NCBI RefSeq assembly: GCF_030128825.1
Contig: NZ_CP119128.1
Span: 372,001 to 436,000, forward strand
Source of the DNA: Sphingobium sp. WTD-1
GTDB lineage: Bacteria; Pseudomonadota; Alphaproteobacteria; Sphingomonadales; Sphingomonadaceae
DNA length: 64,000 bases
Direction: 5' to 3'
In this document: positions 1 through 64,000 of the stretch, one piece after another
Numbering within the stretch: the stretch's first letter is position 1
Layout: every line of letters starts with the position of its first letter
Position numbers and translations under genes: made by a program
The notes under the pieces: generated by a model
What the model saw: only the letters and a program-made list of their open reading frames with translations
Database searches by the model: none
What the model was told of the DNA's origin: nothing

Positions 1-629
1 CGTGTAGCGAGGTCGAGCTTGCTATCGTCGATGTCGACCGCGGCCACATTGAGACCCATGGCTCGGGCATATTGCACCGCCATGTGGCCGAGCCCGCCAA
101 TGCCGGAGACGACCACCCACTCGCCGGGTCGGGCCTCGGTGGCCTTCAATCCCTTGTAGACGGTGACGCCCGCGCAGAGGATCGGCGCAATGTCGAGGAA
201 GTCGACATTGTCGGGAAGGTGACCAACATAGTTGGGATCGGCGAGGACATATTCGGCAAAGCTGCCATTGACCGAATAGCCGGTGTTCTGCTGTTCGTGG
301 CAAAGCGTCTCCCAGCCACCCAGGCAATGCACGCAGTGCCCGCAGGCGGTGTAGAGCCAGGGCACACCGACCCGGTCGCCTTCCTTCACATGGGTGACGC
401 CTGCACCGACGGCGGCGACATGCCCGACGCCTTCATGGCCAGGAATGAAGGGCGGGTTGGGCTTGACCGGCCAGTCTCCTTCTGCCGCGTGCAGGTCGGT
501 ATGGCACACGCCGGTTGCCGCAATCTTGACCAGGATCTGCCCGGGGCCGACCGCCGGGATCGGCGCCTCCTCGATGACCAGGGGCTTGCCGAATTCGCGG
601 ACGACCGCCGCTTTCATGGTTTTCGCCAT
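1..629 (-). CDS. Zinc-dependent alcohol dehydrogenase (AdhP/AdhA-like), 3' end outside window
   Basis: Predicted NAD-dependent oxidation of primary alcohols to aldehydes in the cytoplasm. About 209 N-terminal codons are present; the gene runs off the left edge. Translation shows the catalytic-zinc residues Cys42 in GVCHTDLH and His65/Glu66 in GHEGVGH. The structural-zinc cysteines are C96, C99, C102 and C110 ([15 protein letters not shown]). A Rossmann glycine motif SGIGGLGHM lies near residue 175. The ATG at 627-629 is preceded by AAGGAG about 8 bases away. It starts 26 bases after the aldehyde dehydrogenase stop, so the two probably form one operon oxidising alcohol to acid. Family assignment is firm; substrate is not known. 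Confidence 0.93.
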
Positions 630-655
630 GTCCGTTTCTCCTTTTAAGCGGGGGG

Positions 656-2176
656 TCAGAATAGGCCGAGCGCGTGCTCGTCATAGGAGACGAGCAGATT
701 CTTGGTCTGCTGATAATGATCGAGCATCATCCGGTGGTTTTCACGCCCGAAGCCCGATGCCTTGTATCCGCCGAAGGCGGCATGGGCGGGGTACTGATGA
801 TAGCAGTTGGTCCAGACCCGCCCGGCCTCGATCGCGCGGCCGAGCCGGTAGGCGGTGTTGCCGCTCCGGGTCCAGACGCCCGCGCCAAGACCGTAGGCGG
901 TGTCATTGGCAAGTGCGATCGCCTCCTCGACCGTCTTGAACGTGGTGACCGACAGGACGGGACCGAAGATCTCCTCCTGGAAGATGCGCATGTGGTTCTG
1001 ACCCACGAACACGGTCGGCTGCACGAAATAGCCCTGGTCGAGCGCACCGCCCGGCAGCGCCCTGGCGCCACCGACCAGACACTGCGCGCCCTCGGCCTTG
1101 CCGATATCGATATAGCCCAGGATCTTGTGGAGCTGGTCCTCCGACGCCTGCGCGCCGACCTGGACCGACGGGTCGAGCGGATCGCCCTGGCGGATCGCGG
1201 CGACGCGCGCCACGGCGCGCTCGATGAAGCGGTCGAAGATCGACTCATGGATCAGGGCGCGCGACGGGCAGGTACAGACCTCGCCCTTGTTGAAGGCGAA
1301 CAAAGTAAAGCCTTCGAGCGCCTTGTCGAAGAAGGCATCGTCCTCGTCGAGCACGTCCGCCATGAAGATGTTGGGCGACTTGCCGCCAAGCTCCATCGTC
1401 TGGGGGATCAGATGGTCCGCCGCGGCGTGCATGATCTGCTTGCCGGTGACGGTCTCGCCGGTGAACGAGACCTTGGCGATGCGCGGATTGGCGGCGATCG
1501 CCTGGCCAACGGTCCGTCCCGGGCCGGTAACGACATTGAGCACGCCGGGCGGCAGGATGTCGGCGGTGAGCTCGGCGAACATCAGCAAGGTGAGCGGCGT
1601 CTGGGATGCGGGTTTGATGACGGTGCAGTTGCCCGCCGCCAGCGCCGGGGCGATCTTCCACGCCGCCATCAGCAGCGGGAAGTTCCACGGGATGATCTGG
1701 CCGACGACGCCGAGCGGCTCGCGGAAATGATAGGCGATGGTGTCCGCATCGATCGTCGAGATGCCGCCTTCCTCCGCCCGGATGCAGCCGGCGAAGTAGC
1801 GGAAATGGTCGATCGCGAGCGGCACGTCGGCAGCGCGCGTCTCGCGGATCGGCTTGCCATTGTCGATCGTCTCGGCAAGTGCCAGCAACTCCAGATTGTC
1901 TTCGAGCCGGTCGGCGACGCGATTGAGAATCCTGGCGCGTTCGGCGGGCGCGATCCTTGCCCATTGATCCTTGGCGGCGTGCGCCGCATCGAGCGCGCGC
2001 TCGACATCTTCCGGCGTCGACAGCGCGAACTCTGCGATCTGGGCGCCATTGATCGGGCTCGTGTCGGCGAAATACTCGCCGCCCGCAGGAGCGCTCCAGC
2101 GGCCTCCGATGAAATTATCATAGCGGTGTCGGAAGGAGGCCGCCGCGTTAATGGTCCCGATCGCCTCCTCGAACAT
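656..2176 (-). CDS. NAD-dependent aldehyde dehydrogenase (AldB/ExaC type)
   Basis: Oxidises aldehydes to carboxylic acids with NAD(P). At 506 aa it has the normal length. The general base Glu262 lies in MELGGKSPN and the catalytic cysteine near residue 301 in GEVCTCPSR, a form typical of the AldB/ExaC/AcoD group. The oxyanion/NAD segment [12 protein letters not shown] lies at about 163-174. The gene sits directly upstream of the alcohol dehydrogenase on the same strand, so the aldehyde made there is the likely substrate (inference). The 252 bases upstream (2177-2428) hold no convincing gene; a promoter is expected there but no clear sigma-54 or sigma-70 match was found. Confidence 0.95.
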
Positions 2177-2428
2177 AACCTGACTCCATCTCTATCGATG
2201 GCCTGACGGAGTAATCTCTTTGCCCGGGTGGCCTATAAGTAAGTTCCGCAGAAGGTAGTCTGGTATCGGGGTCGCGGGCTTGAGGGTCAGACACGCCAAC
2301 AGAGCCGATGACTATTCATCGACTCCTGAACGTATTCGCGCACGCCTGATCGGAATTATGCCGAGACAGGCGTTACTCGGCCGAGTCTTCTTTTGGCGAG
2401 GGCGGCGCTTGGCATTCCAATTCTGGCG

Positions 2429-2758
2429 TTACGCCCGGACGCACTTTAGGCTCACCCAATCGCCTTTCTGAAGCGTCCCGTCCCTCACGCGGAAATGAGC
2501 ATAATGGTCGTCGAAAATCTGGTCGACTTCGACATGACCGACAAGACGGCGGTGGCGCGGCGTTGCGTGATAGACTTCGAGTATCTGCCCGATGTGCGCG
2601 CCATCGGCCTTACCCAGGCAGGCCACTGTGCCGCCCGCATCCATACGGACGATCTTGCCGCGCATGAACAAGCTATGGCCGATACCCTGTGCGAGGAGCG
2701 GCGTGCTGCCAAAGAGCAGAAAGCCAACAGCAGCACCGACGCCAAGATGTTTTCGCAT
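2429..2758 (-). CDS. Small periplasmic protein, paralogue of the gene at 11185-11541
   Basis: Protein of 109 aa with a Sec signal peptide (MRKHLGVGAAVGFLLFGSTP then LLAQ; cleavage about residue 23). The mature part starts GIGHSLFMRG and contains CLGKADGAHIGQ and HVEVDQIFDDHYAHF. The same blocks occur in the 118-aa protein at 11185-11541, so the two are paralogues. The ATG at 2756-2758 was chosen because AGGAAA lies 5 bases before it; a TTG six codons upstream is also open. Function is not recognised. The placement at the edge of the copper block and the export signal suggest an envelope role in metal stress (inference). Confidence 0.75.
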   Translation of the reverse strand: MRKHLGVGAAVGFLLFGSTPLLAQGIGHSLFMRGKIVRMDAGGTVACLGKADGAHIGQILEVYHATPRHRRLVGHVEVDQIFDDHYAHFRVRDGTLQKGDWVSLKCVRA

Positions 2759-2843
2759 CGCTGTTTCCTCTGTCAAGTCAGACGCTCGGACCCGGTTTTG
2801 AAAGCTGGGAGCACGGGGCGACGCTGGGCATCGTCAAAGAACT

Positions 2844-2869
2844 GGCCCGCCGCGGGGGAACGGCGGGCC
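2844..2869 (-). terminator. GC-rich hairpin downstream of the His/Met-rich gene
   Basis: Perfect 9-bp arms GGCCCGCCG and CGGCGGGCC separated by 8 bases. The hairpin lies in the gap between the stop at 2906 and the next minus-strand start at 2758. A short T-rich run follows on the minus strand. It is probably an intrinsic terminator; a near-identical hairpin follows the next gene at 3532-3559. Confidence 0.55.
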
Positions 2870-2905
2870 CTCAGCCCCTGGGGTCTGTTCTCGGGGCTGG
2901 AAACC

Positions 2906-3307
2906 TCACATGTCGCTCATCGGCTTGTCGGCCATGGGCTTGGCGGTCTTCTTCTTCGCCGCCGGCTTGGCCTTCTTCATCGGCATCTTGCAGCAGCCAC
3001 TCTTCGCCTTACCGGCCATGCCCGAGCCGTTCGATGCAGGCGAGCCGCCGGACATGCCGGCCATCCCCGACATGCCCTGTTGATCCTGCTGGGCCGGTTG
3101 CCCCTGCTGCTTCTGCGCGCCGGCCTGATGATCCTTCATCATCTGATCGTGCATCTGCTGCCCGCCATGATCCATGCCCTGCTGGTGGGCATGGGCCGGC
3201 GCAGCCTGCGCGGGCGCGGGCGTCGACTGGGCGAGAGCGGTGCCGGCGGCGAAGGTTAGCGTCGCGAAGAGGCTGACGGGCGCCGCGAGAAATGTCGTCT
3301 GTCGCAT
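2906..3307 (-). CDS. His/Met/Lys-rich periplasmic putative metal-binding protein
   Basis: Protein of 133 aa with a signal peptide (MRQTTFLAAPVSLFATLTFA then AGTALAQ). The mature chain is low-complexity: His/Met-rich stretches (HAHQQGMDHGGQQMHDQMM), Gln-rich stretches, then a GCCKMPMKKAKPAAKKK tail with a Cys pair. Such composition fits soft-metal (copper) binding in the periplasm, by analogy and not by homology. The ATG at 3305-3307 has GGAGA upstream; the frame is open further upstream but that part lacks signal-peptide character. A palindromic element containing TACGTATA lies about 95 bases before the start and recurs upstream of two other genes in this block. Confidence 0.75.
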   Translation of the reverse strand: MRQTTFLAAPVSLFATLTFAAGTALAQSTPAPAQAAPAHAHQQGMDHGGQQMHDQMMKDHQAGAQKQQGQPAQQDQQGMSGMAGMSGGSPASNGSGMAGKAKSGCCKMPMKKAKPAAKKKTAKPMADKPMSDM

Positions 3308-3395
3308 TGAGGGTCTCCGAGTGTTCTTCCTGTTGCCCGATCGACGTTCCGATCCCGGCAATTCCGAAGCTTCAATGCTGCTAGCGAGACGCAGT

Positions 3396-3408
3396 CTGTA
3401 TACGTAAC
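3396..3408. promoter_or_regulatory. TACGTATA-type element upstream of the gene at 2906-3307
   Basis: On the minus strand it reads TTACGTATACAG, identical over 12 bases to the element at 4023-4034. In both cases it is about 90-120 bases before a Met-rich periplasmic protein, with TTCG eight bases further upstream. It could be a regulator site or include a -10 hexamer (TATACA). Not a recognised consensus. Confidence 0.35.
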
Positions 3409-3531
3409 TTACGAATCGAAATCCGATCGGCCGTGTGCCTGCTGGAGCAGGCGCGTAAAATGATGATCCGGGATCGATCAAAAATGTGACCCGGCCTGGT
3501 TTTCTCGTCCTGAGACCGGCCAGAAAAGCGA

Positions 3532-3559
3532 TTGGCCCGCCGTGGGAACGGCGGACCAA
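3532..3559 (-). terminator. GC-rich hairpin downstream of the Met-rich gene at 3626-3916
   Basis: The arms TTGGCCCGCCG and CGGCGGACCAA have one mismatch and a 6-base loop. It repeats the hairpin at 2844-2869 and again follows a small metal-binding-type gene, so terminator function or a duplicated gene-plus-terminator unit is likely. Confidence 0.45.
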
Positions 3560-3625
3560 GGCTTCGGTTGAAAGCGGCCATGATCTTGTCCGTCAACCTT
3601 GTCGTCTGATGGAATGATGGCAGGG

Positions 3626-3916
3626 TCAGCAACCACCGTCCGACCTGTGTGACATGCCGGAGGCGCCGTCCTGGTCCTGCGAATCCCGCATCGCCATTCG
3701 ATGGCCCTGCATCATCTGGCCGTGCATCTGCTCCTTACCGTGAGCCATGCCCTGCATGTGGGCAGGATCGGGCTGGGCAGGCGCCGGCCTGGCCTTGAGG
3801 GTCTCCTCAAGATCGGGCATGCCCGGCGGCATCCCGTCCGCCAGCACCGGTCCGGCACTGACGGCGAGGAAGCCGAGAGCTGCGAGCGAAGCGATCATTG
3901 CCGTCTTCTTGCGCAA
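3626..3916 (-). CDS. Small Met/His-rich periplasmic protein
   Basis: Protein of 96 aa with a signal peptide (MRKKTAMIASLAALGFLAVS then AGPVLA). The mature part is rich in Met and His (MPPGMPDLEE, HMQGMAHGKEQMHGQMMQGH) and ends with a Cys. The start is TTG at 3914-3916, supported by AAGGAA 7 bases upstream and by the basic n-region it creates; an ATG at 3898 is the alternative. No family is recognised. The composition and the neighbouring copper genes suggest periplasmic copper binding (inference). It shares the TTACGTATACAG upstream element with the gene at 2906-3307. Confidence 0.7.
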   Translation of the reverse strand: MRKKTAMIASLAALGFLAVSAGPVLADGMPPGMPDLEETLKARPAPAQPDPAHMQGMAHGKEQMHGQMMQGHRMAMRDSQDQDGASGMSHRSDGGC

Positions 3917-4022
3917 GTATCCATTCCTTCAAGTCTGGGTTTCCCGTTCGATCGAGCATATGCCCGGTCGATTGTCGCCCCTTCCGGAGCTTGCCCGTGA
4001 AATGGTGTCACCTTCCGCCTTG

Positions 4023-4034
4023 CTGTATACGTAA
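4023..4034. promoter_or_regulatory. TACGTATA-type element upstream of the gene at 3626-3916
   Basis: Reads TTACGTATACAG on the minus strand, the same 12 bases as at 3396-3408 and at a similar distance (about 110 bases) from the start codon. Role unknown; a shared regulator site is the simplest reading. Confidence 0.35.
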
Positions 4035-4144
4035 TGTGCGAAGTCCGTCTCTGAGATGGCCATAAATTATCGCACTGGCATCGTTGTTGTGCCGATGTGT
4101 AACTATGGTTCGGACTCGAGAGCAGGACAGGTCGGCAACAGTGA

Positions 4145-5458
4145 CTAATCCATGGCGGCCAGCAGACGCTCGAGAGGAATAGTGGCAAAAGTGGTGAAGC
4201 TGTCAGCAATGGCATAAGGCAGTACCAGCACCCGATTATGTACCATCGCGCCGCAGCTGTAGGCTACGTTTGGCACATAACCTTCGCGCTCATCCATGTC
4301 CGACCGCAAAAGCGGTAGCTTCGTCCGCGCCAGCAGCTTCGAGGGATCGTCACGGTCCAGCAGGCACGCCCCGATGCAATAGTTCCGAACGGCGCCGACT
4401 CCATGAGTTACGACCAGCCAGCCTTCGTCGATCTCGATCGGCGATCCGCAATTACCGATCTGGACAAACTCCCAAGGCCAGCGAGGTTCGATGGCTTTCG
4501 CTCCGCCACTCCAGTCGTGAATGTCCGCGGACGTCAGGAACCAGATATTTTCGTTATCCTCGCGCCCAAGCATGGCAAAGTGCCCGGCAATGCGTCGGGG
4601 GAAAAGCGCCATGCCCTTGCTACCGGTGGCATCCCCACGCAGCGGTCTGAGTTCGAATGTCCGGAAGTCCGGCGTGGACAACAACTCCTGCCGGACGGAC
4701 TGGCCGCTAAATGCCGTATATGTACCGAAATAGGTGGCTCGGCCATCGTCGTCCAGGAAGCGGACCAAGCGAAGGTCTTCGATGCCACCACGCTGGCTGG
4801 GGGTTGTCGGAAAGATCACGATCTCCGAGAGATCGTGGCTGCCATCGCACTTGATCCGAATGCCCGCGTCCGGCCCGTCCTCGCCGGAGATGTTTTCAGT
4901 CTCCAGCACGAGCGGCATGGGGCTCGGAGGATTGATTGCTATGGTTCCGTCCGCGGCGCAAAACCCGGTGCGAAAGGTGACGGAGGAGATATGCCCCTCG
5001 CCCACGCCTCGCAGGGAAAGAATGAATCGGAGAGAGTTTTCAGGTACAGCAGACTGATCAGGATGCAGGACGATGCTCGGATTGAAAAGCGCTGCTGCCT
5101 CATAGGAATATTCGTTGCAAAAATGGGCACCGATCAAGAGCGCCTGTTCATGGGTGACCTCGCAATCACAGACGATGATGCCATCAACCTCGTGGAACCG
5201 CCGCAAAAACAGGGACGGAACCTCACGATGCCTTCCCGAGAAATCATCAAGAATGCGTTGCAACTCATCGTGGAGCGATGCTGGGTCGAGCGCCAGGACG
5301 CGGTCGGCGATGCGCTGCGCACGTGGCTGATCCGGTACCGCATATTTATAGGTTTCCGTCGACGGCATATAGGGTCTGATCACTACCCTTGCTGGATTGG
5401 GGCGGAGCAATTCGGGTAGCCGGTTGACAAATTCGGCGGTTGACACTGACTTCTCCAA
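4145..5458 (-). CDS. GH130-family glycosidase/phosphorylase-like protein
   Basis: Protein of 437 aa without a signal peptide. The C-terminal two thirds resemble the five-bladed propeller of GH130 beta-mannoside phosphorylases and hydrolases. Motifs include GNCGSPIEIDEGWLVVTHGV, then IGACLLDRDDPSKLLART and YVPNVAYSCGAMV. The N-terminal 100 residues are an extension found only in some members. Known members act on beta-mannosides with phosphate; the substrate here cannot be read from sequence. It lies between metal-binding genes with no sugar genes nearby, so its presence in the block is odd. The 242 bases before its start (5459-5700) contain no supported gene. Confidence 0.72.
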   Translation of the reverse strand: MEKSVSTAEFVNRLPELLRPNPARVVIRPYMPSTETYKYAVPDQPRAQRIADRVLALDPASLHDELQRILDDFSGRHREVPSLFLRRFHEVDGIIVCDCEVTHEQALLIGAHFCNEYSYEAAALFNPSIVLHPDQSAVPENSLRFILSLRGVGEGHISSVTFRTGFCAADGTIAINPPSPMPLVLETENISGEDGPDAGIRIKCDGSHDLSEIVIFPTTPSQRGGIEDLRLVRFLDDDGRATYFGTYTAFSGQSVRQELLSTPDFRTFELRPLRGDATGSKGMALFPRRIAGHFAMLGREDNENIWFLTSADIHDWSGGAKAIEPRWPWEFVQIGNCGSPIEIDEGWLVVTHGVGAVRNYCIGACLLDRDDPSKLLARTKLPLLRSDMDEREGYVPNVAYSCGAMVHNRVLVLPYAIADSFTTFATIPLERLLAAMD

Positions 5459-5700
5459 TACAGATCGACCGTGGAGCGTTCACGCAATCGTAAAGATGGT
5501 GCTCGGCATTACCCGACTATCGGGTGGCGGCACGGAAGGCTCCGGCGATGGCGGGTGCGATGATTTCCGCCGTTGCCGGATACTCGGACTTTGTGCCACG
5601 TGCCATGATCGCTGTCCTGGCGTAGTTGTCGGACACACAAGCTGTGACCGGGGGCTCTGGCCTGAACGTGACTATGTGGGGCACGTGCGAAGCGCGCCGC

Positions 5701-6138
5701 TCAGCTCGACATGTCCGCCATCGTTCGGCAGCTCGCCGCGCATTTCTTGCAGGTGGCCGAGCAACGCGCGATCCGCTGGTCCGCGCTATGGCGTCCGCAT
5801 TCCTCGGCGCAGCGCTCGCAAGCGTCGGCGCAGGCGCGGCAGACGATGCGGTGCAGGGCAGATTCCCGCAGCATCGAGTTGGCGGTCGCCTGGCACAGTT
5901 CCGCACAGTCGTTCAGCATGGCGATCAGCGACGCCGTAGCTGACGCGCCGCCTTGCTTCGTCAGCCAAGCGGCGGTTTCCAGGCACATGCGGTGCGAAGC
6001 CACGCAATCGTCGATGCAGTCCGTCATCGACATCGCCATCCCTTCCATTCGATGCTGCTGCGCCGCCGCCGGCACAGCCAGCGTTCCGGCGGCGGCAAGG
6101 CCGGCGCCGGCCATCAGCAATTCGCGTCTCTCGATCAT
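5701..6138 (-). CDS. csp1: Four-helix-bundle copper storage protein (Csp1-like, DUF326)
   Basis: Protein of 145 aa. The Tat-type signal starts IERRELLMAGAGLAAAGTL, with cleavage after PAAAQ. The mature chain has 14 cysteines in CxxxC-like spacing along predicted helices (TDCIDDC, NDCAELC, CRACADACERCAEEC, CSATCKKCAASC). This matches the exported copper-storage protein Csp1, whose tetramer of four-helix bundles holds many Cu(I) ions. The second ATG at 6136-6138 has GGAGG at good spacing. It is the last gene of the MerR-led operon, 17 bases after the DUF1622 stop. This predicts periplasmic Cu(I) sequestration. Confidence 0.85.
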   Translation of the reverse strand: MIERRELLMAGAGLAAAGTLAVPAAAQQHRMEGMAMSMTDCIDDCVASHRMCLETAAWLTKQGGASATASLIAMLNDCAELCQATANSMLRESALHRIVCRACADACERCAEECGRHSADQRIARCSATCKKCAASCRTMADMSS

Positions 6139-6155
6139 CATGCACCTCCCATCTG

Positions 6156-6599
6156 CTATCCCTTGAGCGCTGTGCCGCATCCGGCGGCCTCAGCCGTCGC
6201 AGGCGACCCATCCGACGCCGCACGCGCCTTCTCCCGCGCCATCCGGGTTTCCTCCCAGGGCCAGTGGCCGTTGATCTCGACCCCGAGCGAGATGCTCAGG
6301 AAGGTCCGCACCAGCACCAGCCCGGCCAGAACGATGAGATCGTCGAGCGTTGGGTTGATCACCAGCGACTTGACGATGTCGCCGGCGACCAGAAATTCCA
6401 GGCCGAGCAGGATGCTGCGGCCGAGCGCCGAGCGGAACGCGCTATAGGCCTCGGTCCGGTCGCCCGCCCTCGCCCGCCGCGCAAACAGAAAGGTTGCGAG
6501 CCCCGCGCCGACCAGGATGGTCAGCGTGCCCGCCAGTTCCAGGCCAATCACCGCGAGCCGGAAGAAGGCGCTCAGCCAGTCGGCCTCAATGGTGATCAT
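6156..6599 (-). CDS. DUF1622-family membrane protein
   Basis: Protein of 147 aa with three hydrophobic segments (about 10-38, 60-80 and 84-105) and the conserved DUF1622 tail LGVEINGHWPWEE. The function of the family is unknown. The start overlaps the end of the heptahaem cytochrome gene by 14 bases, so translation is probably coupled. Its place between a multihaem cytochrome and a copper-storage protein suggests a membrane partner in the same process (inference). Confidence 0.75.
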   Translation of the reverse strand: MITIEADWLSAFFRLAVIGLELAGTLTILVGAGLATFLFARRARAGDRTEAYSAFRSALGRSILLGLEFLVAGDIVKSLVINPTLDDLIVLAGLVLVRTFLSISLGVEINGHWPWEETRMAREKARAASDGSPATAEAAGCGTALKG

Positions 6600-7308
6600 A
6601 CCAGCCTCGCTTGCGGATATTGTTGAAGCTGTCGGTGGCGTGACAGGCATAGCATTGGTCGACGCGCGCCTTCGATCCGGCTGCGCGCTGCGAGACCATG
6701 CTGAAATGCTCCATGAAGTGACTCGGCGGCGCCTTGTGGCACTCGGCGCACTGCGTCGAATTGACCGATGGATGGCGATAATTGACGATCTTCCAGCTGT
6801 CGGTCTTGTGGCAGCTCGCGCAGTCGGTGCCGAACAGGGCCTGGTGCGGATCGCGGAACGCATGGCAGCTCGCGCAATTGAGCGCGGTCTCGGGAGTCAG
6901 GCTTCTAGTGTTTGTCGACATGCCCGCCGAAGGCTGCCGCCACTTTGCCATGTCGAGCAAGGCGGCGTGATCCATGCGGATGATGCCGCGCTCTCCCTCA
7001 TGTTCGACGTGGCAGGAGGTGCACTGCGTCGCTTTCGCGTGGAACTGAGTCGACTGCTTCGTCCCGAAATCGGTGCCCGCATGGCAGGTGAGACAGGTCC
7101 GGGTTTCGACGCCCTTGCCCGGCGTGTGGCAGGCCGTGCATTGGCCGGCAAAGGACTGGTGCGCGCTCGAGAGCGGGCCGGGCGAGACGAGCTGCGCCAC
7201 CAGGCCGGCATCCCTCGGCGCGTCCGATCGCATCCGGATCGCGACCGCGGCGACCATCACCAGCAGGGCTGCGATGAAGACGGCGTAGGAAAGACGCTGC
7301 CAGCTCAT
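6586..7308 (-). CDS. Membrane-anchored heptahaem cytochrome c
   Basis: Protein of 240 aa with one N-terminal membrane anchor (about residues 8-27) and seven CxxCH haem-binding motifs: CTACH, CLTCH, CTSCH, CASCH, CASCH, CAECH and CYACH. Periplasmic electron carrier or reductase subunit. The first ATG with a good transmembrane anchor is at 7306-7308; it overlaps the cytochrome b stop by 4 bases. The haem pattern resembles NapC/NirT-related and cytochrome c7-type multihaem proteins, but no close family is recognised. It is likely to take electrons from the adjacent di-haem cytochrome b. Confidence 0.85.
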   Translation of the reverse strand: MSWQRLSYAVFIAALLVMVAAVAIRMRSDAPRDAGLVAQLVSPGPLSSAHQSFAGQCTACHTPGKGVETRTCLTCHAGTDFGTKQSTQFHAKATQCTSCHVEHEGERGIIRMDHAALLDMAKWRQPSAGMSTNTRSLTPETALNCASCHAFRDPHQALFGTDCASCHKTDSWKIVNYRHPSVNSTQCAECHKAPPSHFMEHFSMVSQRAAGSKARVDQCYACHATDSFNNIRKRGWYDHH

Positions 7309-8033
7309 AGCCAGCGCAGCCCGTAATAGATCGCCGCGCCGACGTGGAGCGCGAGCAGCGCGAAGATGAGACAGCCCAGCAGGATGTGCAGGAACCGCCA
7401 CCGCGCGAACAGGGTGTTGGTTGCCTCTTCGGCACGGATCGCGAATTCGGTATCGGCCAGCGCTGCGGCGATCCCCGCCTTGTCCTGGGGGCGCTGGCCC
7501 GCGGACGCATCCCCGGCGACGAACAGATAGCGCTTCCAGCCCGACAGCGGCGGGGCTGCGGTATCGGCCTGCGTCGGCGCCGCCGGCTCCTCGAGGAAGG
7601 CGGCGCGAAGCGAGGCCAGTTCTGACCTGCGTCCGCGCAGCGCCCGACCAAGCTGGGCAAGCAGGTAGCGGCCGATGAAGCCGGTGATGACCGTCATCAG
7701 CAGGAGGACGGTCAGAAGCAGGCCGACCGGGCTTTCGAGCTTGTGCGCGGCGTGGACCAGACCCAGGATCGGCGCCAGCACGCCGGCATAGATGTGGATG
7801 GCGAGCAGGGTTGGCTTGCTGACGACCCGGGAGAGCGCCTTGTCGACCCAGGCGATGTGCTTGGCCGCGACATAAGGAAGCGTCAGCAGCATCAGCACGA
7901 GCGCTGCGATCCCGATGATCCCGCCGGCCAGGCTACCCGGAAAGCGGGGCGACACATGCACGAGATAGCCGAACGGGAACAGCAGCAGGAACGCGACCAG
8001 CAGGCCCACGGCAATGTCGCTGCGTTCGCGCAT
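7305..8033 (-). CDS. Transmembrane di-haem cytochrome b-like protein
   Basis: Protein of 242 aa with about five membrane segments (8-28, 36-57, 76-97, 102-124, 214-238). Two helices each carry a His pair 14 residues apart (His80/His94 and His216/His230). That is the spacing that binds two b-haems across a bilayer in cytochrome b561, NarI and ferric-reductase-like proteins. A soluble loop of about 85 residues separates helices 4 and 5. The start overlaps the flavoprotein stop by one base (TGATG). Predicted role: carry electrons from the flavin/iron-sulfur protein across the membrane to the heptahaem cytochrome. Confidence 0.75.
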   Translation of the reverse strand: MRERSDIAVGLLVAFLLLFPFGYLVHVSPRFPGSLAGGIIGIAALVLMLLTLPYVAAKHIAWVDKALSRVVSKPTLLAIHIYAGVLAPILGLVHAAHKLESPVGLLLTVLLLMTVITGFIGRYLLAQLGRALRGRRSELASLRAAFLEEPAAPTQADTAAPPLSGWKRYLFVAGDASAGQRPQDKAGIAAALADTEFAIRAEEATNTLFARWRFLHILLGCLIFALLALHVGAAIYYGLRWL

Positions 8034-9943
8034 CAGGCTTCGACCACGAGCGGCGTGCCCGTCCCCTTCGCCTGGCACGCGAGCACATAGCCTTGCGCCT
8101 TGTCGGCGGGCGCAAGGCCGGATTCGACCTCCATCGTCACTTCGCCCTGCAGCAGCTTGACCACGCAGGCGCCGCATGTGCCCGCACGGCATGCATAGGG
8201 GATCTCGACGCCCGCGCCCTCGGCCGCCTCCAGCACGGTCTCGTCCGCGGGCAAGGCCGCCGACACCCCCGACACGGAGAAGGTCACCGTGCTCGGCGCC
8301 ACCTCGGCGCTCGGGGCCGGCTTATCCGCTGGCGGGGGCGCGGGCTTGACCTCGAGATCCTCGTGGTCGGCCGGCAGCGAGGCCGGACCGAACGCCTCGG
8401 TGTGCAGCTGCGCGTCGGGGACGCCGAGTTCCGCCAGCACGCCGCGCATCGCGCCCATCATCGCCGGCGGGCCGCACATATGGATGCGCCGGCTCGCGAT
8501 CTCCGGCACCGCGGCCAGGATCATCTCGCGCGTGATCGGCCCTTCGGGGCCCATCCAGACGGTGCCGGGCGCGCGCTGCATCGCGGCGACGACATGGAGG
8601 TTGGGAAAACGGCGTTCGAGCCGCTCGAGCTCGTCGCGGAACACGAATTCCTCGGTCGACCGTGCGCCGTAGAAGAAGAAGATATCACCCTTCCACGCGG
8701 TGTCGGTGAGATAGCGCAGCACCGACATCATCGGGGTGATGCCGACCCCGCCCGCGATCAGCACGATGCTCTGGGCATCCGTTCCCGTGAAGGTGAAGGC
8801 GCCGAACGGTCCGCTGACCTTCAGCAGATCGTCGGCGACGACCTTGTCGTGCAGGTATCGCGAGACCACGCCCTGCTCCTCGCGCTTGACCGTCAGTTCG
8901 ACATAGGCCCGCTGGGTCGGCGAAGAGGCGATCGTGTAGGAACGGCGCGCGGTCTTGCCCGCTTCGGGCTCTACCTCGACCTGCAGGAACTGGCCCGGCA
9001 GGAAGTCGAACGGCAGCCGGTCGGCGGTCGGGTCCGCGAGCCGGAAGGTCAGCACGCTCGGCGTCTCTCGCACGATCTGGACCACGCGCAGCTGCCCCGC
9101 CCAGCTTTTGGGCTTGCGCAGCGACGCCCCAGCGGGTGCGGCCGCATTGCTCGGCGCGAGCCCGGCGCTGTCGGCAACGGGTGCAGGCGCGGGCGCAACC
9201 CTGGTAGCGGGAGGGGCAGCCTTCGGCTCCGGCTTTGCTGGAACCTTGGCGGTGGCGACACCGCCGGCGATCGCCCCGATCCGCCGCAGGCGGAAGATCT
9301 GCAGCGCGATAAGCGTGGCGCTCACCAGCCCCAGGAACAGCATGAGAAGGAGGTGCGAGGGCGAGATGCCGAACCAGTGATCGGCATGGCCGGGCGCGGC
9401 CTGGTCGATGTCGAGCTGATCGCGCAGCCAGGCAAGCCCGACCTCCCGGGGCGGCTGCAAGCCCCCGATCGCGCCCTGCGCGGCGGTGCCGGAGCGGAAC
9501 AGGTCGGTTCCCTCGCGCAGGCGCCGCGCCGCATCGAGCCGGGCCGAGACCGTGGTCGCACGCGCGCCGTCGGCCGAGGCGGCGTTGATCATCGCCAGAC
9601 CCGTGCTTACCCGTTCGCCGGCCTGCGCAGCGACCCGCTGCCTTGCCGCTTCGTCAAGCGCGGGAAAGGCGAGCAGCTGCGAGATGAAGCCGGTCCGGCG
9701 CGATTCGTGGCCGTGCTCATTCTCCCCTTCCCCATTGATCATGCGATCCATCATGGGGTTCATCATCTTCGCCATGTCCGACGACCCCGGCTCTGCCGGT
9801 GCGGACATGCCCCCGCCGGCCGGCATGCCTGCGCCATGATGCGCGGCATGATCCTCGCCCTCCTGCGCGCCCGCGCTCGCGGACAGGCTGAGAGCGATTG
9901 CGCAGCCGAGGCTCAAGCGTCGAAGGCTGATCCGCCTGGACAT
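8033..9943 (-). CDS. Fusion: exported His/Met-rich N-terminus, membrane anchor, FNR-type FAD/NAD reductase and [2Fe-2S] ferredoxin
   Basis: Protein of 636 aa. Order: signal-like N-terminus with RRISLRRLSLG (1-27); His/Met-rich stretch (30-80); helical region; membrane segment about 195-216 (HLLLMLFLGLVSATLIALQIF); Ala/Pro linker. Then come the FAD domain (RRSYTIASSP), the NAD(P) domain (GGVGITPMMS, CGPPAMM) and a plant-type [2Fe-2S] domain (CRAGTCGACVVK with a distal LAC). The single anchor puts the reductase in the cytoplasm and the metal-binding-like region in the periplasm (inference). It would take electrons from NAD(P)H. Start at 9941-9943, six bases after AAGGGG; an ATG at 9949 is possible. 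Confidence 0.85.
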   Translation of the reverse strand: MSRRISLRRLSLGCAIALSLSASAGAQEGEDHAAHHGAGMPAGGGMSAPAEPGSSDMAKMMNPMMDRMINGEGENEHGHESRRTGFISQLLAFPALDEAARQRVAAQAGERVSTGLAMINAASADGARATTVSARLDAARRLREGTDLFRSGTAAQGAIGGLQPPREVGLAWLRDQLDIDQAAPGHADHWFGISPSHLLLMLFLGLVSATLIALQIFRLRRIGAIAGGVATAKVPAKPEPKAAPPATRVAPAPAPVADSAGLAPSNAAAPAGASLRKPKSWAGQLRVVQIVRETPSVLTFRLADPTADRLPFDFLPGQFLQVEVEPEAGKTARRSYTIASSPTQRAYVELTVKREEQGVVSRYLHDKVVADDLLKVSGPFGAFTFTGTDAQSIVLIAGGVGITPMMSVLRYLTDTAWKGDIFFFYGARSTEEFVFRDELERLERRFPNLHVVAAMQRAPGTVWMGPEGPITREMILAAVPEIASRRIHMCGPPAMMGAMRGVLAELGVPDAQLHTEAFGPASLPADHEDLEVKPAPPPADKPAPSAEVAPSTVTFSVSGVSAALPADETVLEAAEGAGVEIPYACRAGTCGACVVKLLQGEVTMEVESGLAPADKAQGYVLACQAKGTGTPLVVEA

Positions 9944-9966
9944 CCTCATCCCCTTAGTGTGCGAGC

Positions 9967-10287
9967 CTACATATCCTTCATCGGCATCGCCGCATTGCCC
10001 GGCGCGGGATCGGGTGCCGGCGCGGTCTGGTTGCCGGCCCCGGCGCGCATCGCGTCATGGTCCATCGCCTGACGGTGATGCCGCTCCATCTCGGCCTGGT
10101 TGCTCATCGCGTCCATCGGCGCCGCGTCTGCAGCGTTGCCGCTGTCGGTCAGGACCGGGGTGGCGGCGACGCTGTTCGCCGCGGGCGGCACCGTCTGGTC
10201 GGCCTGGCGGTCGCAGCCCGAAAGCGCGAGCGCCAGCAACAGGCTTCCGCCGACAAGTGGAAGGGCTTTCTTCGCATGGTCGATCAT
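9967..10287 (-). CDS. Small Met/His-containing lipoprotein
   Basis: Protein of 106 aa with a type II signal peptide (LLLALALSGC, lipidated Cys near residue 23). The mature part is Ala/Pro-rich with MERHHRQAMDHDAMR and a terminal MPMKDM, which could bind copper. AAGGAG lies 7 bases before the ATG. It lies in the MerR-led operon, 23 bases before the flavoprotein start. No family is recognised. Confidence 0.7.
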   Translation of the reverse strand: MIDHAKKALPLVGGSLLLALALSGCDRQADQTVPPAANSVAATPVLTDSGNAADAAPMDAMSNQAEMERHHRQAMDHDAMRAGAGNQTAPAPDPAPGNAAMPMKDM

Positions 10288-10346
10288 GGCTTTGCTCCTT
10301 GGCTTGAAAACTGTGTCCGGGCGCCATCCCTGGCGTCCGGACCGGC

Positions 10347-10568
10347 TCATTGCGCGCTGCGCAGAATCCGGAGACACCGGTCGTGCGAGAGGTTCATCGG
10401 GTTGCGCCCCTGCCCCTTCATCTCGCCATGATCATGCGGCGTCTGGAGACCCATATTGCCCTCCATCGCCCGGCAACTCTCGACCTGCGCCGAGGTCGGC
10501 CGCGTGGTCACACAGGCGCCTAGAAGCAGCGCCGGCGTGAGGACGGCGATCAAACGCATTTTCTTCAT
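10347..10568 (-). CDS. Small lipoprotein with conserved Cys/His motif
   Basis: Protein of 73 aa with a lipobox LLLGAC at about residues 15-20. The mature part contains ESCRAMEGNMG, PHDHGEMKGQG and HDRC. Its ATG overlaps the MerR stop in ATGA, so it is translationally coupled to the regulator. AAAGGGG lies 8 bases upstream. Function unknown; probably a metal-binding envelope lipoprotein. Confidence 0.7.
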   Translation of the reverse strand: MKKMRLIAVLTPALLLGACVTTRPTSAQVESCRAMEGNMGLQTPHDHGEMKGQGRNPMNLSHDRCLRILRSAQ

Positions 10569-11044
10569 GACAAAACCCCTTTCGCTCGTGGTGATCGTTC
10601 GTCCTGCGCTGCCTGATGTTTCTTGTTATGCTGCTGGTCTTTCCGCCGCGCCGTCAGGAAGGCGAGGATCGGGCAATCGGAGACCGGCACTTCGCCCGGG
10701 CATTCGTCGGCGAGCATCCGCAGCATGTCGCGGATATCCGACAGGCGCTCGAGCCGGGCTTCGGCGTCCGCGATCTTGGCAAGCGTGATATCGAGCACGG
10801 CCTGGGCATGCGCGGTGTCCGACGCCCTGAGTGCCAGCAGCTGCCGGGCCTGTTCGAGTGTGAAACCAAGCTCCTGCGCCGAGCGGATGAAATTGACGCG
10901 CTCGAGGTCGGTCGCGTCGTAGAGCCTGTAGCCCGCTGCCGTGCGCGCGGGCTCGCGCAGCAGGCCCATCCGCTCATAATAGCGGATCGTATCCCGCCCC
11001 ACGCCTGCGGCCGCGGCCAGTTCGCCGATCTTGAAATTGCCCAT
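10565..11044 (-). CDS. MerR-family heavy-metal-responsive regulator (CueR/HmrR-like)
   Basis: Protein of 159 aa. The N-terminal winged helix-turn-helix (KIGELAAAAGVGRDTIRYYER, 5-25) is followed by a long dimerisation helix. The C-terminal metal loop is ECPGEVPVSDCPIL, with two cysteines nine residues apart; CueR has eight. This predicts sensing of a monovalent or soft metal ion, most likely copper. The tail is longer than in CueR. It is the first gene of the operon running down to 5701, and a MerR-type promoter lies immediately upstream, so it should be autoregulated and control the electron-transfer/Csp genes. Confidence 0.88.
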   Translation of the reverse strand: MGNFKIGELAAAAGVGRDTIRYYERMGLLREPARTAAGYRLYDATDLERVNFIRSAQELGFTLEQARQLLALRASDTAHAQAVLDITLAKIADAEARLERLSDIRDMLRMLADECPGEVPVSDCPILAFLTARRKDQQHNKKHQAAQDERSPRAKGVLS

Positions 11045-11056
11045 GTCATCCGCTCG

Positions 11057-11088
11057 ATCATGCCGGTTGGACCATGGTCCAGGGTCAA
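11057..11088 (-). promoter_or_regulatory. MerR-type promoter/operator for the regulator-led operon
   Basis: On the minus strand, -35 TTGACC (11083-11088) and a -10-like hexamer (GCATGA, about 11058-11063) are separated by a 19-20 base spacer, longer than normal. The spacer contains the perfect palindrome GGACCATGGTCC (11069-11080). A stretched spacer with a central dyad is the signature of promoters activated by MerR-type DNA distortion. It lies about 15 bases before the regulator start. Confidence 0.75.
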
Positions 11089-11184
11089 GCGGTTTCGCTT
11101 TGACCCCGAACGGTCTCCTCGTCGCCGGCGGCCCGCTGCCCCGACGCGTCGCAGGGCAGCCCGTGCCGCCGGGCCACCGGCTTG

Positions 11185-11541
11185 TCAGTTCTTGCGAAGC
11201 TCGACGATGTCGTGCCTGGCAGGCGTGCCGTCGGCGACGGACACGTGCGCGAAGTGATCGTCAAAGATATGGTCGATCGTCACATGGCCGACGAGCTGGC
11301 GGTGATAGGTCGGCGCCACGCCCTTGGACGGACCCGGATGGGTCACGACGCGATAGACCTCGAGCTTCTGGCCGACCTCGGCGCCATCGGCCTTGCCGAT
11401 GCAGACGACCGTGCCGTTGCTGCCCGTGTCGACGATCGAGCCGCGCATGAACAGGCTGTGCCCGATGCCCTGGGCCATAGCGGGGACGGCAGCAAGCATC
11501 GAAATGCCGGCAAGCGCGACCATGAGAGTTTTTCTGACCAT
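11185..11541 (-). CDS. Small periplasmic protein, paralogue of the gene at 2429-2758
   Basis: Protein of 118 aa with a signal peptide (MVRKTLMVALAGISMLAAVP then AMAQ). The mature part starts GIGHSLFMRG and shares CIGKADGAEVGQ, LEVYRV and IDHIFDDHFAHV with the 2429-2758 product. AAGGAGG stands 5 bases before the ATG at 11539-11541. Function unknown. The two paralogues bracket the minus-strand metal block, and this copy is divergent from the genes leading into the Cus operon. Confidence 0.75.
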   Translation of the reverse strand: MVRKTLMVALAGISMLAAVPAMAQGIGHSLFMRGSIVDTGSNGTVVCIGKADGAEVGQKLEVYRVVTHPGPSKGVAPTYHRQLVGHVTIDHIFDDHFAHVSVADGTPARHDIVELRKN

Positions 11542-11634
11542 ATTCACCTCCTTGGATGGTAAGCCACCGCCCGGACTTTGCCGAGGGGAAGAGCGTCTCT
11601 TCAGGCTTGGGACTACGGTCCCGGGTCCAGCCTC

Positions 11635-11647
11635 GATATACGTAGAG
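11635..11647. promoter_or_regulatory. TACGTATA-type element upstream of the gene at 11185-11541
   Basis: Contains TACGTATA on the minus strand about 95 bases before the start codon, the same core and distance as at 3396-3408 and 4023-4034. It also lies in the divergent intergenic region serving the plus-strand gene at 11785. A weak match outside the 8-base core. Confidence 0.25.
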
Positions 11648-11784
11648 GCCGCAGCCGATCTTCTTCCCCGGGCCGGATCTTTATTGACGCGGAGTTGACG
11701 GAATCAGCCGTCAGCACTTCAAAATCCGCGCGGCGCGAGACTTTGGTTGGCTGCGCCCGCGAAACCCGCTAGATATCGAGGCCC

Positions 11785-12147
11785 GTGAAACGCCTGCTCG
11801 CCCTCCTGCTCGTCATCGGAGCGCTGTCCGGTCTCTTCGGAGCCCAGATGGCGGCCGCGCACAGCGTGCCGCAGGCGGCAGGCGCGCCGCTGGCCAAGGG
11901 CATGGATGCGGACTGCATGGCGATGATGGCCAAGCAGCAGCCTGCGCCCAGCGAAAAGCCCTGCAAGGGCCTGACGCTCGATTGCATCGCCGCGATGGGG
12001 TGCGTGATCCCGCTGGTCGCAGCGGACCTGGCAGGCGGCGTTGCGCCTGCGCGTCTCTACGACGCGCCCAGCTTCTGGACGACCGACACGATATTGACCG
12101 GCAAGGCGGTTGCGCCCGAGCCGGATCCTCCCACCAGCCTTGCCTGA
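11785..12147 (+). CDS. Small exported protein upstream of the Cus operon
   Basis: Protein of 120 aa starting at GTG with GAGG nearby. Signal peptide KRLLALLLVIGALSGLFG then AQMAAAHS. The mature part has Cys/Met-rich stretches (DADCMAMMAKQ, LDCIAAMGCVIPLVAADLAGG) and a Pro-rich tail. A possible hydrophobic helix lies around residues 68-86. No family is recognised. Being the first plus-strand gene before the efflux operon suggests a periplasmic metal-response role (inference). Confidence 0.6.
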   Translation: MKRLLALLLVIGALSGLFGAQMAAAHSVPQAAGAPLAKGMDADCMAMMAKQQPAPSEKPCKGLTLDCIAAMGCVIPLVAADLAGGVAPARLYDAPSFWTTDTILTGKAVAPEPDPPTSLA

Positions 12148-12224
12148 TTGAACGAGCACGGGCTGCGCGCATCGATCGATGCGTGCGCGCCCGGTTTCCT
12201 TCTTTTCAGTCAAAGGTTTTCGTG

Positions 12225-12482
12225 ATGATCAAACTGCTTCCGGCCGCCCTTGTGGCGGCCCTCAGTCTCGCCGCGCCTGCGCTTGCAACCGACGCGAGCC
12301 GCACGCCGCAAGGCCATTGGGAATGGCGGTCGGCGCCGCAATATGGTCCGCGGGCGACTGGCCCTGCGCGTGTCCGCATATGGGTGCCCGACAGCCGGGA
12401 CATGGCCAGCTGCGATTGCGCGATGATGCAGGCAAGCGCCGCCGACTGCATGCGCGGCGCAGTCAGGTCGGACAAGGGCTAA
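12225..12482 (+). CDS. Small exported hypothetical protein
   Basis: Protein of 85 aa with a signal peptide (MIKLLPAALVAALSLAAPA then LAT). The mature part has HWEWRSAPQYGPR and a Cys cluster, ASCDCAMMQASAADC. The ATG has AAAGG upstream. It lies 63 bases before the Cus outer-membrane gene and is probably co-transcribed. Function unknown; the CDC and C-terminal Cys could bind Cu(I). Confidence 0.6.
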   Translation: MIKLLPAALVAALSLAAPALATDASRTPQGHWEWRSAPQYGPRATGPARVRIWVPDSRDMASCDCAMMQASAADCMRGAVRSDKG

Positions 12483-12545
12483 ACCCGCTCCGGAGCGGCG
12501 CGTCACATCTTGGCGCGCCGCCTCTGTCATGAGGGGATGATATCC

Positions 12546-13808
12546 ATGATCATGATGCCGAGGCGCGCTGTGCGACGCCTGTTGCTCTCTATCGGTGCGA
12601 CGCTTGCGAGCGCCTGGGCCGTGCCGGTGTCGGCCGGCCCGCTCACCTACGAGCAGGCAGTGAGGCTCGCTGCCGCCAACGCGCCAAGCCTCAAGGCGCG
12701 CGCGGCGGCGACAGCCGGCGCCCGCTCTTCGGCGGTCGCGGCCGATCGCCTGCCCGATCCGACGCTCGACCTGGGCCTGCAGAACTTCCCGGTGAGCGGC
12801 CCCAATGCCGGCAGCTTCACGCGCGACGATTTCACTATGGCGACGATCGGGTTCAGCCAGACCTTCCCCAATCTCGCCAAGCGCCATGCACGCGCCGCGC
12901 GCGCCGCGGCCGATATCGGTATCGCCGAGGCGGGCGAGCTGGTCGAAGGCCGCAACGTGCGGCTCGAGACCGCCCTCGCCTGGGTCGATCTCTATTATGG
13001 AGAACGCCGGCTCCGGCAGCTCGACCTGCTCGATGCCAGCCTCGACGACCTGCAGAAGACCGTGACCGCACGCCTGGCGTCGGGCAGCGCGCGCCCGAGC
13101 CAGGCGCTCGAGCCCGACCAGCTCCGCGCCGCCATCGCCGATCGCCGCGCCGAGATGGCTGCGGTGGTGGCGCAGGCGCGGGCCCGGCTCGCGCGCTATA
13201 CCGGCGACCCCGACCCGCAGGCGACGGGCGACCCGCCGATGCTCGATGTCGATCCGATCCGGCTGCGGGCCGGGATCGATGCGCTTCCCGCCCTGCGCGC
13301 GCAGGACGCGCGGATCGCAGTCGCCGAAGCGGACGTGCGTCTCGCGCGCGCCGACAAGCGCCCCGACTGGAAGGTCGGCGTCACCTATGGCCGGCGCGAT
13401 CCCATGTACGGCGACATGGCCTCGGTCGGCGTGTCGATCGACCTGCCGCTGTTCGCCGGCAAGCGCCAGAACCCCAGGATCGCTGCAAGCGAGAGCCTTG
13501 CGCAAGGGGGTCGGTTCGACCGCGAGGCGATCCGCCGCGAGCTGGTGGCGCAGCTCGACGCCGATCTCGCAGACCATGCCATGCATCTCTCCCGGTTGCG
13601 CAATGCCCGCGAGACGCTGGTGCCACTCGCCAGGCACCGCGCCGAGCTCGACCGCGACAGCTATGGCGCCGGCAAGCTCGACCTTGGCGCCGCGCTGCTC
13701 ACGACGCTCGGGCTCGCGGAGGCCGAGGTCGAGGCGCTCAACCGCGAAGCCGACGTCGCGCGCGACGCGGTCCGCATCACTATCACCTATGGGGAGGAGC
13801 GGCCATGA
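12546..13808 (+). CDS. cusC: TolC-family outer membrane channel (CusC-like)
   Basis: Protein of 420 aa with a signal peptide (RRAVRRLLLSIGATLASAWA, cleavage before GPLTYEQAV). It has the duplicated helical/beta-barrel repeats of outer membrane efflux proteins: LTYEQAVRLAAANAPSLKAR near the N-terminus and VGVSIDLPLFAGKRQNPRI near 300. It forms the outer-membrane exit duct for the CusBA pump. GAGGGG lies 9 bases before the chosen ATG; other in-frame ATGs lie 3 codons either side. The stop overlaps the CusB start in ATGA. Confidence 0.88.
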   Translation: MIMMPRRAVRRLLLSIGATLASAWAVPVSAGPLTYEQAVRLAAANAPSLKARAAATAGARSSAVAADRLPDPTLDLGLQNFPVSGPNAGSFTRDDFTMATIGFSQTFPNLAKRHARAARAAADIGIAEAGELVEGRNVRLETALAWVDLYYGERRLRQLDLLDASLDDLQKTVTARLASGSARPSQALEPDQLRAAIADRRAEMAAVVAQARARLARYTGDPDPQATGDPPMLDVDPIRLRAGIDALPALRAQDARIAVAEADVRLARADKRPDWKVGVTYGRRDPMYGDMASVGVSIDLPLFAGKRQNPRIAASESLAQGGRFDREAIRRELVAQLDADLADHAMHLSRLRNARETLVPLARHRAELDRDSYGAGKLDLGAALLTTLGLAEAEVEALNREADVARDAVRITITYGEERP

Positions 13809-15295
13809 CGCTCGATAAATCCGCGCTGCGCTGGGGCGCATCGATCCTGGCTGTCGCGCTGCTGGCCGGCGGCACAGGCTATTGGGCTGGCCATCGCCAG
13901 GCACCGCAATCGGAGGCGACCACGCCCGCCGGGGCAGGCAAAGTCCTTTACTGGTACGATCCGATGTTCCCCAACCAGAAGTTCGACAAGCCCGGCAAGT
14001 CGCCCTTCATGGATATGCAGCTCGTGCCGCGATACGCGGACGGAGGAAGCGCCGGCGCGGCCCCCACGGTCGCCGTCGATCCCGCCGCGCGGCAGAGCCT
14101 GGGATTGCGGGTCGTCGCGGCGAAGATGGGCAGCCTTGCCTCGGCCCTCGAGGTCACCGGCACGATCGACTTCAACCAGCGCGACGTCGCCGTCATCCAG
14201 GCGCGTTCGGGCGGGTTCGTGAGCCGCGTCTATGCGCGAGCGCCCGGGGACGTGGTCCGCGCCGGCGCGCCGATCGCGGACCTGCTCCTGCCCGAATGGG
14301 GCGGCGCGCAGACCGAATATCTGAGCGTCAGGCGGCTCGGCAAGCCCGACCTCACCGCGGCCGCGCGCCAGCGACTGCGGCTGATGGGCATGTCCGACGG
14401 CCTCATCGCCAGCGTCGAGCGGAGCGGACGCCCGAACGGCGTGGTGACGATCACGACGCCGATCTCGGGCACGATCCAGACGCTCGACGCCCGTGCCGGC
14501 GTGACGCTCGCCATGGGCCAGACGCTCGCCCAGGTAAGCGGGCTCGGCACCGTCTGGCTCAATGCCGCGGTGCCCGAAGCGCGCGCGGGCGATGTCCGGG
14601 TCGGCCAGAATGCCAGCACCACGCTGGCGGGCTTCCCCGGCGAGCGCTTCGCCGGCCGGGTGATCGCGATCCTGCCGACCACGCAGGCCGACAGCCGCAC
14701 GCTCACCGTGCGGATCGAGCTGCCCAACCGGGACGGCCGGTTGCGGCCGGGCATGTTCGCCAGCGTCGCGCTTGGCGGCGATGCCAAGCCGGCGCTGCTG
14801 GTGCCGAGCGAAGCGGTGATCCGCACGGGCAGGCGCACGCTCGTCATGCTGGCCGCAGGCGACGGGCGCTATCATCCCGCCGAGGTCCGCATCGGCCGCG
14901 AGGCAGGCGGCGAGACCGAGATCCTTGCCGGCCTGTCGCCCGGCGAGAACGTCGTCGTCTCGGGGCAGTTCCTGATCGATTCCGAGGCGAGCCTGTCGGG
15001 AATCGAGGCGCGGCCGATCGGCGGCGGTGCGGCATCGGCGACCATCGCCGCGCCGGCGTCGAAAGCCACGCTGTACGAGACGACGGGCAAGATCGAGCGG
15101 ATCACGGCCAATTCGGTGACGCTCAGCCACGAGCCCGTTCCCGCGCTCGACTGGCCGGCGATGACGATGACCTTCGCGCTCGCCAATCCGGGCATCGCGC
15201 GCGGCTTCAAGGCGGGTGACCGGGTCCGGTTCGGGTTCGACCGGCCCCCGGCGGGACCGACGCTGCGGCATATGGCGAAGGTGGCGGGCCAGTGA
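13805..15295 (+). CDS. cusB: RND periplasmic adaptor with C-terminal CusF domain (CusB-CusF fusion)
   Basis: Protein of 496 aa. N-terminal membrane anchor (about 8-28), then the heavy-metal-binding YHYDPM-like domain ([20 protein letters not shown], about 49-68). The barrel-sandwich, lipoyl and beta-barrel adaptor regions follow. Last comes a CusF-type domain (about 420-490) with [17 protein letters not shown], giving the His, Trp and Met-x-Met Cu(I)/Ag(I) ligands. It links CusA to the outer-membrane channel and can present metal to the pump. It overlaps both neighbours by 4 bases, so the operon is tightly coupled. Confidence 0.92.
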
Positions 15296-18200
15296 TCGCC
15301 CATCTCATCCGCTGGTCGGTGAGGAACCGCTTCTTCGTCGTGCTCGGCATGCTCGCGCTGGTCGGCGCGGGCCTGTGGGCGGTGCGCTCGACCCCGATCG
15401 ACGCGCTGCCCGATCTTTCCGACGTGCAGGTCGTGATCCGCACTTCCTATCCGGGTCAGGCGCCGCAGATCGTCGAGAACCAGATCACCTATCCGCTCAC
15501 CACCACCATGCTGTCGGTGCCCGGCGCCAAGACGGTGCGCGGCTATAGCTTCTTCGGCGACAGCTTCGTCTATGTGATCTTCGAGGACGGCACCGATCTC
15601 TACTGGGCGCGCAGCCGCGTGCTCGAATATCTCAACCAGGTCCAGGGTCGGTTGCCGGCCAGCGCCCGCAGCGCGCTCGGGCCGGACGCGACCGGGGTCG
15701 GCTGGGTCTATGAATATGCGCTGGTCGACCGCACCGGCCGGCACGATCTCTCGCAGCTTCGCGGGTTGCAGGACTGGTTCCTGCGCTACGAGCTGAAGAC
15801 CGTGACCGGCGTGGCCGAAGTCGCCAGCATCGGCGGCATGGTCAAGCAGTACCAGGTGCTGCTCGATCCGGTGAAGCTCGCGGCCTACGGCGTAACCCAC
15901 GCCCAGGCAGTGCAGGCGATCAGCCAAGCCAATCAGGAAGCCGGCGGCTCGGTGCTGGAAATGGCCGAGGCCGAATATATGGTCCGCGCCTCGGGCTATC
16001 TGAAAACGCTCGACGATTTCCGGGCAATCCCGCTCAAGACTGCGGCGGGCGGCGTGCCCGTCCGGCTCGGCGATGTCGCCACGATCCAGGTCGGCCCCGA
16101 GATGCGGCGCGGCATCGCCGAACTGAACGGCGAAGGCGAGGTCGCCGGCGGCGTCGTTATTCTTCGGTCAGGCAAGAACGCCCGTGAGACCATCGCGGCG
16201 GTCAAGGACAAGCTCGCCGATCTCAGGAAAAGCCTGCCGCCGGGCGTCGAGGTGGTCACGGTCTATGACCGCTCGCAGCTGATCGATCGCGCGGTCGAGA
16301 ACCTCACCCGCAAGCTGGTCGAGGAGTTCATCGTCGTCGCATTGGTCTGCGCCCTGTTCCTCTGGCACGTCCGCTCGGCGCTGGTCGCGATCCTGACCTT
16401 GCCGCTCGGTGTGCTGGCCGCGTTCGTCGTAATGCGGTTCCAGGGGGTGAACGCCAACATCATGTCGCTGGGCGGCATCGCCATCGCCATCGGCGCGATG
16501 GTGGATGCGGCGGTCGTCATGATCGAGAACGCCCACAAGAGGATCGAACGCTGGGAGCAGGATCACCCGGACAGACATCTCGATGGCGAGATGCGCTGGA
16601 TCGTCGTCACCGAGGCGGCGGCCGAGGTCGGGCCGGCGCTGTTCTTCAGCCTGCTGATCATCACGCTGTCGTTCATTCCGGTCTTCACCCTGGAGGCGCA
16701 GGAAGGCCGGCTGTTCGCGCCGCTCGCCTTCACCAAGACCTATGCGATGGGCGCGGCCGCGATCCTGTCGGTGACCCTGGTGCCGATCCTGATGGGCTGG
16801 CTGATCCGGGGCCGCATTCCGGCCGAGCAGGCCAATCCGGTCAATCGCTGGCTCACCAATATCTACCGGCCCGCGATCGACTGGACGATGAAGCGGCCCA
16901 AGGCAGTGCTGCTGATCGCGGCTCTGGTGTTCGCCACCACGGCCTGGCCGCTCAGCCGGCTCGGCGGCGAGTTCATGCCCAATCTCGACGAGGGCGACCT
17001 GCTCTACATGCCCTCGGCGCTGCCGGGCCTCTCGGCCGCCAAGGCGAGTGAGCTGCTCCAGCAGACCGACCGCCTGATCAAGACCGTGCCCGAAGTCGAA
17101 AGCGTGTTCGGCAAGGCCGGCCGCGCCGAGACCGCGACCGATCCCGCGCCGCTCGAAATGTTCGAGACGACGATCCAATTCAAGCCCCGCGACCAGTGGC
17201 GGTCGGGCATGACGCCCGAACGCCTTGTCGACGAGCTCGATCGCCGGGTGAAGCTTCCGGGTCTCGCCAATATCTGGGTGCCGCCGATCCGCAACCGCAT
17301 CGACATGCTCGCGACGGGCATCAAGAGCCCGATCGGGGTCAAGGTGTCGGGCAGTGACCTCGCCGAGCTCGACCGCATCGCGCATGATGTCGAGACCGTG
17401 GCCAGGAGCGTGCCCGGCGTCAGCTCGGCGCTCGCCGAGCGGCTGACCGGCGGACGCTATGTCGATGTCGACATAGACCGCGCCGCCGCCGCGCGGTTCG
17501 GGCTCAACATCGCCGACGTCCAGGCCATCGTCTCCGGCGCGATCGGCGGCGAGACGATCGGCGAGACGGTCGAGGGCCTCGCCCGCTATCCGATCAGCGT
17601 GCGCTATCCGCGCGAATTGCGCGACAGCCTCGAAAGGCTGCGGGCGCTACCGATCCTGACGCCCGCGGGCCAGCAGATCACCTTGGGCACCGTGGCAAAC
17701 GTCTCGATCGCCGAGGGACCGCCGATGCTCAAGACCGAGAATGCCCGGCCTTCGACCTGGGTCTACGTCGATGTGCGCGGGCGCGATCTTGCCTCGGTGG
17801 TCGGCGATCTGCAGCGTGCGGTGGCGAAACAGGTCAGGCTCTCGCCTGGGGTCAGCATCGCTTACTCTGGCCAGTTCGAATATCTCGAGCGCGCGGTCGA
17901 CCGCTTGAAGCTGGTCGTGCCCGCGACGCTGCTGATCATCTTCGTGCTGCTCTACCTCATCTTCGGCCGCTTCGACGAGGCGGCGCTGATCATGGGGACG
18001 CTGCCGTTTGCGCTGACCGGCGGCATCTGGACGCTTTATCTGCTGGGGTTCAACCAGTCGATCGCCACCGGGGTCGGGTTCATCGCGCTCGCCGGCGTCT
18101 CCGCCGAGTTCGGGGTGGTGATGCTGATCTATCTCAAGAACGCGCTGGCCGAGCGCGGCGCACATCCGGACGCTGCCGAGGTCGAGGCCGCCGTGCGCGA

Positions 18201-18435
18201 AGGCGCGCTGCTGCGCGTCCGTCCCAAGGCGATGACGGTGGCGGTGATCCTGGCCGGCCTGCTGCCGATCCTGCTGGGATCAGGCGCGGGTTCGGAGGTC
18301 ATGAGCCGGATTGCCGCGCCGATGATCGGCGGCATGCTGACCGCGCCCTTGCTCTCAATGTTCGTCCTGCCCGCCGCCTACCTGCTGTTGCGCCGGCCCA
18401 AGACCGATCCCATCCCTCAACCCGTTTCATCATGA
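15292..18435 (+). CDS. cusA: Heavy-metal RND efflux pump, copper/silver type (CusA)
   Basis: Protein of 1047 aa with the full RND layout of 12 membrane helices and two large periplasmic domains. The fourth-helix segment [19 protein letters not shown] is the CusA (HME4, monovalent metal) signature with its proton-relay acidic residues. Met-rich substrate residues are expected in the cleft, but alignment is needed to assign them. It exports Cu(I)/Ag(I) from periplasm or cytoplasm by proton antiport with CusB and CusC. The GTG start overlaps the CusB stop in GTGA. The stop overlaps an upstream ATG of cusF. Confidence 0.95.
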
Positions 18436-18446
18436 AGGAGAAGACG

Positions 18447-18836
18447 ATGAACCATGCACGACTGACCATTGCCCTCGGCCTCGCCGCCCTGACTGCCGCG
18501 TGCGGCAAGAAGGCGGAGGCCCCCGTTGCGACTGAGACCAACGAGGCGGCGCCCGCCGCGACCATGAGCGGCGACATGGGCAACATGTCGATGGCGCCTG
18601 ACGCGAACGCCGCGATCAAGGCCAAGGGCCATGGCACCGTCACCGCGATCGACAAGGCGGCAGGCACGATCACGCTCGATCATGGTCCGATCCCGGAGGC
18701 CAAGTGGCCCGCGATGACGATGGCGTTCAAGGCCGCGCCGTCGATCACCGATGCGGTCAAGGTCGGCGACAAGGTCGATTTCGACCTCTCGCTCAAGGGC
18801 AGCGATGGCGAGGTCACCGCGATCGCAAAGCAGTGA
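18447..18836 (+). CDS. cusF: CusF-type periplasmic copper/silver chaperone (lipoprotein)
   Basis: Protein of 129 aa with lipobox LTAAC (Cys near residue 20), a Met-rich linker, then the CusF OB-fold. The ligand set is LDHGPIPEAKWPAMTMAF: His, Trp (cation-pi cap) and Met-x-Met. It delivers Cu(I)/Ag(I) to the CusB/CusA pump. The ATG at 18447 follows AAGGAG by 6 bases; an earlier ATG at 18432 overlaps the CusA stop. Two CusF domains, one fused to CusB and one free, are thus encoded in one operon. Confidence 0.9.
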   Translation: MNHARLTIALGLAALTAACGKKAEAPVATETNEAAPAATMSGDMGNMSMAPDANAAIKAKGHGTVTAIDKAAGTITLDHGPIPEAKWPAMTMAFKAAPSITDAVKVGDKVDFDLSLKGSDGEVTAIAKQ

Positions 18837-19084
18837 TCCGCTAAGTTCGACCGGAAAAAGCTGGTTGCGGCGCCGCTCCCGGGCGGCGACGCCCGTGCCG
18901 GCCGTCTGCCTGGCTGTGCGCCCGGTCGACGGTTGCGACCGGCAACGCCCAATGCCAGCGGCGTTTCCCTGCGCGATCACCGACAATTTGAGCACGCTTC
19001 GCGGATCGCACATTGAACGTGCAAGCCGCCCTTGCTCGCGATAGCCTGAACGGCAAGGAGCCCAGTTTAGATGACCCAGCCAGT

Positions 19085-20380
19085 ATGACCTTGTTACCCG
19101 CGACACATCATGATCTCGTGAGCGAGCTTGTCCGTCGTTGGCGAGACGATCCCGGCGCCACCTATCGCTCCTGGTTTCTGTGGGACGAACGGCTGAAAAA
19201 CTTCCGCTCCATCCGTCGCGGGCTGCAGCAGGTGGTCGCAGAAATCGAAAGTGGGCGGTTCGGCGTCGCCTATCGCGGCTCGTCACTGGAAACGGTTGTC
19301 CACTCGATCGCCGAACAGCGGCAGATCTTCAAGGGCGCCGACCATGCCTGGCTGTGGAAGCCCAAGCTGCGCATTCCAGACATCTACGAAAGCCCGGACA
19401 ACCAGCGGGCGTTCGGTCGCCTGCTCGACAATTGCTCGTGCTGCGATACCGCCGAGGAGATCATCAGCCACATCCGCAGCATAGACGCGCTCAAGATCAA
19501 GGGGCTGGGGCCGGCGGCGGCCAACCTGCTCTATTTCCTTCACCCGACGCTGGTGCCGCCCTTCAATACCGCGATCGTCAAGGGCTACAATGCCGTCACC
19601 GGCGCCAAGGTGAAGCTCGGGTCATGGGATCATTTTCTCGCCATGCGCGCCGGCATCCTCGACCTCAACGACCGTTACCGCGAGTTGCTCTCCAACGATC
19701 TCGGCGCGATCGGCGGACTGTTGTTCGACATTGGCTCGGGCCGCTATCCCGCGCCACCGCTGGAGGATGACGCAACGGCGGCCGACGACTGGCTCGGCAG
19801 ATTGGAACATGCCAGAGCGGAGGCAAGCCGGCTCGACAAGACAGCCGCCGCGCAGGGCGAAACCGATCGCACGCACGCCGAAATCCAGGCCTGGCTGCGC
19901 GACCTCGGCCATGCCCTCGGTTACGATGTGTGGATCGCCGCCAATGACCGCGGTCGACTTCACGCTGGCTGCCCGCTTGGACAGGGATGCCTCGAGCGCC
20001 TTCCAGACGCCATTGCGACCTCTCCCGGAGCGGACTCGATCCGCCTCATCGACGTGTTGTGGCTGGCGAAGGGTGGCGACGGCGTCGCCGCCGCGTTCGA
20101 GGTTGAACATTCGACCTCGATCTACTCGGGGATCGTGCGCATGCTCGATCTGGCGCTGTCGGGGAGCGATCTGCACGCTGCCGCCGGGCTATTCCTGGTC
20201 GCACCGAATGCGCGCGAGCAGGACGTTCGCGCGCAACTCCGTCGCCCGGCTTTCAGCCGTATTGCCGATCTCGACTTCGCCTATCTGCCCTATGGCGAGC
20301 TGGAGAGAAACAGGGACGCGATCGCTCGTTTTGGAACGGGATTGAAGGCCATCAAGGCGATCTCAAGCCCCCTTCCCTGA
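19085..20380 (+). CDS. Predicted HhH-containing, PD-(D/E)XK-like nuclease protein
   Basis: Protein of 431 aa from the ATG at 19083-19085 region (first codon 19085); upstream TTG (19013) and GTG (19019) starts are possible and no start has a strong ribosome site. The N-terminal half contains a helix-hairpin-helix-like DNA-binding segment LKIKGLGPAAANLLYFLHP. The C-terminal half has RLIDVLWLAKGG followed by AAFEVEHSTSIYSGIVRMLDL, resembling the Asp and Glu-x-Glu of restriction-type nucleases. A coiled stretch joins them. No close family is named. The stop TGA at 20378-20380 lies just outside the left inverted repeat of the Tn3-family element, so the natural C-terminus may be cut. Confidence 0.6.
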   Translation: MTLLPATHHDLVSELVRRWRDDPGATYRSWFLWDERLKNFRSIRRGLQQVVAEIESGRFGVAYRGSSLETVVHSIAEQRQIFKGADHAWLWKPKLRIPDIYESPDNQRAFGRLLDNCSCCDTAEEIISHIRSIDALKIKGLGPAAANLLYFLHPTLVPPFNTAIVKGYNAVTGAKVKLGSWDHFLAMRAGILDLNDRYRELLSNDLGAIGGLLFDIGSGRYPAPPLEDDATAADDWLGRLEHARAEASRLDKTAAAQGETDRTHAEIQAWLRDLGHALGYDVWIAANDRGRLHAGCPLGQGCLERLPDAIATSPGADSIRLIDVLWLAKGGDGVAAAFEVEHSTSIYSGIVRMLDLALSGSDLHAAAGLFLVAPNAREQDVRAQLRRPAFSRIADLDFAYLPYGELERNRDAIARFGTGLKAIKAISSPLP

Positions 20381-20382
20381 AA

Positions 20383-20420
20383 GGGGGCGTTTGCGGGAGG
20401 GGGCGGAATCCTACGCCAAG
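20383..20420 (+). repeat. Left 38-bp terminal inverted repeat of the Tn3-family element
   Basis: Pairs with 34496-34533 with a single mismatch (C for T at position 36). It has the GGGG start and TAAG-like end expected of TnpA binding sites. Confidence 0.92.
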
Positions 20421-20446
20421 CTCGCCCAGATAGCCGGCGCGAGATC

Positions 20447-20977
20447 TTACTTGTTGCTGCCTTCTACGGTCGCGCCAGAAAGGCGACGGCTCAGTTCTAT
20501 CCGGCGATGGCTACGCATTTTGAAGGTGTCTGGCCCAACGCGCCGATACTCAATGAAGCCGAGAGAACGCCAAAATCGCTCTGCCGCTTCATTCGCTTCC
20601 AGCACGGCCAACCGAATCTCTGTGGAACCTCTCGCAGCGGCCCAGCTTTCGACCGTCGAGTAAATTGAGCGTCCGACGCCACGACCACGCTGTGCGGCAT
20701 CTACGATCATGAAGCCGAGATACCATGTGCCATCACGCGGATAATCGCGGAGGATGGCCGCGATTGCATATAGGCCGCCAGGCCCCTTCCATCCCAGGAC
20801 AGCTTGATTGTGGGCGCTCTTTTCGGGCGGCACATCGGAGAAAAGCTCGCGAGCATCGTCCAGCGTGGGCGCGGCCCCGTCCTGCAACAGGAAATAGTCG
20901 CTGCAACGGTTGTACAGGTCTGCAACGTCTGCGGCGTCCGCTTGGGTAAGTTTGATCGGGGCTCCCGTCATCATCAT
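20447..20977 (-). CDS. GNAT-family N-acetyltransferase
   Basis: Protein of 176 aa. The acetyl-CoA pyrophosphate-binding motif is QRGRGVGRSIYSTV (about 95-108), with upstream WYLGFMIVD and the C-terminal FWRSLGFIEYRRV strand. This is the normal GNAT order and size. The substrate is unknown; it does not match the aminoglycoside AAC families I recognise. It overlaps the tnpR stop in ATGA, so it is expressed with the resolvase as a passenger of the Tn3-family element. Confidence 0.82.
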   Translation of the reverse strand: MMMTGAPIKLTQADAADVADLYNRCSDYFLLQDGAAPTLDDARELFSDVPPEKSAHNQAVLGWKGPGGLYAIAAILRDYPRDGTWYLGFMIVDAAQRGRGVGRSIYSTVESWAAARGSTEIRLAVLEANEAAERFWRSLGFIEYRRVGPDTFKMRSHRRIELSRRLSGATVEGSNK

Positions 20978-21594
20978 CGCGTTTTGGCAGCAAGCACGCG
21001 CTGACCGTAATCCCGGAGTTCCCCGTTGGGACCGACATAGCGGTAGAGAGTGACGCGCTCGATCCCGAGTTCCTTGCAGAGGTCGGAAACGGACGTGTCG
21101 CGTTGGGCCATAGCAGCCTGAGCGAGCCGCACCTGGGCCTTGGAGAGGGCGAACTTGCGGCCACCCTTGCGTCCCCGCGCGCGGGCAGCGGCCAGGCCAG
21201 CCATGGTGCGCTCGCGGATCATATCCCGCTCAAACTCCGCCAGTGTGGCAAAAATGCCGAACACCATCCGGCCCGATGGCGTCGTGGTGTCGATCTGCGC
21301 GCCCTTGCCGGTGAGCACCCGCAGACCGATACCGCGATCCGACAGATTCTGCACCGTGCTGACCAGGTGGGTGAGCGTTCGGCCGAGCCGGTCGAGCTTC
21401 CAAACGATGAGGACATCGCCGTCGCGCAACGATTTCAGGCAGGCGGCAAGACCGGGGCGATCATCACGGCTACCGGATGCACGATCATCATAGATATTGC
21501 CTGGCTCGACACCGGCAGCGCGAAGGGCATCGTGCTGCAGGTCGAGCGACTGCGAGCCGTCGGCTTTGGACACGCGGGCGTAGCCGATCAGCAT
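20974..21594 (-). CDS. tnpR: Tn3-family serine resolvase
   Basis: Protein of 206 aa. N-terminal resolvase domain with the catalytic Ser in YARVSKADGSQ and the active-site Arg patch (LKSLRDGDVLIVWKLDRLGR). A long E-helix region follows (FGIFATLAEFERDMIRERT), then a C-terminal helix-turn-helix (SVSDLCKELGIERVTLYRYV). It resolves cointegrates at res. It is divergent from tnpA, and the intervening res region has been split by the integron transposon. Confidence 0.93.
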   Translation of the reverse strand: MLIGYARVSKADGSQSLDLQHDALRAAGVEPGNIYDDRASGSRDDRPGLAACLKSLRDGDVLIVWKLDRLGRTLTHLVSTVQNLSDRGIGLRVLTGKGAQIDTTTPSGRMVFGIFATLAEFERDMIRERTMAGLAAARARGRKGGRKFALSKAQVRLAQAAMAQRDTSVSDLCKELGIERVTLYRYVGPNGELRDYGQRVLAAKTR

Positions 21595-21629
21595 GGATCA
21601 CAAACGAAGGTTTGAGGCGGTGACGAACA

Positions 21630-21654
21630 TGTCATTTTCAGAAGACGACTGCAC
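21630..21654 (+). repeat. IRt, 25-bp terminal repeat of the Tn402-like element
   Basis: Begins TGTCATTTTCAGAAGACG and ends CTGCAC next to tniA. It is followed by further TniA-type subrepeats containing CTGCAC or GTGCAG up to about 21760. The outside flank is GAACA. Confidence 0.93.
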
Positions 21655-21770
21655 CAGTTGATTGGGCGTAATGGCTGTTGTGCAGCCAGCTCCTGACAGT
21701 TCAATATCAGAAGTGATCTGCACCAATCTCGACTATGCTCAATACTCGTGTGCACCAAAGCGAGGTGAGC

Positions 21771-23450
21771 ATGGCGACGGACACCCCACGGATTCCAGAA
21801 CAAGGCGTGGCCACTCTGCCTGATGAGGCTTGGGAGCGTGCGCGCCGTCGTGCGGAGATCATCAGTCCGTTGGCGCAGTCGGAGACGGTCGGGCACGAAG
21901 CGGCCGATATGGCGGCTCAGGCGCTGGGCTTGTCTCGGCGCCAGGTATACGTTCTGATCCGGCGTGCCCGGCAAGGCAGCGGCCTCGTGACGGATCTGGT
22001 GCCCGGCCAGTCCGGTGGAGGTAAAGGTAAGGGGCGCTTGCCGGAACCGGTCGAGCGCGTCATCCACGAGCTACTGCAAAAGCGGTTCCTGACCAAGCAG
22101 AAGCGCAGCCTAGCGGCCTTTCACCGCGAAGTCACTCAGGTGTGCAAGGCTCAAAAACTGCGAGTGCCGGCGCGCAATACCGTGGCCTTACGGATCGCTA
22201 GCCTTGACCCGCGCAAGGTCATCCGCCGGCGGGAAGGCCAGGATGCCGCTCGTGACCTACAAGGTGTGGGCGGCGAGCCTCCTGCCGTGACCGCGCCGCT
22301 GGAGCAGGTGCAGATAGACCATACGGTCATCGACCTGATCGTGGTCGATGACCGCGACCGGCAACCTATTGGCCGCCCGTACCTGACCCTCGCCATCGAC
22401 GTGTTCACCCGCTGCGTGCTCGGCATGGTCGTCACGCTGGAAGCGCCGTCTGCCGTTTCGGTTGGCCTGTGCCTCGTGCATGTCGCCTGCGACAAGCGCC
22501 CTTGGCTGGAAGGACTGAACGTGGAAATGGATTGGCAGATGAGCGGCAAGCCCTTGCTGCTCTACCTAGACAACGCGGCCGAGTTCAAGAGCGAGGCCCT
22601 GCGCCGGGGTTGCGAGCAGCATGGCATCCGGCTGGACTATCGCCCGCTGGGACAGCCGCACTATGGCGGCATCGTGGAACGGATCATCGGCACGGCGATG
22701 CAGATGATTCACGACGAACTGCCGGGAACGACCTTCTCCAACCCTGACCAGCGCGGCGACTACGATTCCGAAAACAAGGCCGCCCTGACGCTGCGCGAGC
22801 TAGAGCGCTGGCTCACATTGGCGGTCGGCACCTACCACGGTTCGGTGCACAACGGCCTGCTCCAACCGCCGGCCGCGCGCTGGGCCGAGGCCGTGGCGCG
22901 TGTCGGCGTACCGGCCGTCGTCACACGCGCTACTTCGTTCCTGGTCGATTTTCTGCCGATCCTCCGGCGCACGCTGACCCGCACCGGCTTTGTCATCGAC
23001 CACATCCACTACTACGCCGATGCGCTCAAGCCGTGGATTGCGCGGCGTGAACGCTGGCCGTCCTTTCTGATCCGGCGCGATCCGCGCGACATCAGCCGTA
23101 TCTGGGTCCTGGAACCGGAGGGACAGCATTACCTGGAAATTCCCTACCGTACCTTGTCGCATCCGGCTGTCACCCTCTGGGAACAACGGCAGGCGCTGGC
23201 GAAACTGCGGCAGCAAGGGCGCGAACAGGTGGATGAGTCGGCGCTGTTCCGCATGATCGGCCAGATGCGTGAGATTGTGACCAGCGCGCAGAAGGCCACA
23301 CGCAAGGCGCGGCGTGACGCGGATCGCCGCCAGCACCTCAAGACATCAGCTCGGCCGGACAAGCCCGTTCCGCCGGATACGGATATTGCCGACCCGCAGG
23401 CAGACAACTTGCCACCCGCCAAACCGTTCGACCAGATTGAGGAGTGGTAG
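21771..23450 (+). CDS. tniA: TniA transposase (Mu/retroviral-integrase type)
   Basis: Protein of 559 aa from the ATG at 21771, the standard TniA length; a start 12 codons upstream is less likely. N-terminal DNA-binding helices (LGLSRRQVYVLIRRARQGS), then a DDE integrase core: QIDHTVIDLIVVDD (first Asp), LLYLDNAAEFKSEAL (second Asp) and the Glu in PHYGGIVERIIG. It carries out strand transfer of the Tn402-like element with TniB and TniQ. Confidence 0.97.
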   Translation: MATDTPRIPEQGVATLPDEAWERARRRAEIISPLAQSETVGHEAADMAAQALGLSRRQVYVLIRRARQGSGLVTDLVPGQSGGGKGKGRLPEPVERVIHELLQKRFLTKQKRSLAAFHREVTQVCKAQKLRVPARNTVALRIASLDPRKVIRRREGQDAARDLQGVGGEPPAVTAPLEQVQIDHTVIDLIVVDDRDRQPIGRPYLTLAIDVFTRCVLGMVVTLEAPSAVSVGLCLVHVACDKRPWLEGLNVEMDWQMSGKPLLLYLDNAAEFKSEALRRGCEQHGIRLDYRPLGQPHYGGIVERIIGTAMQMIHDELPGTTFSNPDQRGDYDSENKAALTLRELERWLTLAVGTYHGSVHNGLLQPPAARWAEAVARVGVPAVVTRATSFLVDFLPILRRTLTRTGFVIDHIHYYADALKPWIARRERWPSFLIRRDPRDISRIWVLEPEGQHYLEIPYRTLSHPAVTLWEQRQALAKLRQQGREQVDESALFRMIGQMREIVTSAQKATRKARRDADRRQHLKTSARPDKPVPPDTDIADPQADNLPPAKPFDQIEEW

Positions 23451-23452
23451 CC

Positions 23453-24361
23453 GTGGACGAATATCCCATCATCGACCTGTCCCACCTGCTGCCGGCGGCC
23501 CAGGGCTTGGCCCGTCTTCCGGCGGACGAGCGCATCCAGCGCCTTCGCGCCGACCGCTGGATCGGCTATCCGCGCGCAGTCGAGGCGCTGAACCGGCTGG
23601 AAGCCCTTTATGCGTGGCCAAACAAGCAACGCATGCCCAACCTGCTGCTGGTTGGCCCGACCAACAATGGCAAGTCGATGATCGTCGAGAAGTTCCGCCG
23701 CACCCACCCGGCCAGCTCCGACGCCGACCAGGAGCACATCCCGGTGTTGGTCGTGCAGATGCCGTCCGAGCCGTCCGTGATCCGCTTCTACGTCGCGCTG
23801 CTCGCCGCGATGGGCGCGCCGCTGCGCCCACGCCCACGGTTGCCGGAAATGGAGCAACTGGCTCTGGCACTGCTGCGCAAGGTCGGCGTGCGCATGCTGG
23901 TGATCGACGAGCTGCACAACGTGCTGGCCGGCAACAGCGTCAACCGCCGGGAATTCCTCAACCTGCTGCGCTTCCTCGGCAACGAACTGCGCATCCCGTT
24001 GGTTGGGGTAGGCACGCGCGACGCCTACCTAGCCATCCGCTCCGATGACCAGTTGGAAAATCGCTTCGAGCCGATGATGCTGCCGGTATGGGAGGCCAAC
24101 GACGATTGCTGCTCACTGCTGGCCAGCTTCGCCGCTTCGCTCCCGCTGCGCCGGCCTTCCCCAATTGCCACGCTGGACATGGCTCGCTACCTGCTCACAC
24201 GCAGCGAGGGCACCATAGGGGAACTGGCGCACTTGCTGATGGCGGCGGCCATCGTCGCCGTGGAGAGCGGCGAGGAAGCGATCAACCATCGCACACTCAG
24301 CATGGCCGTTTACACCGGACCCAGCGAGCGGCGGCGGCAATTCGAGCGGGAACTGATGTGA
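23453..24361 (+). CDS. tniB: TniB ATP-binding transposition protein
   Basis: Protein of 302 aa from GTG, the usual length. AAA-type ATPase with Walker A LLVGPTNNGKSM (about 67-78) and Walker B MLVIDELHNVL. It is a MuB-like regulator for target selection with TniA. The gap after tniA is two bases. Its stop overlaps the tniQ GTG start in GTGA. Confidence 0.96.
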   Translation: MDEYPIIDLSHLLPAAQGLARLPADERIQRLRADRWIGYPRAVEALNRLEALYAWPNKQRMPNLLLVGPTNNGKSMIVEKFRRTHPASSDADQEHIPVLVVQMPSEPSVIRFYVALLAAMGAPLRPRPRLPEMEQLALALLRKVGVRMLVIDELHNVLAGNSVNRREFLNLLRFLGNELRIPLVGVGTRDAYLAIRSDDQLENRFEPMMLPVWEANDDCCSLLASFAASLPLRRPSPIATLDMARYLLTRSEGTIGELAHLLMAAAIVAVESGEEAINHRTLSMAVYTGPSERRRQFERELM

Positions 24362-25575
24362 AGCCTGCGCCGCGCTGGCCGCTGCATCCCGCCCCGAAAG
24401 AAGGCGAGGCGCTGTCCTCATGGCTCAACCGCGTGGCCCTTTGCTATCACATGGAGGAGCCCGACCTGCTGGAGCACGATCTTGGTCACGGCCAGGTCGA
24501 TGACCTGGACACCGCGCCACCACTCTCGCTGCTGGCGTTGCTTTCCCAGCGGAGCGGCATCGAGCTGGACCGGCTGCGCTGTATGAGTTTCGCCGGATGG
24601 GTGCCTTGGCTACTGGACAGCCTTGATGACCAGATTCCAGACGCCTTGGAAACCTATGCGTTTCAGCTCTCGGTGTTGCTGCCAAGACTCCGCCGTAAGA
24701 CGCGATCCATCACGAGCTGGCGTGCCTGGCTGCCCAGCCAGCCGATAAACCGCGCCTGTCCGCTCTGCCTGAGCGATCCGGAGAACCAAGCCGTACTGCT
24801 CGCGTGGAAGCTGCCCCTGATGCTGAGCTGCCCGCTGCATGGCTGCTGGCTGGAATCCTATTGGGGCGTGCCAGGGCGGTTTCTCGGCTGGGAGAACGCC
24901 GACGCCGAACCGCGCACCGCCAGCGACGCGATTGCGGCGATGGACCAGCGTACCTGGCAGGCACTGACAACCGGTCACGTGGAGCTGCCGCGCCGACGCA
25001 TCCACGCCGGATTGTGGTTTCGACTTCTTCGCACGCTGCTCGATGAGCTGAACACCCCGCTTTCCGCGTGCGGAACCTGCGCGGGGTATCCCCGCCAAGT
25101 CTGGGAAGGCTGCGGGCATCCGCTGCGTGCTGGGCAAAGTCTGTGGCGACCGTATGAAACCCTGAATCCGATAGTACGGTTACAGATGCTGGAGGCGGCG
25201 GCAACGGCAATCAGCTTGATTGAGGTGAGGGACATCAGCCCGCCAGGCGAGCAGGCAAAGCTATTCTGGTCCGAGCCCCAAACCGGGTTCACCAGTGGCC
25301 TGCCGACGAAAGCGCCGAAGCCCGAGCCCATCAATCACTGGCAGCGTGCAGTCCAGGCCATCGACGAGGCCATCATTGAAGCGCGACACAACCCCGAGAC
25401 GGCACGCTCGCTGTTCGCGTTGGCTTCCTATGGTCGGCGCGATCCCGCTTCCTTGGAACGGTTGCGCGCCACCTTCGTGAAGGAAGGCATCCCGCCGGAA
25501 TTTCTGTCACATTACCTGCCTGATGCACCCTTTGCATGTCTTAAACAAAATGACGGGTTAAGTGACAAATTTTGA
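24358..25575 (+). CDS. tniQ: TniQ transposition protein
   Basis: Protein of 405 aa from GTG, as in Tn402/Tn5053. TniQ-family N-terminus (PRWPLHPAPKEGEALSSWLNR) and zinc-finger-like Cys pairs (ACPLCLSD, LSCPLHGC, CGTCAG). It is needed for transposition with TniA and TniB. Translational overlap with tniB fits the standard operon. Confidence 0.96.
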   Translation: MKPAPRWPLHPAPKEGEALSSWLNRVALCYHMEEPDLLEHDLGHGQVDDLDTAPPLSLLALLSQRSGIELDRLRCMSFAGWVPWLLDSLDDQIPDALETYAFQLSVLLPRLRRKTRSITSWRAWLPSQPINRACPLCLSDPENQAVLLAWKLPLMLSCPLHGCWLESYWGVPGRFLGWENADAEPRTASDAIAAMDQRTWQALTTGHVELPRRRIHAGLWFRLLRTLLDELNTPLSACGTCAGYPRQVWEGCGHPLRAGQSLWRPYETLNPIVRLQMLEAAATAISLIEVRDISPPGEQAKLFWSEPQTGFTSGLPTKAPKPEPINHWQRAVQAIDEAIIEARHNPETARSLFALASYGRRDPASLERLRATFVKEGIPPEFLSHYLPDAPFACLKQNDGLSDKF

Positions 25576-25636
25576 CGGATAGAGCTTTCCGGCTCACACT
25601 GTCACATAATCGAACGTATACGTGACGGGTGAAAAG
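25540..25636. other. Probable res site of the Tn402-like element
   Basis: An AT-richer intergenic stretch between tniQ and tniR. It has dyads such as GTCAC...GTATACGTGAC around 25603-25624 and a second TGACGGGTTAAGTGACAAAT copy upstream. Tn402-family res sites lie at this position. Subsite borders were not resolved. Confidence 0.6.
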
Positions 25637-26260
25637 GTGCTGATCGGCTACATGCGGGTATCGAAGGCGGACGGATCCCAGTCCACCAATTTGCAACGCG
25701 ATGCGCTCATCGCCGCTGGTGTGAGCCTTGCGCACCTTTACGAGGATCTGGCCTCGGGCAGGCGCGATGATCGCCCAGGGTTGGCTGCTTGCCTGAAGGC
25801 GCTTCGTGAAGGGGACACGCTGATCGTGTGGAAGCTCGATCGGCTTGGCCGTGATCTGCGCCACCTGATCAACACCGTGCACGACCTAACTGCGCGTAGC
25901 GTGGGCCTGAAGGTCCTGACCGGTCACGGTGCGGCGGTCGACACGACGACTGCCGCCGGCAAGCTTGTGTTCGGTATTTTTGCCGCGCTGGCCGAGTTCG
26001 AGCGTGAGTTGATTTCCGAGCGAACAGTCGCTGGACTTATCTCGGCGCGCGCTCGCGGCAGGAAAGGGGGGCGCCCCTTCAAGATGACCGCCGCCAAGCT
26101 ACGCCTGGCGATGGCCAGCATGGGGCAACCGGAAACCAAGGTGGGCGATCTCTGCGAAGAACTCGGGATTACCCGGCAGACGCTCTACCGGCACGTGTCG
26201 CCCAAGGGCGAACTGCGGCCAGACGGCGTAAAGCTGCTCTCCCTCGGTTCAGCCGCATAA
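25637..26260 (+). CDS. tniR: TniR (TniC) serine resolvase
   Basis: Protein of 207 aa from the GTG at 25637, the family length; the frame is also open from a GTG at 25622. Resolvase domain YMRVSKADGSQ with catalytic Ser, VWKLDRLGRDLRHL, and a C-terminal helix-turn-helix VGDLCEELGITRQTLYRHV. It resolves the cointegrates made by TniABQ. Confidence 0.94.
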   Translation: MLIGYMRVSKADGSQSTNLQRDALIAAGVSLAHLYEDLASGRRDDRPGLAACLKALREGDTLIVWKLDRLGRDLRHLINTVHDLTARSVGLKVLTGHGAAVDTTTAAGKLVFGIFAALAEFERELISERTVAGLISARARGRKGGRPFKMTAAKLRLAMASMGQPETKVGDLCEELGITRQTLYRHVSPKGELRPDGVKLLSLGSAA

Positions 26261-26324
26261 ATGGAGGCGACCTGGAACGGGGCGCTGTTCAGTGCGGCAA
26301 CGATCCGATTACCGGTGTCGACCC

Positions 26325-27734
26325 AAAGCTGTCATTGTTTCCCGGTTAGATTGCTATAAATTTTGTGGGCAATTTCTACCCGTTCAGCATTGGGGTAGTT
26401 TTTATTGGCCAGCAACACAACCCCGAAGCGCTTTTCAGGCACAAACGCAACATAAGCACCGAAGCCGTTGGTAGCACCAGTCTTGTTAACCCACACATTG
26501 CTGTTAGGTGTGGCTGCAGGAACCTTAGCGCTTACTGGGGTTGGATTCAGGATAAGTTTGGGAGCATTGCCTTCTTGCAGCATAGGCAAGTCAACAGGCA
26601 TTGCATACTCCTCCCAGATGAGGTCTTGAGTCATCTGGCCTACGCTGAAATAGCTCTTGCGGGTATTGTTTAAAGCCGATTGCAGCATGCTATCCAAGGG
26701 CAACATGCCCATGTTGGCCTTCACAAAGGTGATCAGGTCAGTAGCCGTGGTTTTGATGCCGTAGGCTTCACTGTCCAACATGCCTGGATTGACACGCACA
26801 GGCTTCTTATCGTTGTTGTAGCCCCAAGCGTAGCTGGACATCTTCTGTGCAGGGATGCTCAGATAAGTGCTAGTCAAACCGAGGGGCTGGAAAATGGTTT
26901 GAGTCATGGCGGTGCTGAAATCTTGCCCCAAACTTTTCGCCGTTATCCACCCTAAAGCACCGATGCTTGGGTTTGCATAAGTACGCATCGTGCCGGTTTT
27001 GTACGCAGGCTTCCAGGTGCGGAGGTATTCCAGAAGCTGCTCCCGAGTTTGGACTTCATCAGGCACCTGCAGAGGAATGCCGCCAACGGTGTGCGTTCCA
27101 AGATGGAAAAGCTGCAAGTTACCGAAGTCCGTACCAGACAACTCAGGCAAATACTTTGCTGCTGTATCGGTCAGTTTCAGCTTCCCAGTGGCTTCTGCGT
27201 GCGTCGCCAGTGTGGCTGTGAAGGTCTTACTGATAGAGCCAATCTCAAAAATCGTCTCGTCAGTTACCGGTGTTTGTTTCTCAACATCTGACACGCCATA
27301 GTTTAAGACATAAGTCTTGTCCCCCAATACCAATGCCACAGCCATACCAGGAATCTGGTTCTTTTCCATGGCAGGCAGCACGGCTGCAGAGATGGCTTTC
27401 ATTGCTTCAGCACTGGAAATTTCAGCAGCATTGACAGCCGAGCCAAGACCAAAGACAGCGGCTGTCAGAAGGACAGTAAACAGACGGTTTTTCAATTTTT
27501 ACCTTACGGGTGAAGGAGGAAAGCCAACGCTGGCACTTGCGATGCAATTGAGTGCTGTAGCGCTACGAGCTGGGGATTCTAAAAAATTTGATAGCAAATT
27601 GGCTCGGCATCGCGGAGCGATGAGTGACTGCTTCTGGCCGGACTGAGACTCTCACTTGTGATGCGGCACGGCCGACCGCCCCCGAGCGTCTCGACCCGAC
27701 CCAGAGCAGCCGTAGAGCTTTTGGGAAAGCTGTC
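26325..27734. repeat. 9-bp direct repeat AAAGCTGTC bracketing the beta-lactamase segment
   Basis: AAAGCTGTC occurs at 26325-26333 and again at 27726-27734. The beta-lactamase gene and its 5' region lie exactly between. Removing one copy plus the segment would join the tniR-side sequence directly to the catB3 attC site. No terminal inverted repeats were seen inside. It may be a target duplication or a recombination scar. Confidence 0.5.
26332..27495 (-). CDS. Class C (AmpC-type) beta-lactamase
   Basis: Protein of 387 aa with a signal peptide (LFTVLLTAAVFGLGSAVNA). Catalytic Ser/Lys in EIGSISKTFTA, Tyr-x-Asn in TYANPSIG and KTG in VNKTGATNGFG: all class C motifs are present, predicting cephalosporin hydrolysis in the periplasm. 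The usual TYT after the first third is THT here. The TTG start at 27493-27495 has AAGG 6 bases upstream. Lower GC than the host block. It sits at the tniR end of the cassette array, but I see no attC after its stop. The allele was not identified; it is not an obvious CMY, DHA, FOX or MOX sequence. Confidence 0.92.
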   Translation of the reverse strand: MKNRLFTVLLTAAVFGLGSAVNAAEISSAEAMKAISAAVLPAMEKNQIPGMAVALVLGDKTYVLNYGVSDVEKQTPVTDETIFEIGSISKTFTATLATHAEATGKLKLTDTAAKYLPELSGTDFGNLQLFHLGTHTVGGIPLQVPDEVQTREQLLEYLRTWKPAYKTGTMRTYANPSIGALGWITAKSLGQDFSTAMTQTIFQPLGLTSTYLSIPAQKMSSYAWGYNNDKKPVRVNPGMLDSEAYGIKTTATDLITFVKANMGMLPLDSMLQSALNNTRKSYFSVGQMTQDLIWEEYAMPVDLPMLQEGNAPKLILNPTPVSAKVPAATPNSNVWVNKTGATNGFGAYVAFVPEKRFGVVLLANKNYPNAERVEIAHKIYSNLTGKQ

Positions 27735-27794
27735 GTTCAACGCCTGAAATAAGCCGTGCCGCGAAGCGGCATCGGCTTGATTGAATTGTTAGAC
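27735..27794 (-). other. attC site of the catB3 cassette
   Basis: 60 bases, with core sites GTCTAAC at one end and GTTGAAC at the other on the minus strand and an imperfect dyad between them (CAATCAAGCCG...CGGCTTATTTC). It directly follows the catB3 stop region, as in known cassettes. Confidence 0.9.
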
Positions 27795-28421
27795 GGCAAA
27801 CTCGAGCCAATACTTGTGCAGGCCAACAATATTAGACGAGCACAGCATGGGCATTGCCGCTTTGATCTTCTCCAGTGACCAATTCCACCACTCCATCTCC
27901 AGAAGCAATGAAATTTCCTCATCGGTGAAGCGTTTCTTAATCTTCTTAGCGGGATTGCCGCCAACGATAGCGTAAGGCTCCACATCTTTTGTCACCAACG
28001 AGCGGCTGCCTATCACCGCACCGTGCCCGATCTTGATTCCGGGCATGACCATTGCCTCAGAGCCGATCCAAACGTCATTGCCAATGACAGTATTACCTGC
28101 TTTTTGGAAGGCATCGAGTGCGCTTGAGAATGCAGGTTCTTCCTGCATATAAAAGAACGGGAAAGATGATGCCCAGTCGTACCGATGCCCCTGATTGCCA
28201 GCCATGATAAAGGAAGCCCCACTCCCGATAGAGCAGAAACTACCGATGATCAACTTATCAACGTCATCACGGTCCGGAAACAGATACCGTGCGCAGTCAT
28301 CGAATGAGTGCCCATGATAGTAGCCAGAGTAATAGCTGTACCGCCCAACTTTGATATTGGGGTTCTTCACTTGCTCAGAAAGCAGCTTGCCTTTGAAGGG
28401 GCTATCAAAGTAGTTGGTCAT
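27789..28421 (-). CDS. catB3: CatB-type chloramphenicol acetyltransferase
   Basis: Protein of 210 aa, xenobiotic acetyltransferase (left-handed beta-helix) family. Hexapeptide repeats ([32 protein letters not shown]) and a catalytic His in the HRYDW region near 79. The sequence from [14 protein letters not shown] to HKYWLEFAV matches the CatB3 form as I know it. It inactivates chloramphenicol by O-acetylation in the cytoplasm. Gene cassette with its own attC, read from the integron promoter. Confidence 0.95.
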
Positions 28422-28449
28422 AAGAGATCCCGCGGTCTGTGACTTTGCC

Positions 28450-28539
28450 GTCTAACGTTTGAAATAAGGGGCGCCGAGCGCCAGCGAGGGGAGCCAAAAG
28501 CTTGCTTTTGGCCGTCCCGACTTGATTGAAGGGTTGGGC
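28450..28539 (-). other. attC site of the yefM-yoeB cassette
   Basis: 90 bases from GTCTAAC (28450-28456) to GTTGGGC (28533-28539) as read on plus. An inner dyad CCAAAAGCTTGCTTTTGG falls within a longer stem. On the minus strand it closes the cassette holding the toxin-antitoxin genes, which point the opposite way. Confidence 0.85.
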
Positions 28540-28569
28540 GTTTTTTTGCCTCGCCTTCGAGTTGCTCTT

Positions 28570-28595
28570 GTTGTACAATTTTCTGTACATGTACG
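28570..28595 (+). promoter_or_regulatory. YefM-type operator with two TGTACA hexamers
   Basis: TGTACA at 28572-28577 and 28584-28589, spaced 12 bases, with an extended palindrome (TGTACATGTAC) at the second, about 10 bases before the yefM start. Known yefM-yoeB operators have paired TGTACA-core repeats at this spacing, so autorepression by YefM/YoeB is expected. Confidence 0.75.
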
Positions 28596-28604
28596 GAGGA
28601 TGTT

Positions 28605-28856
28605 ATGGACGCTATCACTTACACACACGCCCGCGCCAACCTGGCTGGAACCATGGATCGTGTTTGCAACGATCATGAGCCGGTGATCATCACACGTAAC
28701 GGCGACCAATCGGTTGTGATTCTCTCGCTGGAAGATTTCCAGGCGCTGGAAGAAACTGCGTATCTGCTGCGCAGCCCCGCCAACGCCAAGCGGCTTTTCA
28801 AGTCGATCGAGCAACTTGAAGCGGGCCGAGGACAGGCGCGGGAGTTGGCCGAATGA
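28605..28856 (+). CDS. yefM: Phd/YefM-family antitoxin
   Basis: Protein of 83 aa. N-terminal YefM fold (ITYTHARANLAGTMDRV, then PVIITRNGDQSVVILSLEDFQALEET) and a flexible C-terminal toxin-neutralising tail. It binds the TGTACA repeats upstream and blocks YoeB. GGAGG precedes the ATG. It overlaps yoeB in ATGA. Carried in a cassette, transcribed from its own promoter and against the array direction. Confidence 0.93.
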   Translation: MDAITYTHARANLAGTMDRVCNDHEPVIITRNGDQSVVILSLEDFQALEETAYLLRSPANAKRLFKSIEQLEAGRGQARELAE

Positions 28857-29107
28857 GATTAATTTTTTCCGATGATGCATGGGAAGATTATCTGTTCTGG
28901 CAAAAACAAGACCGCCGCATGGTTGATCGAATTAACAAGCTAATTAAAGAAACCACCCGAGAGCCTTTCTCTGGAGTGGGCAAGCCAGAGCCATTAAAAC
29001 ATGCTTTGGCCGGTTATTGGTCTCGTCGAATTACGGATGAGCACCGAATGGTTTACAAAGTGGCGGATGATGCCCTTTGGATCGTTCAACTCAAGTACCA
29101 CTACTGA
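28853..29107 (+). CDS. yoeB: YoeB-family ribosome-dependent mRNA endonuclease toxin
   Basis: Protein of 84 aa, the normal YoeB length. Catalytic features: Glu in GKPEPLKH (about 46), Arg/Glu/Arg in SRRITDEHRMVY, and the terminal His-Tyr of LKYHY. It cleaves mRNA on the ribosome when not bound by YefM. Pairing with yefM by 4-base overlap is typical. It may stabilise the cassette array. Confidence 0.94.
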   Translation: MRLIFSDDAWEDYLFWQKQDRRMVDRINKLIKETTREPFSGVGKPEPLKHALAGYWSRRITDEHRMVYKVADDALWIVQLKYHY

Positions 29108-29113
29108 AAAGAC

Positions 29114-29185
29114 GCCCAACGTTTGACATGAGGGGCGGCCAAGGGCGCCAGCCCTTGGACGTCCCCCTCGATGGAAGGGTTAGGC
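29114..29185 (-). other. attC site of the aac(6')-Ib cassette
   Basis: 72 bases between GCCCAAC (29114-29120) and GTTAGGC (29179-29185) on plus, with the dyad GCCAAGGGCGCCAGCCCTTGG inside. It starts near the stop of the acetyltransferase gene, as expected for this cassette. Confidence 0.9.
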
Positions 29186-29734
29186 ATCACTGCGTGTTCG
29201 CTCGAATGCCTGGCGTGTTTGAACCATGTACACGGCTGGACCATCTGGGGTGGTTACGGTACCTTGCCTCTCAAACCCCGCTTTCTCGTAGCATCGGATC
29301 GCTCGCAAGTTGCTCGGCGACGGGTCCGTTTGGATCTTGGTGACCTCGGGATCATTGAACAGCAACTCAACCAGAGCTCGAACCAGCTTGGTTCCCAAGC
29401 CTTTGCCCAGTTGTGATGCATTCGCCAGTGACTGGTCTATTCCGCGTACTCCTGGATCGGTTTCTTCTTCCCACCATCCGTCCCCGCTTCCAAGAGCAAC
29501 GTACGACTGGGCATACCCAATCGGCTCTCCATTCAGCATTGCAATGTATGGAGTGACGGACTCTTGCGCTAAAACGCTTGGCAAGTACTGTTCCTGTACG
29601 TCAGCAAGTGTCGGGCGTGCTTCTTCTCCGCCCCACCACTCGACGATATGAGATCGATTTAGCCACTCATAGAGCATCGCAAGGTCATGCTCAGTCATGA
29701 GGCGCAGTGTGACGGAATCGGTGCTGTTGGTCAC
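29180..29734 (-). CDS. aac(6')-Ib: Aminoglycoside 6'-N-acetyltransferase AAC(6')-Ib
   Basis: Protein of 184 aa, GNAT fold, start GTG. The sequence is the AAC(6')-Ib form: [16 protein letters not shown], acetyl-CoA loop [12 protein letters not shown], end [10 protein letters not shown]. The residues changed in the fluoroquinolone-modifying -cr variant are unaltered (GDGWWEE keeps Trp; TPDGPAVY keeps Asp). Leu at the substrate-specificity position (SQLGKG) predicts amikacin/tobramycin acetylation. Integron cassette with attC at 29114-29185. Confidence 0.96.
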
Positions 29735-29752
29735 GATGCTGTACTTTGTGAT

Positions 29753-29809
29753 GCCTAACGAATTAGCTCAGCGGGCGGCGAAGCCATCCGCTGGAGCGAC
29801 TAGTTGGGC
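29753..29809 (-). other. attC site of the dfrB4 cassette
   Basis: 57 bases between GCCTAAC (29753-29759) and GTTGGGC (29803-29809) on plus with an imperfect inner dyad (TTAGCTCAGCGGGCGG...CCATCCGCTGGAGCGACTA). The length fits dfrB cassettes. Confidence 0.88.
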
Positions 29810-29862
29810 TGTGGACGGTGCCGCATGATTTGGCCGTCAGGCGGTGCATTTCAACCGTGACT

Positions 29863-30099
29863 TCAGGCCACCCGTTCAAGCGCAGTCATGGGATAAATCT
29901 GGACTGAGCCTGGGTGAGATTCGGACTCGACGGCGTAGCCTTCAGGGGTAAGTGTTGTGCAGTACCACCCGACAATGCGCCCCTGCCAAGCAGCGCCAGA
30001 CTTCTTGCGTACGCGATCCCCCAAGGCAAACGTGGCGTTTGATGGGAATGCGAACCGGCCAGCAGCTGAAGTACTGACCTCATTTTTTCCTTCATTCAT
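29863..30099 (-). CDS. dfrB4: R67-type trimethoprim-resistant dihydrofolate reductase (DfrB)
   Basis: Protein of 78 aa, homotetrameric type II DHFR unrelated to chromosomal FolA. Core [30 protein letters not shown] and the active-site SVQIYP. The N-terminus [20 protein letters not shown] fits my recollection of DfrB4; the allele should be checked by alignment. It reduces dihydrofolate in the presence of trimethoprim. It is the first cassette next to attI1, so it should be best transcribed. Confidence 0.93.
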
Positions 30100-30160
30100 T
30101 TCAAACCTCTTTTTAATGTTTTAGGTTATCGCCAGCTCGGCAACTTGATACTCTGGTGAA

Positions 30161-30225
30161 GCCCAACTTTGTTTTAGGGCGACTGCCCTGCTGCGTAACA
30201 TCGTTGCTGCTCCATAACATCAAAC
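30161..30225 (-). other. attI1 recombination site
   Basis: About 65 bases next to intI1. The crossover core GTTGGGC is at 30161-30167 (minus), and the integrase-binding direct repeats around ATGTTACGCAGCAGGGCAG and TGTTATGGAGCAG match the class 1 attI. Confidence 0.92.
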
Positions 30226-30302
30226 ATCGACCCACGGCGTAACGCGCTTGCTGCTTGGATGCCCGAGGCATAGACTGTACAAAAAAACAGTCATAACAAG
30301 CC

Positions 30303-31316
30303 ATGAAAACCGCCACTGCGCCGTTACCACCGCTGCGTTCGGTCAAGGTTCTGGACCAGTTGCGTGAGCGCATACGCTACTTGCATTACAGTTTACGAAC
30401 CGAACAGGCTTATGTCCACTGGGTTCGTGCCTTCATCCGTTTCCACGGTGTGCGTCACCCGGCAACCTTGGGCAGCAGCGAAGTCGAGGCATTTCTGTCC
30501 TGGCTGGCGAACGAGCGCAAGGTTTCGGTCTCCACGCATCGTCAGGCATTGGCGGCCTTGCTGTTCTTCTACGGCAAGGTGCTGTGCACGGATCTGCCCT
30601 GGCTTCAGGAGATCGGAAGACCTCGGCCGTCGCGGCGCTTGCCGGTGGTGCTGACCCCGGATGAAGTGGTTCGCATCCTCGGTTTTCTGGAAGGCGAGCA
30701 TCGTTTGTTCGCCCAGCTTCTGTATGGAACGGGCATGCGGATCAGTGAGGGTTTGCAACTGCGGGTCAAGGATCTGGATTTCGATCACGGCACGATCATC
30801 GTGCGGGAGGGCAAGGGCTCCAAGGATCGGGCCTTGATGTTACCCGAGAGCTTGGCACCCAGCCTGCGCGAGCAGCTGTCGCGTGCACGGGCATGGTGGC
30901 TGAAGGACCAGGCCGAGGGCCGCAGCGGCGTTGCGCTTCCCGACGCCCTTGAGCGGAAGTATCCGCGCGCCGGGCATTCCTGGCCGTGGTTCTGGGTTTT
31001 TGCGCAGCACACGCATTCGACCGATCCACGGAGCGGTGTCGTGCGTCGCCATCACATGTATGACCAGACCTTTCAGCGCGCCTTCAAACGTGCCGTAGAA
31101 CAAGCAGGCATCACGAAGCCCGCCACACCGCACACCCTCCGCCACTCGTTCGCGACGGCCTTGCTCCGCAGCGGTTACGACATTCGAACCGTGCAGGATC
31201 TGCTCGGCCATTCCGACGTCTCTACGACGATGATTTACACGCATGTGCTGAAAGTTGGCGGTGCCGGAGTGCGCTCACCGCTTGATGCGCTGCCGCCCCT
31301 CACTAGTGAGAGGTAG
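30303..31316 (+). CDS. intI1: Class 1 integron integrase
   Basis: Protein of 337 aa, tyrosine recombinase. Catalytic Arg in [11 protein letters not shown], His-x-x-Arg in [13 protein letters not shown], His in LGHSDVST and Tyr in [10 protein letters not shown]. The integron-specific insertion region around [21 protein letters not shown] is present. Full length, so active by sequence. It catalyses attC x attI1 cassette insertion and excision. It is transcribed away from the array and carries the cassette promoter within its 5' part. Confidence 0.97.
30390..30418 (-). promoter_or_regulatory. Cassette promoter Pc, PcH1 type
   Basis: On the minus strand, -35 TGGACA (30413-30418) and -10 TAAACT (30390-30395), spacer 17 bases. 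This hybrid combination is known as PcH1, of weak-to-moderate strength. A second promoter P2 would need a 17-base spacer; here TTGTTA and TACAGT around 30275-30300 are 14 apart, so P2 is inactive. Confidence 0.9.
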
Positions 31317-31493
31317 GGCAGCGCAAGTCAATCCTGGCGGATTCACTACCCCTGCGCGAAGGCCATCGGTGCCGCATCGAACGGCCGGTTGCGGAAAGTC
31401 CTCCCTGCGTCCGCTGATGGCCGGCAGCAGCCCGTCGTTGCCTGATGGATCCAACCCCTCCGCTGCTATAGTGCAGTCGGCTTCTGACGTTCA

Positions 31494-31518
31494 GTGCAGC
31501 CGTCTTCTGAAAACGACA
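31494..31518 (-). repeat. IRi, 25-bp terminal repeat of the Tn402-like element
   Basis: Reads TGTCGTTTTCAGAAGACG and on to CTGCAC on the minus strand, pairing with IRt at 21630-21654. An additional GTGCAG-type subrepeat lies just inside (from 31471). The outside flank 31519-31523 is GAACA. Confidence 0.93.
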
Positions 31519-31613
31519 GAACATGAGCACATAAGATTGGGCTATTGTGTATCTTAACCAGCATCTCAATCAAGCTATCTCAAACCGTAGCTCGGAAAGA
31601 ATAAGGAGCATGT

Positions 31614-34505
31614 ATGCCGCGTCGCGTGACCCTGACCGATCGACAGCGCGAGGCGCTGCTTCACTTGCCGGTCGATCAAGGTGAGCTGCTGCGGCACTAT
31701 ACCCTCAGCGATGAGGATCTCGGGCATATCCGCCAGCGCCGGCGCGCCCACAATCGTTTTGGCTTCGCGCTGCAACTGTGCGTCCTGCGCTACCCGGGCC
31801 GGGTGCTCGCTCCTGGCGAGTTGATCCCGGCGCAGGTATCGGATTTCATCGCGGCCCAGCTCGGCCTGACCAGCGACGATCTACTCCTCTATGCCGCGCG
31901 CGAGGAGACCCGGCACGAGCATCTGGCGGACCTTCGCCGAATCTACGGCTATCGCTCCTTTTCGGGGCGGGGCGCACGGGATTTGCGCGAATGGATCGCT
32001 CGGGAAGCCGAGGCGGCGACATCGAATGAGGATCTTGCCCGTCGCTTCGTTGCGGAGTGTCGCCGCACCCGCACGATCCTTCCCGGCTCCTCGACGATCG
32101 AGCGCCTTTGCGCCGATGCGCTGGTTGAGGCCGAGCGCCGGATCGAGGATCTTATCGCCCATCGCATCACGCCAACCCTGAGCGAGAATTTGGCTCACCT
32201 GTTGGAGGATACGGTGGATGGTCGCGTCACGCGCTTCGTATGGCTGCGACAGTTCGAGGTTGGCGCAAATTCAGCAGCCGCTAACCGGCTGATGGATCGA
32301 CTGGAATATCTTCAAAGGTTCGATCTTCCGGCGGATTTGCTGGACGGCGTGCCGGCGCATCGTGTGACCCGGCTTCGCCGGCAGGGCGAGCGCTATTACG
32401 CCGACGGCATGCGTGATCTGCCCGAAGACAGGCGGCTTGCGATCCTCGCTGTCTGCACCCTGGAATGGCGGTCATCGCTGGCCGATGTCATCGTGGAGAC
32501 CCACGATCGCATCGTAGGCCGTCTCTATCGGGCCTCCGAACGCCTTTGCAACACCAGGATCGCCGACGAAAAGGCGGCCGTTCGGGACACGCTGAAGTCC
32601 TTTGCCGAAATCGGTGGTGCTTTGCTTGGAGCGCAGGACGATGGCACGGCCCTGGACGGGATAATCGCCACCGGGCCTGGCTGGGAACGGTTCAGAACCC
32701 TTGTCGCCACGGCCTCCGCGCTGACCAACGTGCTCGCGGCCGACCCGCTCAGCCGTGTGCTGGACGGCTATCACCGTTTCCGCCTCTACGCGCCCAGGAT
32801 GCTGCGCCTGCTCGACATGCAGGCGGCGCCGATCGCCACGCCTCTTCTGGCGGCCGTTGCGATGCTGCGTAACGGGATCAAGGTCGATCCGCCGGTGGAT
32901 TTTCTACGTCCCAACTCGAAATGGCATCGTCATCTTCGCGCTGAGCCCAGCGGCGACCACCGGCTTTGGGAAATCGCGGTGCTGTTCCACATCCGCGACG
33001 CCTTCCGGTCCGGTGACATATGGTTGGCGGGATCGCGCCGCTATGGCGACCTCAAGCAGCTTCTGGTCCCGCCACAGGCGATAGAGCAGACCGCGCGGCT
33101 CGCCGTGCCGCTGCGGCCCGGCGAATGGCTGGCCGAGCGCAGGGCTCGACTGGATACACGGCTGAAGGAGTTTGGCCGCGCGGCGCGAACCGGCACGATC
33201 CCAGGCGGCATCATCGAGAACGGCAAGCTGCACATCGACAAGCTGAGGGCCGACACGCCCGAAGGGGCCGAGGATCTCGTGCTCGATCTCTATCAACAGC
33301 TCCCGCCCGCGAGGATCACCGATCTGTTGCTGGAAGTCGATGAGCGAACCGGATTTTCCGAGGCGTTCACGCATCTGCGCACCGGCGCGCCCTGCAGCGA
33401 CCGGATCGGCCTGATGAACGTGTTGCTGGCGGAAGGCGTCAATCTCGGTTTGCGCAAGATGGCGGCGGCGACCAACACGCACAGCTTCTGGGAATTGCTG
33501 CGGATCGCGCGCTGGCATGTCGAAGGCAGCGCCTATGATCGGGCGCTCGCCATGATCGTGGAGGCCCACGCCGCCCTGCCCATGGCCGCCTTCTGGGGAC
33601 AAGGGCAATCGGCATCCAGCGACGGGCAGTTCTTCCTTGCTACCGAGCAGGGCGAGGCGATGAATCTGATCAACGCGAAATATGGCAACGTCCCGGGCCT
33701 CAAGGGATACAGCCATGTGTCCGATCAATATGCGCCGTTCGCAACCCAGGTGATCCCGGCAACGGTCAGCGAGGCTCCCTATATCCTGGACGGGCTGCTC
33801 ATGAATGACGCGGGCCGCCGCGTTCGCCAGCATTTTGCCGACACGGGCGGCTTCACCGATCATGTGTTCGCCGCCTGCGCCTTGCTCGGCTACAGGTTCG
33901 CCCCCCGTATCCGCGATCTCCCTCAGAAAAGACTCTATGCCTTCACGCCCAACGCGACGCCGGCCAATGTGCGAGCGCTGGTCGGAGGTAAGATCAATGA
34001 ACCGCTCATCGAGCGCAACTGGCCCGACATCCTGCGCATCATGGCGACGATCGCAGCGGGGATCGTCGCCCCCAGCCAGATTCTTCGCAAGCTCGCCTCT
34101 TACCCGCGCCAGAATGAGCTGGCCCTCGCATTGCGAGAGGTGGGCCGCATCGAGCGAACCCTGTTCATGATCGACTGGATTCTTGATGCCGGCCTCCAGC
34201 GCCAGGCTCAGATCGGCCTCAACAAGGGTGAGGCCCACCACGCCCTAAAGCGCGCCATCAGCTTCCACCGCCGAGGTGAAATCCGGGATCGATCCGGCGA
34301 AGGCCAGCACTATCGCATCGCCGGAATGAACCTGCTCGCCGCCATCATCATATTCTGGAACACCATGAAGCTCGGCGAGGTCGTCAATACCCGGGCCGCC
34401 AGCGGTACCCATATCGCGCCTGATCTACTCGCCCACGTCTCGCCGTTGGGATGGGAACACATCAATCTAACCGGGGAATATCGCTGGCCCAAATCCTTAG
34501 CGTAG
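31614..34505 (+). CDS. tnpA: Tn3-family transposase TnpA
   Basis: Protein of 963 aa, the expected length. N-terminal DUF4158-like DNA-binding region (LTDRQREALLHLPVD, HRVTRLRRQGERYYADGMRD) and a C-terminal DDE_Tnp_Tn3 core. Acidic residues lie in ASSDGQFF, GYSHVSDQY and the RRGEIRDRSGEGQHYRI segment. AAGGAG lies 7 bases before the ATG. The stop codon lies inside the right terminal repeat. It acts on the 38-bp repeats at 20383 and 34496, making cointegrates. Confidence 0.96.
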   Translation: MPRRVTLTDRQREALLHLPVDQGELLRHYTLSDEDLGHIRQRRRAHNRFGFALQLCVLRYPGRVLAPGELIPAQVSDFIAAQLGLTSDDLLLYAAREETRHEHLADLRRIYGYRSFSGRGARDLREWIAREAEAATSNEDLARRFVAECRRTRTILPGSSTIERLCADALVEAERRIEDLIAHRITPTLSENLAHLLEDTVDGRVTRFVWLRQFEVGANSAAANRLMDRLEYLQRFDLPADLLDGVPAHRVTRLRRQGERYYADGMRDLPEDRRLAILAVCTLEWRSSLADVIVETHDRIVGRLYRASERLCNTRIADEKAAVRDTLKSFAEIGGALLGAQDDGTALDGIIATGPGWERFRTLVATASALTNVLAADPLSRVLDGYHRFRLYAPRMLRLLDMQAAPIATPLLAAVAMLRNGIKVDPPVDFLRPNSKWHRHLRAEPSGDHRLWEIAVLFHIRDAFRSGDIWLAGSRRYGDLKQLLVPPQAIEQTARLAVPLRPGEWLAERRARLDTRLKEFGRAARTGTIPGGIIENGKLHIDKLRADTPEGAEDLVLDLYQQLPPARITDLLLEVDERTGFSEAFTHLRTGAPCSDRIGLMNVLLAEGVNLGLRKMAAATNTHSFWELLRIARWHVEGSAYDRALAMIVEAHAALPMAAFWGQGQSASSDGQFFLATEQGEAMNLINAKYGNVPGLKGYSHVSDQYAPFATQVIPATVSEAPYILDGLLMNDAGRRVRQHFADTGGFTDHVFAACALLGYRFAPRIRDLPQKRLYAFTPNATPANVRALVGGKINEPLIERNWPDILRIMATIAAGIVAPSQILRKLASYPRQNELALALREVGRIERTLFMIDWILDAGLQRQAQIGLNKGEAHHALKRAISFHRRGEIRDRSGEGQHYRIAGMNLLAAIIIFWNTMKLGEVVNTRAASGTHIAPDLLAHVSPLGWEHINLTGEYRWPKSLA

Positions 34506-34533
34506 GATTCCGCCCCCTCCCGCAAACGCCCCC
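34496..34533 (-). repeat. Right 38-bp terminal inverted repeat of the Tn3-family element
   Basis: Inverted copy of 20383-20420 (37 of 38 bases). The tnpA stop codon (34503-34505) lies inside it. The next five bases, TATAG, do not match the left flank. Confidence 0.92.
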
Positions 34534-35121
34534 TATAGCGAGACGCTGGCGGGCATGGTGCAGAAGATCGACGCCACCTTGCAGCGCGCCGACGCGCTGG
34601 TGACGGCAGCCAGGGACGGAGCAACGCCGCGTCACGTTGTTGACCGGATCGTAGCGGCAGGCGGTGACGCCCGCGCCGAGGACCGGCGGACGATCGCGAC
34701 CGCAGCCGCAGAGCTGAAGGATGCAACTCGGGCGCTTCAGGGCGTCACCGCATCGGCGCGGCGGGGCTACGAGCAGAACCGCTGGTTGATGTGGACGGCG
34801 ATCGGCGGAGTGGTGCTCGGCATGGTGCTTTGGGCGGCGTTCGCCGGCGTCGTCGCGCGTGCCGTGCCGGCGAGCTGGCAATGGCCGGAAAAGATGGCGG
34901 CGCGAGCGCTCGACCTGTCAATGTGGGAAGGCGGGCAGCGGATGATGCAGGCTGCCTCGCCCACCGCGTTCCGCGCGATCATAGCGGCCGACAGGATGGT
35001 GTTGGCCAATCGCGAAACGATCGAAGGGTGCAGCAAGGCCGCAGCCCGAACGCGCGAGACGGTGCGATGCACAATCAAAGTTGGTGCTAGCCTTGAGGAG
35101 CAGCAGGATAGCGACCGCTAG
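34534..35121 (+). pseudogene. 5'-truncated DUF6118-family gene
   Basis: An open frame of 195 residues continues straight from the transposon edge. It ends with the DUF6118 pattern: WLMWTAIGGVVLGMVLWAAFAGVVAR (membrane helix), VPASWQWPEKMAARALDLSMWEGGQRMM, then RETVRCTIKVG. Full members carry about 60-80 more N-terminal residues, so the 5' part was lost at the right transposon end. An internal ATG at 34555 might still be used. Family members are typically on alphaproteobacterial plasmids and islands. Function unknown. Confidence 0.75.
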
Positions 35122-35124
35122 TTC

Positions 35125-36000
35125 CTATTCACTGCAACTCGATTTTGGCATGATTGCTGGCTCACTTTTTACTGATTTGCCCTGCTGGTTGCGCGAGCCG
35201 GCGCGCCAAGCTGCGACTATCAAATAGATACCTGCGGCAATCATCGGCACGGTGAGCCACTGACCCATATGAAGCCCTGTTCTGGCTGTGAAGCCGACAA
35301 GCTGGGCATCCGGCTCCCGGAAGAATTCGACAATGAAGCGAGCGAGCCCATAGCCAAGAAGGAACACGCCGACGAGCATGCCAGGGCGACGTCGGGCGTT
35401 GGTAAACCAGAAAAGGCACGCGAGCACGGCAAACAAGACCAGTCCTTCCAGCCCGGCTTCGTAGAGCTGGCTCGGGTGACGCGCGAGGCCATCGCGACTT
35501 CCGGGGAACACAATCGCCCAAGGCACATCGGTGGGCTTTCCCCAAAGCTCACCATTCACGAAATTAGCGAGGCGGCCGAAGAACAGGCCGATCGGCACGG
35601 TGCAGGCGACATAATCATGGACCCGCAGCCATTCGAGGCCGTGTCGTCGCGCGAACAGGATCAGCGCGAGCGAGACGCCAGCTGCACCCCCGTGGAACGA
35701 CATGCCGCCGTCCCACAGCTTGAGGATTTGCAGGGGGTCGAAGATCATCTCAGGACCGTAAAAGATCACATAGCCGAGACGGCCACCGAGGATAACGCCC
35801 AACGTCGCGTAGAACACGAGATCGTCGGCTTGTGCGCGGTTCATCGGGGCCGCTGGTTGGGCCAGCAGCCGCAGCAGATACCACCACCCGGCAATGATGC
35901 CGGCGATATAGGCCAGCGAGTACCAGCGGATGTCGAGCGGGCCTATGGAGATGGCTATCGGGCTCAATCCGAGGCTGGCGAATGCGATATGGCTATCCAA
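35125..36000 (-). CDS. lgt: Prolipoprotein diacylglyceryl transferase
   Basis: Protein of 291 aa, full length, seven membrane helices. It transfers diacylglycerol from phosphatidylglycerol to the lipobox Cys of prolipoproteins. The Lgt signature [16 protein letters not shown] (about 155-170) is present, as are [20 protein letters not shown] and RHPSQLYEA. The TTG start at 35998-36000 has AGGAT upstream and matches the usual N-terminus; the frame is open far upstream but that part is not Lgt-like. Last gene of the sulfur operon, so probably a second, accessory copy. Confidence 0.93.
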
Positions 36001-36046
36001 GGATTGTATCCTGCCTGCGAGAAGCGGCGCTCGAGCGCGCCATGGG

Positions 36047-36433
36047 TTATTCCGGTGCGATTGAAGCGCCGGCATCCTTGAGCGCCGCAAACCCGCCGGG
36101 GACGTGGGCGACATTCTCCACGCCCATCTCCTTGAGTGATTTTGCGGCCAGCGCCGAGCGGGCGCCGGACCCACAATAGAGCACCAACCGCGATCCACTG
36201 GCGAGTTTGGCATTGTGGGTGGGGCTTTCAGGATCGACCTGGAATTCCAGAAGGCCACGCGGGACATGCACCGCACCAGCCACCAGCCCCGATTTTGCGA
36301 CTTCCCCTGGCTCGCGGATGTCAACGAACTGGACCTTGGGATTGCCGACAAGTTTGGCTGCATCGTCAGGCGCGATAGTTTCGACAATCGCATTCGCTTC
36401 GGAAACGAGTTGTTTCGAGGTGCGTGTTGGCAT
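36047..36433 (-). CDS. Rhodanese-domain sulfurtransferase
   Basis: Protein of 128 aa, single rhodanese domain. The catalytic Cys lies in the six-residue loop CGSGAR ([12 protein letters not shown]), and [10 protein letters not shown] is the conserved N-terminal strand. It moves persulfide sulfur to an acceptor. It lies between the persulfide dioxygenase and lgt in a BigR-type operon, consistent with sulfide/persulfide clearance. Confidence 0.93.
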
Positions 36434-36469
36434 CGACTTTCTCCTGTAAATGAACCTGTATCGGATGGC

Positions 36470-37219
36470 TCAGCCCTGCTCGGACTTGCCGCCTATCTGG
36501 CGCAGCATTTCCGGCAAATCTGTCGGGCAATCACCGCAAAGCTTGTTTGCCGGAACGGCAACGTCGATCTTCTTTGGGTAGGGAAGATCGAGAGCGGCCA
36601 TGATCGCGACGAATTCCTGAACGGTCTTGCCCGCAAGGCGCGGGTTCCGTTCACGCTCCTGCGCCACTGTCGTGATGTGGCGATGATTGTAGTCGTGAGC
36701 CGGGTAGATCAGACCATCGCCCGGCAGCGTGAAAATCTTCTGCGTGACGGAGTGATAAAGGGTGGCGGCGTCACCGTTTTGGAAGTCGGTGCGGCCACAG
36801 CCGTCGATTAGCAGGGCGTCGCCGGTGAAGGCGCGAAGACCATCGGGCTGCTCAACCAGGTAGGTATGGTGGGCGTCGGTGTGCCCCGGCGTAAACAGCG
36901 GCTGAAGCTTGAGCGCGCCGACAGTCAAAGGCTGGTCCTCGGCGACCCCCACGTCAGCACAGGGAAGGCCGTCCATGGCGGGGTACGCGATCTTGGAGCC
37001 GGTAAGGCTGCGCAGATAGCAGGCCGATGTGACGTGGTCCGCATGCACATGCGTCTCCAACGTATAAGCCAGTTCGAGATCCAGTTCCTGAAGCGCGGCA
37101 AGGTCGCGTTCGATCGTTTCGAGGACAGGATCGATCAGGACGGCTTTGCGCGTCTCCGGGCAACCGAGGAGGTAGGTGTAGGTCGAGGACTCCGGCTCGA
37201 ACAACTGACGAAAGATCAT
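36470..37219 (-). CDS. blh: Metallo-beta-lactamase-fold persulfide dioxygenase (Blh/ETHE1-like)
   Basis: Protein of 249 aa. Metal motif THVHADH (about 56-62), [27 protein letters not shown] and YPAHDYNHR: the ETHE1/Blh subgroup, where a single Fe(II) is held by two His and Asp and glutathione persulfide is oxidised to sulfite. The C-terminal [18 protein letters not shown] is also family-typical. The ATG at 37217-37219 gives the standard N-terminus. It is partnered by rhodanese and TauE in the operon. Confidence 0.93.
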
Positions 37220-37238
37220 GATCGGTCTCCAATGGTGT

Positions 37239-38018
37239 CTAGCCGCCGATCCCGCCCAGGCTGCGGAACAGCATGTAGGCGGCCACGGCCAGCAGGACGA
37301 AAGCGAAGATGCGGGTGAGCAAGCCCTTATGATCGGCGAGCCGGATGGCGGTTTGCATGCCGGCGACGCCGCCAGCGACCCCGCCAGCGATGAAGAAGCC
37401 GGCCACGCGCCAATCCACGAGTCCTGACAGGGCATAGTTGAGGGCTGTCGCCGATCCGAACGTTCCCACCGAAAACAGCGACGATCCGACCGCGTTGAGG
37501 ATGGGCATGCCGCTGCCGAGCATGATGCCGGGCACAATCAGGAAGCCGCCGCCGATGCCGAAGAACCCTGACAGGAGGCCGGCGAGAAGGCCGATCGCCA
37601 CGAGCCGCACAGCGATGGGGCGCGTGATCCGCACGCCCGGGTCGCCGCCGCCGGATTTGCCGCGCAGCATGGAAACCCCCACCACGATCATCACGCCTGC
37701 GAACAGCACCAGGAGATGCTGACCCGCCACCATCTTGCCCAGGGTGGAGCCGATCAGGGCGCCTATGACGCCCGATGCCCCGAAGACGAGGGCGCAGGGC
37801 CACTTCACGGTTCCGGCCCGGGCGTGCTGGATCAGGTTGGCGAAGGCATTGGCGGCCACCGCCAGCGCGCTCGTGCCGATCGCGACGTGCGGGTCCTTCA
37901 TGCCCACGACATACAGCAGCAACGGCAGGGCAAGGATCGAGCCGCCGCCGCCGATCACCCCGAGGGTAAAGCCGACGACGACACCGGATATGAGCGTGAG
38001 GATGTCGACCGGCGTCAT
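37239..38018 (-). CDS. TauE/SafE (TSUP) family sulfite/organosulfur exporter
   Basis: Protein of 259 aa with about eight membrane helices. Paired family repeats GFTLGVIGGGGSILALPLLLY near the N-terminus and GLLSGFFGIGGGFLIVPGIML in the middle. Likely exports sulfite made by the persulfide dioxygenase. The start overlaps the YeeE/YedE gene stop by 4 bases. Confidence 0.92.
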   Translation of the reverse strand: MTPVDILTLISGVVVGFTLGVIGGGGSILALPLLLYVVGMKDPHVAIGTSALAVAANAFANLIQHARAGTVKWPCALVFGASGVIGALIGSTLGKMVAGQHLLVLFAGVMIVVGVSMLRGKSGGGDPGVRITRPIAVRLVAIGLLAGLLSGFFGIGGGFLIVPGIMLGSGMPILNAVGSSLFSVGTFGSATALNYALSGLVDWRVAGFFIAGGVAGGVAGMQTAIRLADHKGLLTRIFAFVLLAVAAYMLFRSLGGIGG

Positions 38019-38458
38019 GGGTTTGCCCCGGGCCTGGCTGCGCGATAACGTTCCTGAAGGGCGAAGACGCCCATGCCCGCCAGCATCGCCACGACGAACA
38101 CCAGCGCCGCCGGCGCTCCGAGGCTCAGGGCGACCAGGGCCGGACCAGGGCAGTAGCCGACGAGGCCCCATCCGACGCCGAACAAAGCCGCGCCCGAGAG
38201 AAGCTTCTTGTCCAGGGACCGGGACGATGGCCCATTGAACGCCGGTGCGAAAAGCGGAGCATCGCGCCTTCGGCCGAGTGCAAATCCCAACGCTGAAACC
38301 ATGACGGCCGAGGCCAGCACCAAGGCAAGGCTCGGGTCCCACGACGGCGCGGCGACATCAAGAAACGCCAGAACCTTGCTGGGGGCTATCATGGCGGAGA
38401 CGATCAGGCCGAAGCCGAAAATGAGCCCCGAGGCGAGCGCGATGAGCAGCTTCCTCAT
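38015..38458 (-). CDS. YeeE/YedE-family transporter subunit (PmpB-like, DUF6691)
   Basis: Protein of 147 aa with four membrane segments. Motifs GLIFGFGLIVSAMIAPSKVLAFLD and GWGLVGYCPGPALV, with the transport-type Cys, match the second half of two-component YeeE/YedE permeases that move thiosulfate-like sulfur species. It pairs with the upstream 141-aa subunit (3-base gap). Confidence 0.9.
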   Translation of the reverse strand: MRKLLIALASGLIFGFGLIVSAMIAPSKVLAFLDVAAPSWDPSLALVLASAVMVSALGFALGRRRDAPLFAPAFNGPSSRSLDKKLLSGAALFGVGWGLVGYCPGPALVALSLGAPAALVFVVAMLAGMGVFALQERYRAARPGANP

Positions 38459-38461
38459 TGC

Positions 38462-38887
38462 TCAGAGTCCGATGACGTGTCGGGCGACGTACACAGTCGC
38501 GGCCGCTGTGATGAGGAAGACGCCTGTCGCGGCGAGCGAGCGGGGCGAGAGCCTCGCTATTCCGCAGACGCCATGCCCGCTGGTGCAACCACTCCCGAGC
38601 CGAGTCCCAAATCCCACCAGAAGGCCGGCTGCGATCACGACGGCGACTGGGGCCGGCGACGTGAGGTCCGGTAGCAGGCCGCCCGCCGCCCGGTAGAGCA
38701 AGGGCGCGGCGAGCAGGCCGACCAGGAATGTTGCGCGCCAGGCCATCTCGCCGCGGACAGGCGCAAGCACCCCGCCGACGATGCCGCTGATTCCAGCGAT
38801 GCGCCCATTGGCGATCCACAGGAAGGAAGCCGAGAGGCCGATTAGCGCGCCGCCCACGATGGCCGAGAATGGGGTGAAACCCTCCAT
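38462..38887 (-). CDS. YeeE/YedE-family transporter subunit (PmpA-like)
   Basis: Protein of 141 aa with about four membrane segments. Motifs FTPFSAIVGGALIGLSASFL, RIAGISGIVGG and FGTRLGSGCTSGHGVCG, whose cysteines are thought to relay reactive sulfur in this family. First structural gene after the BigR-like regulator (2-base gap). Confidence 0.92.
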   Translation of the reverse strand: MEGFTPFSAIVGGALIGLSASFLWIANGRIAGISGIVGGVLAPVRGEMAWRATFLVGLLAAPLLYRAAGGLLPDLTSPAPVAVVIAAGLLVGFGTRLGSGCTSGHGVCGIARLSPRSLAATGVFLITAAATVYVARHVIGL

Positions 38888-38889
38888 CG

Positions 38890-39246
38890 TCAGGATTCTC
38901 TGCTCTCAGCTTCGTCACCGGCGCAAAAGAGTGCGTAGAGTTCCGTCAGGATCGGCAGCACGCGCTCGGACGTGATGCGGTAGAATATCGTCGTTTTCTC
39001 CCGCCGTGTTCCGACCAGGCCTTCGTCGCGCAGCGTGGCCAGATGGCGGGACAAATTCGACTGTGTCAGTCCGAGGCGTTCGCCCAGATCGGTTACCGAC
39101 AACTCCCCGCCGAGCAGGCTGCACAGGATCATCAGACGGTGCCGGCTCGCAAGCGAACGGAGGAACGCTTCCGCTTCGCCGGCCTTTTCCTCCAGAAGCT
39201 CCGGAGACATTTTAACGAGGGAAGGTGGCACAGTTGCTCCAAACAT
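38890..39246 (-). CDS. bigR: ArsR-family persulfide-sensing repressor (BigR/SqrR-like)
   Basis: Protein of 118 aa. Winged helix (ELSVTDLGERLGLTQSNLSRHLATL) with one Cys in RLMILCSLLGG and one near the C-terminus in LYALFCAGDE. This Cys pair forms a polysulfide bridge in BigR and SqrR. It should repress the downstream sulfur operon until sulfide/persulfide stress. The ATG at 39244-39246 overlaps the palindromic operator and lacks a ribosome site, so the transcript may be leaderless; an ATG at 39210 is the alternative. Confidence 0.88.
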   Translation of the reverse strand: MFGATVPPSLVKMSPELLEEKAGEAEAFLRSLASRHRLMILCSLLGGELSVTDLGERLGLTQSNLSRHLATLRDEGLVGTRREKTTIFYRITSERVLPILTELYALFCAGDEAESRES

Positions 39247-39268
39247 CTTATATGTAGCATATATGATG
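39244..39268. promoter_or_regulatory. Palindromic operator of the BigR/SqrR-like repressor
   Basis: A 25-base near-perfect dyad with arms CATCTTATATG and CATATATGATG around TAG. This AT-rich ATATG-CATAT palindrome is the BigR-type operator form. It covers the first codon of the regulator and the likely -10 region of the sulfur operon, as expected for autorepression. Confidence 0.75.
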
Positions 39269-39434
39269 GAGTGGTGTTCGATCAAGCGCCAGCTAGGAGG
39301 TTCCCCCCGTGAGCTACTATTTCGCCAAGCCATCGAGGCTCCTTCGAAGCGCCGGAGTGCGAGGTAACCCCATGCTGATCGACCAGGCTGTCCGTATCGC
39401 TTCCGAGCTGCGCTGCACGCTGGGACAGATTTAG

Positions 39435-40907
39435 ATGCTCGATCGACGTTCGCTGTTGGCTGGCGGAGCGGCATTGTTCGCAACCACCGCTTGCTCGCGC
39501 TCCACGCCGGGCCTCGGCGGGGGAGGTGCAAACCCGCTTCCGATGCCGCCGCTGTTGGACGCACGGCCTGGCCGCTCATTCGCGCTACGGGTCCAGTCCG
39601 GAACGACTTCATTTTATCCAGGCCGGCCGAGTGACACGCTCGGGTATAATGGCAGCTATCTCGGACCGACGATCAGGGTGCGCCGTGGCGACGACGTGGC
39701 GGCTGTCGTGACCAACGGGCTCAACGCGGACACGACTGTGCATTGGCACGGGCTTCTGATCCCCGGAGAGCTGGATGGCGGCCCCCATCAGATCATCGCG
39801 CCGGGCGCGACCTGGCGGCCCACGCTCCCGATCCGGCAGCCCGCAGCGACCCTCCTTTATCACTCACACGTCCATGGGTTGACGGCCGAGCAAGTCTATT
39901 CGGGCCTGGCTGGGGCGTTGCTGGTAACCGACGACGAAGAGCAGGGCCTGGGGCTCCCGTCAGAATATGGCGTGGACGATCTGCCCCTGCTCATCCAGGA
40001 TCGCCAGTTCGAAAATGGTCGCCTTGTCATGCCAGGCGGCATGATGGTCGCCATGCAGGGCCGGCGCGGCGACACGATCCTTGTGAACGGCGCGGTGAAT
40101 CCGCTGGCGGCGGTGCCAAATCGGTTGGTTCGCCTGCGGCTCGTCAACGCATCGAACGCGCGGATTTATGAGCTGTCGTTTTCCGATCGGCGGAGCTTTC
40201 ACTGGATCGGAACCGAAGGGGGGCTGCTCGAACACGCAGTGGCATTGGAAGCCATAACCTTGGCGCCGGGCCAACGTGCCGAGCTTCTCGTGGACTTCAC
40301 GGACGGTAGGTCCGCCTCGCTGGTGACGGCGGCTGATACCAACAGCTCGATGATGGGCGGCATGGGTATGATGGGGCGTGGCGCCCGAAGGACCGATGCC
40401 GCGGCACCAGCGACCGTGCTGCGGTTTGAACCACGGCCGTTGGGACAGGCTCGTGCCAGCGGCGTCGTGCCGACCCTTCTGGCATCACGAACTGGGCCCG
40501 ACGCCAGCAAGGCGGTGCGCCGTCGCCGTCTGAGCCTCAACATGGGCATGGGCGGCATGATGGGCTCAGGAAGCGGCGGTGGCGGCCTTACGATCAATGG
40601 CAAGCCATTCGACATGAATCGCATCGATGAGACGGTGAAGCTAGGCTCCACCGAAATATGGGAGGTGTCTGGCGAAATGATGCGCCACCCGATCCATATT
40701 CACGGCGTCCACTTTGATGTTCTCACCCGCGGTGGCGGGCAGCCCGATGTTCTCGACCAGGGGCCGCGCGACACGGTCCTCGTCAAGGAACCGGTGGAGC
40801 TTCTCATCCGATTTGATCAGCCGGCCAAGAGCGCTCCCTTCATGTATCACTGCCATATCCTTGAACATGAGGATAATGGAATGATGGGCCAGTTCAGTGT
40901 TGCGTAG
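39435..40907 (+). CDS. Multicopper oxidase (CueO/CopA-like)
   Basis: Protein of 490 aa with a Tat-type N-terminus (DRRSLLAGGAALFATTAC). All four copper-binding blocks are present: HWHG (about 103), HSHVHG (about 143), HPIHIHGVH (about 420) and HCHILEHEDNGMM (about 474), including the T1 Cys and axial Met. Met-rich insert (SSMMGGMGMMGRG, NMGMGGMMGSG) typical of cuprous oxidases. It oxidises Cu(I) to less toxic Cu(II) in the periplasm. Confidence 0.94.
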   Translation: MLDRRSLLAGGAALFATTACSRSTPGLGGGGANPLPMPPLLDARPGRSFALRVQSGTTSFYPGRPSDTLGYNGSYLGPTIRVRRGDDVAAVVTNGLNADTTVHWHGLLIPGELDGGPHQIIAPGATWRPTLPIRQPAATLLYHSHVHGLTAEQVYSGLAGALLVTDDEEQGLGLPSEYGVDDLPLLIQDRQFENGRLVMPGGMMVAMQGRRGDTILVNGAVNPLAAVPNRLVRLRLVNASNARIYELSFSDRRSFHWIGTEGGLLEHAVALEAITLAPGQRAELLVDFTDGRSASLVTAADTNSSMMGGMGMMGRGARRTDAAAPATVLRFEPRPLGQARASGVVPTLLASRTGPDASKAVRRRRLSLNMGMGGMMGSGSGGGGLTINGKPFDMNRIDETVKLGSTEIWEVSGEMMRHPIHIHGVHFDVLTRGGGQPDVLDQGPRDTVLVKEPVELLIRFDQPAKSAPFMYHCHILEHEDNGMMGQFSVA

Positions 40908-40934
40908 GCGTAGGCTCCCACTTCTGGAGAGTTT

Positions 40935-41519
40935 ATGCAGCGCCTACCGTCCAACAGGAGAGCAAGGTTGCCAAAAAGAGCTTTCGCCACATTTCTGCTC
41001 GCGGCAACGATGCTGACCGGCGGCACCTCGCTAGCTGCACAGGATAATCTGGTTTATCCCGTAATACCGGGATTTGGCGGGATCGTGGCCGTGCCCAGTG
41101 CTGCCGAGCGGCCCGATCCCAAGCTTCGCTACCGCGTCTTGTTCAATGTCACCAAGGCCGCAAGCTCTCCCGACAAAGTGAATCCCAGCCTTGAGAAGGT
41201 CGCGCGCTTCGTGAACCTGCTAGGCGCGGACAAGGTCCATCCGGCTGGTGACATCGCCGTCATCATTCATGGTCCCGCGACCCCGCTCGTCCTGCAGAAC
41301 GCGCCATATGCGGCGCGTATGAAGGTAGCGGCCAACCCGAACGCTGCGCTGATTGCCGCTCTCCAGAAAGCCGGTGTTTCAATCCGCGTTTGCAGTCAGG
41401 CCATGGTCGGAAATGAGATCATGCCGAACCAAGTGGCTTCGGGCGTTGAGATCGATGATTCGGCGCTTACAACCTTGGCGAATCTACAAATCCGGGGTTA
41501 CGCGCTCATCCCGGATTGA
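40935..41519 (+). CDS. Exported DsrE-like protein
   Basis: Protein of 194 aa with an N-terminal signal (RAFATFLLAATMLTGGTSLA). The rest matches the DsrE/DsrF-like fold: RYRVLFNVTKA, VARFVNLLGADKV, IAVIIHGPAT, then a single conserved Cys in AGVSIRVCSQAM. Relatives handle sulfur in the periplasm or cytoplasm. It sits just after the multicopper oxidase, 27 bases away, so probably co-transcribed. Confidence 0.82.
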   Translation: MQRLPSNRRARLPKRAFATFLLAATMLTGGTSLAAQDNLVYPVIPGFGGIVAVPSAAERPDPKLRYRVLFNVTKAASSPDKVNPSLEKVARFVNLLGADKVHPAGDIAVIIHGPATPLVLQNAPYAARMKVAANPNAALIAALQKAGVSIRVCSQAMVGNEIMPNQVASGVEIDDSALTTLANLQIRGYALIPD

Positions 41520-41535
41520 AAGGTGCGATACCCCC

Positions 41536-41757
41536 TCACCCGCAGCAGCCCGCCACGGTCCCGTTCGCCTTCGCCTCCTGAATCGGAGGGCATGGGACAT
41601 CGCCGAACGAGCAGAACACGCAGCAGTCGCCGGCCAGGGGCCGCAGCACCGCCGCGCAATGTCGGCAATCATAGAAGAACTGGCAGGCGTTGGTGGGCAT
41701 CGTCTCGGTCGCGACACCGCCGCACTCGGGACAGGTCAGCGTGGAGGTGAGCTGCAT
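41536..41757 (-). CDS. Small GDCC-motif zinc-ribbon-like protein
   Basis: Protein of 73 aa with CPECGG near residue 9, CRHC near 32, the family motif GDCCVFCSFGDVPCPP, and a CCG terminus. Such small proteins often accompany MerT-like transporters. Metal (Hg or Cu) binding is inferred from the nine or so cysteines. Its ATG shares one base with the stop of the MerT-like gene (TGATG). Confidence 0.8.
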   Translation of the reverse strand: MQLTSTLTCPECGGVATETMPTNACQFFYDCRHCAAVLRPLAGDCCVFCSFGDVPCPPIQEAKANGTVAGCCG

Positions 41758-42173
41758 CAGGAAAGCGCCTTTATAAGCGGCGCTTCAATGCGATCCCATA
41801 TCAGCGCGGTCAGCGTCAGGGTCGTGCCGATCGTGAGCATGATCGGAGTTGCGCGGGACGGTAGGGTCACGGTGCAGGACCGATCCGCAGCGCAGGTCCT
41901 CCGACGCCGCACATACGCCCACCACCCGGCAGCCAGGCCGACGAGGGAAAGCGCCGTCAGGGCCCAGCGCAGAGGCATCAGCGCGGCGAAGGTGCTCGAC
42001 AGGCCCGCCCCCACGCCCAGCGCCGCCAGCGCGAGCGGCAAGACGCAGCAGGATGCGGCGGCTAGGACCGCGCCGAAGCTCGCCAGCGCACCCAGGGCGG
42101 ATAGCCCCGCGTCGGCGCGGCGTGGCGATGCGGAAGCGGCCAGGGTTTCGTGCGGCAAAATCCTTTTATTCAT
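41757..42173 (-). CDS. merT: MerT-like mercuric ion transporter
   Basis: Protein of 138 aa with three to four hydrophobic segments. The first contains the Cys-Cys pair of MerT (LAAASCCVLPLALAALGVG). A second Cys pair is present in the cytoplasmic loop (RRRTCAADRSC). It brings Hg(II) across the inner membrane to a reductase; no merA or merP is seen in the window. Divergent from the MerR gene across a MerR-type operator. Confidence 0.82.
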   Translation of the reverse strand: MNKRILPHETLAASASPRRADAGLSALGALASFGAVLAAASCCVLPLALAALGVGAGLSSTFAALMPLRWALTALSLVGLAAGWWAYVRRRRTCAADRSCTVTLPSRATPIMLTIGTTLTLTALIWDRIEAPLIKALS

Positions 42174-42205
42174 CAGTCGTCTCCGGCGGAATAACCCCCT
42201 AATGC

Positions 42206-42229
42206 CTCCTGTAGCGGCTACAGGAGCAA
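42206..42229 (-). promoter_or_regulatory. MerR-type operator/promoter between merT-like and merR genes
   Basis: Perfect 10-bp arms CTCCTGTAGC and GCTACAGGAG with a one-base centre (42206-42226). On the minus strand TTGCTC (42224-42229) forms a -35 and a CATTAG-type -10 follows after about 19 bases, the stretched spacing of MerR-activated promoters. Confidence 0.75.
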
Positions 42230-42236
42230 GCGAATT

Positions 42237-42653
42237 ATGAGGGATGAGAAAGGCCTAGCTATCGGCGAGTTGTCGCGCCGAACCGGCGTGAACATCGAGA
42301 CGATCCGCTATTTCGAGCGCGTCGGCATTGTGGCGACCCCACCCCGCACGAGCGGGGGCCGGCGAGTATATGGGGCCGGCCACGTCCGCGTCCTTGGATT
42401 CATCCGTGGCGCGCGTGAACTCGGCTTCACCCCGGCCGAGGTGCGCGCGATCCTGTCACTTGGCGGTCCCGCGCAGGCGTCGTGCAGTGAGGTCCGCGAG
42501 ATCGCGGCCCACCACCTGGAGCGGGTTCGCGCGAAAATGGCAGACCTAGCGCAACTCGAAAGCCTGCTTGCCACGACGATCGACCGTTGCGAGGGCGACG
42601 GGGCGGCGAGTTGTGCCGTGATCGAATTGCTTGACCAATATACAACCACTTAG
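42237..42653 (+). CDS. merR: MerR-family mercury-type regulator
   Basis: Protein of 138 aa. Helix-turn-helix AIGELSRRTGVNIETIRYFER (8-28). Three cysteines fit the Hg(II) site: ASCSEV (about 82) and DRCEGDGAASCAVI (about 118 and 126). It represses and activates the divergent merT-like operon through the dyad at 42206-42226. The distance between the last two Cys is one residue shorter than in Tn501 MerR. Confidence 0.88.
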   Translation: MRDEKGLAIGELSRRTGVNIETIRYFERVGIVATPPRTSGGRRVYGAGHVRVLGFIRGARELGFTPAEVRAILSLGGPAQASCSEVREIAAHHLERVRAKMADLAQLESLLATTIDRCEGDGAASCAVIELLDQYTTT

Positions 42654-42670
42654 GTGTCAAAACCGGTCGG

Positions 42671-42683
42671 GGCTGTTGAAAAA
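42671..42683 (+). repeat. IS end, inverted copy of 52304-52316
   Basis: GGCTGTTGAAAAA, an IS1182-type terminal sequence, 65 bases before the transposase start. The inverted copy is not found just after the transposase but 9.6 kb away at 52304-52316. Confidence 0.65.
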
Positions 42684-42747
42684 AGGCCGGGTGATCCGAT
42701 CGCGTTCCTAACGGGTTCCCTGCTTCGACACATCGGGAGCAGCGGCC

Positions 42748-44172
42748 ATGATGGGTGAGCAACAGCGAGGCGGCAAGGGCGCAAGCTGGCGGGCGCTGGG
42801 AGCGATGATCCCCGCCGATCATATGCTGCACAGGATAGACGGGCTGATCGACCTGGGTGAACTGCGCGATGCGCTCGCGCCGCACTACAGTTGCCGTGGG
42901 CGTCCCTCGATCGCGCCTGAATTGCTGGTCCGCATGGCGCTGATCGCTCGCCTCTATGGCATCACGTCGGAGCGCCGTCTGTGTGAGGAAGTCCGCTTCA
43001 ACCTCGCCTATCGCTGGTTCTGCCGATTGCCGCTCAACGCGCCGGTGCCGCACCACTCGACGTTTAGCAAGAACCGGCATGGCCGCTTCCGCGATGCTAG
43101 CATCTTCCGCATCCTGTTCGAGCAGACGGTGCGGCGCTGCGCCGATGCGGGGCTGATCGCCCACAAGGATGCCGCAATCGATGCATCGTTCGTCGCGGCC
43201 GATGCGAGCTGGCAGCGCAAGATGCGGGACGCCGACATGGCCGCGCCCCGGCTTCCCCGCCCGGTTTGTGAATGGCTGGCGGATCAGGCCAATGCTCCAC
43301 CGCAGGAACATGGCGTACCGCGTGGCAAACCGGCCGAGGTGTCACGCACCGATCCGGCGTCGGCATGGTCGGCGCGCACGGCGCGGGGCCGGTTCGGCTA
43401 TGCCTTCAATGTCCTGATTGACACGCCGGGAGGGGTGGCGATCGACGTGGAGGCCAGTCCCGCCCGCTTCGCCGCGGAAGTCGATGCGGGGCGGACCATG
43501 CTGGCACGGGCCGACAATCGGTTCGGCTATCGGCCAAAGCGTGTCGCGGCCGACACCGCCTATGGCAGCGCTGCGTTCCTGGCGTTCGTCACCGATCGCG
43601 GCACCATCCCGCATATCCCGGTGCTGGAACGATCCGAACAGACCAAGGGCAAATTCCCCCGCGAAGCCTTCCGCTATGAGCGGGAGCAGGACCGCTATGT
43701 CTGCCCCGCTGGGAAGATACTGCCCTTTCGCGGTGCCGATCGTCGGGCGGGCTTTCTCCGATACAGCGCCAGTCCTGCCGATTGCCGCGCCTGTCACCTC
43801 AAACGGAAATGCACCGCAGGCAGCAACAGGTCGGTCACGCACAGCGAATATGAGGACGTGCGTGAGATGGTGCGCGGCGAGATGCAGACGCCGCTATTCA
43901 AGCGGTCGATGCGGCTGCGCCGGGGTGTCGAGCGGGTGTTCGCCGATGCCAAAGGCAAGCGAGGGCTGACCCGCCTGCACCTTCGCGGACTGCGCGGTGC
44001 CGAAGAAGAGTTTCTGTTGGGCGCGGCCATTGCCAATCTCGTGCTGTTAGCCCGCACCGACGCAAGACCGGCCCGGAACCGTCGCCCGCCCCCGGTGCCG
44101 GAACGCATCGAGCGCATGGCCCGGATCAGCCGTGGCCGGTTCGAGCAATCCTACTACGCGACGATCTTCTGA
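42748..44172 (+). CDS. IS1182-family transposase
   Basis: Protein of 474 aa. DUF772 N-terminal domain (LRDALAPHYSCRGRPSIAPELLVRMALI) and a DDE core: IDASFVAADAS, VAADTAYGS, and the Glu in GVERVFADAKGKRG. Zinc-ribbon-like insert CRACHLKRKC. Full length. The element's left end is at 42671; the right end is missing nearby, since a resolvase gene begins 7 bases after the stop. Confidence 0.92.
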   Translation: MMGEQQRGGKGASWRALGAMIPADHMLHRIDGLIDLGELRDALAPHYSCRGRPSIAPELLVRMALIARLYGITSERRLCEEVRFNLAYRWFCRLPLNAPVPHHSTFSKNRHGRFRDASIFRILFEQTVRRCADAGLIAHKDAAIDASFVAADASWQRKMRDADMAAPRLPRPVCEWLADQANAPPQEHGVPRGKPAEVSRTDPASAWSARTARGRFGYAFNVLIDTPGGVAIDVEASPARFAAEVDAGRTMLARADNRFGYRPKRVAADTAYGSAAFLAFVTDRGTIPHIPVLERSEQTKGKFPREAFRYEREQDRYVCPAGKILPFRGADRRAGFLRYSASPADCRACHLKRKCTAGSNRSVTHSEYEDVREMVRGEMQTPLFKRSMRLRRGVERVFADAKGKRGLTRLHLRGLRGAEEEFLLGAAIANLVLLARTDARPARNRRPPPVPERIERMARISRGRFEQSYYATIF

Positions 44173-44178
44173 CGCCGG

Positions 44179-44745
44179 TTAGCCGGGTTCGCGCTCGGCC
44201 GCAGGGAAGTGGCGATAGAAGGTAGAACGGCCGACCTGGAGCAGCTTCGCGACCTTCGCCGGTTTGTCGCCAGCCTTGAGCAGCTTGCGGGCGGTATCGA
44301 GCATGTCAGGCGTCATGACCGACTTGCGGCCTCCGCCCGTGCCGCCCTTGGCCCGTGCCGCTGCCAAACCGGCAATCGTCCGTTCCTTTATCAGTTCGCG
44401 CTCCATCTCCGCGACAGAAGCGAGGATATGGAACAGCAGACGGCCCGATGGGGTTGCCGTGTCGAACCCGTCCGTCAGGGACCGGAAATCAATCTTCCGA
44501 GCGGACAAGTCCGCCGCCAGTTCGATCAGGCCCCCGATCGATCGGCCAAGGCGATCGAGCTTCCATATCACCAGCGTGTCACCGGCCCGCACGAAATTGA
44601 GAGCTTCGGTCAGACCGGGACGGTTCAGCTTCGCGCCGCTCACCTTGTCGGTGAACAGCTTTTCACAGCCAGCCTTGGTCAGCGCATCGGTTTGTAGCGT
44701 CAGGTCCTGGTCGGAGGTCGAGACACGCGCATAACCAACCAGCAT
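44179..44745 (-). CDS. Serine recombinase/resolvase (TnpR-like)
   Basis: Protein of 188 aa. Catalytic Ser in YARVSTSDQDL, VIWKLDRLGRSIGGL, long helix LASVAEMERELIKERT, and C-terminal helix-turn-helix AKVAKLLQVGRSTFYRHF. No partner TnpA is present, so it is either a stand-alone recombinase or the remnant of a Tn3-family element. The region upstream of its start has resolvase-site-like dyads. Confidence 0.9.
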   Translation of the reverse strand: MLVGYARVSTSDQDLTLQTDALTKAGCEKLFTDKVSGAKLNRPGLTEALNFVRAGDTLVIWKLDRLGRSIGGLIELAADLSARKIDFRSLTDGFDTATPSGRLLFHILASVAEMERELIKERTIAGLAAARAKGGTGGGRKSVMTPDMLDTARKLLKAGDKPAKVAKLLQVGRSTFYRHFPAAEREPG

Positions 44746-44746
44746 G

Positions 44747-44830
44747 AGTCCCGTTATCCCATCTCAAACAGCGAATTTCGGGACTCATATTTCGGGAACA
44801 TATTTTGGGAAAGCCCCGGCGGGCATACAG
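44747..44830. other. Possible res site upstream of the resolvase
   Basis: GAGTCCCG (44747 onward) and CGGGACTC (ending near 44788) form an inverted pair 25 bases apart, followed by related TTTCGGGAACA and TTTTGGGAAAG steps. The position next to the resolvase start fits res subsites; not proven. Confidence 0.4.
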
Positions 44831-44959
44831 CGGATTTTTGTGTCGGTCACGGTCGTCCCGTTGGAGGTTCCCAATCGGGAAGGCTGATAACCGGCTCACC
44901 CATGGAATAAACCCGGACGAGCGTCGTCTATGCTTTCAGGACTGATGCGCCGGAGGCTT

Positions 44960-45343
44960 ATGCGTAGACGATATTGGATGCTCGGTCTGACTGCTTCGGC
45001 CCTGCTCACAGGCGCAGTCGCGGCCGCCCCTGCCGGTGGTTACGCCAGCATGGTGGCTGCCGCGATGGACCGGATGATGGCGGGCATGATGGTCAAGCCG
45101 TCCGGCAACGTCGACCGCGACTTCGTCACGATGATGCTCCCGCATCATCAGGGTGCGATCGATATGGCAGTGGCGGAGCTGCGCTACGGCCATAACGAGC
45201 AGCTCAAGCGCATCGCGCAGGAGATCATCATCGATCAGCAGCAGGAGATTGCCGCTATGAAGTTGGCGATCGGTCAGCCGCTACCGCCTTCGACGCCGGC
45301 CCCGACGCAGGGCGGCGACCACCACAGCCCTATGGAGCACTGA
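44960..45343 (+). CDS. Exported DUF305-family protein
   Basis: Protein of 127 aa from the ATG at 44960 (GGAGG upstream; ATGs at 44930 and 44945 are alternatives). Signal peptide YWMLGLTASALLTGAVAA. DUF305 motif DFVTMMLPHHQGAIDMAVAEL with its Met/His residues, then RIAQEIIIDQQQEIAAMK. Relatives bind copper in the periplasm. It ends one base before the propeller gene. Confidence 0.85.
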   Translation: MRRRYWMLGLTASALLTGAVAAAPAGGYASMVAAAMDRMMAGMMVKPSGNVDRDFVTMMLPHHQGAIDMAVAELRYGHNEQLKRIAQEIIIDQQQEIAAMKLAIGQPLPPSTPAPTQGGDHHSPMEH

Positions 45344-45344
45344 C

Positions 45345-46784
45345 ATGATCCGGACCATCCTGCGCTCGGCCGCCTTGCTGATGAGCGCCGCACCGGGCCT
45401 CGCCATGGCGCAGCAGGCGCCGTGGAACGCCAAGGACATGCCCGTCAGCCACCGCGACCGCGTCTATGCGTCCGAACAATTCTCCAACACGGTGTCGGTG
45501 ACGGACCCTGCCGACAACCGGCTGCTCGGCGTCATCAAGCTCGGCGATCCGCAGCCGATGAACTTCTCCCCGCTCTACAAGGGACAAGTGCTGGTCCACG
45601 GCCTGGGCTTCTCGCCGGACGGGAAGACCTTGGCGGTCGTGTCGATCGGATCGAATGCCGTGTCGTGGATCGACACCGCCACCAACACGGTCAAACACAC
45701 GACCTATGTCGGGCGCAGTCCGCACGAGGCGTTCTTCACGCCGGACGGAAAGGAGGTCTGGGTCACCGTTCGCGGCGAGGACTATATCGCCGTGCTCGAT
45801 CCCGCGACGTACAAGGAAACCGGCCGCATCAAGACGCCCGGTGGTCCGGGTATGACGATCTTCTCGCCCGATGGGCGATACGGCTATGTCTGTTCCTCGT
45901 TCAATCCGGTGCTGGCCGTGTTCGATGTCGCAACCCACGCACAGGTCGGACAGGTGGCGCAGCCGAGCCCATTCTGCCCCAACATCGCCGCGACGCCGGA
46001 CGGCAAGCAGGCGTGGTTTACGCTAAAGGACATCGGCAAGACGGTCGCATTCGATGCCAGGCCACCCTTCACAATCCTCAAGGTGCTGGATACCGGGCCG
46101 ATCACCAATCACGTCAACTTCGCCCGCACGGCCAAGGGGCAGTTCGCCTATGTGACGGTCGGCGGGGAGAATGCGGTGAAGGTGTTCCGCACGTCCGACT
46201 TCACGCTGGTGGCAACCATTCCAGTCGGCAAGATGCCGCACGGTGTCTGGCCGTCCGGCGACGGTCGGCGCATCTATGTCGGGCTGGAGAATGCCGATGA
46301 GCTGGCCGCGATCGACACCGCTGGCAACACGGTCGTCGCTACCGTGCCGGTCGGACAGGCACCGCAGGCGATCGCCTATGTGCCGAACGCTGTTCCGACA
46401 GGCCCCGGCACCGACAATCTCCAGCCGCTCGGCACGGCCGGCAAGGCGTTGCATCTGACTATGGGGCCGATCGGCGGCAAGGGTGCGGCAAGCAGCATCA
46501 CCCTCTTCGACCAAGGCATCATTCAGGTCGTGCAGAGTGCCGTTACCGGTTTGCAGCCCAAGAAGCCCTACATGCTCGTGCTGACCGCCAACGCGGATGG
46601 TAGCGGCGCTGTAGAGCCGCTTGCCAACTTCATGAGCAACCCGGCGGGTGCGGCGATCGTCAACGCGTCGGGTCCGATCCGGCAGATCGTTCAAGGCAGC
46701 ACCGCGACGCCCCGCCGTTTTCTGGCGGTCGCTGAGGTGGTGAACGGCGCGCCGGGACGCATCGTGCAGGTACAGCGCGACTGA
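45345..46784 (+). CDS. Exported YVTN beta-propeller protein
   Basis: Protein of 479 aa with a signal peptide (ILRSAALLMSAAPGLAMAQQ). About seven propeller repeats of the YncE/cytochrome-d1 type follow: FSNTVSVTDPADNRLLGVI, FSPDGKTLAVVSIGSNAVSW, ATPDGKQAWFTLKDIGKTV, VPVGQAPQAIAYVP. A C-terminal extension of about 110 residues is outside the propeller. No haem motif. Possibly a periplasmic scaffold or metal/redox partner of the DUF305 protein. Confidence 0.82.
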   Translation: MIRTILRSAALLMSAAPGLAMAQQAPWNAKDMPVSHRDRVYASEQFSNTVSVTDPADNRLLGVIKLGDPQPMNFSPLYKGQVLVHGLGFSPDGKTLAVVSIGSNAVSWIDTATNTVKHTTYVGRSPHEAFFTPDGKEVWVTVRGEDYIAVLDPATYKETGRIKTPGGPGMTIFSPDGRYGYVCSSFNPVLAVFDVATHAQVGQVAQPSPFCPNIAATPDGKQAWFTLKDIGKTVAFDARPPFTILKVLDTGPITNHVNFARTAKGQFAYVTVGGENAVKVFRTSDFTLVATIPVGKMPHGVWPSGDGRRIYVGLENADELAAIDTAGNTVVATVPVGQAPQAIAYVPNAVPTGPGTDNLQPLGTAGKALHLTMGPIGGKGAASSITLFDQGIIQVVQSAVTGLQPKKPYMLVLTANADGSGAVEPLANFMSNPAGAAIVNASGPIRQIVQGSTATPRRFLAVAEVVNGAPGRIVQVQRD

Positions 46785-46785
46785 C

Positions 46786-47295
46786 ATGGACCCGCTTGCC
46801 GCCGCGATCGAGCCCCTGATCCCCGGTCTGCGCCGCTATGCCCGGTCGTGGTTGCGCGATCGGGCAATGGCAGATGACGTGGTGCAGGATTGTCTCGAGC
46901 GCGCGGTCGGGCGCTGGCGACAACGACGCGGGGCGGAGGTGCGCCCATGGGTCTATACGATCCTGCACAATCTGTTGGTCGACCATCAGCGGCAGCATAG
47001 CCGGCGAGGCACAGCGGTTCCGCTCCACCTCGTGGACGACGCCACGCTCGGCCGTCCGGCCGATCAGGAAACAGGCCTACACCACCGCGACCTGCTGCGC
47101 GCCCTTGATGCGTTGCCCGAGGAGCAGCGAACGGTGCTGCTCCTCGTATCGGTCGAGGGCCTGCCCTATGCGGAGGTCGCTGCCGTTGTCGGCGTGCCGC
47201 TGGGCACGGTGATGTCGCGCATATCCCGGGCGCGCGACCGACTGGCGACCCTCCTCCGGGAGGGTGAACGGCCGCGATTGAGGAGCGTGCAATGA
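46786..47295 (+). CDS. ECF-family RNA polymerase sigma factor
   Basis: Protein of 169 aa. Region 2 (AMADDVVQDCLERAVGRWRQRR, PWVYTILHNLLVDHQR) and region 4 helix-turn-helix (LPYAEVAAVVGVPLGTVMSRISRARDRL). The start follows the propeller gene stop by one base, so it is in the same operon. It should direct transcription of this locus when freed by the overlapping anti-sigma factor. Confidence 0.92.
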   Translation: MDPLAAAIEPLIPGLRRYARSWLRDRAMADDVVQDCLERAVGRWRQRRGAEVRPWVYTILHNLLVDHQRQHSRRGTAVPLHLVDDATLGRPADQETGLHHRDLLRALDALPEEQRTVLLLVSVEGLPYAEVAAVVGVPLGTVMSRISRARDRLATLLREGERPRLRSVQ

Positions 47296-48062
47296 CCAGC
47301 CCGATCGGCGAGGACGATCTGGCCGCATGGATCGATGGCAGGCTGTCGCCCGAGCGGCAGCGCCTGGTCGATGCCTATCTTGAAGGCCAGCCGGACCTGC
47401 ATGCCCGTTTGCGGGAACAGGCGGAGCAGGCGCGAGCCCTTGCATCCCTGTTTGCCCCGATCGCGGATGAACCGATCCCGGCGACGATGCGCGTCGCAGC
47501 CATCAGGGGGCGGCAACGTCAGCCGCGATGGCAATTCGCCATCGCCGCGTCACTTCTGCTGGCGGTCGGGTTTGGCGGTGGTTGGTCGAGCGCGAAGTGG
47601 AGCGGTGAACCCCGCGCAGGCATCGCGGCGCTGGCCAACGAGGCGAGTGACAATTTCCGTGTCTATGCCGCCGACCGGATACGACCGGCGGAGATCGGTC
47701 CGGATCAGCGCGCCATGCTGATCCGATGGACCTCCGCCCGTTTGGGTGAGCGCGTCACCATCCCGGACCTCAGCACAGCCGGCTATCGCTATGGTGGGGG
47801 GCGACTGGTCGCGACGCCTCACGGCCCTGCGGCACTGCTCCTCTACGACGGACCGCAAGCGTCGAAACTCGCGGTGCTGACGAGGCCTATGCAGATCGAC
47901 AAGACTGCGAGCATGACCAGCACGTCCAGCGGGACCATGGGCCGGGTCACATGGGCAGTCGACGGGATCGGCTATAGTGTGGTGGGCGAGCGGCCTGCGG
48001 CCGAGCTGCATCCGATTGCCGATGAAGTCCGGCGGCAGGCCGATGCGGCGCTGGTGTCCTGA
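47292..48062 (+). CDS. Membrane anti-sigma factor
   Basis: Protein of 256 aa. Cytoplasmic zinc-less N-terminus (DDLAAWIDGRLSPERQRLVDAYL), one membrane helix (about 80-97, WQFAIAASLLLAVGFGGGW) and a periplasmic sensor domain. It overlaps the ECF sigma gene in ATGA. This is the usual order for a sigma/anti-sigma pair responding to an envelope signal, here perhaps copper or oxidative stress (inference). Confidence 0.88.
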   Translation: MTSPIGEDDLAAWIDGRLSPERQRLVDAYLEGQPDLHARLREQAEQARALASLFAPIADEPIPATMRVAAIRGRQRQPRWQFAIAASLLLAVGFGGGWSSAKWSGEPRAGIAALANEASDNFRVYAADRIRPAEIGPDQRAMLIRWTSARLGERVTIPDLSTAGYRYGGGRLVATPHGPAALLLYDGPQASKLAVLTRPMQIDKTASMTSTSSGTMGRVTWAVDGIGYSVVGERPAAELHPIADEVRRQADAALVS

Positions 48063-48399
48063 TAGCGCCCTTGCTGCTCCTCAGCGCCGACAGGCACCGG
48101 GCGGGCCAGCGCGATCAGGGCTTGCGCTCGGCATCCTTCCTGGCGGCCTCGGCCGGCGTCAGGCGGGCTCGCTCGCGGATGTGGCGTTCCAGCGGCGCGC
48201 CGACGAACAGGACGAGCATCGCAAGGATCACCCCGCCAGTGATGAGCGGTCATGGACGATCAAACGTCGCAGGCCCGCCTAACGCTCCAAGTCTTCGAGA
48301 CCATCGCAGACGAAAGGCTGCCGATCATTCCGATATCCAGATTGGAATGACCATATCAAACGGTTGGTCGTATCGATCTAAGTACGCGATATATGCTGC
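48063..48399. other. Intergenic region of 337 bases
   Basis: Between the anti-sigma stop and the LysR start. It contains one possible minus-strand small gene (48115-48231). The final 100 bases become AT-rich (GATATCCAGATTGGAATG, GCGATATATGCTG), a likely promoter area for the LysR gene. No other structure was seen. Confidence 0.4.
48115..48231 (-). CDS. Possible small membrane protein
   Basis: A 38-codon frame from GTG. One hydrophobic helix (VILAMLVLFVGAPL) is followed by a charged amphipathic tail (ERHIRERARLTPAEAARKD). The pattern looks protein-like, but the start is weak and no family is recognised. It could be a remnant. Confidence 0.3.
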   Translation of the reverse strand: MILAMLVLFVGAPLERHIRERARLTPAEAARKDAERKP

Positions 48400-49272
48400 A
48401 TGACCCTGGAGCAGCTCAGAATCTTCGTCGGTGTCGCGGAGCGCGAACACGTCACCAAGGCAGCGGAGGTGCTGAACGTCACGCAGTCCGCTGCCTCCGG
48501 CGCGATTGCTGCCCTCGAAGCGCGCTACGGGGTTCCTCTGTTTCACCGCGTCGGGCGTGGCATCCAGCTGACCGAAGCAGGCCGCGGCTTTCTGGAGGAA
48601 GCGCGCGCGGTGCTGGGGCGGGCAGCGCATGCCGAGACGATGCTGGCGGACTATGCCGGGCTTGCCCGTGGTTCATTGCGGATCGTCGCCAGCCAGACGA
48701 TCGCGAGCTACTGGTTGCCGGCAAAGCTAGCCGCCTTCCACGAACGCCACCCGCAGATCGCGGTCGAACTGGCGATCGACAACACCGAAGGTGCGGCAGC
48801 GCAGGTCCTGAGCGGCGCGGCGGAGCTCGGTTTCGTCGAGGGCGAGGTGGACGAACCGGCGCTCGCCCACTGGCATGTCGGGCGTGATCCGATGGTGCTG
48901 GTCGGCCGCGAGGACACCGGGCGCGTCGACGAGGACTGGCTGCGCACTGAACGCTGGATCGTCCGTGAGCTGGGATCGGGTACGCGCTCGACCTTCGAGG
49001 ACGTGCTGCGAACGCGCGGGTTTGATCCGGCCCAGCTGACGATAGCGATGACGCTGCCGTCCAACGAGGCGGTGCGCACCGCCGTCGAGGCGGGTGCCGG
49101 CGTTGCCGTCTTGTCGCGATTGGTCGTCGCGCGCGCGCTCAAGGCCGGTGACCTTGTCGAGCTGCCGCTCGGGCTGCCCGACCGCGCCTTTCACGCGCTG
49201 CGCCACAAGGAACGCTATCGCACCCGCGCGGCCGACGCGCTGACGGACCTCATCAAGGAGCAGGTCGCATGA
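48400..49272 (+). CDS. LysR-family transcriptional regulator
   Basis: Protein of 290 aa. N-terminal winged helix (EHVTKAAEVLNVTQSAASGAIAALEARYG, 17-45) and a periplasmic-binding-like effector domain (LRIVASQTIASYWLPAKLAAFHERHP). CysB/CbbR-like architecture. Its stop overlaps the TDT transporter start in ATGA, so it is likely to control the transporter and the sulfite oxidation genes downstream. Confidence 0.92.
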   Translation: MTLEQLRIFVGVAEREHVTKAAEVLNVTQSAASGAIAALEARYGVPLFHRVGRGIQLTEAGRGFLEEARAVLGRAAHAETMLADYAGLARGSLRIVASQTIASYWLPAKLAAFHERHPQIAVELAIDNTEGAAAQVLSGAAELGFVEGEVDEPALAHWHVGRDPMVLVGREDTGRVDEDWLRTERWIVRELGSGTRSTFEDVLRTRGFDPAQLTIAMTLPSNEAVRTAVEAGAGVAVLSRLVVARALKAGDLVELPLGLPDRAFHALRHKERYRTRAADALTDLIKEQVA

Positions 49273-50420
49273 CTGCCGACACGCACTCCGTTCTCAGCGG
49301 CCTCAAGCCGCTCAGCCGGCTCGATCATCCCCGCGAGATGATTCGTCAGTTCACGCCCAACTGGTTCGCCGCGACGATGGGCACCGGTATCCTCGCGCTC
49401 GCGCTGCCGCAGGTGCCCGGCATCGGGCCTTCGCTTAAACCCGTCGGCGAGGTGTTGTGGTTCTTCAATATCGCACTCTTCGCGCTGTTCGCCGGCCTTT
49501 ATGGCGCGCGCTGGGTGATGTTCGGGCACGAGGCGCGGCGCATCTTCGGGCATAACACCGTGTCGATGTTCATCGGCACCATCCCGATGGGCCTCGCGAC
49601 GATCATCAACGGCTGCCTCGCCTTCGGCATCGCACGGTTCGGGAATGGCATCGTACCGGTCGCACACGTCCTGTGGTGGATCGACGCCGCCATGTCGCTC
49701 GCCTGTGGCGTGCTGATCCCGTACATGATGTTCACCCGTCACGAGCACAGCCTGGACGGCATGACCGCGGTATGGTTGCTGCCGGTCGTCGCTGCCGAAG
49801 TGGCGGGCGCCAGCGGCGGGCTGCTCGCGCCGCATCTGGCCGATCCTCACGCGCAGCTCGTCACGCTTGCGACCTCCTATGTGCTGTGGGCCTATTCGGT
49901 GCCGGTCGCGTTCGGCATCCTCGCCATCCTCATCCTGCGCATGGCGCTCCACAAACTGCCGCAGGAGAGCATGGCGGCGTCCTCCTGGCTGGCGCTGGGA
50001 CCGATCGGCACGGGTGCTCTGGGCATGCTGGTGCTCGGGGCGGACGCGCCGGCTATCCTCGCGGCGCACGGGCTGGCCGGTATCGGTGCCGTCGCGCAAG
50101 GGATCGGCGTTGTGGCCGGACTCTGCCTGTGGGGCTTCGGCCTGTGGTGGCTGGCGCTCGCGACGCTCATCACCATCCGCTACTGGCGCGCCGGCGTCCC
50201 GTTCAACCTGGGCTGGTGGGGCTATACCTTTCCGCTCGGCGTCTACACCGTCGCCACCTTACGCCTAGGCACGACGCTGAACCTCGGTTTCTTCGGTTTC
50301 GTCGGCACGGTGCTGACAGTCGCGCTTGCGGCGATGTGGCTGCTCGTCGGCGCCAAGACGCTGGCCGGCGCATGGCGCGGCAACCTGTTCGTCTCACCCT
50401 GCATCGCCACCCCGAACTGA
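49269..50420 (+). CDS. TDT-family transporter (TehA/SSU1-like), possible sulfite exporter
   Basis: Protein of 383 aa with ten membrane helices. The N-terminal REMIRQFTPNWFAATMGTGILALAL is characteristic of the voltage-dependent anion channel/TDT superfamily, which includes the yeast sulfite pump Ssu1 and bacterial C4-dicarboxylate and tellurite proteins. Placed between a LysR regulator and sorAB, sulfite export is the best inference; substrate not proven. Confidence 0.85.
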   Translation: MTADTHSVLSGLKPLSRLDHPREMIRQFTPNWFAATMGTGILALALPQVPGIGPSLKPVGEVLWFFNIALFALFAGLYGARWVMFGHEARRIFGHNTVSMFIGTIPMGLATIINGCLAFGIARFGNGIVPVAHVLWWIDAAMSLACGVLIPYMMFTRHEHSLDGMTAVWLLPVVAAEVAGASGGLLAPHLADPHAQLVTLATSYVLWAYSVPVAFGILAILILRMALHKLPQESMAASSWLALGPIGTGALGMLVLGADAPAILAAHGLAGIGAVAQGIGVVAGLCLWGFGLWWLALATLITIRYWRAGVPFNLGWWGYTFPLGVYTVATLRLGTTLNLGFFGFVGTVLTVALAAMWLLVGAKTLAGAWRGNLFVSPCIATPN

Positions 50421-50509
50421 TCCGCCATGATGATCGGATCAGTCGGTCCGATCACTTGCGAAACGCCCCTTCGATCCGCCAGCGTGGCTGGCCACAGGAG
50501 AGCCTTGTC

Positions 50510-51745
50510 ATGGACAATTTCGACGCCGAACTGGCGAGTGAGACCAGCCGTCGCCGCTTTCTCAGGCATGCCGCGCTCGGTACCGCCGGCCTTGCCGCCG
50601 CGCCGGCACTGGCGCAGCAGCTCGTCGACCTGAAGCTGCCTGGCGGCAATGCCGAACGGCCGATGACCAGCGCCTTTCCCGGCAAGGGCAGCATGATCCT
50701 CCAGCGTGTCCATCCGCCCTTGCTGGAAACGCCGATGGACGTGTTCGACAAGTCGGTGTTCACGCCCAACGACCAGTTCTTCGTCCGCTGGCACTGGGCC
50801 GACATCCCGACCTCGATCGATGTCGAGACTTTCCGCCTCAACGTCTTCGGCCACGTCAACCGACCGCTGTCGATCAGCCTCGCCCAGCTGCTGCGCCTGC
50901 CGCGGGTCGAGATGGCGGCGGTCAACCAATGCTCGGGAAACAGCCGTGGGCTGTTCCAGCCACGTGTTGCCGGCGCGCAATGGGGCAACGGCGCGATGGG
51001 CAATGCCAAATGGCTCGGTGTGCGCCTGCGCGACGTGCTCGACCTCGCCGGGGTCAAGACAGGCGCGGTGCAGGTGCGCTTCGGTGCGCTCGATCAACCG
51101 GTCGTGGCGGGCGCCCCTGACTTTGAGAAGGCGCTCGACATCGACCATGCCCGCGACGGCGAAGTGATGATCGCCTTCGGCATGAACGGCGAGCAGCTGC
51201 CGCTCCTCAATGGCTTTCCCTGCCGGCTGATCGTGCCGGGCTGGTACTCGACCTATTGGGTCAAGATGCTGAACTCGATCGAGGTACTGCCCGGCCCCGA
51301 CGACCAGTATTGGATGGCCAAGGCCTACAAGATCCCCGCGACGCCGGGCGCGAATGTCGCGCCCGGCGCCAGAGACTTCCCGACTGTCCCCATCAACCGC
51401 ATGATCCCGCGCAGCTGGATGACCAGCCTGCCCGATGGCCAGACGATAGCCTATGAGGCATCGATCCCGGTCGGCGGCATCGCGATGGGCGGCGACTGCG
51501 GCGTCGCCAAGGTCGATGTATCGTCGGACGGAGGCCGCACCTGGTACAGGACGACGCTCGGAGCGGACGAGGGCAGGTACAGCTTCCGTCGGTGGGATGG
51601 TCGCGTGCCGCTGCGACGCGGTGCCAACCCGATCATGGTGCGCTGCTGGAACACCAACGGTGTCGCCCAGCCGATGAAGCCGATCTGGAACCCGGGCGGG
51701 TTCATGCGCGGCAATATCGAGACCACCACCATCATCGCGGCCTGA
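50510..51745 (+). CDS. sorA: Molybdopterin sulfite dehydrogenase, catalytic subunit (SorA-like)
   Basis: Protein of 411 aa with a Tat signal (SRRRFLRHAALGTAGLAAAPA). Sulfite-oxidase fold: the Mo-ligand Cys lies in AAVNQCSGNSRGLFQPRV (about 140), then the dimerisation domain with GYSTYWVK-like PGWYSTYWVKML and WNTNGVAQP. It oxidises sulfite to sulfate in the periplasm and passes electrons to the next gene's cytochrome c. ACAGGAG lies 9 bases before the ATG. Confidence 0.93.
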   Translation: MDNFDAELASETSRRRFLRHAALGTAGLAAAPALAQQLVDLKLPGGNAERPMTSAFPGKGSMILQRVHPPLLETPMDVFDKSVFTPNDQFFVRWHWADIPTSIDVETFRLNVFGHVNRPLSISLAQLLRLPRVEMAAVNQCSGNSRGLFQPRVAGAQWGNGAMGNAKWLGVRLRDVLDLAGVKTGAVQVRFGALDQPVVAGAPDFEKALDIDHARDGEVMIAFGMNGEQLPLLNGFPCRLIVPGWYSTYWVKMLNSIEVLPGPDDQYWMAKAYKIPATPGANVAPGARDFPTVPINRMIPRSWMTSLPDGQTIAYEASIPVGGIAMGGDCGVAKVDVSSDGGRTWYRTTLGADEGRYSFRRWDGRVPLRRGANPIMVRCWNTNGVAQPMKPIWNPGGFMRGNIETTTIIAA

Positions 51746-51757
51746 GGAGCGAGTAGC

Positions 51758-52240
51758 ATGAAGACCCCGTCTCCCGGCATCATGGCCGCTGGCCTGATCG
51801 GCCTGACCGGCATTATCCTCGTCTCGATCGGGGCGCCGAGCAGCCGCAAGGCGCCTGCCCCGATCTCCGAGACATCCGAGCCGGCACCGCCCACCAGCGT
51901 CTCAGCCCGCGGCTTTTCGCTCGCCTCGACCAGCGTCGACCTGCCGGTCGATGACGCTACCTACCCCGATGGTCCGCACGCCGACGTCATCAACGCCAAC
52001 TGCACTTCGTGCCACTCGGCCAGCATGGCGCTAACTCAGCCTGCGCTATCGGCGGACCAGTGGAAGGCGACCGTCACCAAGATGCGTGAGGTGTACAAGG
52101 CGCCGGTGGCCGAGAAGGACGTTGACGCGATCGTTGCTTATCTCACCGCTATGCCGAGCCAGAAAGCGGCACCCGCAACCGGCAAGGCACAGGATCCCGA
52201 CCCCAAGGTGGCTCCTGATGTCTCAGGTGGAACCGGATAA
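51758..52240 (+). CDS. sorB: Monohaem cytochrome c (SorB-like)
   Basis: Protein of 160 aa with an N-terminal anchor/signal (GIMAAGLIGLTGIILVSIG). One haem motif NANCTSCHSASM (about 80) and distal Met in VTKMREVY or YLTAMPSQ. It follows sorA by 12 bases. Predicted electron acceptor for the sulfite dehydrogenase. Confidence 0.88.
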   Translation: MKTPSPGIMAAGLIGLTGIILVSIGAPSSRKAPAPISETSEPAPPTSVSARGFSLASTSVDLPVDDATYPDGPHADVINANCTSCHSASMALTQPALSADQWKATVTKMREVYKAPVAEKDVDAIVAYLTAMPSQKAAPATGKAQDPDPKVAPDVSGGTG

Positions 52241-52303
52241 GCAAACCTCTCGCATAATCTAAAAAGGCGATTTCGACAGACGATCGGCAGCCTTCAGTAG
52301 GAC

Positions 52304-52316
52304 TTTTTCAACAGCC
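52304..52316 (-). repeat. IS end, inverted copy of 42671-42683
   Basis: TTTTTCAACAGCC, an exact 13-base inverted match to the IS end before the IS1182-type transposase. It cuts the HAD-like gene beginning at 52374, so it marks a real element boundary. Confidence 0.65.
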
Positions 52317-52374
52317 ACGGCCGCTTGCTCTCGGCAAGCGTGCCGTCGAGGTCGAAGGCGATCAGCCACTTCAT
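52317..52374 (-). pseudogene. 5' fragment of a HAD-superfamily phosphatase gene, cut by an IS end
   Basis: ATG at 52372-52374 overlapping the ATPase stop in ATGA. The first 19 codons read IAFDLDGTLAESKRP, the HAD motif I (DxDGT) with the usual N-terminus of HAD-IIB/phosphomannomutase-like proteins. The frame then runs into the IS end at 52316. No downstream part is seen in the window. Confidence 0.75.
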
Positions 52375-54872
52375 GCCGCCTTCCCTGCCGGATCGCGGTA
52401 GGCGAGCAGCCTGAGCGCATTGATGACGACGAGCAGCGTCGATCCCTCATGAACCGCCACCGCTGGCCCAATGCCGAGGCCGAGGATGGTAGCAGGCACC
52501 AGGAAGGCGACGACACCCAGGCTGACGAAGACGTTCTGCCGGATGATTCCACGGGTATGGCGGCTAAGACCGACTGCGAATGGCAGGTGCGCCAGATCGT
52601 CGGCCATCAGCGCCACGTCGGCTGTCTCCAGCGCAACGTCCGACCCCGCCGCGCCCATCGCGATGCCGACCGTGGCGCTTGCCATCGCCGGCGCATCGTT
52701 CACGCCGTCGCCCACCATCGCGACCTTGTCTTCGCCGGCGAGCTTCTTGATCGCGGCAACCTTGTCTTCGGGCATGAGGTCGCCCCACGCTTCGTCGATC
52801 CCGACTTCGTCGGCGATCGCTTCGGCGACTTTCTGGTGATCGCCGGAGATCATTATCATCCGCGACACGCCCATCTCGTGCAGCCGACGCAACGCGGTCT
52901 TGGCAGCTTCGCGAGGCGTGTCCATCAGGCCGATCGCGCCCAGGTCGCGGTCCCCCTTGCGGACCACCATTGTCGTGCGGCCGTTCTCGCGCAGCTTCGC
53001 GATTGCGTCCTGCGCGCCCTGCCCCAGCGCCGGAATGCCCTCACTTCCGAACATCTCGGCCTTGCCGATCCACACCGTCTCGCCATCCACGCTCGCGGTG
53101 ACGCCCCGACCGGTCAGGCTCTTGAGGTCGCCGGCAGTCGGCACGGCACGATCGTTCAGACGTTCGCGGCCGTCCTTGACGATCGCTTGGGCCAGGGGAT
53201 GGTCGCTCAACGCTTCGACGGCGACAGCCAGCGCCAGCAACTCGCCTTCATCGGCGCCATCGACGGGCACGACATCAGTGATGCGCGGACGACCTTCGGT
53301 CAGCGTGCCCGTCTTGTCGAAAGCGATCGCTTTGAGCGACCCGAGGTTTTCGAGCGGTGCACCGCCCTTCACGAGCACGCCGCCCCGCGCTGCACGGGCA
53401 ACGCCCGACAGGACCGCGCTCGGCGTTGCGATCGCGAGCGCGCACGGGCTTGCCGCCACCAGCACCGCCATCGCGCGATAGAAGCTGTCGCGGAACGGCT
53501 CGTCGACGACCACCCATGCGAACAGCAGGAGCACTGACAGGACCAGGACGGCGGGCACGAAGATCCGTTCGAACCGGTCGGTGAAGCGCTGCGTCGGCGA
53601 CTTCTGCGTCTCCGCTTCGCTCACCATCTTCACGACCTTGGCAAGCGCGCTTTCATTGGAACGGCGTGTCACCTCGATCTCGATCGCGCCGCCGCCGTTG
53701 ATCGTACCAGCAAAAACCCGGCTTTCCGCGTCGACTGCATCGGGCTTGGCGCGTGCCGCTGCGGCATCTGCGACCGGCACCTTGTCGACCGGGATGCTTT
53801 CACCCGTGACCGGGGCCTGGTTGATCGCGCTGGTGCCCTTGATGACGAAGCCGTCGGCAGGCAGGCGCTCGTTCGGGCGGACGATGGCAATGTCCCCGAC
53901 GACCATCTGCTCGACCGGGATTTCGCTGGTCTGCCCGCCGCGTCGCACGGTCGCGGTTTCGGGCGCGAGCTTCGCCAGCGCCTCGATCGCCTTCTTGGCG
54001 CGGCCCATTGCATAATGCTCAAGCGCATGGCCGAGGCTGAACAGGAACAGCAGCAGCGCACCTTCGGCCCATGCGCCCAGCGCAGCGGCGCCGGCCGCAG
54101 CGACCAACATCAGCGTGTCGATCTCGAACTTCTTCATCCGGAGGTTGTCGATCGCCTCGCGCAGCGTGAAGAATCCGCCGAAGAAATAGGCTGCGATATA
54201 GCAGGCGGTCGGCAGCCATTCGGGCGCGCCAGCGACCAGCCTCTCGATCGCGTAGCCGATCCCCAGCAGCGCGCCACAGGCGAGCGCGAAGATCAGCTCG
54301 GTATTGGGGCCGAGAAATTCGGCGTGGCTATGGTCGTGGCCATCGCCGGGGCCGTGCTTCTCTTCGCCCGCGCCGTGGCCCCCGGGGCCGTGGTCGTGGC
54401 CGGCATGTTCATCGGCAGCGACCCGCTTGCCCACCCTCACCTTCAGCTTGCGAAGCGCAGCGCGCACCTCCTCTTCGGTGGTTTCGCGGCGATCATATTC
54501 GACCCGGACAGACCCGCTGGTGCTGGCGCTTGCCTGGACCACGCCGGGCAAGGCGCACAGCGCATCGCTGACCGTGCGCGCCCGACGTTCGTGGTTGATC
54601 CCCGTCACCTGCCAGATCGCATGGCCGTAGCGCTCGGTGATTTCGGCACCTGCGGCGCGCACCATTTCGCGCAACCGTGGCAGCGGCAGCTTGGCGGCAT
54701 CGAAATGGATGCACAGCGCCGCTGGCGTGTTGCCGTCGAGACAGATCACATGCGCCCGCTCGACACCTTCGCGCTTTGACAGGGTTGATACGAGACGGTC
54801 CAGGCAGGCATCGGCCGCGTCAGGAAGGTCCGGCAACAACACTGGAATGTCGAGTTCGAGCTTGTCGTTCAT
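52371..54872 (-). CDS. Heavy-metal P1B-type ATPase (Zn/Cd/Pb class)
   Basis: Protein of 833 aa. Two N-terminal HMA-like beta-alpha-beta regions whose CxxC is absent, then a His/Gly-rich loop (HAGHDHGPGGHGAGEEKH, about 158-185). Eight membrane helices with SPCALAIATPSAV, catalytic DKTGTLTEG, SDHPLAQAI and GDGVNDAPAMA follow. SPC with this architecture fits ZntA-like Zn/Cd export, though copper cannot be excluded. GGAGG precedes the ATG. It overlaps the CDF gene upstream and the HAD remnant downstream. Confidence 0.93.
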   Translation of the reverse strand: MNDKLELDIPVLLPDLPDAADACLDRLVSTLSKREGVERAHVICLDGNTPAALCIHFDAAKLPLPRLREMVRAAGAEITERYGHAIWQVTGINHERRARTVSDALCALPGVVQASASTSGSVRVEYDRRETTEEEVRAALRKLKVRVGKRVAADEHAGHDHGPGGHGAGEEKHGPGDGHDHSHAEFLGPNTELIFALACGALLGIGYAIERLVAGAPEWLPTACYIAAYFFGGFFTLREAIDNLRMKKFEIDTLMLVAAAGAAALGAWAEGALLLFLFSLGHALEHYAMGRAKKAIEALAKLAPETATVRRGGQTSEIPVEQMVVGDIAIVRPNERLPADGFVIKGTSAINQAPVTGESIPVDKVPVADAAAARAKPDAVDAESRVFAGTINGGGAIEIEVTRRSNESALAKVVKMVSEAETQKSPTQRFTDRFERIFVPAVLVLSVLLLFAWVVVDEPFRDSFYRAMAVLVAASPCALAIATPSAVLSGVARAARGGVLVKGGAPLENLGSLKAIAFDKTGTLTEGRPRITDVVPVDGADEGELLALAVAVEALSDHPLAQAIVKDGRERLNDRAVPTAGDLKSLTGRGVTASVDGETVWIGKAEMFGSEGIPALGQGAQDAIAKLRENGRTTMVVRKGDRDLGAIGLMDTPREAAKTALRRLHEMGVSRMIMISGDHQKVAEAIADEVGIDEAWGDLMPEDKVAAIKKLAGEDKVAMVGDGVNDAPAMASATVGIAMGAAGSDVALETADVALMADDLAHLPFAVGLSRHTRGIIRQNVFVSLGVVAFLVPATILGLGIGPAVAVHEGSTLLVVINALRLLAYRDPAGKAA

Positions 54873-55477
54873 GACGACCTCCTTTCGCTTTTCTTGGTTT
54901 CGGCGCGCGCGTCGCGCAGGATTTCGACACCGCCCTTGATGGCGATGATGGCGGTGGCGAAGCCGACCAGCAGGTCCGGCCAATTGGTACCCAACCACAG
55001 CACCAGCACGCCGGCGATCAGGATGCCGCCGTTGGAAATGAAGTCGTTGAAGCTGAAGGTGGTTGCGGCCCGGAGATTGACGTCCGGATCCTTGAGGCGC
55101 TGGAGCAGCCGCAGGCAGAGGTAATTCACGACGCCGGCGATCGCGGACATGACCATCATGGTAGGTCCGATGGGCTCGCTGCCCTGCACGTAGCGCCGTC
55201 CGACATCGATCAAGATGCCGCCCGCGAAGATCAGCAGCATGACGCCCGAAGCGACCGCGGCGCGTGTCTTCCATGTCTGGCCCCGGGTGAGCGCCACAAG
55301 GCTCAGCGCATACACAGCCGTATCGGACAGGTTGTCGACGCCGTTGGCGATCAGCGCGCTCGAATCCGCGAAGAAGCCGGAAACGAAGAAGCCCGCAGCG
55401 ATCGCCGCGTTCAGCAGCAGGACGATCCACAGTGTGCGGCGCTCCTGCCCGCCATTGTTGTCGTTGCCCGGGATCAT
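54869..55477 (-). CDS. Cation diffusion facilitator-family transporter
   Basis: Protein of 202 aa with about five to six membrane helices and no cytoplasmic C-terminal domain, shorter than standard CDF proteins. Metal-site segments NGVDNLSDTAVYALS and SFNDFISNGGILIAG correspond to the CDF His/Asp helices, with Asn/Asp in the usual places. It should export divalent metal by proton exchange. It overlaps both the ZIP gene and the ATPase gene by 4 bases. Confidence 0.88.
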   Translation of the reverse strand: MIPGNDNNGGQERRTLWIVLLLNAAIAAGFFVSGFFADSSALIANGVDNLSDTAVYALSLVALTRGQTWKTRAAVASGVMLLIFAGGILIDVGRRYVQGSEPIGPTMMVMSAIAGVVNYLCLRLLQRLKDPDVNLRAATTFSFNDFISNGGILIAGVLVLWLGTNWPDLLVGFATAIIAIKGGVEILRDARAETKKSERRSS

Positions 55478-56160
55478 CCCATCATCTCCTCAAGTGTCAG
55501 CAGGGCCAGGAAGCCGACGAAAAACATCGAGCTGATGAGCGGGGTGTCGGGTTTCTCGTGCGCCTCGACCAGCAACTCCTCCGTGACGAGGTAGAGCAGC
55601 GCCATCAGCCCGAAGCTGAGGAAGCCGGCGATCATCACCGGCGACAGCGCGGCGACCGGCACGGCAGCGAGCGCGCCGATCGGCAGCAGCAGGGCCAATG
55701 CCGAGACGATCACGATGATGCGCAAGCGCGAGCGATAGGTTTCCGCCAGCTCGTCGGTCAGCGTCAGTCCCAGAAATAACACTTCCAGAGTGAGCGCGAT
55801 CGTCAGCAGGAGACCTGCCTTCTCGCCCGCCACGAAAGCGAGGCCGAGCACCAGGCCGTCGACCAGAATGTCGATGCCGATCGCGGCGAGTAGCGCCATC
55901 GGCCCCTTGAAGCGGGCCTCAAGAGCCTTGAGCCCCAGCATGGTCGCGACGCCCGCCGCCCCGCCGATCAACGTCGCGCTGGGCGATGCCTCATGCTTGA
56001 CCTGCGGCAGGATTTCGGTCGCTGCCGCCGCGAACACGACGCCGGCAGCGAGATGCTGTAGGCCCGCCACGAGGCCAGGTTTCAACTTGGTGCGGCTCGC
56101 GACAATCGCGCCGAGCACGACCGCCAGCACAGGCGCAAGCGTATAGAGCAGTGCCTGCAT
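55474..56160 (-). CDS. ZIP-family metal transporter
   Basis: Protein of 228 aa with about eight helices. Central ZIP motif GLQHLAAGVVFAAAATEILP (His and Glu of helix 4-like site) and DILVDGLVLGLAF, where the usual His of HDFIDG-type sites is replaced by Asp/Val. ZIPs normally import Zn(II). Placement in an export operon is unusual. First gene of the ZIP-CDF-ATPase unit. Confidence 0.85.
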   Translation of the reverse strand: MQALLYTLAPVLAVVLGAIVASRTKLKPGLVAGLQHLAAGVVFAAAATEILPQVKHEASPSATLIGGAAGVATMLGLKALEARFKGPMALLAAIGIDILVDGLVLGLAFVAGEKAGLLLTIALTLEVLFLGLTLTDELAETYRSRLRIIVIVSALALLLPIGALAAVPVAALSPVMIAGFLSFGLMALLYLVTEELLVEAHEKPDTPLISSMFFVGFLALLTLEEMMG

Positions 56161-56163
56161 TTC

Positions 56164-56577
56164 CTAGGACTCCTCCGGGGTTCGGTGGCAGACGCGGATC
56201 TTCCCGCGTCGCGTGAACGCGATCGATCCGCCCGCCACGACAGCCCGCGAATGGTCGCCGCGAAACTCGTCACCGGTTCGCTGCGCGCGCAGGATCTCGG
56301 TCCTGCCCTTCGGCAGCCAGGTGACGGCCATTTTCAAGCCGTCATCGATGAAGTCGACATCGGCGCGTGTGCCGTCGTCGCAGTACATGATGCGCTGCGC
56401 GATTAGTTTCGACGTCAGATGCTTTTCATGCGCCGGCTCGGTAGGCTGGGTCGGCGCTGGATTACACGCCCCTATAACCGCCCCGGAGACGAGAACGACG
56501 CCGAGGCGCGCGATCGCCAGACCGGCCCGATTCAGGCCGCACAAGGTTGTCACATTTGAAATCGACGTGTCAGACAT
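56164..56577 (-). CDS. Small lipoprotein with MliC-like domain
   Basis: Protein of 137 aa from the ATG at 56575-56577 (GGAAGAG upstream); a start at 56628 overlapping the upstream stop is also well supported. Lipobox AVIGAC. The mature part has YCDDGTRADVDFIDDGLKMAV and RGDHSRAVVAGGSIAFTRRGK, like the lysozyme-inhibitor MliC fold. Real role unknown. Confidence 0.65.
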   Translation of the reverse strand: MSDTSISNVTTLCGLNRAGLAIARLGVVLVSGAVIGACNPAPTQPTEPAHEKHLTSKLIAQRIMYCDDGTRADVDFIDDGLKMAVTWLPKGRTEILRAQRTGDEFRGDHSRAVVAGGSIAFTRRGKIRVCHRTPEES

Positions 56578-56624
56578 CGGTCTCTTCCGACGAAGCGCCC
56601 TGTGGCGTTCGAAGGCAGGGCAGT

Positions 56625-57002
56625 TCATCGCGTGCCTTCCTGCTCGCAGATCCGGGTACGGCCATCGCCTTCCACGATGGTGAGCTGCGACCCCTTGAAG
56701 GTCGCGGTGGCTGTTTCGCCGACATATTGCAGGCCCTGCGCTGGCGCGGTCAGCATCATCGGCGGTCCCCCGTTGGAGCGCCGCAAATCGATCTGCAGGC
56801 CGTTGTCCTTGTAATCGACGAACAGCGGTTCCCCGTCGGAACAGCGATATCTATGCCGCCCCATTTCCCCGGTCGCCACGGCGCTGTCGGACGAATGGAT
56901 CTGCTGCTCCGTTGGCGGGGCTGGCGGCTTTCTTTCCGAGCACGCCGCGAGCCCGACAACGAGGATGACGGCGGGCAGCACCCGCTTACAGTGCATCATC
57001 AT
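56625..57002 (-). CDS. Small lipoprotein with MliC-like domain
   Basis: Protein of 125 aa with lipobox VVGLAAC. The mature part YRCSDGEPLFVDYKDNGLQI, then GETATATFKGSQLTIVEGDG and a late Cys, resembles the MliC pattern and its neighbour at 56164-56577, so the two may be a duplicated pair. AGGAGG stands before the ATG triplet. It overlaps the SRPBCC gene stop by 4 bases. Confidence 0.65.
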   Translation of the reverse strand: MMMHCKRVLPAVILVVGLAACSERKPPAPPTEQQIHSSDSAVATGEMGRHRYRCSDGEPLFVDYKDNGLQIDLRRSNGGPPMMLTAPAQGLQYVGETATATFKGSQLTIVEGDGRTRICEQEGTR

Positions 57003-57487
57003 CGCGCCTTCCTCCTGCAGCGGAAGGGGACGCGCTGACGATTGATAGCCCGGGCAGGCTGACCTACCCGCCAGCGGAGATAGGTTGCGAGGCGATCGTC
57101 AGATTCGACCATCAGGGATCGCAGGCGGCGCAACATCATCGCCGCGAACGGCAGGGAGAGCGCCCCGCGCAGCGTGCAGCTATGCGTTAGCCTGGTGCCG
57201 CCATCGTCCCCCGCCAGCTCGTACCGCTCTTCGAGCGTGAACAGATAGGGGATGCCGCAGGACCAAGCGAAGGCGTGCGGTTTATCGAATCGATCAATCC
57301 GTGCTGGCGTCCGAATTGGCCGGGTGATGCCCTGGATCGCAAAGGTGCATTCTGTGTCGCCGAGCCGGGACGGATCATCGAGAAATACGAGCGGACTCCA
57401 CGCCCGGCGATGATCCGGATCGGTGAGTGCCGACCAGATGCGCAGTGGCCCGCCGTGAAGCATCGAGCTGGTTATGGTGCGAGGCAT
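56999..57487 (-). CDS. SRPBCC (START-like) superfamily protein
   Basis: Protein of 162 aa. N-terminal RIWSALTDPDHRRAWSPLVF and central RYELAGDDGGTRLTHSCTL are typical of polyketide cyclase/START-like lipid-binding folds. GGGAG lies 8 bases before the ATG at 57485-57487. First gene of a short unit with two lipoproteins; function unknown. Confidence 0.75.
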   Translation of the reverse strand: MPRTITSSMLHGGPLRIWSALTDPDHRRAWSPLVFLDDPSRLGDTECTFAIQGITRPIRTPARIDRFDKPHAFAWSCGIPYLFTLEERYELAGDDGGTRLTHSCTLRGALSLPFAAMMLRRLRSLMVESDDRLATYLRWRVGQPARAINRQRVPFRCRRKAR

Positions 57488-57503
57488 ATCCCCATCTCCC
57501 AGA

Positions 57504-57538
57504 GATGGGCGGGGCGATCGCGGATCGCCCCGCCCATC
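57504..57538 (-). terminator. Strong hairpin after czcA
   Basis: Perfect 16-bp arms beginning GATGGGCGGGGCGATC around a three-base loop, directly after the czcA stop. Stable enough to end transcription though the U-tract is short. It may equally insulate the SRPBCC unit. Confidence 0.65.
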
Positions 57539-57540
57539 CA

Positions 57541-60500
57541 TCAGGCCAAGTTGTTCACGAAGGTCTGACCGTGGTCGTCCCCTTCATGCTCCTCATTGTA
57601 GTGCTCGGGTTTCTCGATCACTTTCTGCCCGAACCGGGCATAGAGTGTCGGCAGCACGAACAGCGTAAGAAGCGTCGCCGAGATCAGACCGCCGATGACG
57701 ACCGTCGCCAAAGGCTTTTGAACCTCTGCGCCGGCGCCTTCGCCCAGCGCCATCGGCACGAAGCCGAGGCTGGCGACTAGCGCGGTCATGATGACGGGTC
57801 GCAGACGCTGCATCGCGCCAACATGCGCGGCTTCCTCGCGGCTCATCCCTGATCGGATCAGATCTTGGATCGAGCTGACCATGACGAGGCCGTTGAGGAC
57901 CGCGATGCCCGAGAGGGCGATGAAGCCCACTGCCGCCGAGATCGAGAAGTCCATGCCCCGCAGGAACAGCAACAGGACGCCGCCCACCAGCGCGAAAGGC
58001 ACGCCGGTGAACACGATCGCGGCGTCGCGGACCGATCCCAACGCCCCGTAGAGGAGCAGCAGGATCAAAATGAAGCAAGCCGGAATGACCAGCTTCAGCC
58101 GTTCGCTTGCCGATTGGAGGTTCTCGAACTGGCCGCCCCATTCGAGATAGGTGCCGGCAGGCAGCCGGAGTTGGCTGCCGATCGCCGCCTGCGCATCCGC
58201 CACGACGGATCCGACGTCGCGGCCACGCACGTTGGCTTGCACCACCACGCGCCGCTTGCCGTTCTCGCGGCTGATCTGGTTCGGACCATCGACCACCTTG
58301 ATCTCGGCGACGCTGGACAGCGGTACATAGCCGCCGCCTGCCACCGGCACCTGCACCTGTTGGAGCAGGCCGATGTCGGCACGCTGCGCCTCCGACAGGC
58401 GGATCACCACGGGGAAGCGACGGTCGCCCTCGAAGATCTGGCCCGATGTTCGCCCGCCGATCGTCGCAGTCACGGTGTCCTGCACATCCTGAGCCGTAAC
58501 GCCCAACCGCGCCATCGCGTCGCGGTTGACGCGAATGTCGAGCATGGGAAGACCGGTCGTCTGCTCCACCTTCACGTCCGCTGCGCCTTGCGTTCTGCGC
58601 AGCACCGCCGCGATTTGCTCGGCCGTCCGGTTCATCTGGTTGAAGTCGTCCCCGAACACCTTCACCGCGATGTCGCCGCGCACGCCGGCGATCAGCTCGT
58701 TGAAGCGCATCTGGATGGGCTGGGTGATCTCGTAGGCATTTCCCGGAATCTTCGCGAGATTACCCTCGATCCGGCTGACCAGCTCCTCCTTGGGAAGCTC
58801 AGGATCCGGCCAATCCTTGCGCGGCTTCAGGATGACGAACATGTCGGTCGCGTTCGGCGGCATCGGGTCGGCCGCCAGCTCGGCGGTGCCCGTCTTGGAA
58901 TAGACGAATTGCACCTCCGGCTGCTTCGACATCATCCGCTCGATCGGCACCTGCATCGCCTGGCTCTGCTGGACCGACGTTGCCGGAATGCGGAGCGACT
59001 GGATCAGCAAATCGCCTTCGTCGAGCTGCGGCAGGAACACCGAGCCGAGCGTAGTGAAAGCAAGCGCCGCCACCACAAGGCTTCCCACACCCGCACCGAT
59101 CGTCAGCGTCGGGCGCTTCATGGCCCGGTCGAGACCGGGTTCGTAGCGCTTCTTCAGCCACGTGATGATGCGGCCGTCCTTCTCCTCGACCTTCTTCGAC
59201 AGCCAGATCGCAATCATCGCCGGCACGAAGGTGAGAGAGAGGATGAAGGCGAAGGCGAGCGCGATGATGACGGTCAGCGCCATCGGTCCGAACGTTTTAC
59301 CCTCCACGCCGGTCAGCGTGAGCAGCGGTACGTAGACGAGGATGATGATTGCCTGCCCGTACACAGAGGGACGGATCATCTCACGCGCAGCGGCTGCCAC
59401 GGTCGCGAGCCGTTCCTTGACGCTGAGCAATCGGCCTTCATGATGCTGTTGCTCGGCAAGCCGGCGCAGCGCGTTTTCGACAATGATGACGGCGCCGTCG
59501 ACGATCAGACCGAAGTCCAAAGCCCCAAGGCTCATCAGATTGGCCGAGACCCCAGCGCGCAGCATACCAAAGCCTGTCAGCATCATGGTGATCGGGATGA
59601 CCAACGCCGCGATCAGGGCCGCACGGAAGTTGCCGAGCAGCAGGAAGAGCACGACGATGACCAGCACCGCGCCTTCGGACAGGTTTTTCGCGACCGTCTT
59701 GATCGTCGAATTGACCAGCTCGGTGCGGTTCAGCACCGGCTGAATTACGACGTCAGGAGGCAGCGAAGCGTTGATCGTCTTCAGTTTCTCAGCGACCGCG
59801 GTCGACACGATGCGGCTGTTCTCGCCGATCCGCATGATCGCCGTGCCGACGACGACTTCGGTACCGTTCTCCGATGCCGAACCCATGCGGATCGCCTGAC
59901 CCGTCTTCACAGTCGCAACTTGTTCGACCGTGATCGGCACGCCGTTACGTGTCGCGATCACGGTCCTGGCCAACTCGCTGGCATTGCGAACGAGCGCATC
60001 CGAGCGAACAGCCAGACCTTCGCCATTGCGATTGACGAAGCCACCGCCGACGCTGGTGTTATTGCGCTCCAGCGCATTTCCCAGGTCCGTCAGCGTGATG
60101 CCGAGCGAGGCCAGCTTCTGCACGTCGGGCACGACGAGGAACTGCTTGGCGTAACCGCCAATCGAGTCGACACCGGCGAGGCCCGGTGTGGTCTTCAGAA
60201 GCGGCGTCACGATCCAGTCCTGCGCGGTGCGCAGGTAGGTCGCCTTGTCCTCTTCGGTCGTCAGTCGCTCGCCCTCTGGCGTGATGTAGCTGCCATCGGG
60301 CTGTTGGCCCGGTTCACCGGGCTTGTGCTTGTCGTCCTCGCGATGATCGAGACGAACGGTGTACATGTACACCTCGCCCAGGCCTGTCGCGATCGGACCC
60401 ATTTCAGGGTTCACGCCGTCGGGCAGATTCTCTTGCACGCCCCGCAGACGCTCGCCCACCTGCTGGCGGGCGAAATAGATGTCCGTCGCGTCCGAAAAGA

Positions 60501-60786
60501 CCGCCGTGATCTGCGCGAAGCCGTTGCGGCTCAACGAGCGCGTATATTCCAGGCCGGGGGTGCCGGCGAGCGCGGTTTCGATTGGAAACGACACCTGCTT
60601 CTCGACCAGCTCGGGCGAGAGGGCAGGCGCGCGGACGTTGATCTGGACCTGATTGTTGGTGATGTCCGGCACCGCGTCGATCGGTAGCCGGTAGAGGGAA
60701 AAGGCGCCGATGGCGGCGACGATGACGGTGAGGAGCAGGACTAGCCAGCGCTTCTCGACCGCCCAGGTTACGATACGGGCGATCAT
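57541..60786 (-). CDS. czcA: Heavy-metal RND efflux pump, divalent type (CzcA/CnrA)
   Basis: Protein of 1081 aa, full RND architecture. The fourth-helix motif DFGLIVDGAVIIVEN is the HME1 signature for Co/Zn/Cd or Ni pumps. It has a long charged insert in the first periplasmic domain (HREDDKHKPGEPGQQPDG) and a His/Asp-rich cytoplasmic tail (HYNEEHEGDDHG). It pumps divalent metal with CzcB and CzcC by proton antiport. It begins 3 bases after the adaptor stop. A strong terminator hairpin follows its stop. Confidence 0.95.
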   Translation of the reverse strand: MIARIVTWAVEKRWLVLLLTVIVAAIGAFSLYRLPIDAVPDITNNQVQINVRAPALSPELVEKQVSFPIETALAGTPGLEYTRSLSRNGFAQITAVFSDATDIYFARQQVGERLRGVQENLPDGVNPEMGPIATGLGEVYMYTVRLDHREDDKHKPGEPGQQPDGSYITPEGERLTTEEDKATYLRTAQDWIVTPLLKTTPGLAGVDSIGGYAKQFLVVPDVQKLASLGITLTDLGNALERNNTSVGGGFVNRNGEGLAVRSDALVRNASELARTVIATRNGVPITVEQVATVKTGQAIRMGSASENGTEVVVGTAIMRIGENSRIVSTAVAEKLKTINASLPPDVVIQPVLNRTELVNSTIKTVAKNLSEGAVLVIVVLFLLLGNFRAALIAALVIPITMMLTGFGMLRAGVSANLMSLGALDFGLIVDGAVIIVENALRRLAEQQHHEGRLLSVKERLATVAAAAREMIRPSVYGQAIIILVYVPLLTLTGVEGKTFGPMALTVIIALAFAFILSLTFVPAMIAIWLSKKVEEKDGRIITWLKKRYEPGLDRAMKRPTLTIGAGVGSLVVAALAFTTLGSVFLPQLDEGDLLIQSLRIPATSVQQSQAMQVPIERMMSKQPEVQFVYSKTGTAELAADPMPPNATDMFVILKPRKDWPDPELPKEELVSRIEGNLAKIPGNAYEITQPIQMRFNELIAGVRGDIAVKVFGDDFNQMNRTAEQIAAVLRRTQGAADVKVEQTTGLPMLDIRVNRDAMARLGVTAQDVQDTVTATIGGRTSGQIFEGDRRFPVVIRLSEAQRADIGLLQQVQVPVAGGGYVPLSSVAEIKVVDGPNQISRENGKRRVVVQANVRGRDVGSVVADAQAAIGSQLRLPAGTYLEWGGQFENLQSASERLKLVIPACFILILLLLYGALGSVRDAAIVFTGVPFALVGGVLLLFLRGMDFSISAAVGFIALSGIAVLNGLVMVSSIQDLIRSGMSREEAAHVGAMQRLRPVIMTALVASLGFVPMALGEGAGAEVQKPLATVVIGGLISATLLTLFVLPTLYARFGQKVIEKPEHYNEEHEGDDHGQTFVNNLA

Positions 60787-60789
60787 GGC

Positions 60790-61968
60790 TTAATCCTCGT
60801 GGCTCGCTTCGCCCTTGCCGATCTCGGCCTTGAGCGTGAAACTTCCGGTGGTGGCGATCTGTTCGTTGCCGGTCAGGCCCGACCGGACGATCACCGTGTC
60901 GCCCGACGCATCGCCGAGCTGGACCGGGGTCGCCTTGAAGCCGGTGGGCGTGCGCACGAACACGACCGACTTGCCCTCGAAACTCTGGACCGCCGTCGTC
61001 GGCACGCGGACCGCCCCGCTCCCGCCGCTGCCCGTGAGCTGCACGGCTGCCGTCACAGGCTCGCCGACCCGCCATTCGCCACCGCGATTGTCGAGGGTGG
61101 CGAGCGCAGGCACGAGCCGCGTCTGCGGATCAAGCGCCGGCGACACGAAGGTCACGCGGGCGGTCGCCTGACGGCCTGCCGCCTTCACCAGCACCGTATT
61201 GCCGGGACGCACCCGGCCCGCATCCTCGGGCTTGAGATTAAGCGCGATCGACACCTGGCTCAGGTTGGCGATGCGATAGAGTTCGGCATCCGCCGCGACC
61301 GTTTGTCCCAGCGTCACGGGGCGCGCAATGATCTGGCCCGAGATCGGCGCGGCAATGCCGAGCCGGTTGAGCCCGCCGCCGCCGACACCCGCCGCCGAAA
61401 CCATGCTCTGCGCCTGCGTCAGGGCGATCCGCGCCTCCGTCGCCGCTGTGCGGGCGGCGATCAGATCCTGTTCAGGGGAGACTCTCTGCGCGAACAGCCG
61501 CTGTTCGCGCGCGAGGTTCGAATTAGCGAGCTGAAGCCGCGCCCGCGCCGCCTCGACCTCGCCCTTGATCTGCGCCGCCTCGCGGCTTTCGATGACCGCA
61601 ATGGTCTGGCCGCGTCCGACCGATTGGCCGAGGTTACGGGTGAGCGCGACCACGCGTCCCGCAATTGCGGCCGAGACGACCTGCGTTCCCTGTGGGTCGC
61701 CCTCGATGATCGCGGGCAGCTCGATCGTCCCGGCCCCGCCGATGATCGGCCGTCCGACCTGGACGCCCGCTGTGGCGATCTGGTCGGCACCCAATGTGAC
61801 GACGCCTTCACCGGCATGACCGCCTTCAGCACCGCCCTTTTCCGTGCCCGCTGCCGTCTCATTGGCAGCTGCGCCTTCGGCAGTTGCCTCGTTTCCGCCA
61901 TCCTTGCCGCCGCAGGCAGCCAAGAGCAGGGCGAGCGACGCCGCGCCCGCGAGATAAAAGCTCTTCAT
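60790..61968 (-). CDS. czcB: RND periplasmic adaptor lipoprotein (CzcB-like)
   Basis: Protein of 392 aa with lipobox LLLAAC. Barrel-sandwich/lipoyl halves (IAGRVVALTRNLGQSVGRG and GIAAPISGQIIARPVTLGQTV) around a helical hairpin, then beta-barrel and membrane-proximal parts. It connects the CzcA pump to the CzcC channel. The start overlaps the CzcC stop by one base (TGATG). Confidence 0.93.
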   Translation of the reverse strand: MKSFYLAGAASLALLLAACGGKDGGNEATAEGAAANETAAGTEKGGAEGGHAGEGVVTLGADQIATAGVQVGRPIIGGAGTIELPAIIEGDPQGTQVVSAAIAGRVVALTRNLGQSVGRGQTIAVIESREAAQIKGEVEAARARLQLANSNLAREQRLFAQRVSPEQDLIAARTAATEARIALTQAQSMVSAAGVGGGGLNRLGIAAPISGQIIARPVTLGQTVAADAELYRIANLSQVSIALNLKPEDAGRVRPGNTVLVKAAGRQATARVTFVSPALDPQTRLVPALATLDNRGGEWRVGEPVTAAVQLTGSGGSGAVRVPTTAVQSFEGKSVVFVRTPTGFKATPVQLGDASGDTVIVRSGLTGNEQIATTGSFTLKAEIGKGEASHED

Positions 61969-63245
61969 CACTGATTCCCCCCATTGGGCGCACGAGCGGT
62001 CAGTCGCTCCACTTGCGCGCGGGCATTCTGGTAATTGGCAAGCGCGTCGATCGCGGCGACCCGCGTTTCGGCGAGCGTGCGTTCAGCATCGAGCAATTCG
62101 AGCTGGCCGAACTTGCCCTCGCGATAGCCGATCCGCGCGATGCGGGCGGCCTCCTGTGCAGCCGCCAGCGCCGGCCCCGACGCCGCACGAGCCGTCGTTG
62201 CGGCATTGGCCGCCTGCGCCTGCGCGTCCGTGATCGCCTGTTCGATGTCGAGCGCGGTCACGCGGCGCTGCGCATCCGCCTGGGTCCGCTGCGCGGTCGC
62301 CTGCGCAATCGCGGCGCGACCATTGTTGAACACCGGGATCGGGATCGACACGCTGAACACCGCCGCCATGTCGTTGGTCGCTTCCAGGCGGCGGATCGAC
62401 GGCCCGACGTTCAGGTCAGGCACGCGATTGGCGCGCGCGAGCCGCACGCCGGCTTCGGCAATGGAGAAATCCGCGTTGGCTGCCGCCAGCGCGAGTGTGC
62501 CGGTCGTGTTGACCGGTGCCAACGGCCCATAGACGTTCACACCGGGAAGGCGATCGAGCAGCGTGTCATCGAGCAGGCCGTCGATCGGCCGTCCGATCCG
62601 ACGCGCCAGATTGGCGCGGGCCGCCTCGGCCAAGCGAAGCTGCCGCTCCACATTGGCGTCGGCATTGATACGCGCGACATCCGCGCGCTGTTGCTCGAGT
62701 GGCGATGCCCGCCCTGCCTGCACGCGAACGCTCGCGGCCCGCAGCGCATCGCTGGCGATCCGGGCCTGATCGCGGGCTGTCATTACCCGGCGATCGGCCG
62801 CGACCGCTTCGACATAGAGCTGCGTTACCTGAAGCCGGACATCCGCCGCGATGATCGCGGCCTGGATCTCGGCCCGGGACAATTGCGCATTGGCGACCGC
62901 GACGCGGGCGCCGCGCTTGCCGCCTAGCTCGATCGGGATCGCAAAGCCGACCGTGGTTTCCGCGCTGCGGACCCCCCGATACGGCCCGGAGCCGATGACA
63001 TTCTCGACTTGGCCTTGAACCACCGGATTGGGCCGCAAGCCGGCGACTGTGCGACCTGCACGGGCCGCGTCGATTCCAGCTGTCGCCGCTTCCGCAGCAG
63101 GGGCCGAACCGCCCGCTGCACTGACCGCTTGGTCAAGCGTGTAGACCGGCGCATCCTGCGCAACAGGCGCGGACGGTCCGACCTGCGCCTGCGCCATCGT
63201 GGCGCAAGACGCTGCGGCCAGCATGGCCGCGAGGATACGATTCAT
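61968..63245 (-). CDS. czcC: TolC-family outer membrane channel (CzcC-like)
   Basis: Protein of 425 aa with a signal peptide (ILAAMLAAASCATMAQAQ). Two OEP repeats: TLDQAVSAAGGSAPAAEAA with AIPIELGGKRGARVAVA, and FSVSIPIPVFNNGRAAIAQA with REGKFGQLELLDAERTLAE. Outer-membrane duct for the divalent-metal pump. Confidence 0.92.
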   Translation of the reverse strand: MNRILAAMLAAASCATMAQAQVGPSAPVAQDAPVYTLDQAVSAAGGSAPAAEAATAGIDAARAGRTVAGLRPNPVVQGQVENVIGSGPYRGVRSAETTVGFAIPIELGGKRGARVAVANAQLSRAEIQAAIIAADVRLQVTQLYVEAVAADRRVMTARDQARIASDALRAASVRVQAGRASPLEQQRADVARINADANVERQLRLAEAARANLARRIGRPIDGLLDDTLLDRLPGVNVYGPLAPVNTTGTLALAAANADFSIAEAGVRLARANRVPDLNVGPSIRRLEATNDMAAVFSVSIPIPVFNNGRAAIAQATAQRTQADAQRRVTALDIEQAITDAQAQAANAATTARAASGPALAAAQEAARIARIGYREGKFGQLELLDAERTLAETRVAAIDALANYQNARAQVERLTARAPNGGNQ

Positions 63246-63305
63246 GAAAATAGGACTCCTGACGATGATCGACAGGGGCGCGCCAACGCACGCCCAAATC
63301 GGACG

Positions 63306-63635
63306 TCAGGCTTGGGGGGGCCTCAAATGGACCATGCCGGTGCGGCCGTCGAGCGACGCAGAGGCGGAGATTGTCGGCTTGGGCACTGTGAGGACGGGGG
63401 TATATTCCATCGTCGTGCGCGCAGGCGCGCCGACGTCGTGTCCGTGACAATAATTGTGATGATGCGGGACATTCTTGTCCGAGTCCGATGGCACCTGATC
63501 GATGTCACCGGCGGTATGGACCGTGAACTCAACGCCCGCGATGCTTCCCCCCGCCAGATCGGCGGCATGGGCCATGCCGGAGAAGCTGGTCAGGACCAGC
63601 ATCAGGCATGTCAGGAAAGGCAAAAAGGCTCGCAC
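63306..63635 (-). CDS. Small exported CzcI-like protein
   Basis: Protein of 109 aa with a signal peptide (LPFLTCLMLVLTSFSGMAHA). The mature part contains HHHNYCHGHD, a divalent-metal-binding cluster. Proteins of this size and place (just before czcC) are called CzcI and modulate czc expression or periplasmic metal. Low sequence similarity, so the name is tentative. It is separated from czcC by 60 bases. Confidence 0.7.
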   Translation of the reverse strand: MRAFLPFLTCLMLVLTSFSGMAHAADLAGGSIAGVEFTVHTAGDIDQVPSDSDKNVPHHHNYCHGHDVGAPARTTMEYTPVLTVPKPTISASASLDGRTGMVHLRPPQA

Positions 63636-63675
63636 TAGCTTGCCTCTATCACGGAAGGGTTTTCATGTCATTGCA

Positions 63676-64000
63676 CTAATTCGAACCAAGGGTCACTGAG
63701 CCGGAACCCGAGCGGGATCGGTCGCGCCCGTTCCAGGCGAACCCGACCGCAATGGCGACCGCCATCAGGAGTTGCGCCAGCACCGATTGCCAAGTGGGAA
63801 ACACGCCGAGCATCGACAGCCGTGGCACGTCCGCGAGCGGTGCGATGTTGATAAGGCCGGCTTCCTGGAGCGCGGCGACGCCTTTACCCGCCAGCACGAC
63901 GGTCAGGACCGCCATGAGCCAGGAGCTATAGCGGAAGAACTGCGCGATCGGCAGCTTGCGACTGTAGCGAAGCATGGCCCAAGCGATCAGGCTGAGCAGT
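63676..64000 (-). CDS. FTR1-family permease, C-terminal part (N-terminus outside window)
   Basis: The frame stays open to the right edge; 108 residues are visible. KLPIAQFFRYSSWLMAVLTV, GKGVAALQEAGLI and LGVFPTWQSVLAQLLMAVAI match the last membrane helices of FTR1/EfeU/PbrT-type high-affinity metal permeases. The REXXE metal motifs would lie outside. Next to czc it could be a PbrT-like Pb(II) importer or an iron permease. Confidence 0.8.
   Translation of the reverse strand, partial: LLSLIAWAMLRYSRKLPIAQFFRYSSWLMAVLTVVLAGKGVAALQEAGLINIAPLADVPRLSMLGVFPTWQSVLAQLLMAVAIAVGFAWNGRDRSRSGSGSVTLGSN

What the first reader, a model, noticed from the sequence alone, without database searches (positions are those of the whole stretch)
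5701..11088. MerR-controlled operon joining a trans-membrane electron-transfer chain to a copper-storage protein
Seen: eight minus-strand genes, most overlapping or a few bases apart, from a CueR/HmrR-like regulator down to a 14-cysteine Csp1-like protein. Between them lie a membrane FAD/NAD/[2Fe-2S] fusion, a cytochrome b with two His pairs 14 residues apart, a seven-haem cytochrome c and DUF1622. Known: each part alone suggests NAD(P)H oxidation, transmembrane electron transfer and Cu(I) storage. Inferred: electrons are delivered to the periplasm under metal stress, perhaps to keep copper as Cu(I) for storage, to reduce metal, or to reduce oxygen or peroxide. I know of no named system with this composition.
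Basis: partly seen in the sequence, partly recalled or inferred. Interest (0 to 1): 0.82.

Follow-up and report, generated by a model that had tools for sequence, protein, structure and literature searches.

The report
Copper-linked transmembrane electron conduit
A set of three bacterial genes, shared by several phyla and often found among copper-resistance genes, appears to carry electrons from inside the cell to the space outside its inner membrane; here it sits behind what looks like a copper-sensing switch.

Summary
In detail: eight compact minus-strand genes run from a MerR regulator to a 14-cysteine copper-storage-like protein. The conserved unit is smaller: a membrane FAD/NAD/[2Fe-2S] flavoprotein, a cytochrome b and a heptahaem cytochrome c, all three present in 84 of 87 relatives from several phyla. 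Csp, DUF1622 and MerR are optional. The copper link extends beyond this genome: multicopper oxidase, CopB, CopG (DUF411), Csp, P1B-ATPase or CsoR within about 10 kb of 59 of 87 selected and 6 of 11 sampled triads, against 4 of 43 control stretches and 0 of 11 distant-family loci. The five distant-family flavoproteins inspected lack the long Met/His-rich outer segment. A MerR-type operator precedes merR; it recurs before the operon in two divergent relatives and elsewhere in this genome before a Csp3-type copper-storage gene, but not in most triad loci. Best reading: NAD(P)H electrons are driven outward to seven haems as part of the copper response, most likely to make Cu(I) for storage or export. 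The acceptor is inferred. Ten literature searches listed no paper seen to describe it.

The parts
11185..11541 (-). small secreted protein upstream of merR, possible ninth gene
   Evidence: relatives marked at the same side of the triad, same strand, in L002, L003, L004, L007, L055, L064 and L087; no Pfam hit
11057..11088 (-). MerR-type operator/promoter: -35 TTGACC, 20-bp spacer with the 14-bp palindrome TGGACCATGGTCCA, -10-like CATGAT
   Evidence: pattern with up to 3 mismatches expected 0.08 times in the window; its only location is here, read on both strands; exact before merR in L064, 3 mismatches and about 350 bp before the annotated first gene in L004, weaker in the near-identical pair L003/L116
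10565..11044 (-). MerR-family heavy-metal regulator; loop Cys pair (115, 124), no third Cys
   Evidence: Pfam MerR_1 and MerR-DNA-bind above cut-off; PDB alignments
10347..10568 (-). 73-aa putative lipoprotein, overlaps the merR stop
   Evidence: ORF with lipobox-like LGAC by inspection; no family hit
9967..10287 (-). 106-aa putative lipoprotein with a Met/His-rich tail
   Evidence: annotated in SYK-6 as 321 bp
8033..9943 (-). flavoprotein: signal-like start, Met/His-rich outer segment, one TM helix, FAD/NAD(P)H domain, [2Fe-2S] ferredoxin
   Evidence: Pfam FAD_binding_6, NAD_binding_1 and Fer2 above cut-off; conservation; Met/His content
7305..8033 (-). cytochrome b, about 5 predicted TM helices, two invariant His pairs plus invariant H26 and H97
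   Evidence: AlphaFold2 pLDDT 87; SpNOX among the structural matches
6586..7308 (-). heptahaem cytochrome c anchored by an N-terminal helix
   Evidence: 7 CXXCH; motifs invariant in 63 sequences with 8 further invariant His; helix 3-29 in the model
6156..6599 (-). DUF1622 membrane protein
   Evidence: PF07784, 76.6 bits against cut-off 24
5701..6141 (-). Csp-like four-helix copper-storage protein, 14 Cys, RR-type signal peptide by inspection
   Evidence: RkCSP3 6zif E 2e-12; TIGR04401 28.7 bits, below cut-off 100
12510..18435 (+). divergent copper RND pump: outer-membrane efflux protein, CusB with CusF domain, CusA (neighbour, not part of the operon)
   Evidence: Pfam OEP, HlyD_D23, CusF_Ec, HMBD, ACR_tran

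Best explanation
The core triad is a transmembrane electron conduit. NAD(P)H reduces the cytoplasmic FAD, which passes electrons to the [2Fe-2S] domain, then through two haems b in the membrane to seven membrane-anchored haems c on the outer face. Here a MerR regulator, probably responding to Cu(I)/Ag(I)-type metal, turns it on as part of a mobile copper-resistance island. The most likely task is to reduce Cu(II) outside the inner membrane to Cu(I), the form taken by Csp, by CusCBA and by Met-rich carriers, with the flavoprotein's own Met/His-rich outer segment holding copper near the haems. Shown by sequence: the parts, their order, the copper neighbourhood and the operator. Predicted: topology and haem ligation. 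Inferred: electron direction, metal sensed and acceptor. The conduit itself I hold at about 0.8, its role in the copper response at about 0.7, and Cu(II) as acceptor at about 0.4.
For: (1) All three core genes in 84 of 87 loci and in 11 of 11 sampled loci, which were found by the cytochrome b alone. (2) Invariant cofactor residues in 59 cytochromes b and 63 cytochromes c. (3) MCO, CopB, DUF411/CopG, Csp, P1B-ATPase or CsoR in 59 of 87 selected and 6 of 11 sampled loci, against 4 of 43 control stretches (all four P1B only) and 0 of 11 distant-family loci (Fisher p 1e-10 and 0.003 against controls). (4) The outer segment of the flavoprotein has median Met+His 9.0%, against 4.7% in its FAD/NAD part, over the 66 rows in which the FAD motif was found (L005 and L031 are one locus); the distant-family flavoproteins seen in 5 of 11 loci are 421-458 aa where in one piece and lack this extension. 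(5) A MerR-type operator before merR, also in L064 and L004; two further copies in 5.67 Mb of this genome, reversed-pattern control 0, one of them in front of a Csp3-type gene. (6) zwf, gnd or glutamate dehydrogenase genes near 22 of 87 triads, 2 of 11 sampled and 1 of 43 controls, fitting a reduced-nucleotide donor. (7) CusCBA with a CusF domain next door; multicopper oxidase, CopB and CopG genes just beyond the window.
Against: No expression, spectral or enzyme data exist. Multicopper oxidases, which oxidise Cu(I), are in 34 of 87 neighbourhoods, so a Cu(II) reductase beside them could make a futile cycle. Csp was detected in only 9 of 87. Seven of 87 loci show none of the copper/metal families, three of them with 17 kb or more of sequence (L009, L031, L108). 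The operator pattern was found in only 3 of 87 loci (L002, L004, L064), so most triads must be controlled otherwise. The regulator scores best against 4ua1 (recalled as a mercury MerR; 110 bits) rather than CueR (81 bits), shares its loop length, and falls below every NCBIfam cut-off. In Alteromonas the triad adjoins a hydrogenase. LTXXQ and Metal_resist proteins are not copper-specific. The extra invariant His residues of cytochrome b have counterparts in part of the distant family, so they mark no copper site.
Confidence: 0.45

Rival explanations
1. The conduit feeds electrons to periplasmic proteins damaged or oxidised by copper (thiols, methionines or CopG) rather than to copper itself, by analogy with MsrPQ or DsbD (analogy recalled).
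For: DUF411/CopG genes near 16 of 87 triads, directly beside the triad in Phenylobacterium, Bradyrhizobium and Rhodopseudomonas loci. [quoted passage not shown]
Against: No thiol-disulfide or Met-sulfoxide reductase family appeared among the recurrent neighbours that I named; CopG was not found at most loci.
Confidence: 0.2
2. An emergency respiratory branch: it reoxidises NAD(P)H when copper damages Fe-S enzymes and passes electrons on to soluble cytochromes, oxygen or peroxide.
Against: No oxidase or peroxidase was named among the recurrent neighbours; it does not explain the Met/His-rich outer segment or the storage and efflux partners.
Confidence: 0.2
3. A general conduit that only travels on metal-resistance islands; the copper link is hitch-hiking.
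For: 7 plasmid records hold at least 80% of the first 24 kb of the window and 25 listed rows hold a third or more; islands with mixed genes.
Against: The link recurs with different copper genes in different phyla and in evenly drawn Proteobacteria and Planctomycetota; a MerR-type operator that also precedes a Csp3 gene stands at the operon.
Confidence: 0.1
4. Electrons run inwards, from periplasmic donors such as H2 through the haems to NAD(P)+.
For: In Alteromonas plasmids the triad runs co-directionally into a [NiFe]-hydrogenase cluster ([NiFe] from PMC4781885).
Against: Hydrogenase genes were annotated beside only one of the eight regions read; the other loci were not screened for them. Cu(I) cannot reduce NAD(P)+ (standard potentials, recalled).
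Confidence: 0.05

Closest known systems
CcoG cupric reductase (Rhodobacter capsulatus)
   Same: membrane protein for Cu(II) to Cu(I) reduction; its loss raises Cu sensitivity and it is suggested to feed Cu(I) to chaperones and P1B-ATPases (PMC7558416, passages)
   Different: CcoG uses two 4Fe-4S clusters and an unknown donor; here FAD, [2Fe-2S], probably two haems b and seven haems c with NAD(P)H binding. No 4Fe-4S domain was found in the Pfam scan
NADPH oxidase / ferric reductase superfamily (SpNOX, NOX5, STEAP)
   Same: NAD(P)H-FAD domain feeding a two-haem membrane cytochrome with His pairs on two helices; SpNOX, NOX5 and STEAP4 among structural matches, though an unrelated talin domain ranks first
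   Different: split into separate proteins, extra [2Fe-2S] and a heptahaem outlet; PF01794 scores 16.8, below cut-off 28
Csp1/Csp3 copper-storage proteins
   Same: the last gene is a Cys-rich four-helix relative, nearest solved RkCSP3, with an export signal by inspection
   Different: below the NCBIfam Csp1 cut-off; Csp is optional across the triad loci
CrpH, PepSY_TM protein of Bordetella pertussis
   Same: its authors speculate that it is a periplasmic copper reductase (PMC13038864, passages)
   Different: other protein family, single protein, serves heme-copper oxidase function rather than resistance
Distant flavoprotein-cytochrome b-multihaem c loci (L150-L160)
   Same: related cytochrome b and multihaem c; a flavoprotein in front in 5 of 11
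   Different: 8-34 haems, none of the copper families within the stretches fetched, no long Met/His-rich outer segment in the five flavoproteins

Membership tests
FNR-type reductase with plant-type [2Fe-2S] ferredoxin | FAD_binding_6, NAD_binding_1 and Fer2 above Pfam cut-offs | tested here: met
   56.4/21.1, 68.2/22 and 65/21 bits
NOX / ferric reductase superfamily (PF01794) | Pfam Ferric_reduct at gathering score | tested here: not met
   16.8 bits against 28
NOX / ferric reductase superfamily (PF01794) | two His pairs about 14 apart on two membrane helices (feature recalled) | tested here: met
   H80/H94 and H216/H230 invariant in 59 sequences, on helices 73-98 and 185-241
NOX / ferric reductase superfamily (PF01794) | shared fold | tested here: inconclusive
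[NiFe]-hydrogenase cytochrome b (PF01292) | Pfam Ni_hydr_CYTB at gathering score | tested here: not met
   19.2 bits against 30.1
Csp1 copper-storage protein | NCBIfam TIGR04401 cut-off | tested here: not met
   28.7 bits against 100
Csp copper-storage proteins (broad) | sequence homology to a solved Csp and many Cys | tested here: met
   RkCSP3 E 2e-12, most Cys aligned; 14 Cys
Csp1 copper-storage protein | Tat export signal | tested here: inconclusive
   RRELL followed by a hydrophobic stretch, by inspection; no signal predictor available
CueR Cu(I) regulator | NCBIfam TIGR02044 cut-off | tested here: not met
   108.2 bits against 147.4; MerR TIGR02051 scores slightly higher, 115.5 against cut-off 150.85
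CueR Cu(I) regulator | two loop Cys and no third Cys at the position used by mercury MerR | tested here: met
   alignment to 4ua1 and CueR chains: Cys 115 and 124 kept, Ala where 4ua1 has Cys; the loop is one residue longer than in CueR and as long as in 4ua1; the role of these residues is recalled
CueR Cu(I) regulator | dyad operator inside a lengthened promoter spacer (general to the MerR family) | tested here: met
   20-bp spacer with 14-bp palindrome; also before merR in L064 and before the operon in L004
CcoG cupric reductase | 4Fe-4S polyferredoxin domain | tested here: not met
   no such domain in the Pfam scan of the operon's proteins
CcoG cupric reductase | Cu(II) reductase activity | not testable with these tools
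   needs biochemistry
MtrC/MtrF or NapC/NrfH multihaem cytochromes | PF22113 or TIGR03153 cut-off | tested here: not met
   29.1 against 30 and 20.1 against 134.2
DUF1622 | Pfam PF07784 cut-off | tested here: met
   76.6 against 24

The most novel reading that the evidence does not exclude
The triad founds a widespread, undescribed family of bacterial NAD(P)H-driven transmembrane cupric reductases with a heptahaem outlet and a Met-rich copper-holding arm. It supplies Cu(I) on the outer side to storage and efflux proteins, in at least Proteobacteria, Planctomycetota and Acidobacteriota.
Probability: 0.35. Interest if true: 0.85.

Novelty: new variant of a known kind. Interest (0 to 1): 0.74.

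Why it matters
Copper defence outside the inner membrane is mostly explained by pumps and by oxidation of Cu(I) (general knowledge, recalled). A dedicated chain that pushes reducing power outward at copper-resistance loci in several phyla would add a third principle. It could also answer where Cu(I) for exported storage proteins comes from; the review read says how Csps are loaded is not completely known (PMC7558416, passages). Of the 120 cytochrome b relatives listed out of 2983 scored at E 1e-10 or better, those with a name are called hypothetical protein or iron reductase, with one odd transporter name. One gene deletion and one spectrum would open the family.

Tried and rejected
Fixed five- or eight-gene cassette: rejected; only the triad is constant. 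Copper-specific third metal site at the invariant H26 and H97 of cytochrome b: not supported, because some distant-family cytochromes have counterparts (alignment). The flavoprotein's outer domain as an LTXXQ or Metal_resist relative: hhalign probability 0.1% and 4.8%. Fold of the heptahaem protein: AlphaFold2 pLDDT 63, pTM 0.37, not used for a fold search. Foldseek on cytochrome b: best E 0.31, no clear match. PDB sequence search with the cytochrome b and c profiles: nothing useful. NCBIfam names for seven small or unknown genes beside other triads and one more cytochrome b: nothing above cut-off.

Literature: ten searches were counted in an open-access library. Five returned no paper. The others listed 2 of 2, 1 of 1, 20 of 56, 20 of 33 and 8 of 38 papers; I saw passages of five papers and only titles and abstract starts of the rest. 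None was seen to describe the triad; that is no proof of absence.

Limits of the counts: the neighbour profiles were built from families that recur beside the triad, so their enrichment is partly built in; the Pfam names are independent of that choice. The 87 loci were chosen by similarity and hold related species, so p-values overstate independence. The 11 sampled loci are six, one (G647) and four; G473 was not extended because it sits at a contig end, and the window's own locus and G744 are not among them. Control stretches came from fixed positions in triad-bearing genomes (G351, G200, G301, G159, G647, G791, G882, G744-G747), mostly on the triad-bearing contig, plus two short contigs from G938 and G920. 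Generic RND and P-type ATPase profiles also fire there: with CusA and the wider families included, 10 of 43 controls have something, against 80 of 87 and 10 of 11. One search counts (single-linkage clusters) differ slightly (score thresholds); one search is used. In the Met/His count the longest ORF was used, so some starts are too early, and rows without the FAD motif were dropped; 42 of 66 rows have 8 or more Met/His in 40 residues.


Full report
What is there. Spacings match the near-identical plasmid pSLPG of Sphingobium sp. SYK-6, whose annotation I used for start sites. Pfam supports the flavin, nucleotide and [2Fe-2S] domains, DUF1622 and the MerR domain above cut-off, and gives only sub-threshold names for the cytochrome b. 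The stretch belongs to a copper island that recurs on sphingomonad plasmids: 7 records hold at least 80% of the first 24 kb. A divergent CusCBA pump with a CusF domain starts at 12510. Multicopper oxidase, CopB and CopG genes follow just beyond the window's left edge (L202).

The conserved unit is three genes. In a plasmid search (1590 records, best 40 listed) the flavoprotein appears in sphingomonads, Caulobacter, Qipengyuania, Bradyrhizobium, Roseomonas, Acetobacter, Gluconobacter, Alteromonas, Legionella and Methylocystis. I read eight of these regions. A scan of one genome per species with the heptahaem profile found 318 relatives and kept the best 80. Among the 87 loci examined (80 plus 7 plasmid regions), 84 hold flavoprotein, cytochrome b and heptahaem c, nearly always consecutive. 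Exceptions are L039 (contig begins inside cytochrome b), L044 and L048 (cytochrome c only). In L096 the genes are spaced apart, and in several loci (for example L069, L072, L084, L099) the flavoprotein is split into two frames. Record titles include Planctomycetota, Acidobacteria, Chloroflexi, Elusimicrobiota, Omnitrophota, Cyclobacteriaceae and one Williamsia bin. Several are metagenome bins, so single-bin phyla need care. A protein search scored 8000 candidates and counted 2983 cytochrome b relatives at E 1e-10 or better; among the 120 listed, those named are hypothetical protein or iron reductase, plus one ABC-transporter name.

How common it is. In 398 genomes drawn from the window's phylum, seven including the window's own had strong matches (E 1.6e-72 or better) and twelve had weak ones. 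In 385 genomes of the class, the window's own and two others had strong matches (E 3.4e-55 or better) and three had weak ones. In 199 genomes of the phylum of a Rhodopirellula record, five matched, one being the genome used as centre.

Architecture. In 59 aligned cytochromes b the histidines 26, 80, 94, 97, 216 and 230 never vary. The model (pLDDT 87) puts 80/94 and 216/230 on two helices. By charge distribution (inspection) the 80/216 side faces the cytoplasm and 94/230 the outside. In 63 cytochromes c all seven CXXCH motifs are invariant, with eight further invariant histidines, enough for bis-His ligation of every haem. The flavoprotein begins with a signal-like stretch, then a Met/His-rich segment and one membrane helix, and ends with the FAD, NAD(P)H and [2Fe-2S] domains, which the positive-inside pattern (inspection) places in the cytoplasm. 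Over 66 rows the outer part has a median of 9.0% Met+His against 4.7% in the FAD/NAD part.

Copper link and controls. Within the stretches held (about 10 kb each side where the contig allows), MCO, CopB, DUF411, Csp, P1B-ATPase or CsoR occur in 59 of 87 selected loci, in 6 of 11 loci drawn from genome samples, in 4 of 43 control stretches (P1B in each case), and in 0 of 11 loci of a distant family. MCO/CopB/DUF411/Csp alone: 49 of 87, 4 of 11, 0 of 43 and 0 of 11. The set that adds LTXXQ, Metal_resist and DUF1622 and drops P1B and CsoR gives 74 of 87, 9 of 11, 0 of 43 and 0 of 11; these families were chosen from the triad's own neighbours, so part of the contrast is built in. The distant family has related cytochromes b and multihaem c, with a flavoprotein in front in 5 of 11 loci. 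It has 8-34 haems and none of the copper families, and the five flavoproteins lack the long outer extension. In this comparison the copper link and the Met-rich arm go together.

Regulation. The regulator keeps two loop cysteines (115, 124) and has Ala where 4ua1 (recalled as a mercury MerR) has its third cysteine. Against a simple CueR label, 4ua1 is its best-scoring solved relative and shares the loop length, and no NCBIfam cut-off is met. A promoter with a 20-bp spacer holding TGGACCATGGTCCA ends 12 bases before the merR start. The same element stands before the merR of Sphingobium subterraneum L064, whose cytochrome b is only 39% identical to this one. With three mismatches it stands about 350 bp before the annotated first gene in Qipengyuania L004, and in a weaker form before merR in the near-identical Caulobacter-type loci L003 and L116. 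It was found in 3 of 87 triad loci and 0 of 43 controls, so it belongs to the MerR-led loci only. With up to three mismatches there are three copies in this 5.67-Mb genome, and none for the reversed pattern. Of the other two, one precedes a response-regulator gene near a P1B-ATPase/MerR pair. The other precedes a 115-aa Csp3-type gene, 3lmf E 4e-37 and RkCSP3 E 3e-29. I did not test which MerR of this genome binds which site.

Mechanism. The chain NAD(P)H - FAD - [2Fe-2S] - haem b - haem b - seven haems c follows from the parts. Outward flow is inferred from potentials (recalled) and from dehydrogenase genes (zwf, gnd or glutamate dehydrogenase) near 22 of 87 triads, 2 of 11 sampled loci and 1 of 43 controls. 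The annotation of gnd as NAD-dependent in BTAi1 and Qipengyuania leaves NADH or NADPH open. For the acceptor I favour Cu(II), since Csp and, as recalled, Cus pumps and Met-rich carriers take Cu(I). Against it stand the multicopper oxidases in 34 of 87 loci and the rarity of Csp. CopG or other periplasmic proteins, or a respiratory bypass, remain possible. The hydrogenase neighbour in Alteromonas suggests that the conduit may serve other partners.

Comparison with what is known. [quoted passage not shown] PMC13038864 (passages) speculates that CrpH is a periplasmic copper reductase of another family. For Alteromonas, PMC4781885 and PMC8478169 (passages) describe plasmids carrying both copper resistance and hydrogenase genes; the word cytochrome does not occur in their main texts, nor ferredoxin in PMC8478169. 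PMC3701524 (passages) covers the hydrogenase itself. No paper listed by the ten searches was seen to describe the triad. It works like a split NADPH-oxidase or ferric-reductase-type chain with a multihaem outlet, but its cytochrome b fails the Pfam cut-offs of those families, so I file it as a new variant rather than a member.

Noticed in passing
L150-L160: A distant family of cytochrome b plus multihaem c (8-34 haems), 5 of 11 with a flavoprotein in front, none with copper neighbours; in L150 it is flanked by hybrid histidine kinases, in L156 and L157 by large proteins with weak TPR or outer-membrane hits. It may be further electron conduits.
   Followed up: partly
L007:7761-14480: In Alteromonas macleodii pAM1A3 the triad runs co-directionally into a hydrogenase cluster with one 407-aa unknown gene between.
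   Followed up: partly
L004, L008, L038, L043, L058, L065, L069, L070, L072, L074, L086, L088, L089: AMP-phosphorylase-like and PRPP-synthase-like genes recur together near the triad, with a beta-CASP gene in most of these loci: a second unexplained neighbour set.
   Followed up: no
window 2906-3322 and 3626-3916 (-): Two small secreted-looking Met/His-rich proteins downstream of the operon, possible copper binders; the second has no Pfam hit, the first was not scanned.
   Followed up: no
window 4145-5458 (-): A GH130-type glycoside phosphorylase lies between Csp and the small copper genes; it is not annotated at that place in SYK-6 pSLPG.
   Followed up: no
window 20974-23450: Resolvase and Mu-type transposase; DNA of the first 24 kb matches thousands of enterobacterial plasmids, presumably through this transposon.
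   Followed up: no
L201:2932-3279 (-): A second, cytosolic-type Csp3 gene on a 4.9-kb contig with the same operator (2 mismatches) in front.
   Followed up: yes
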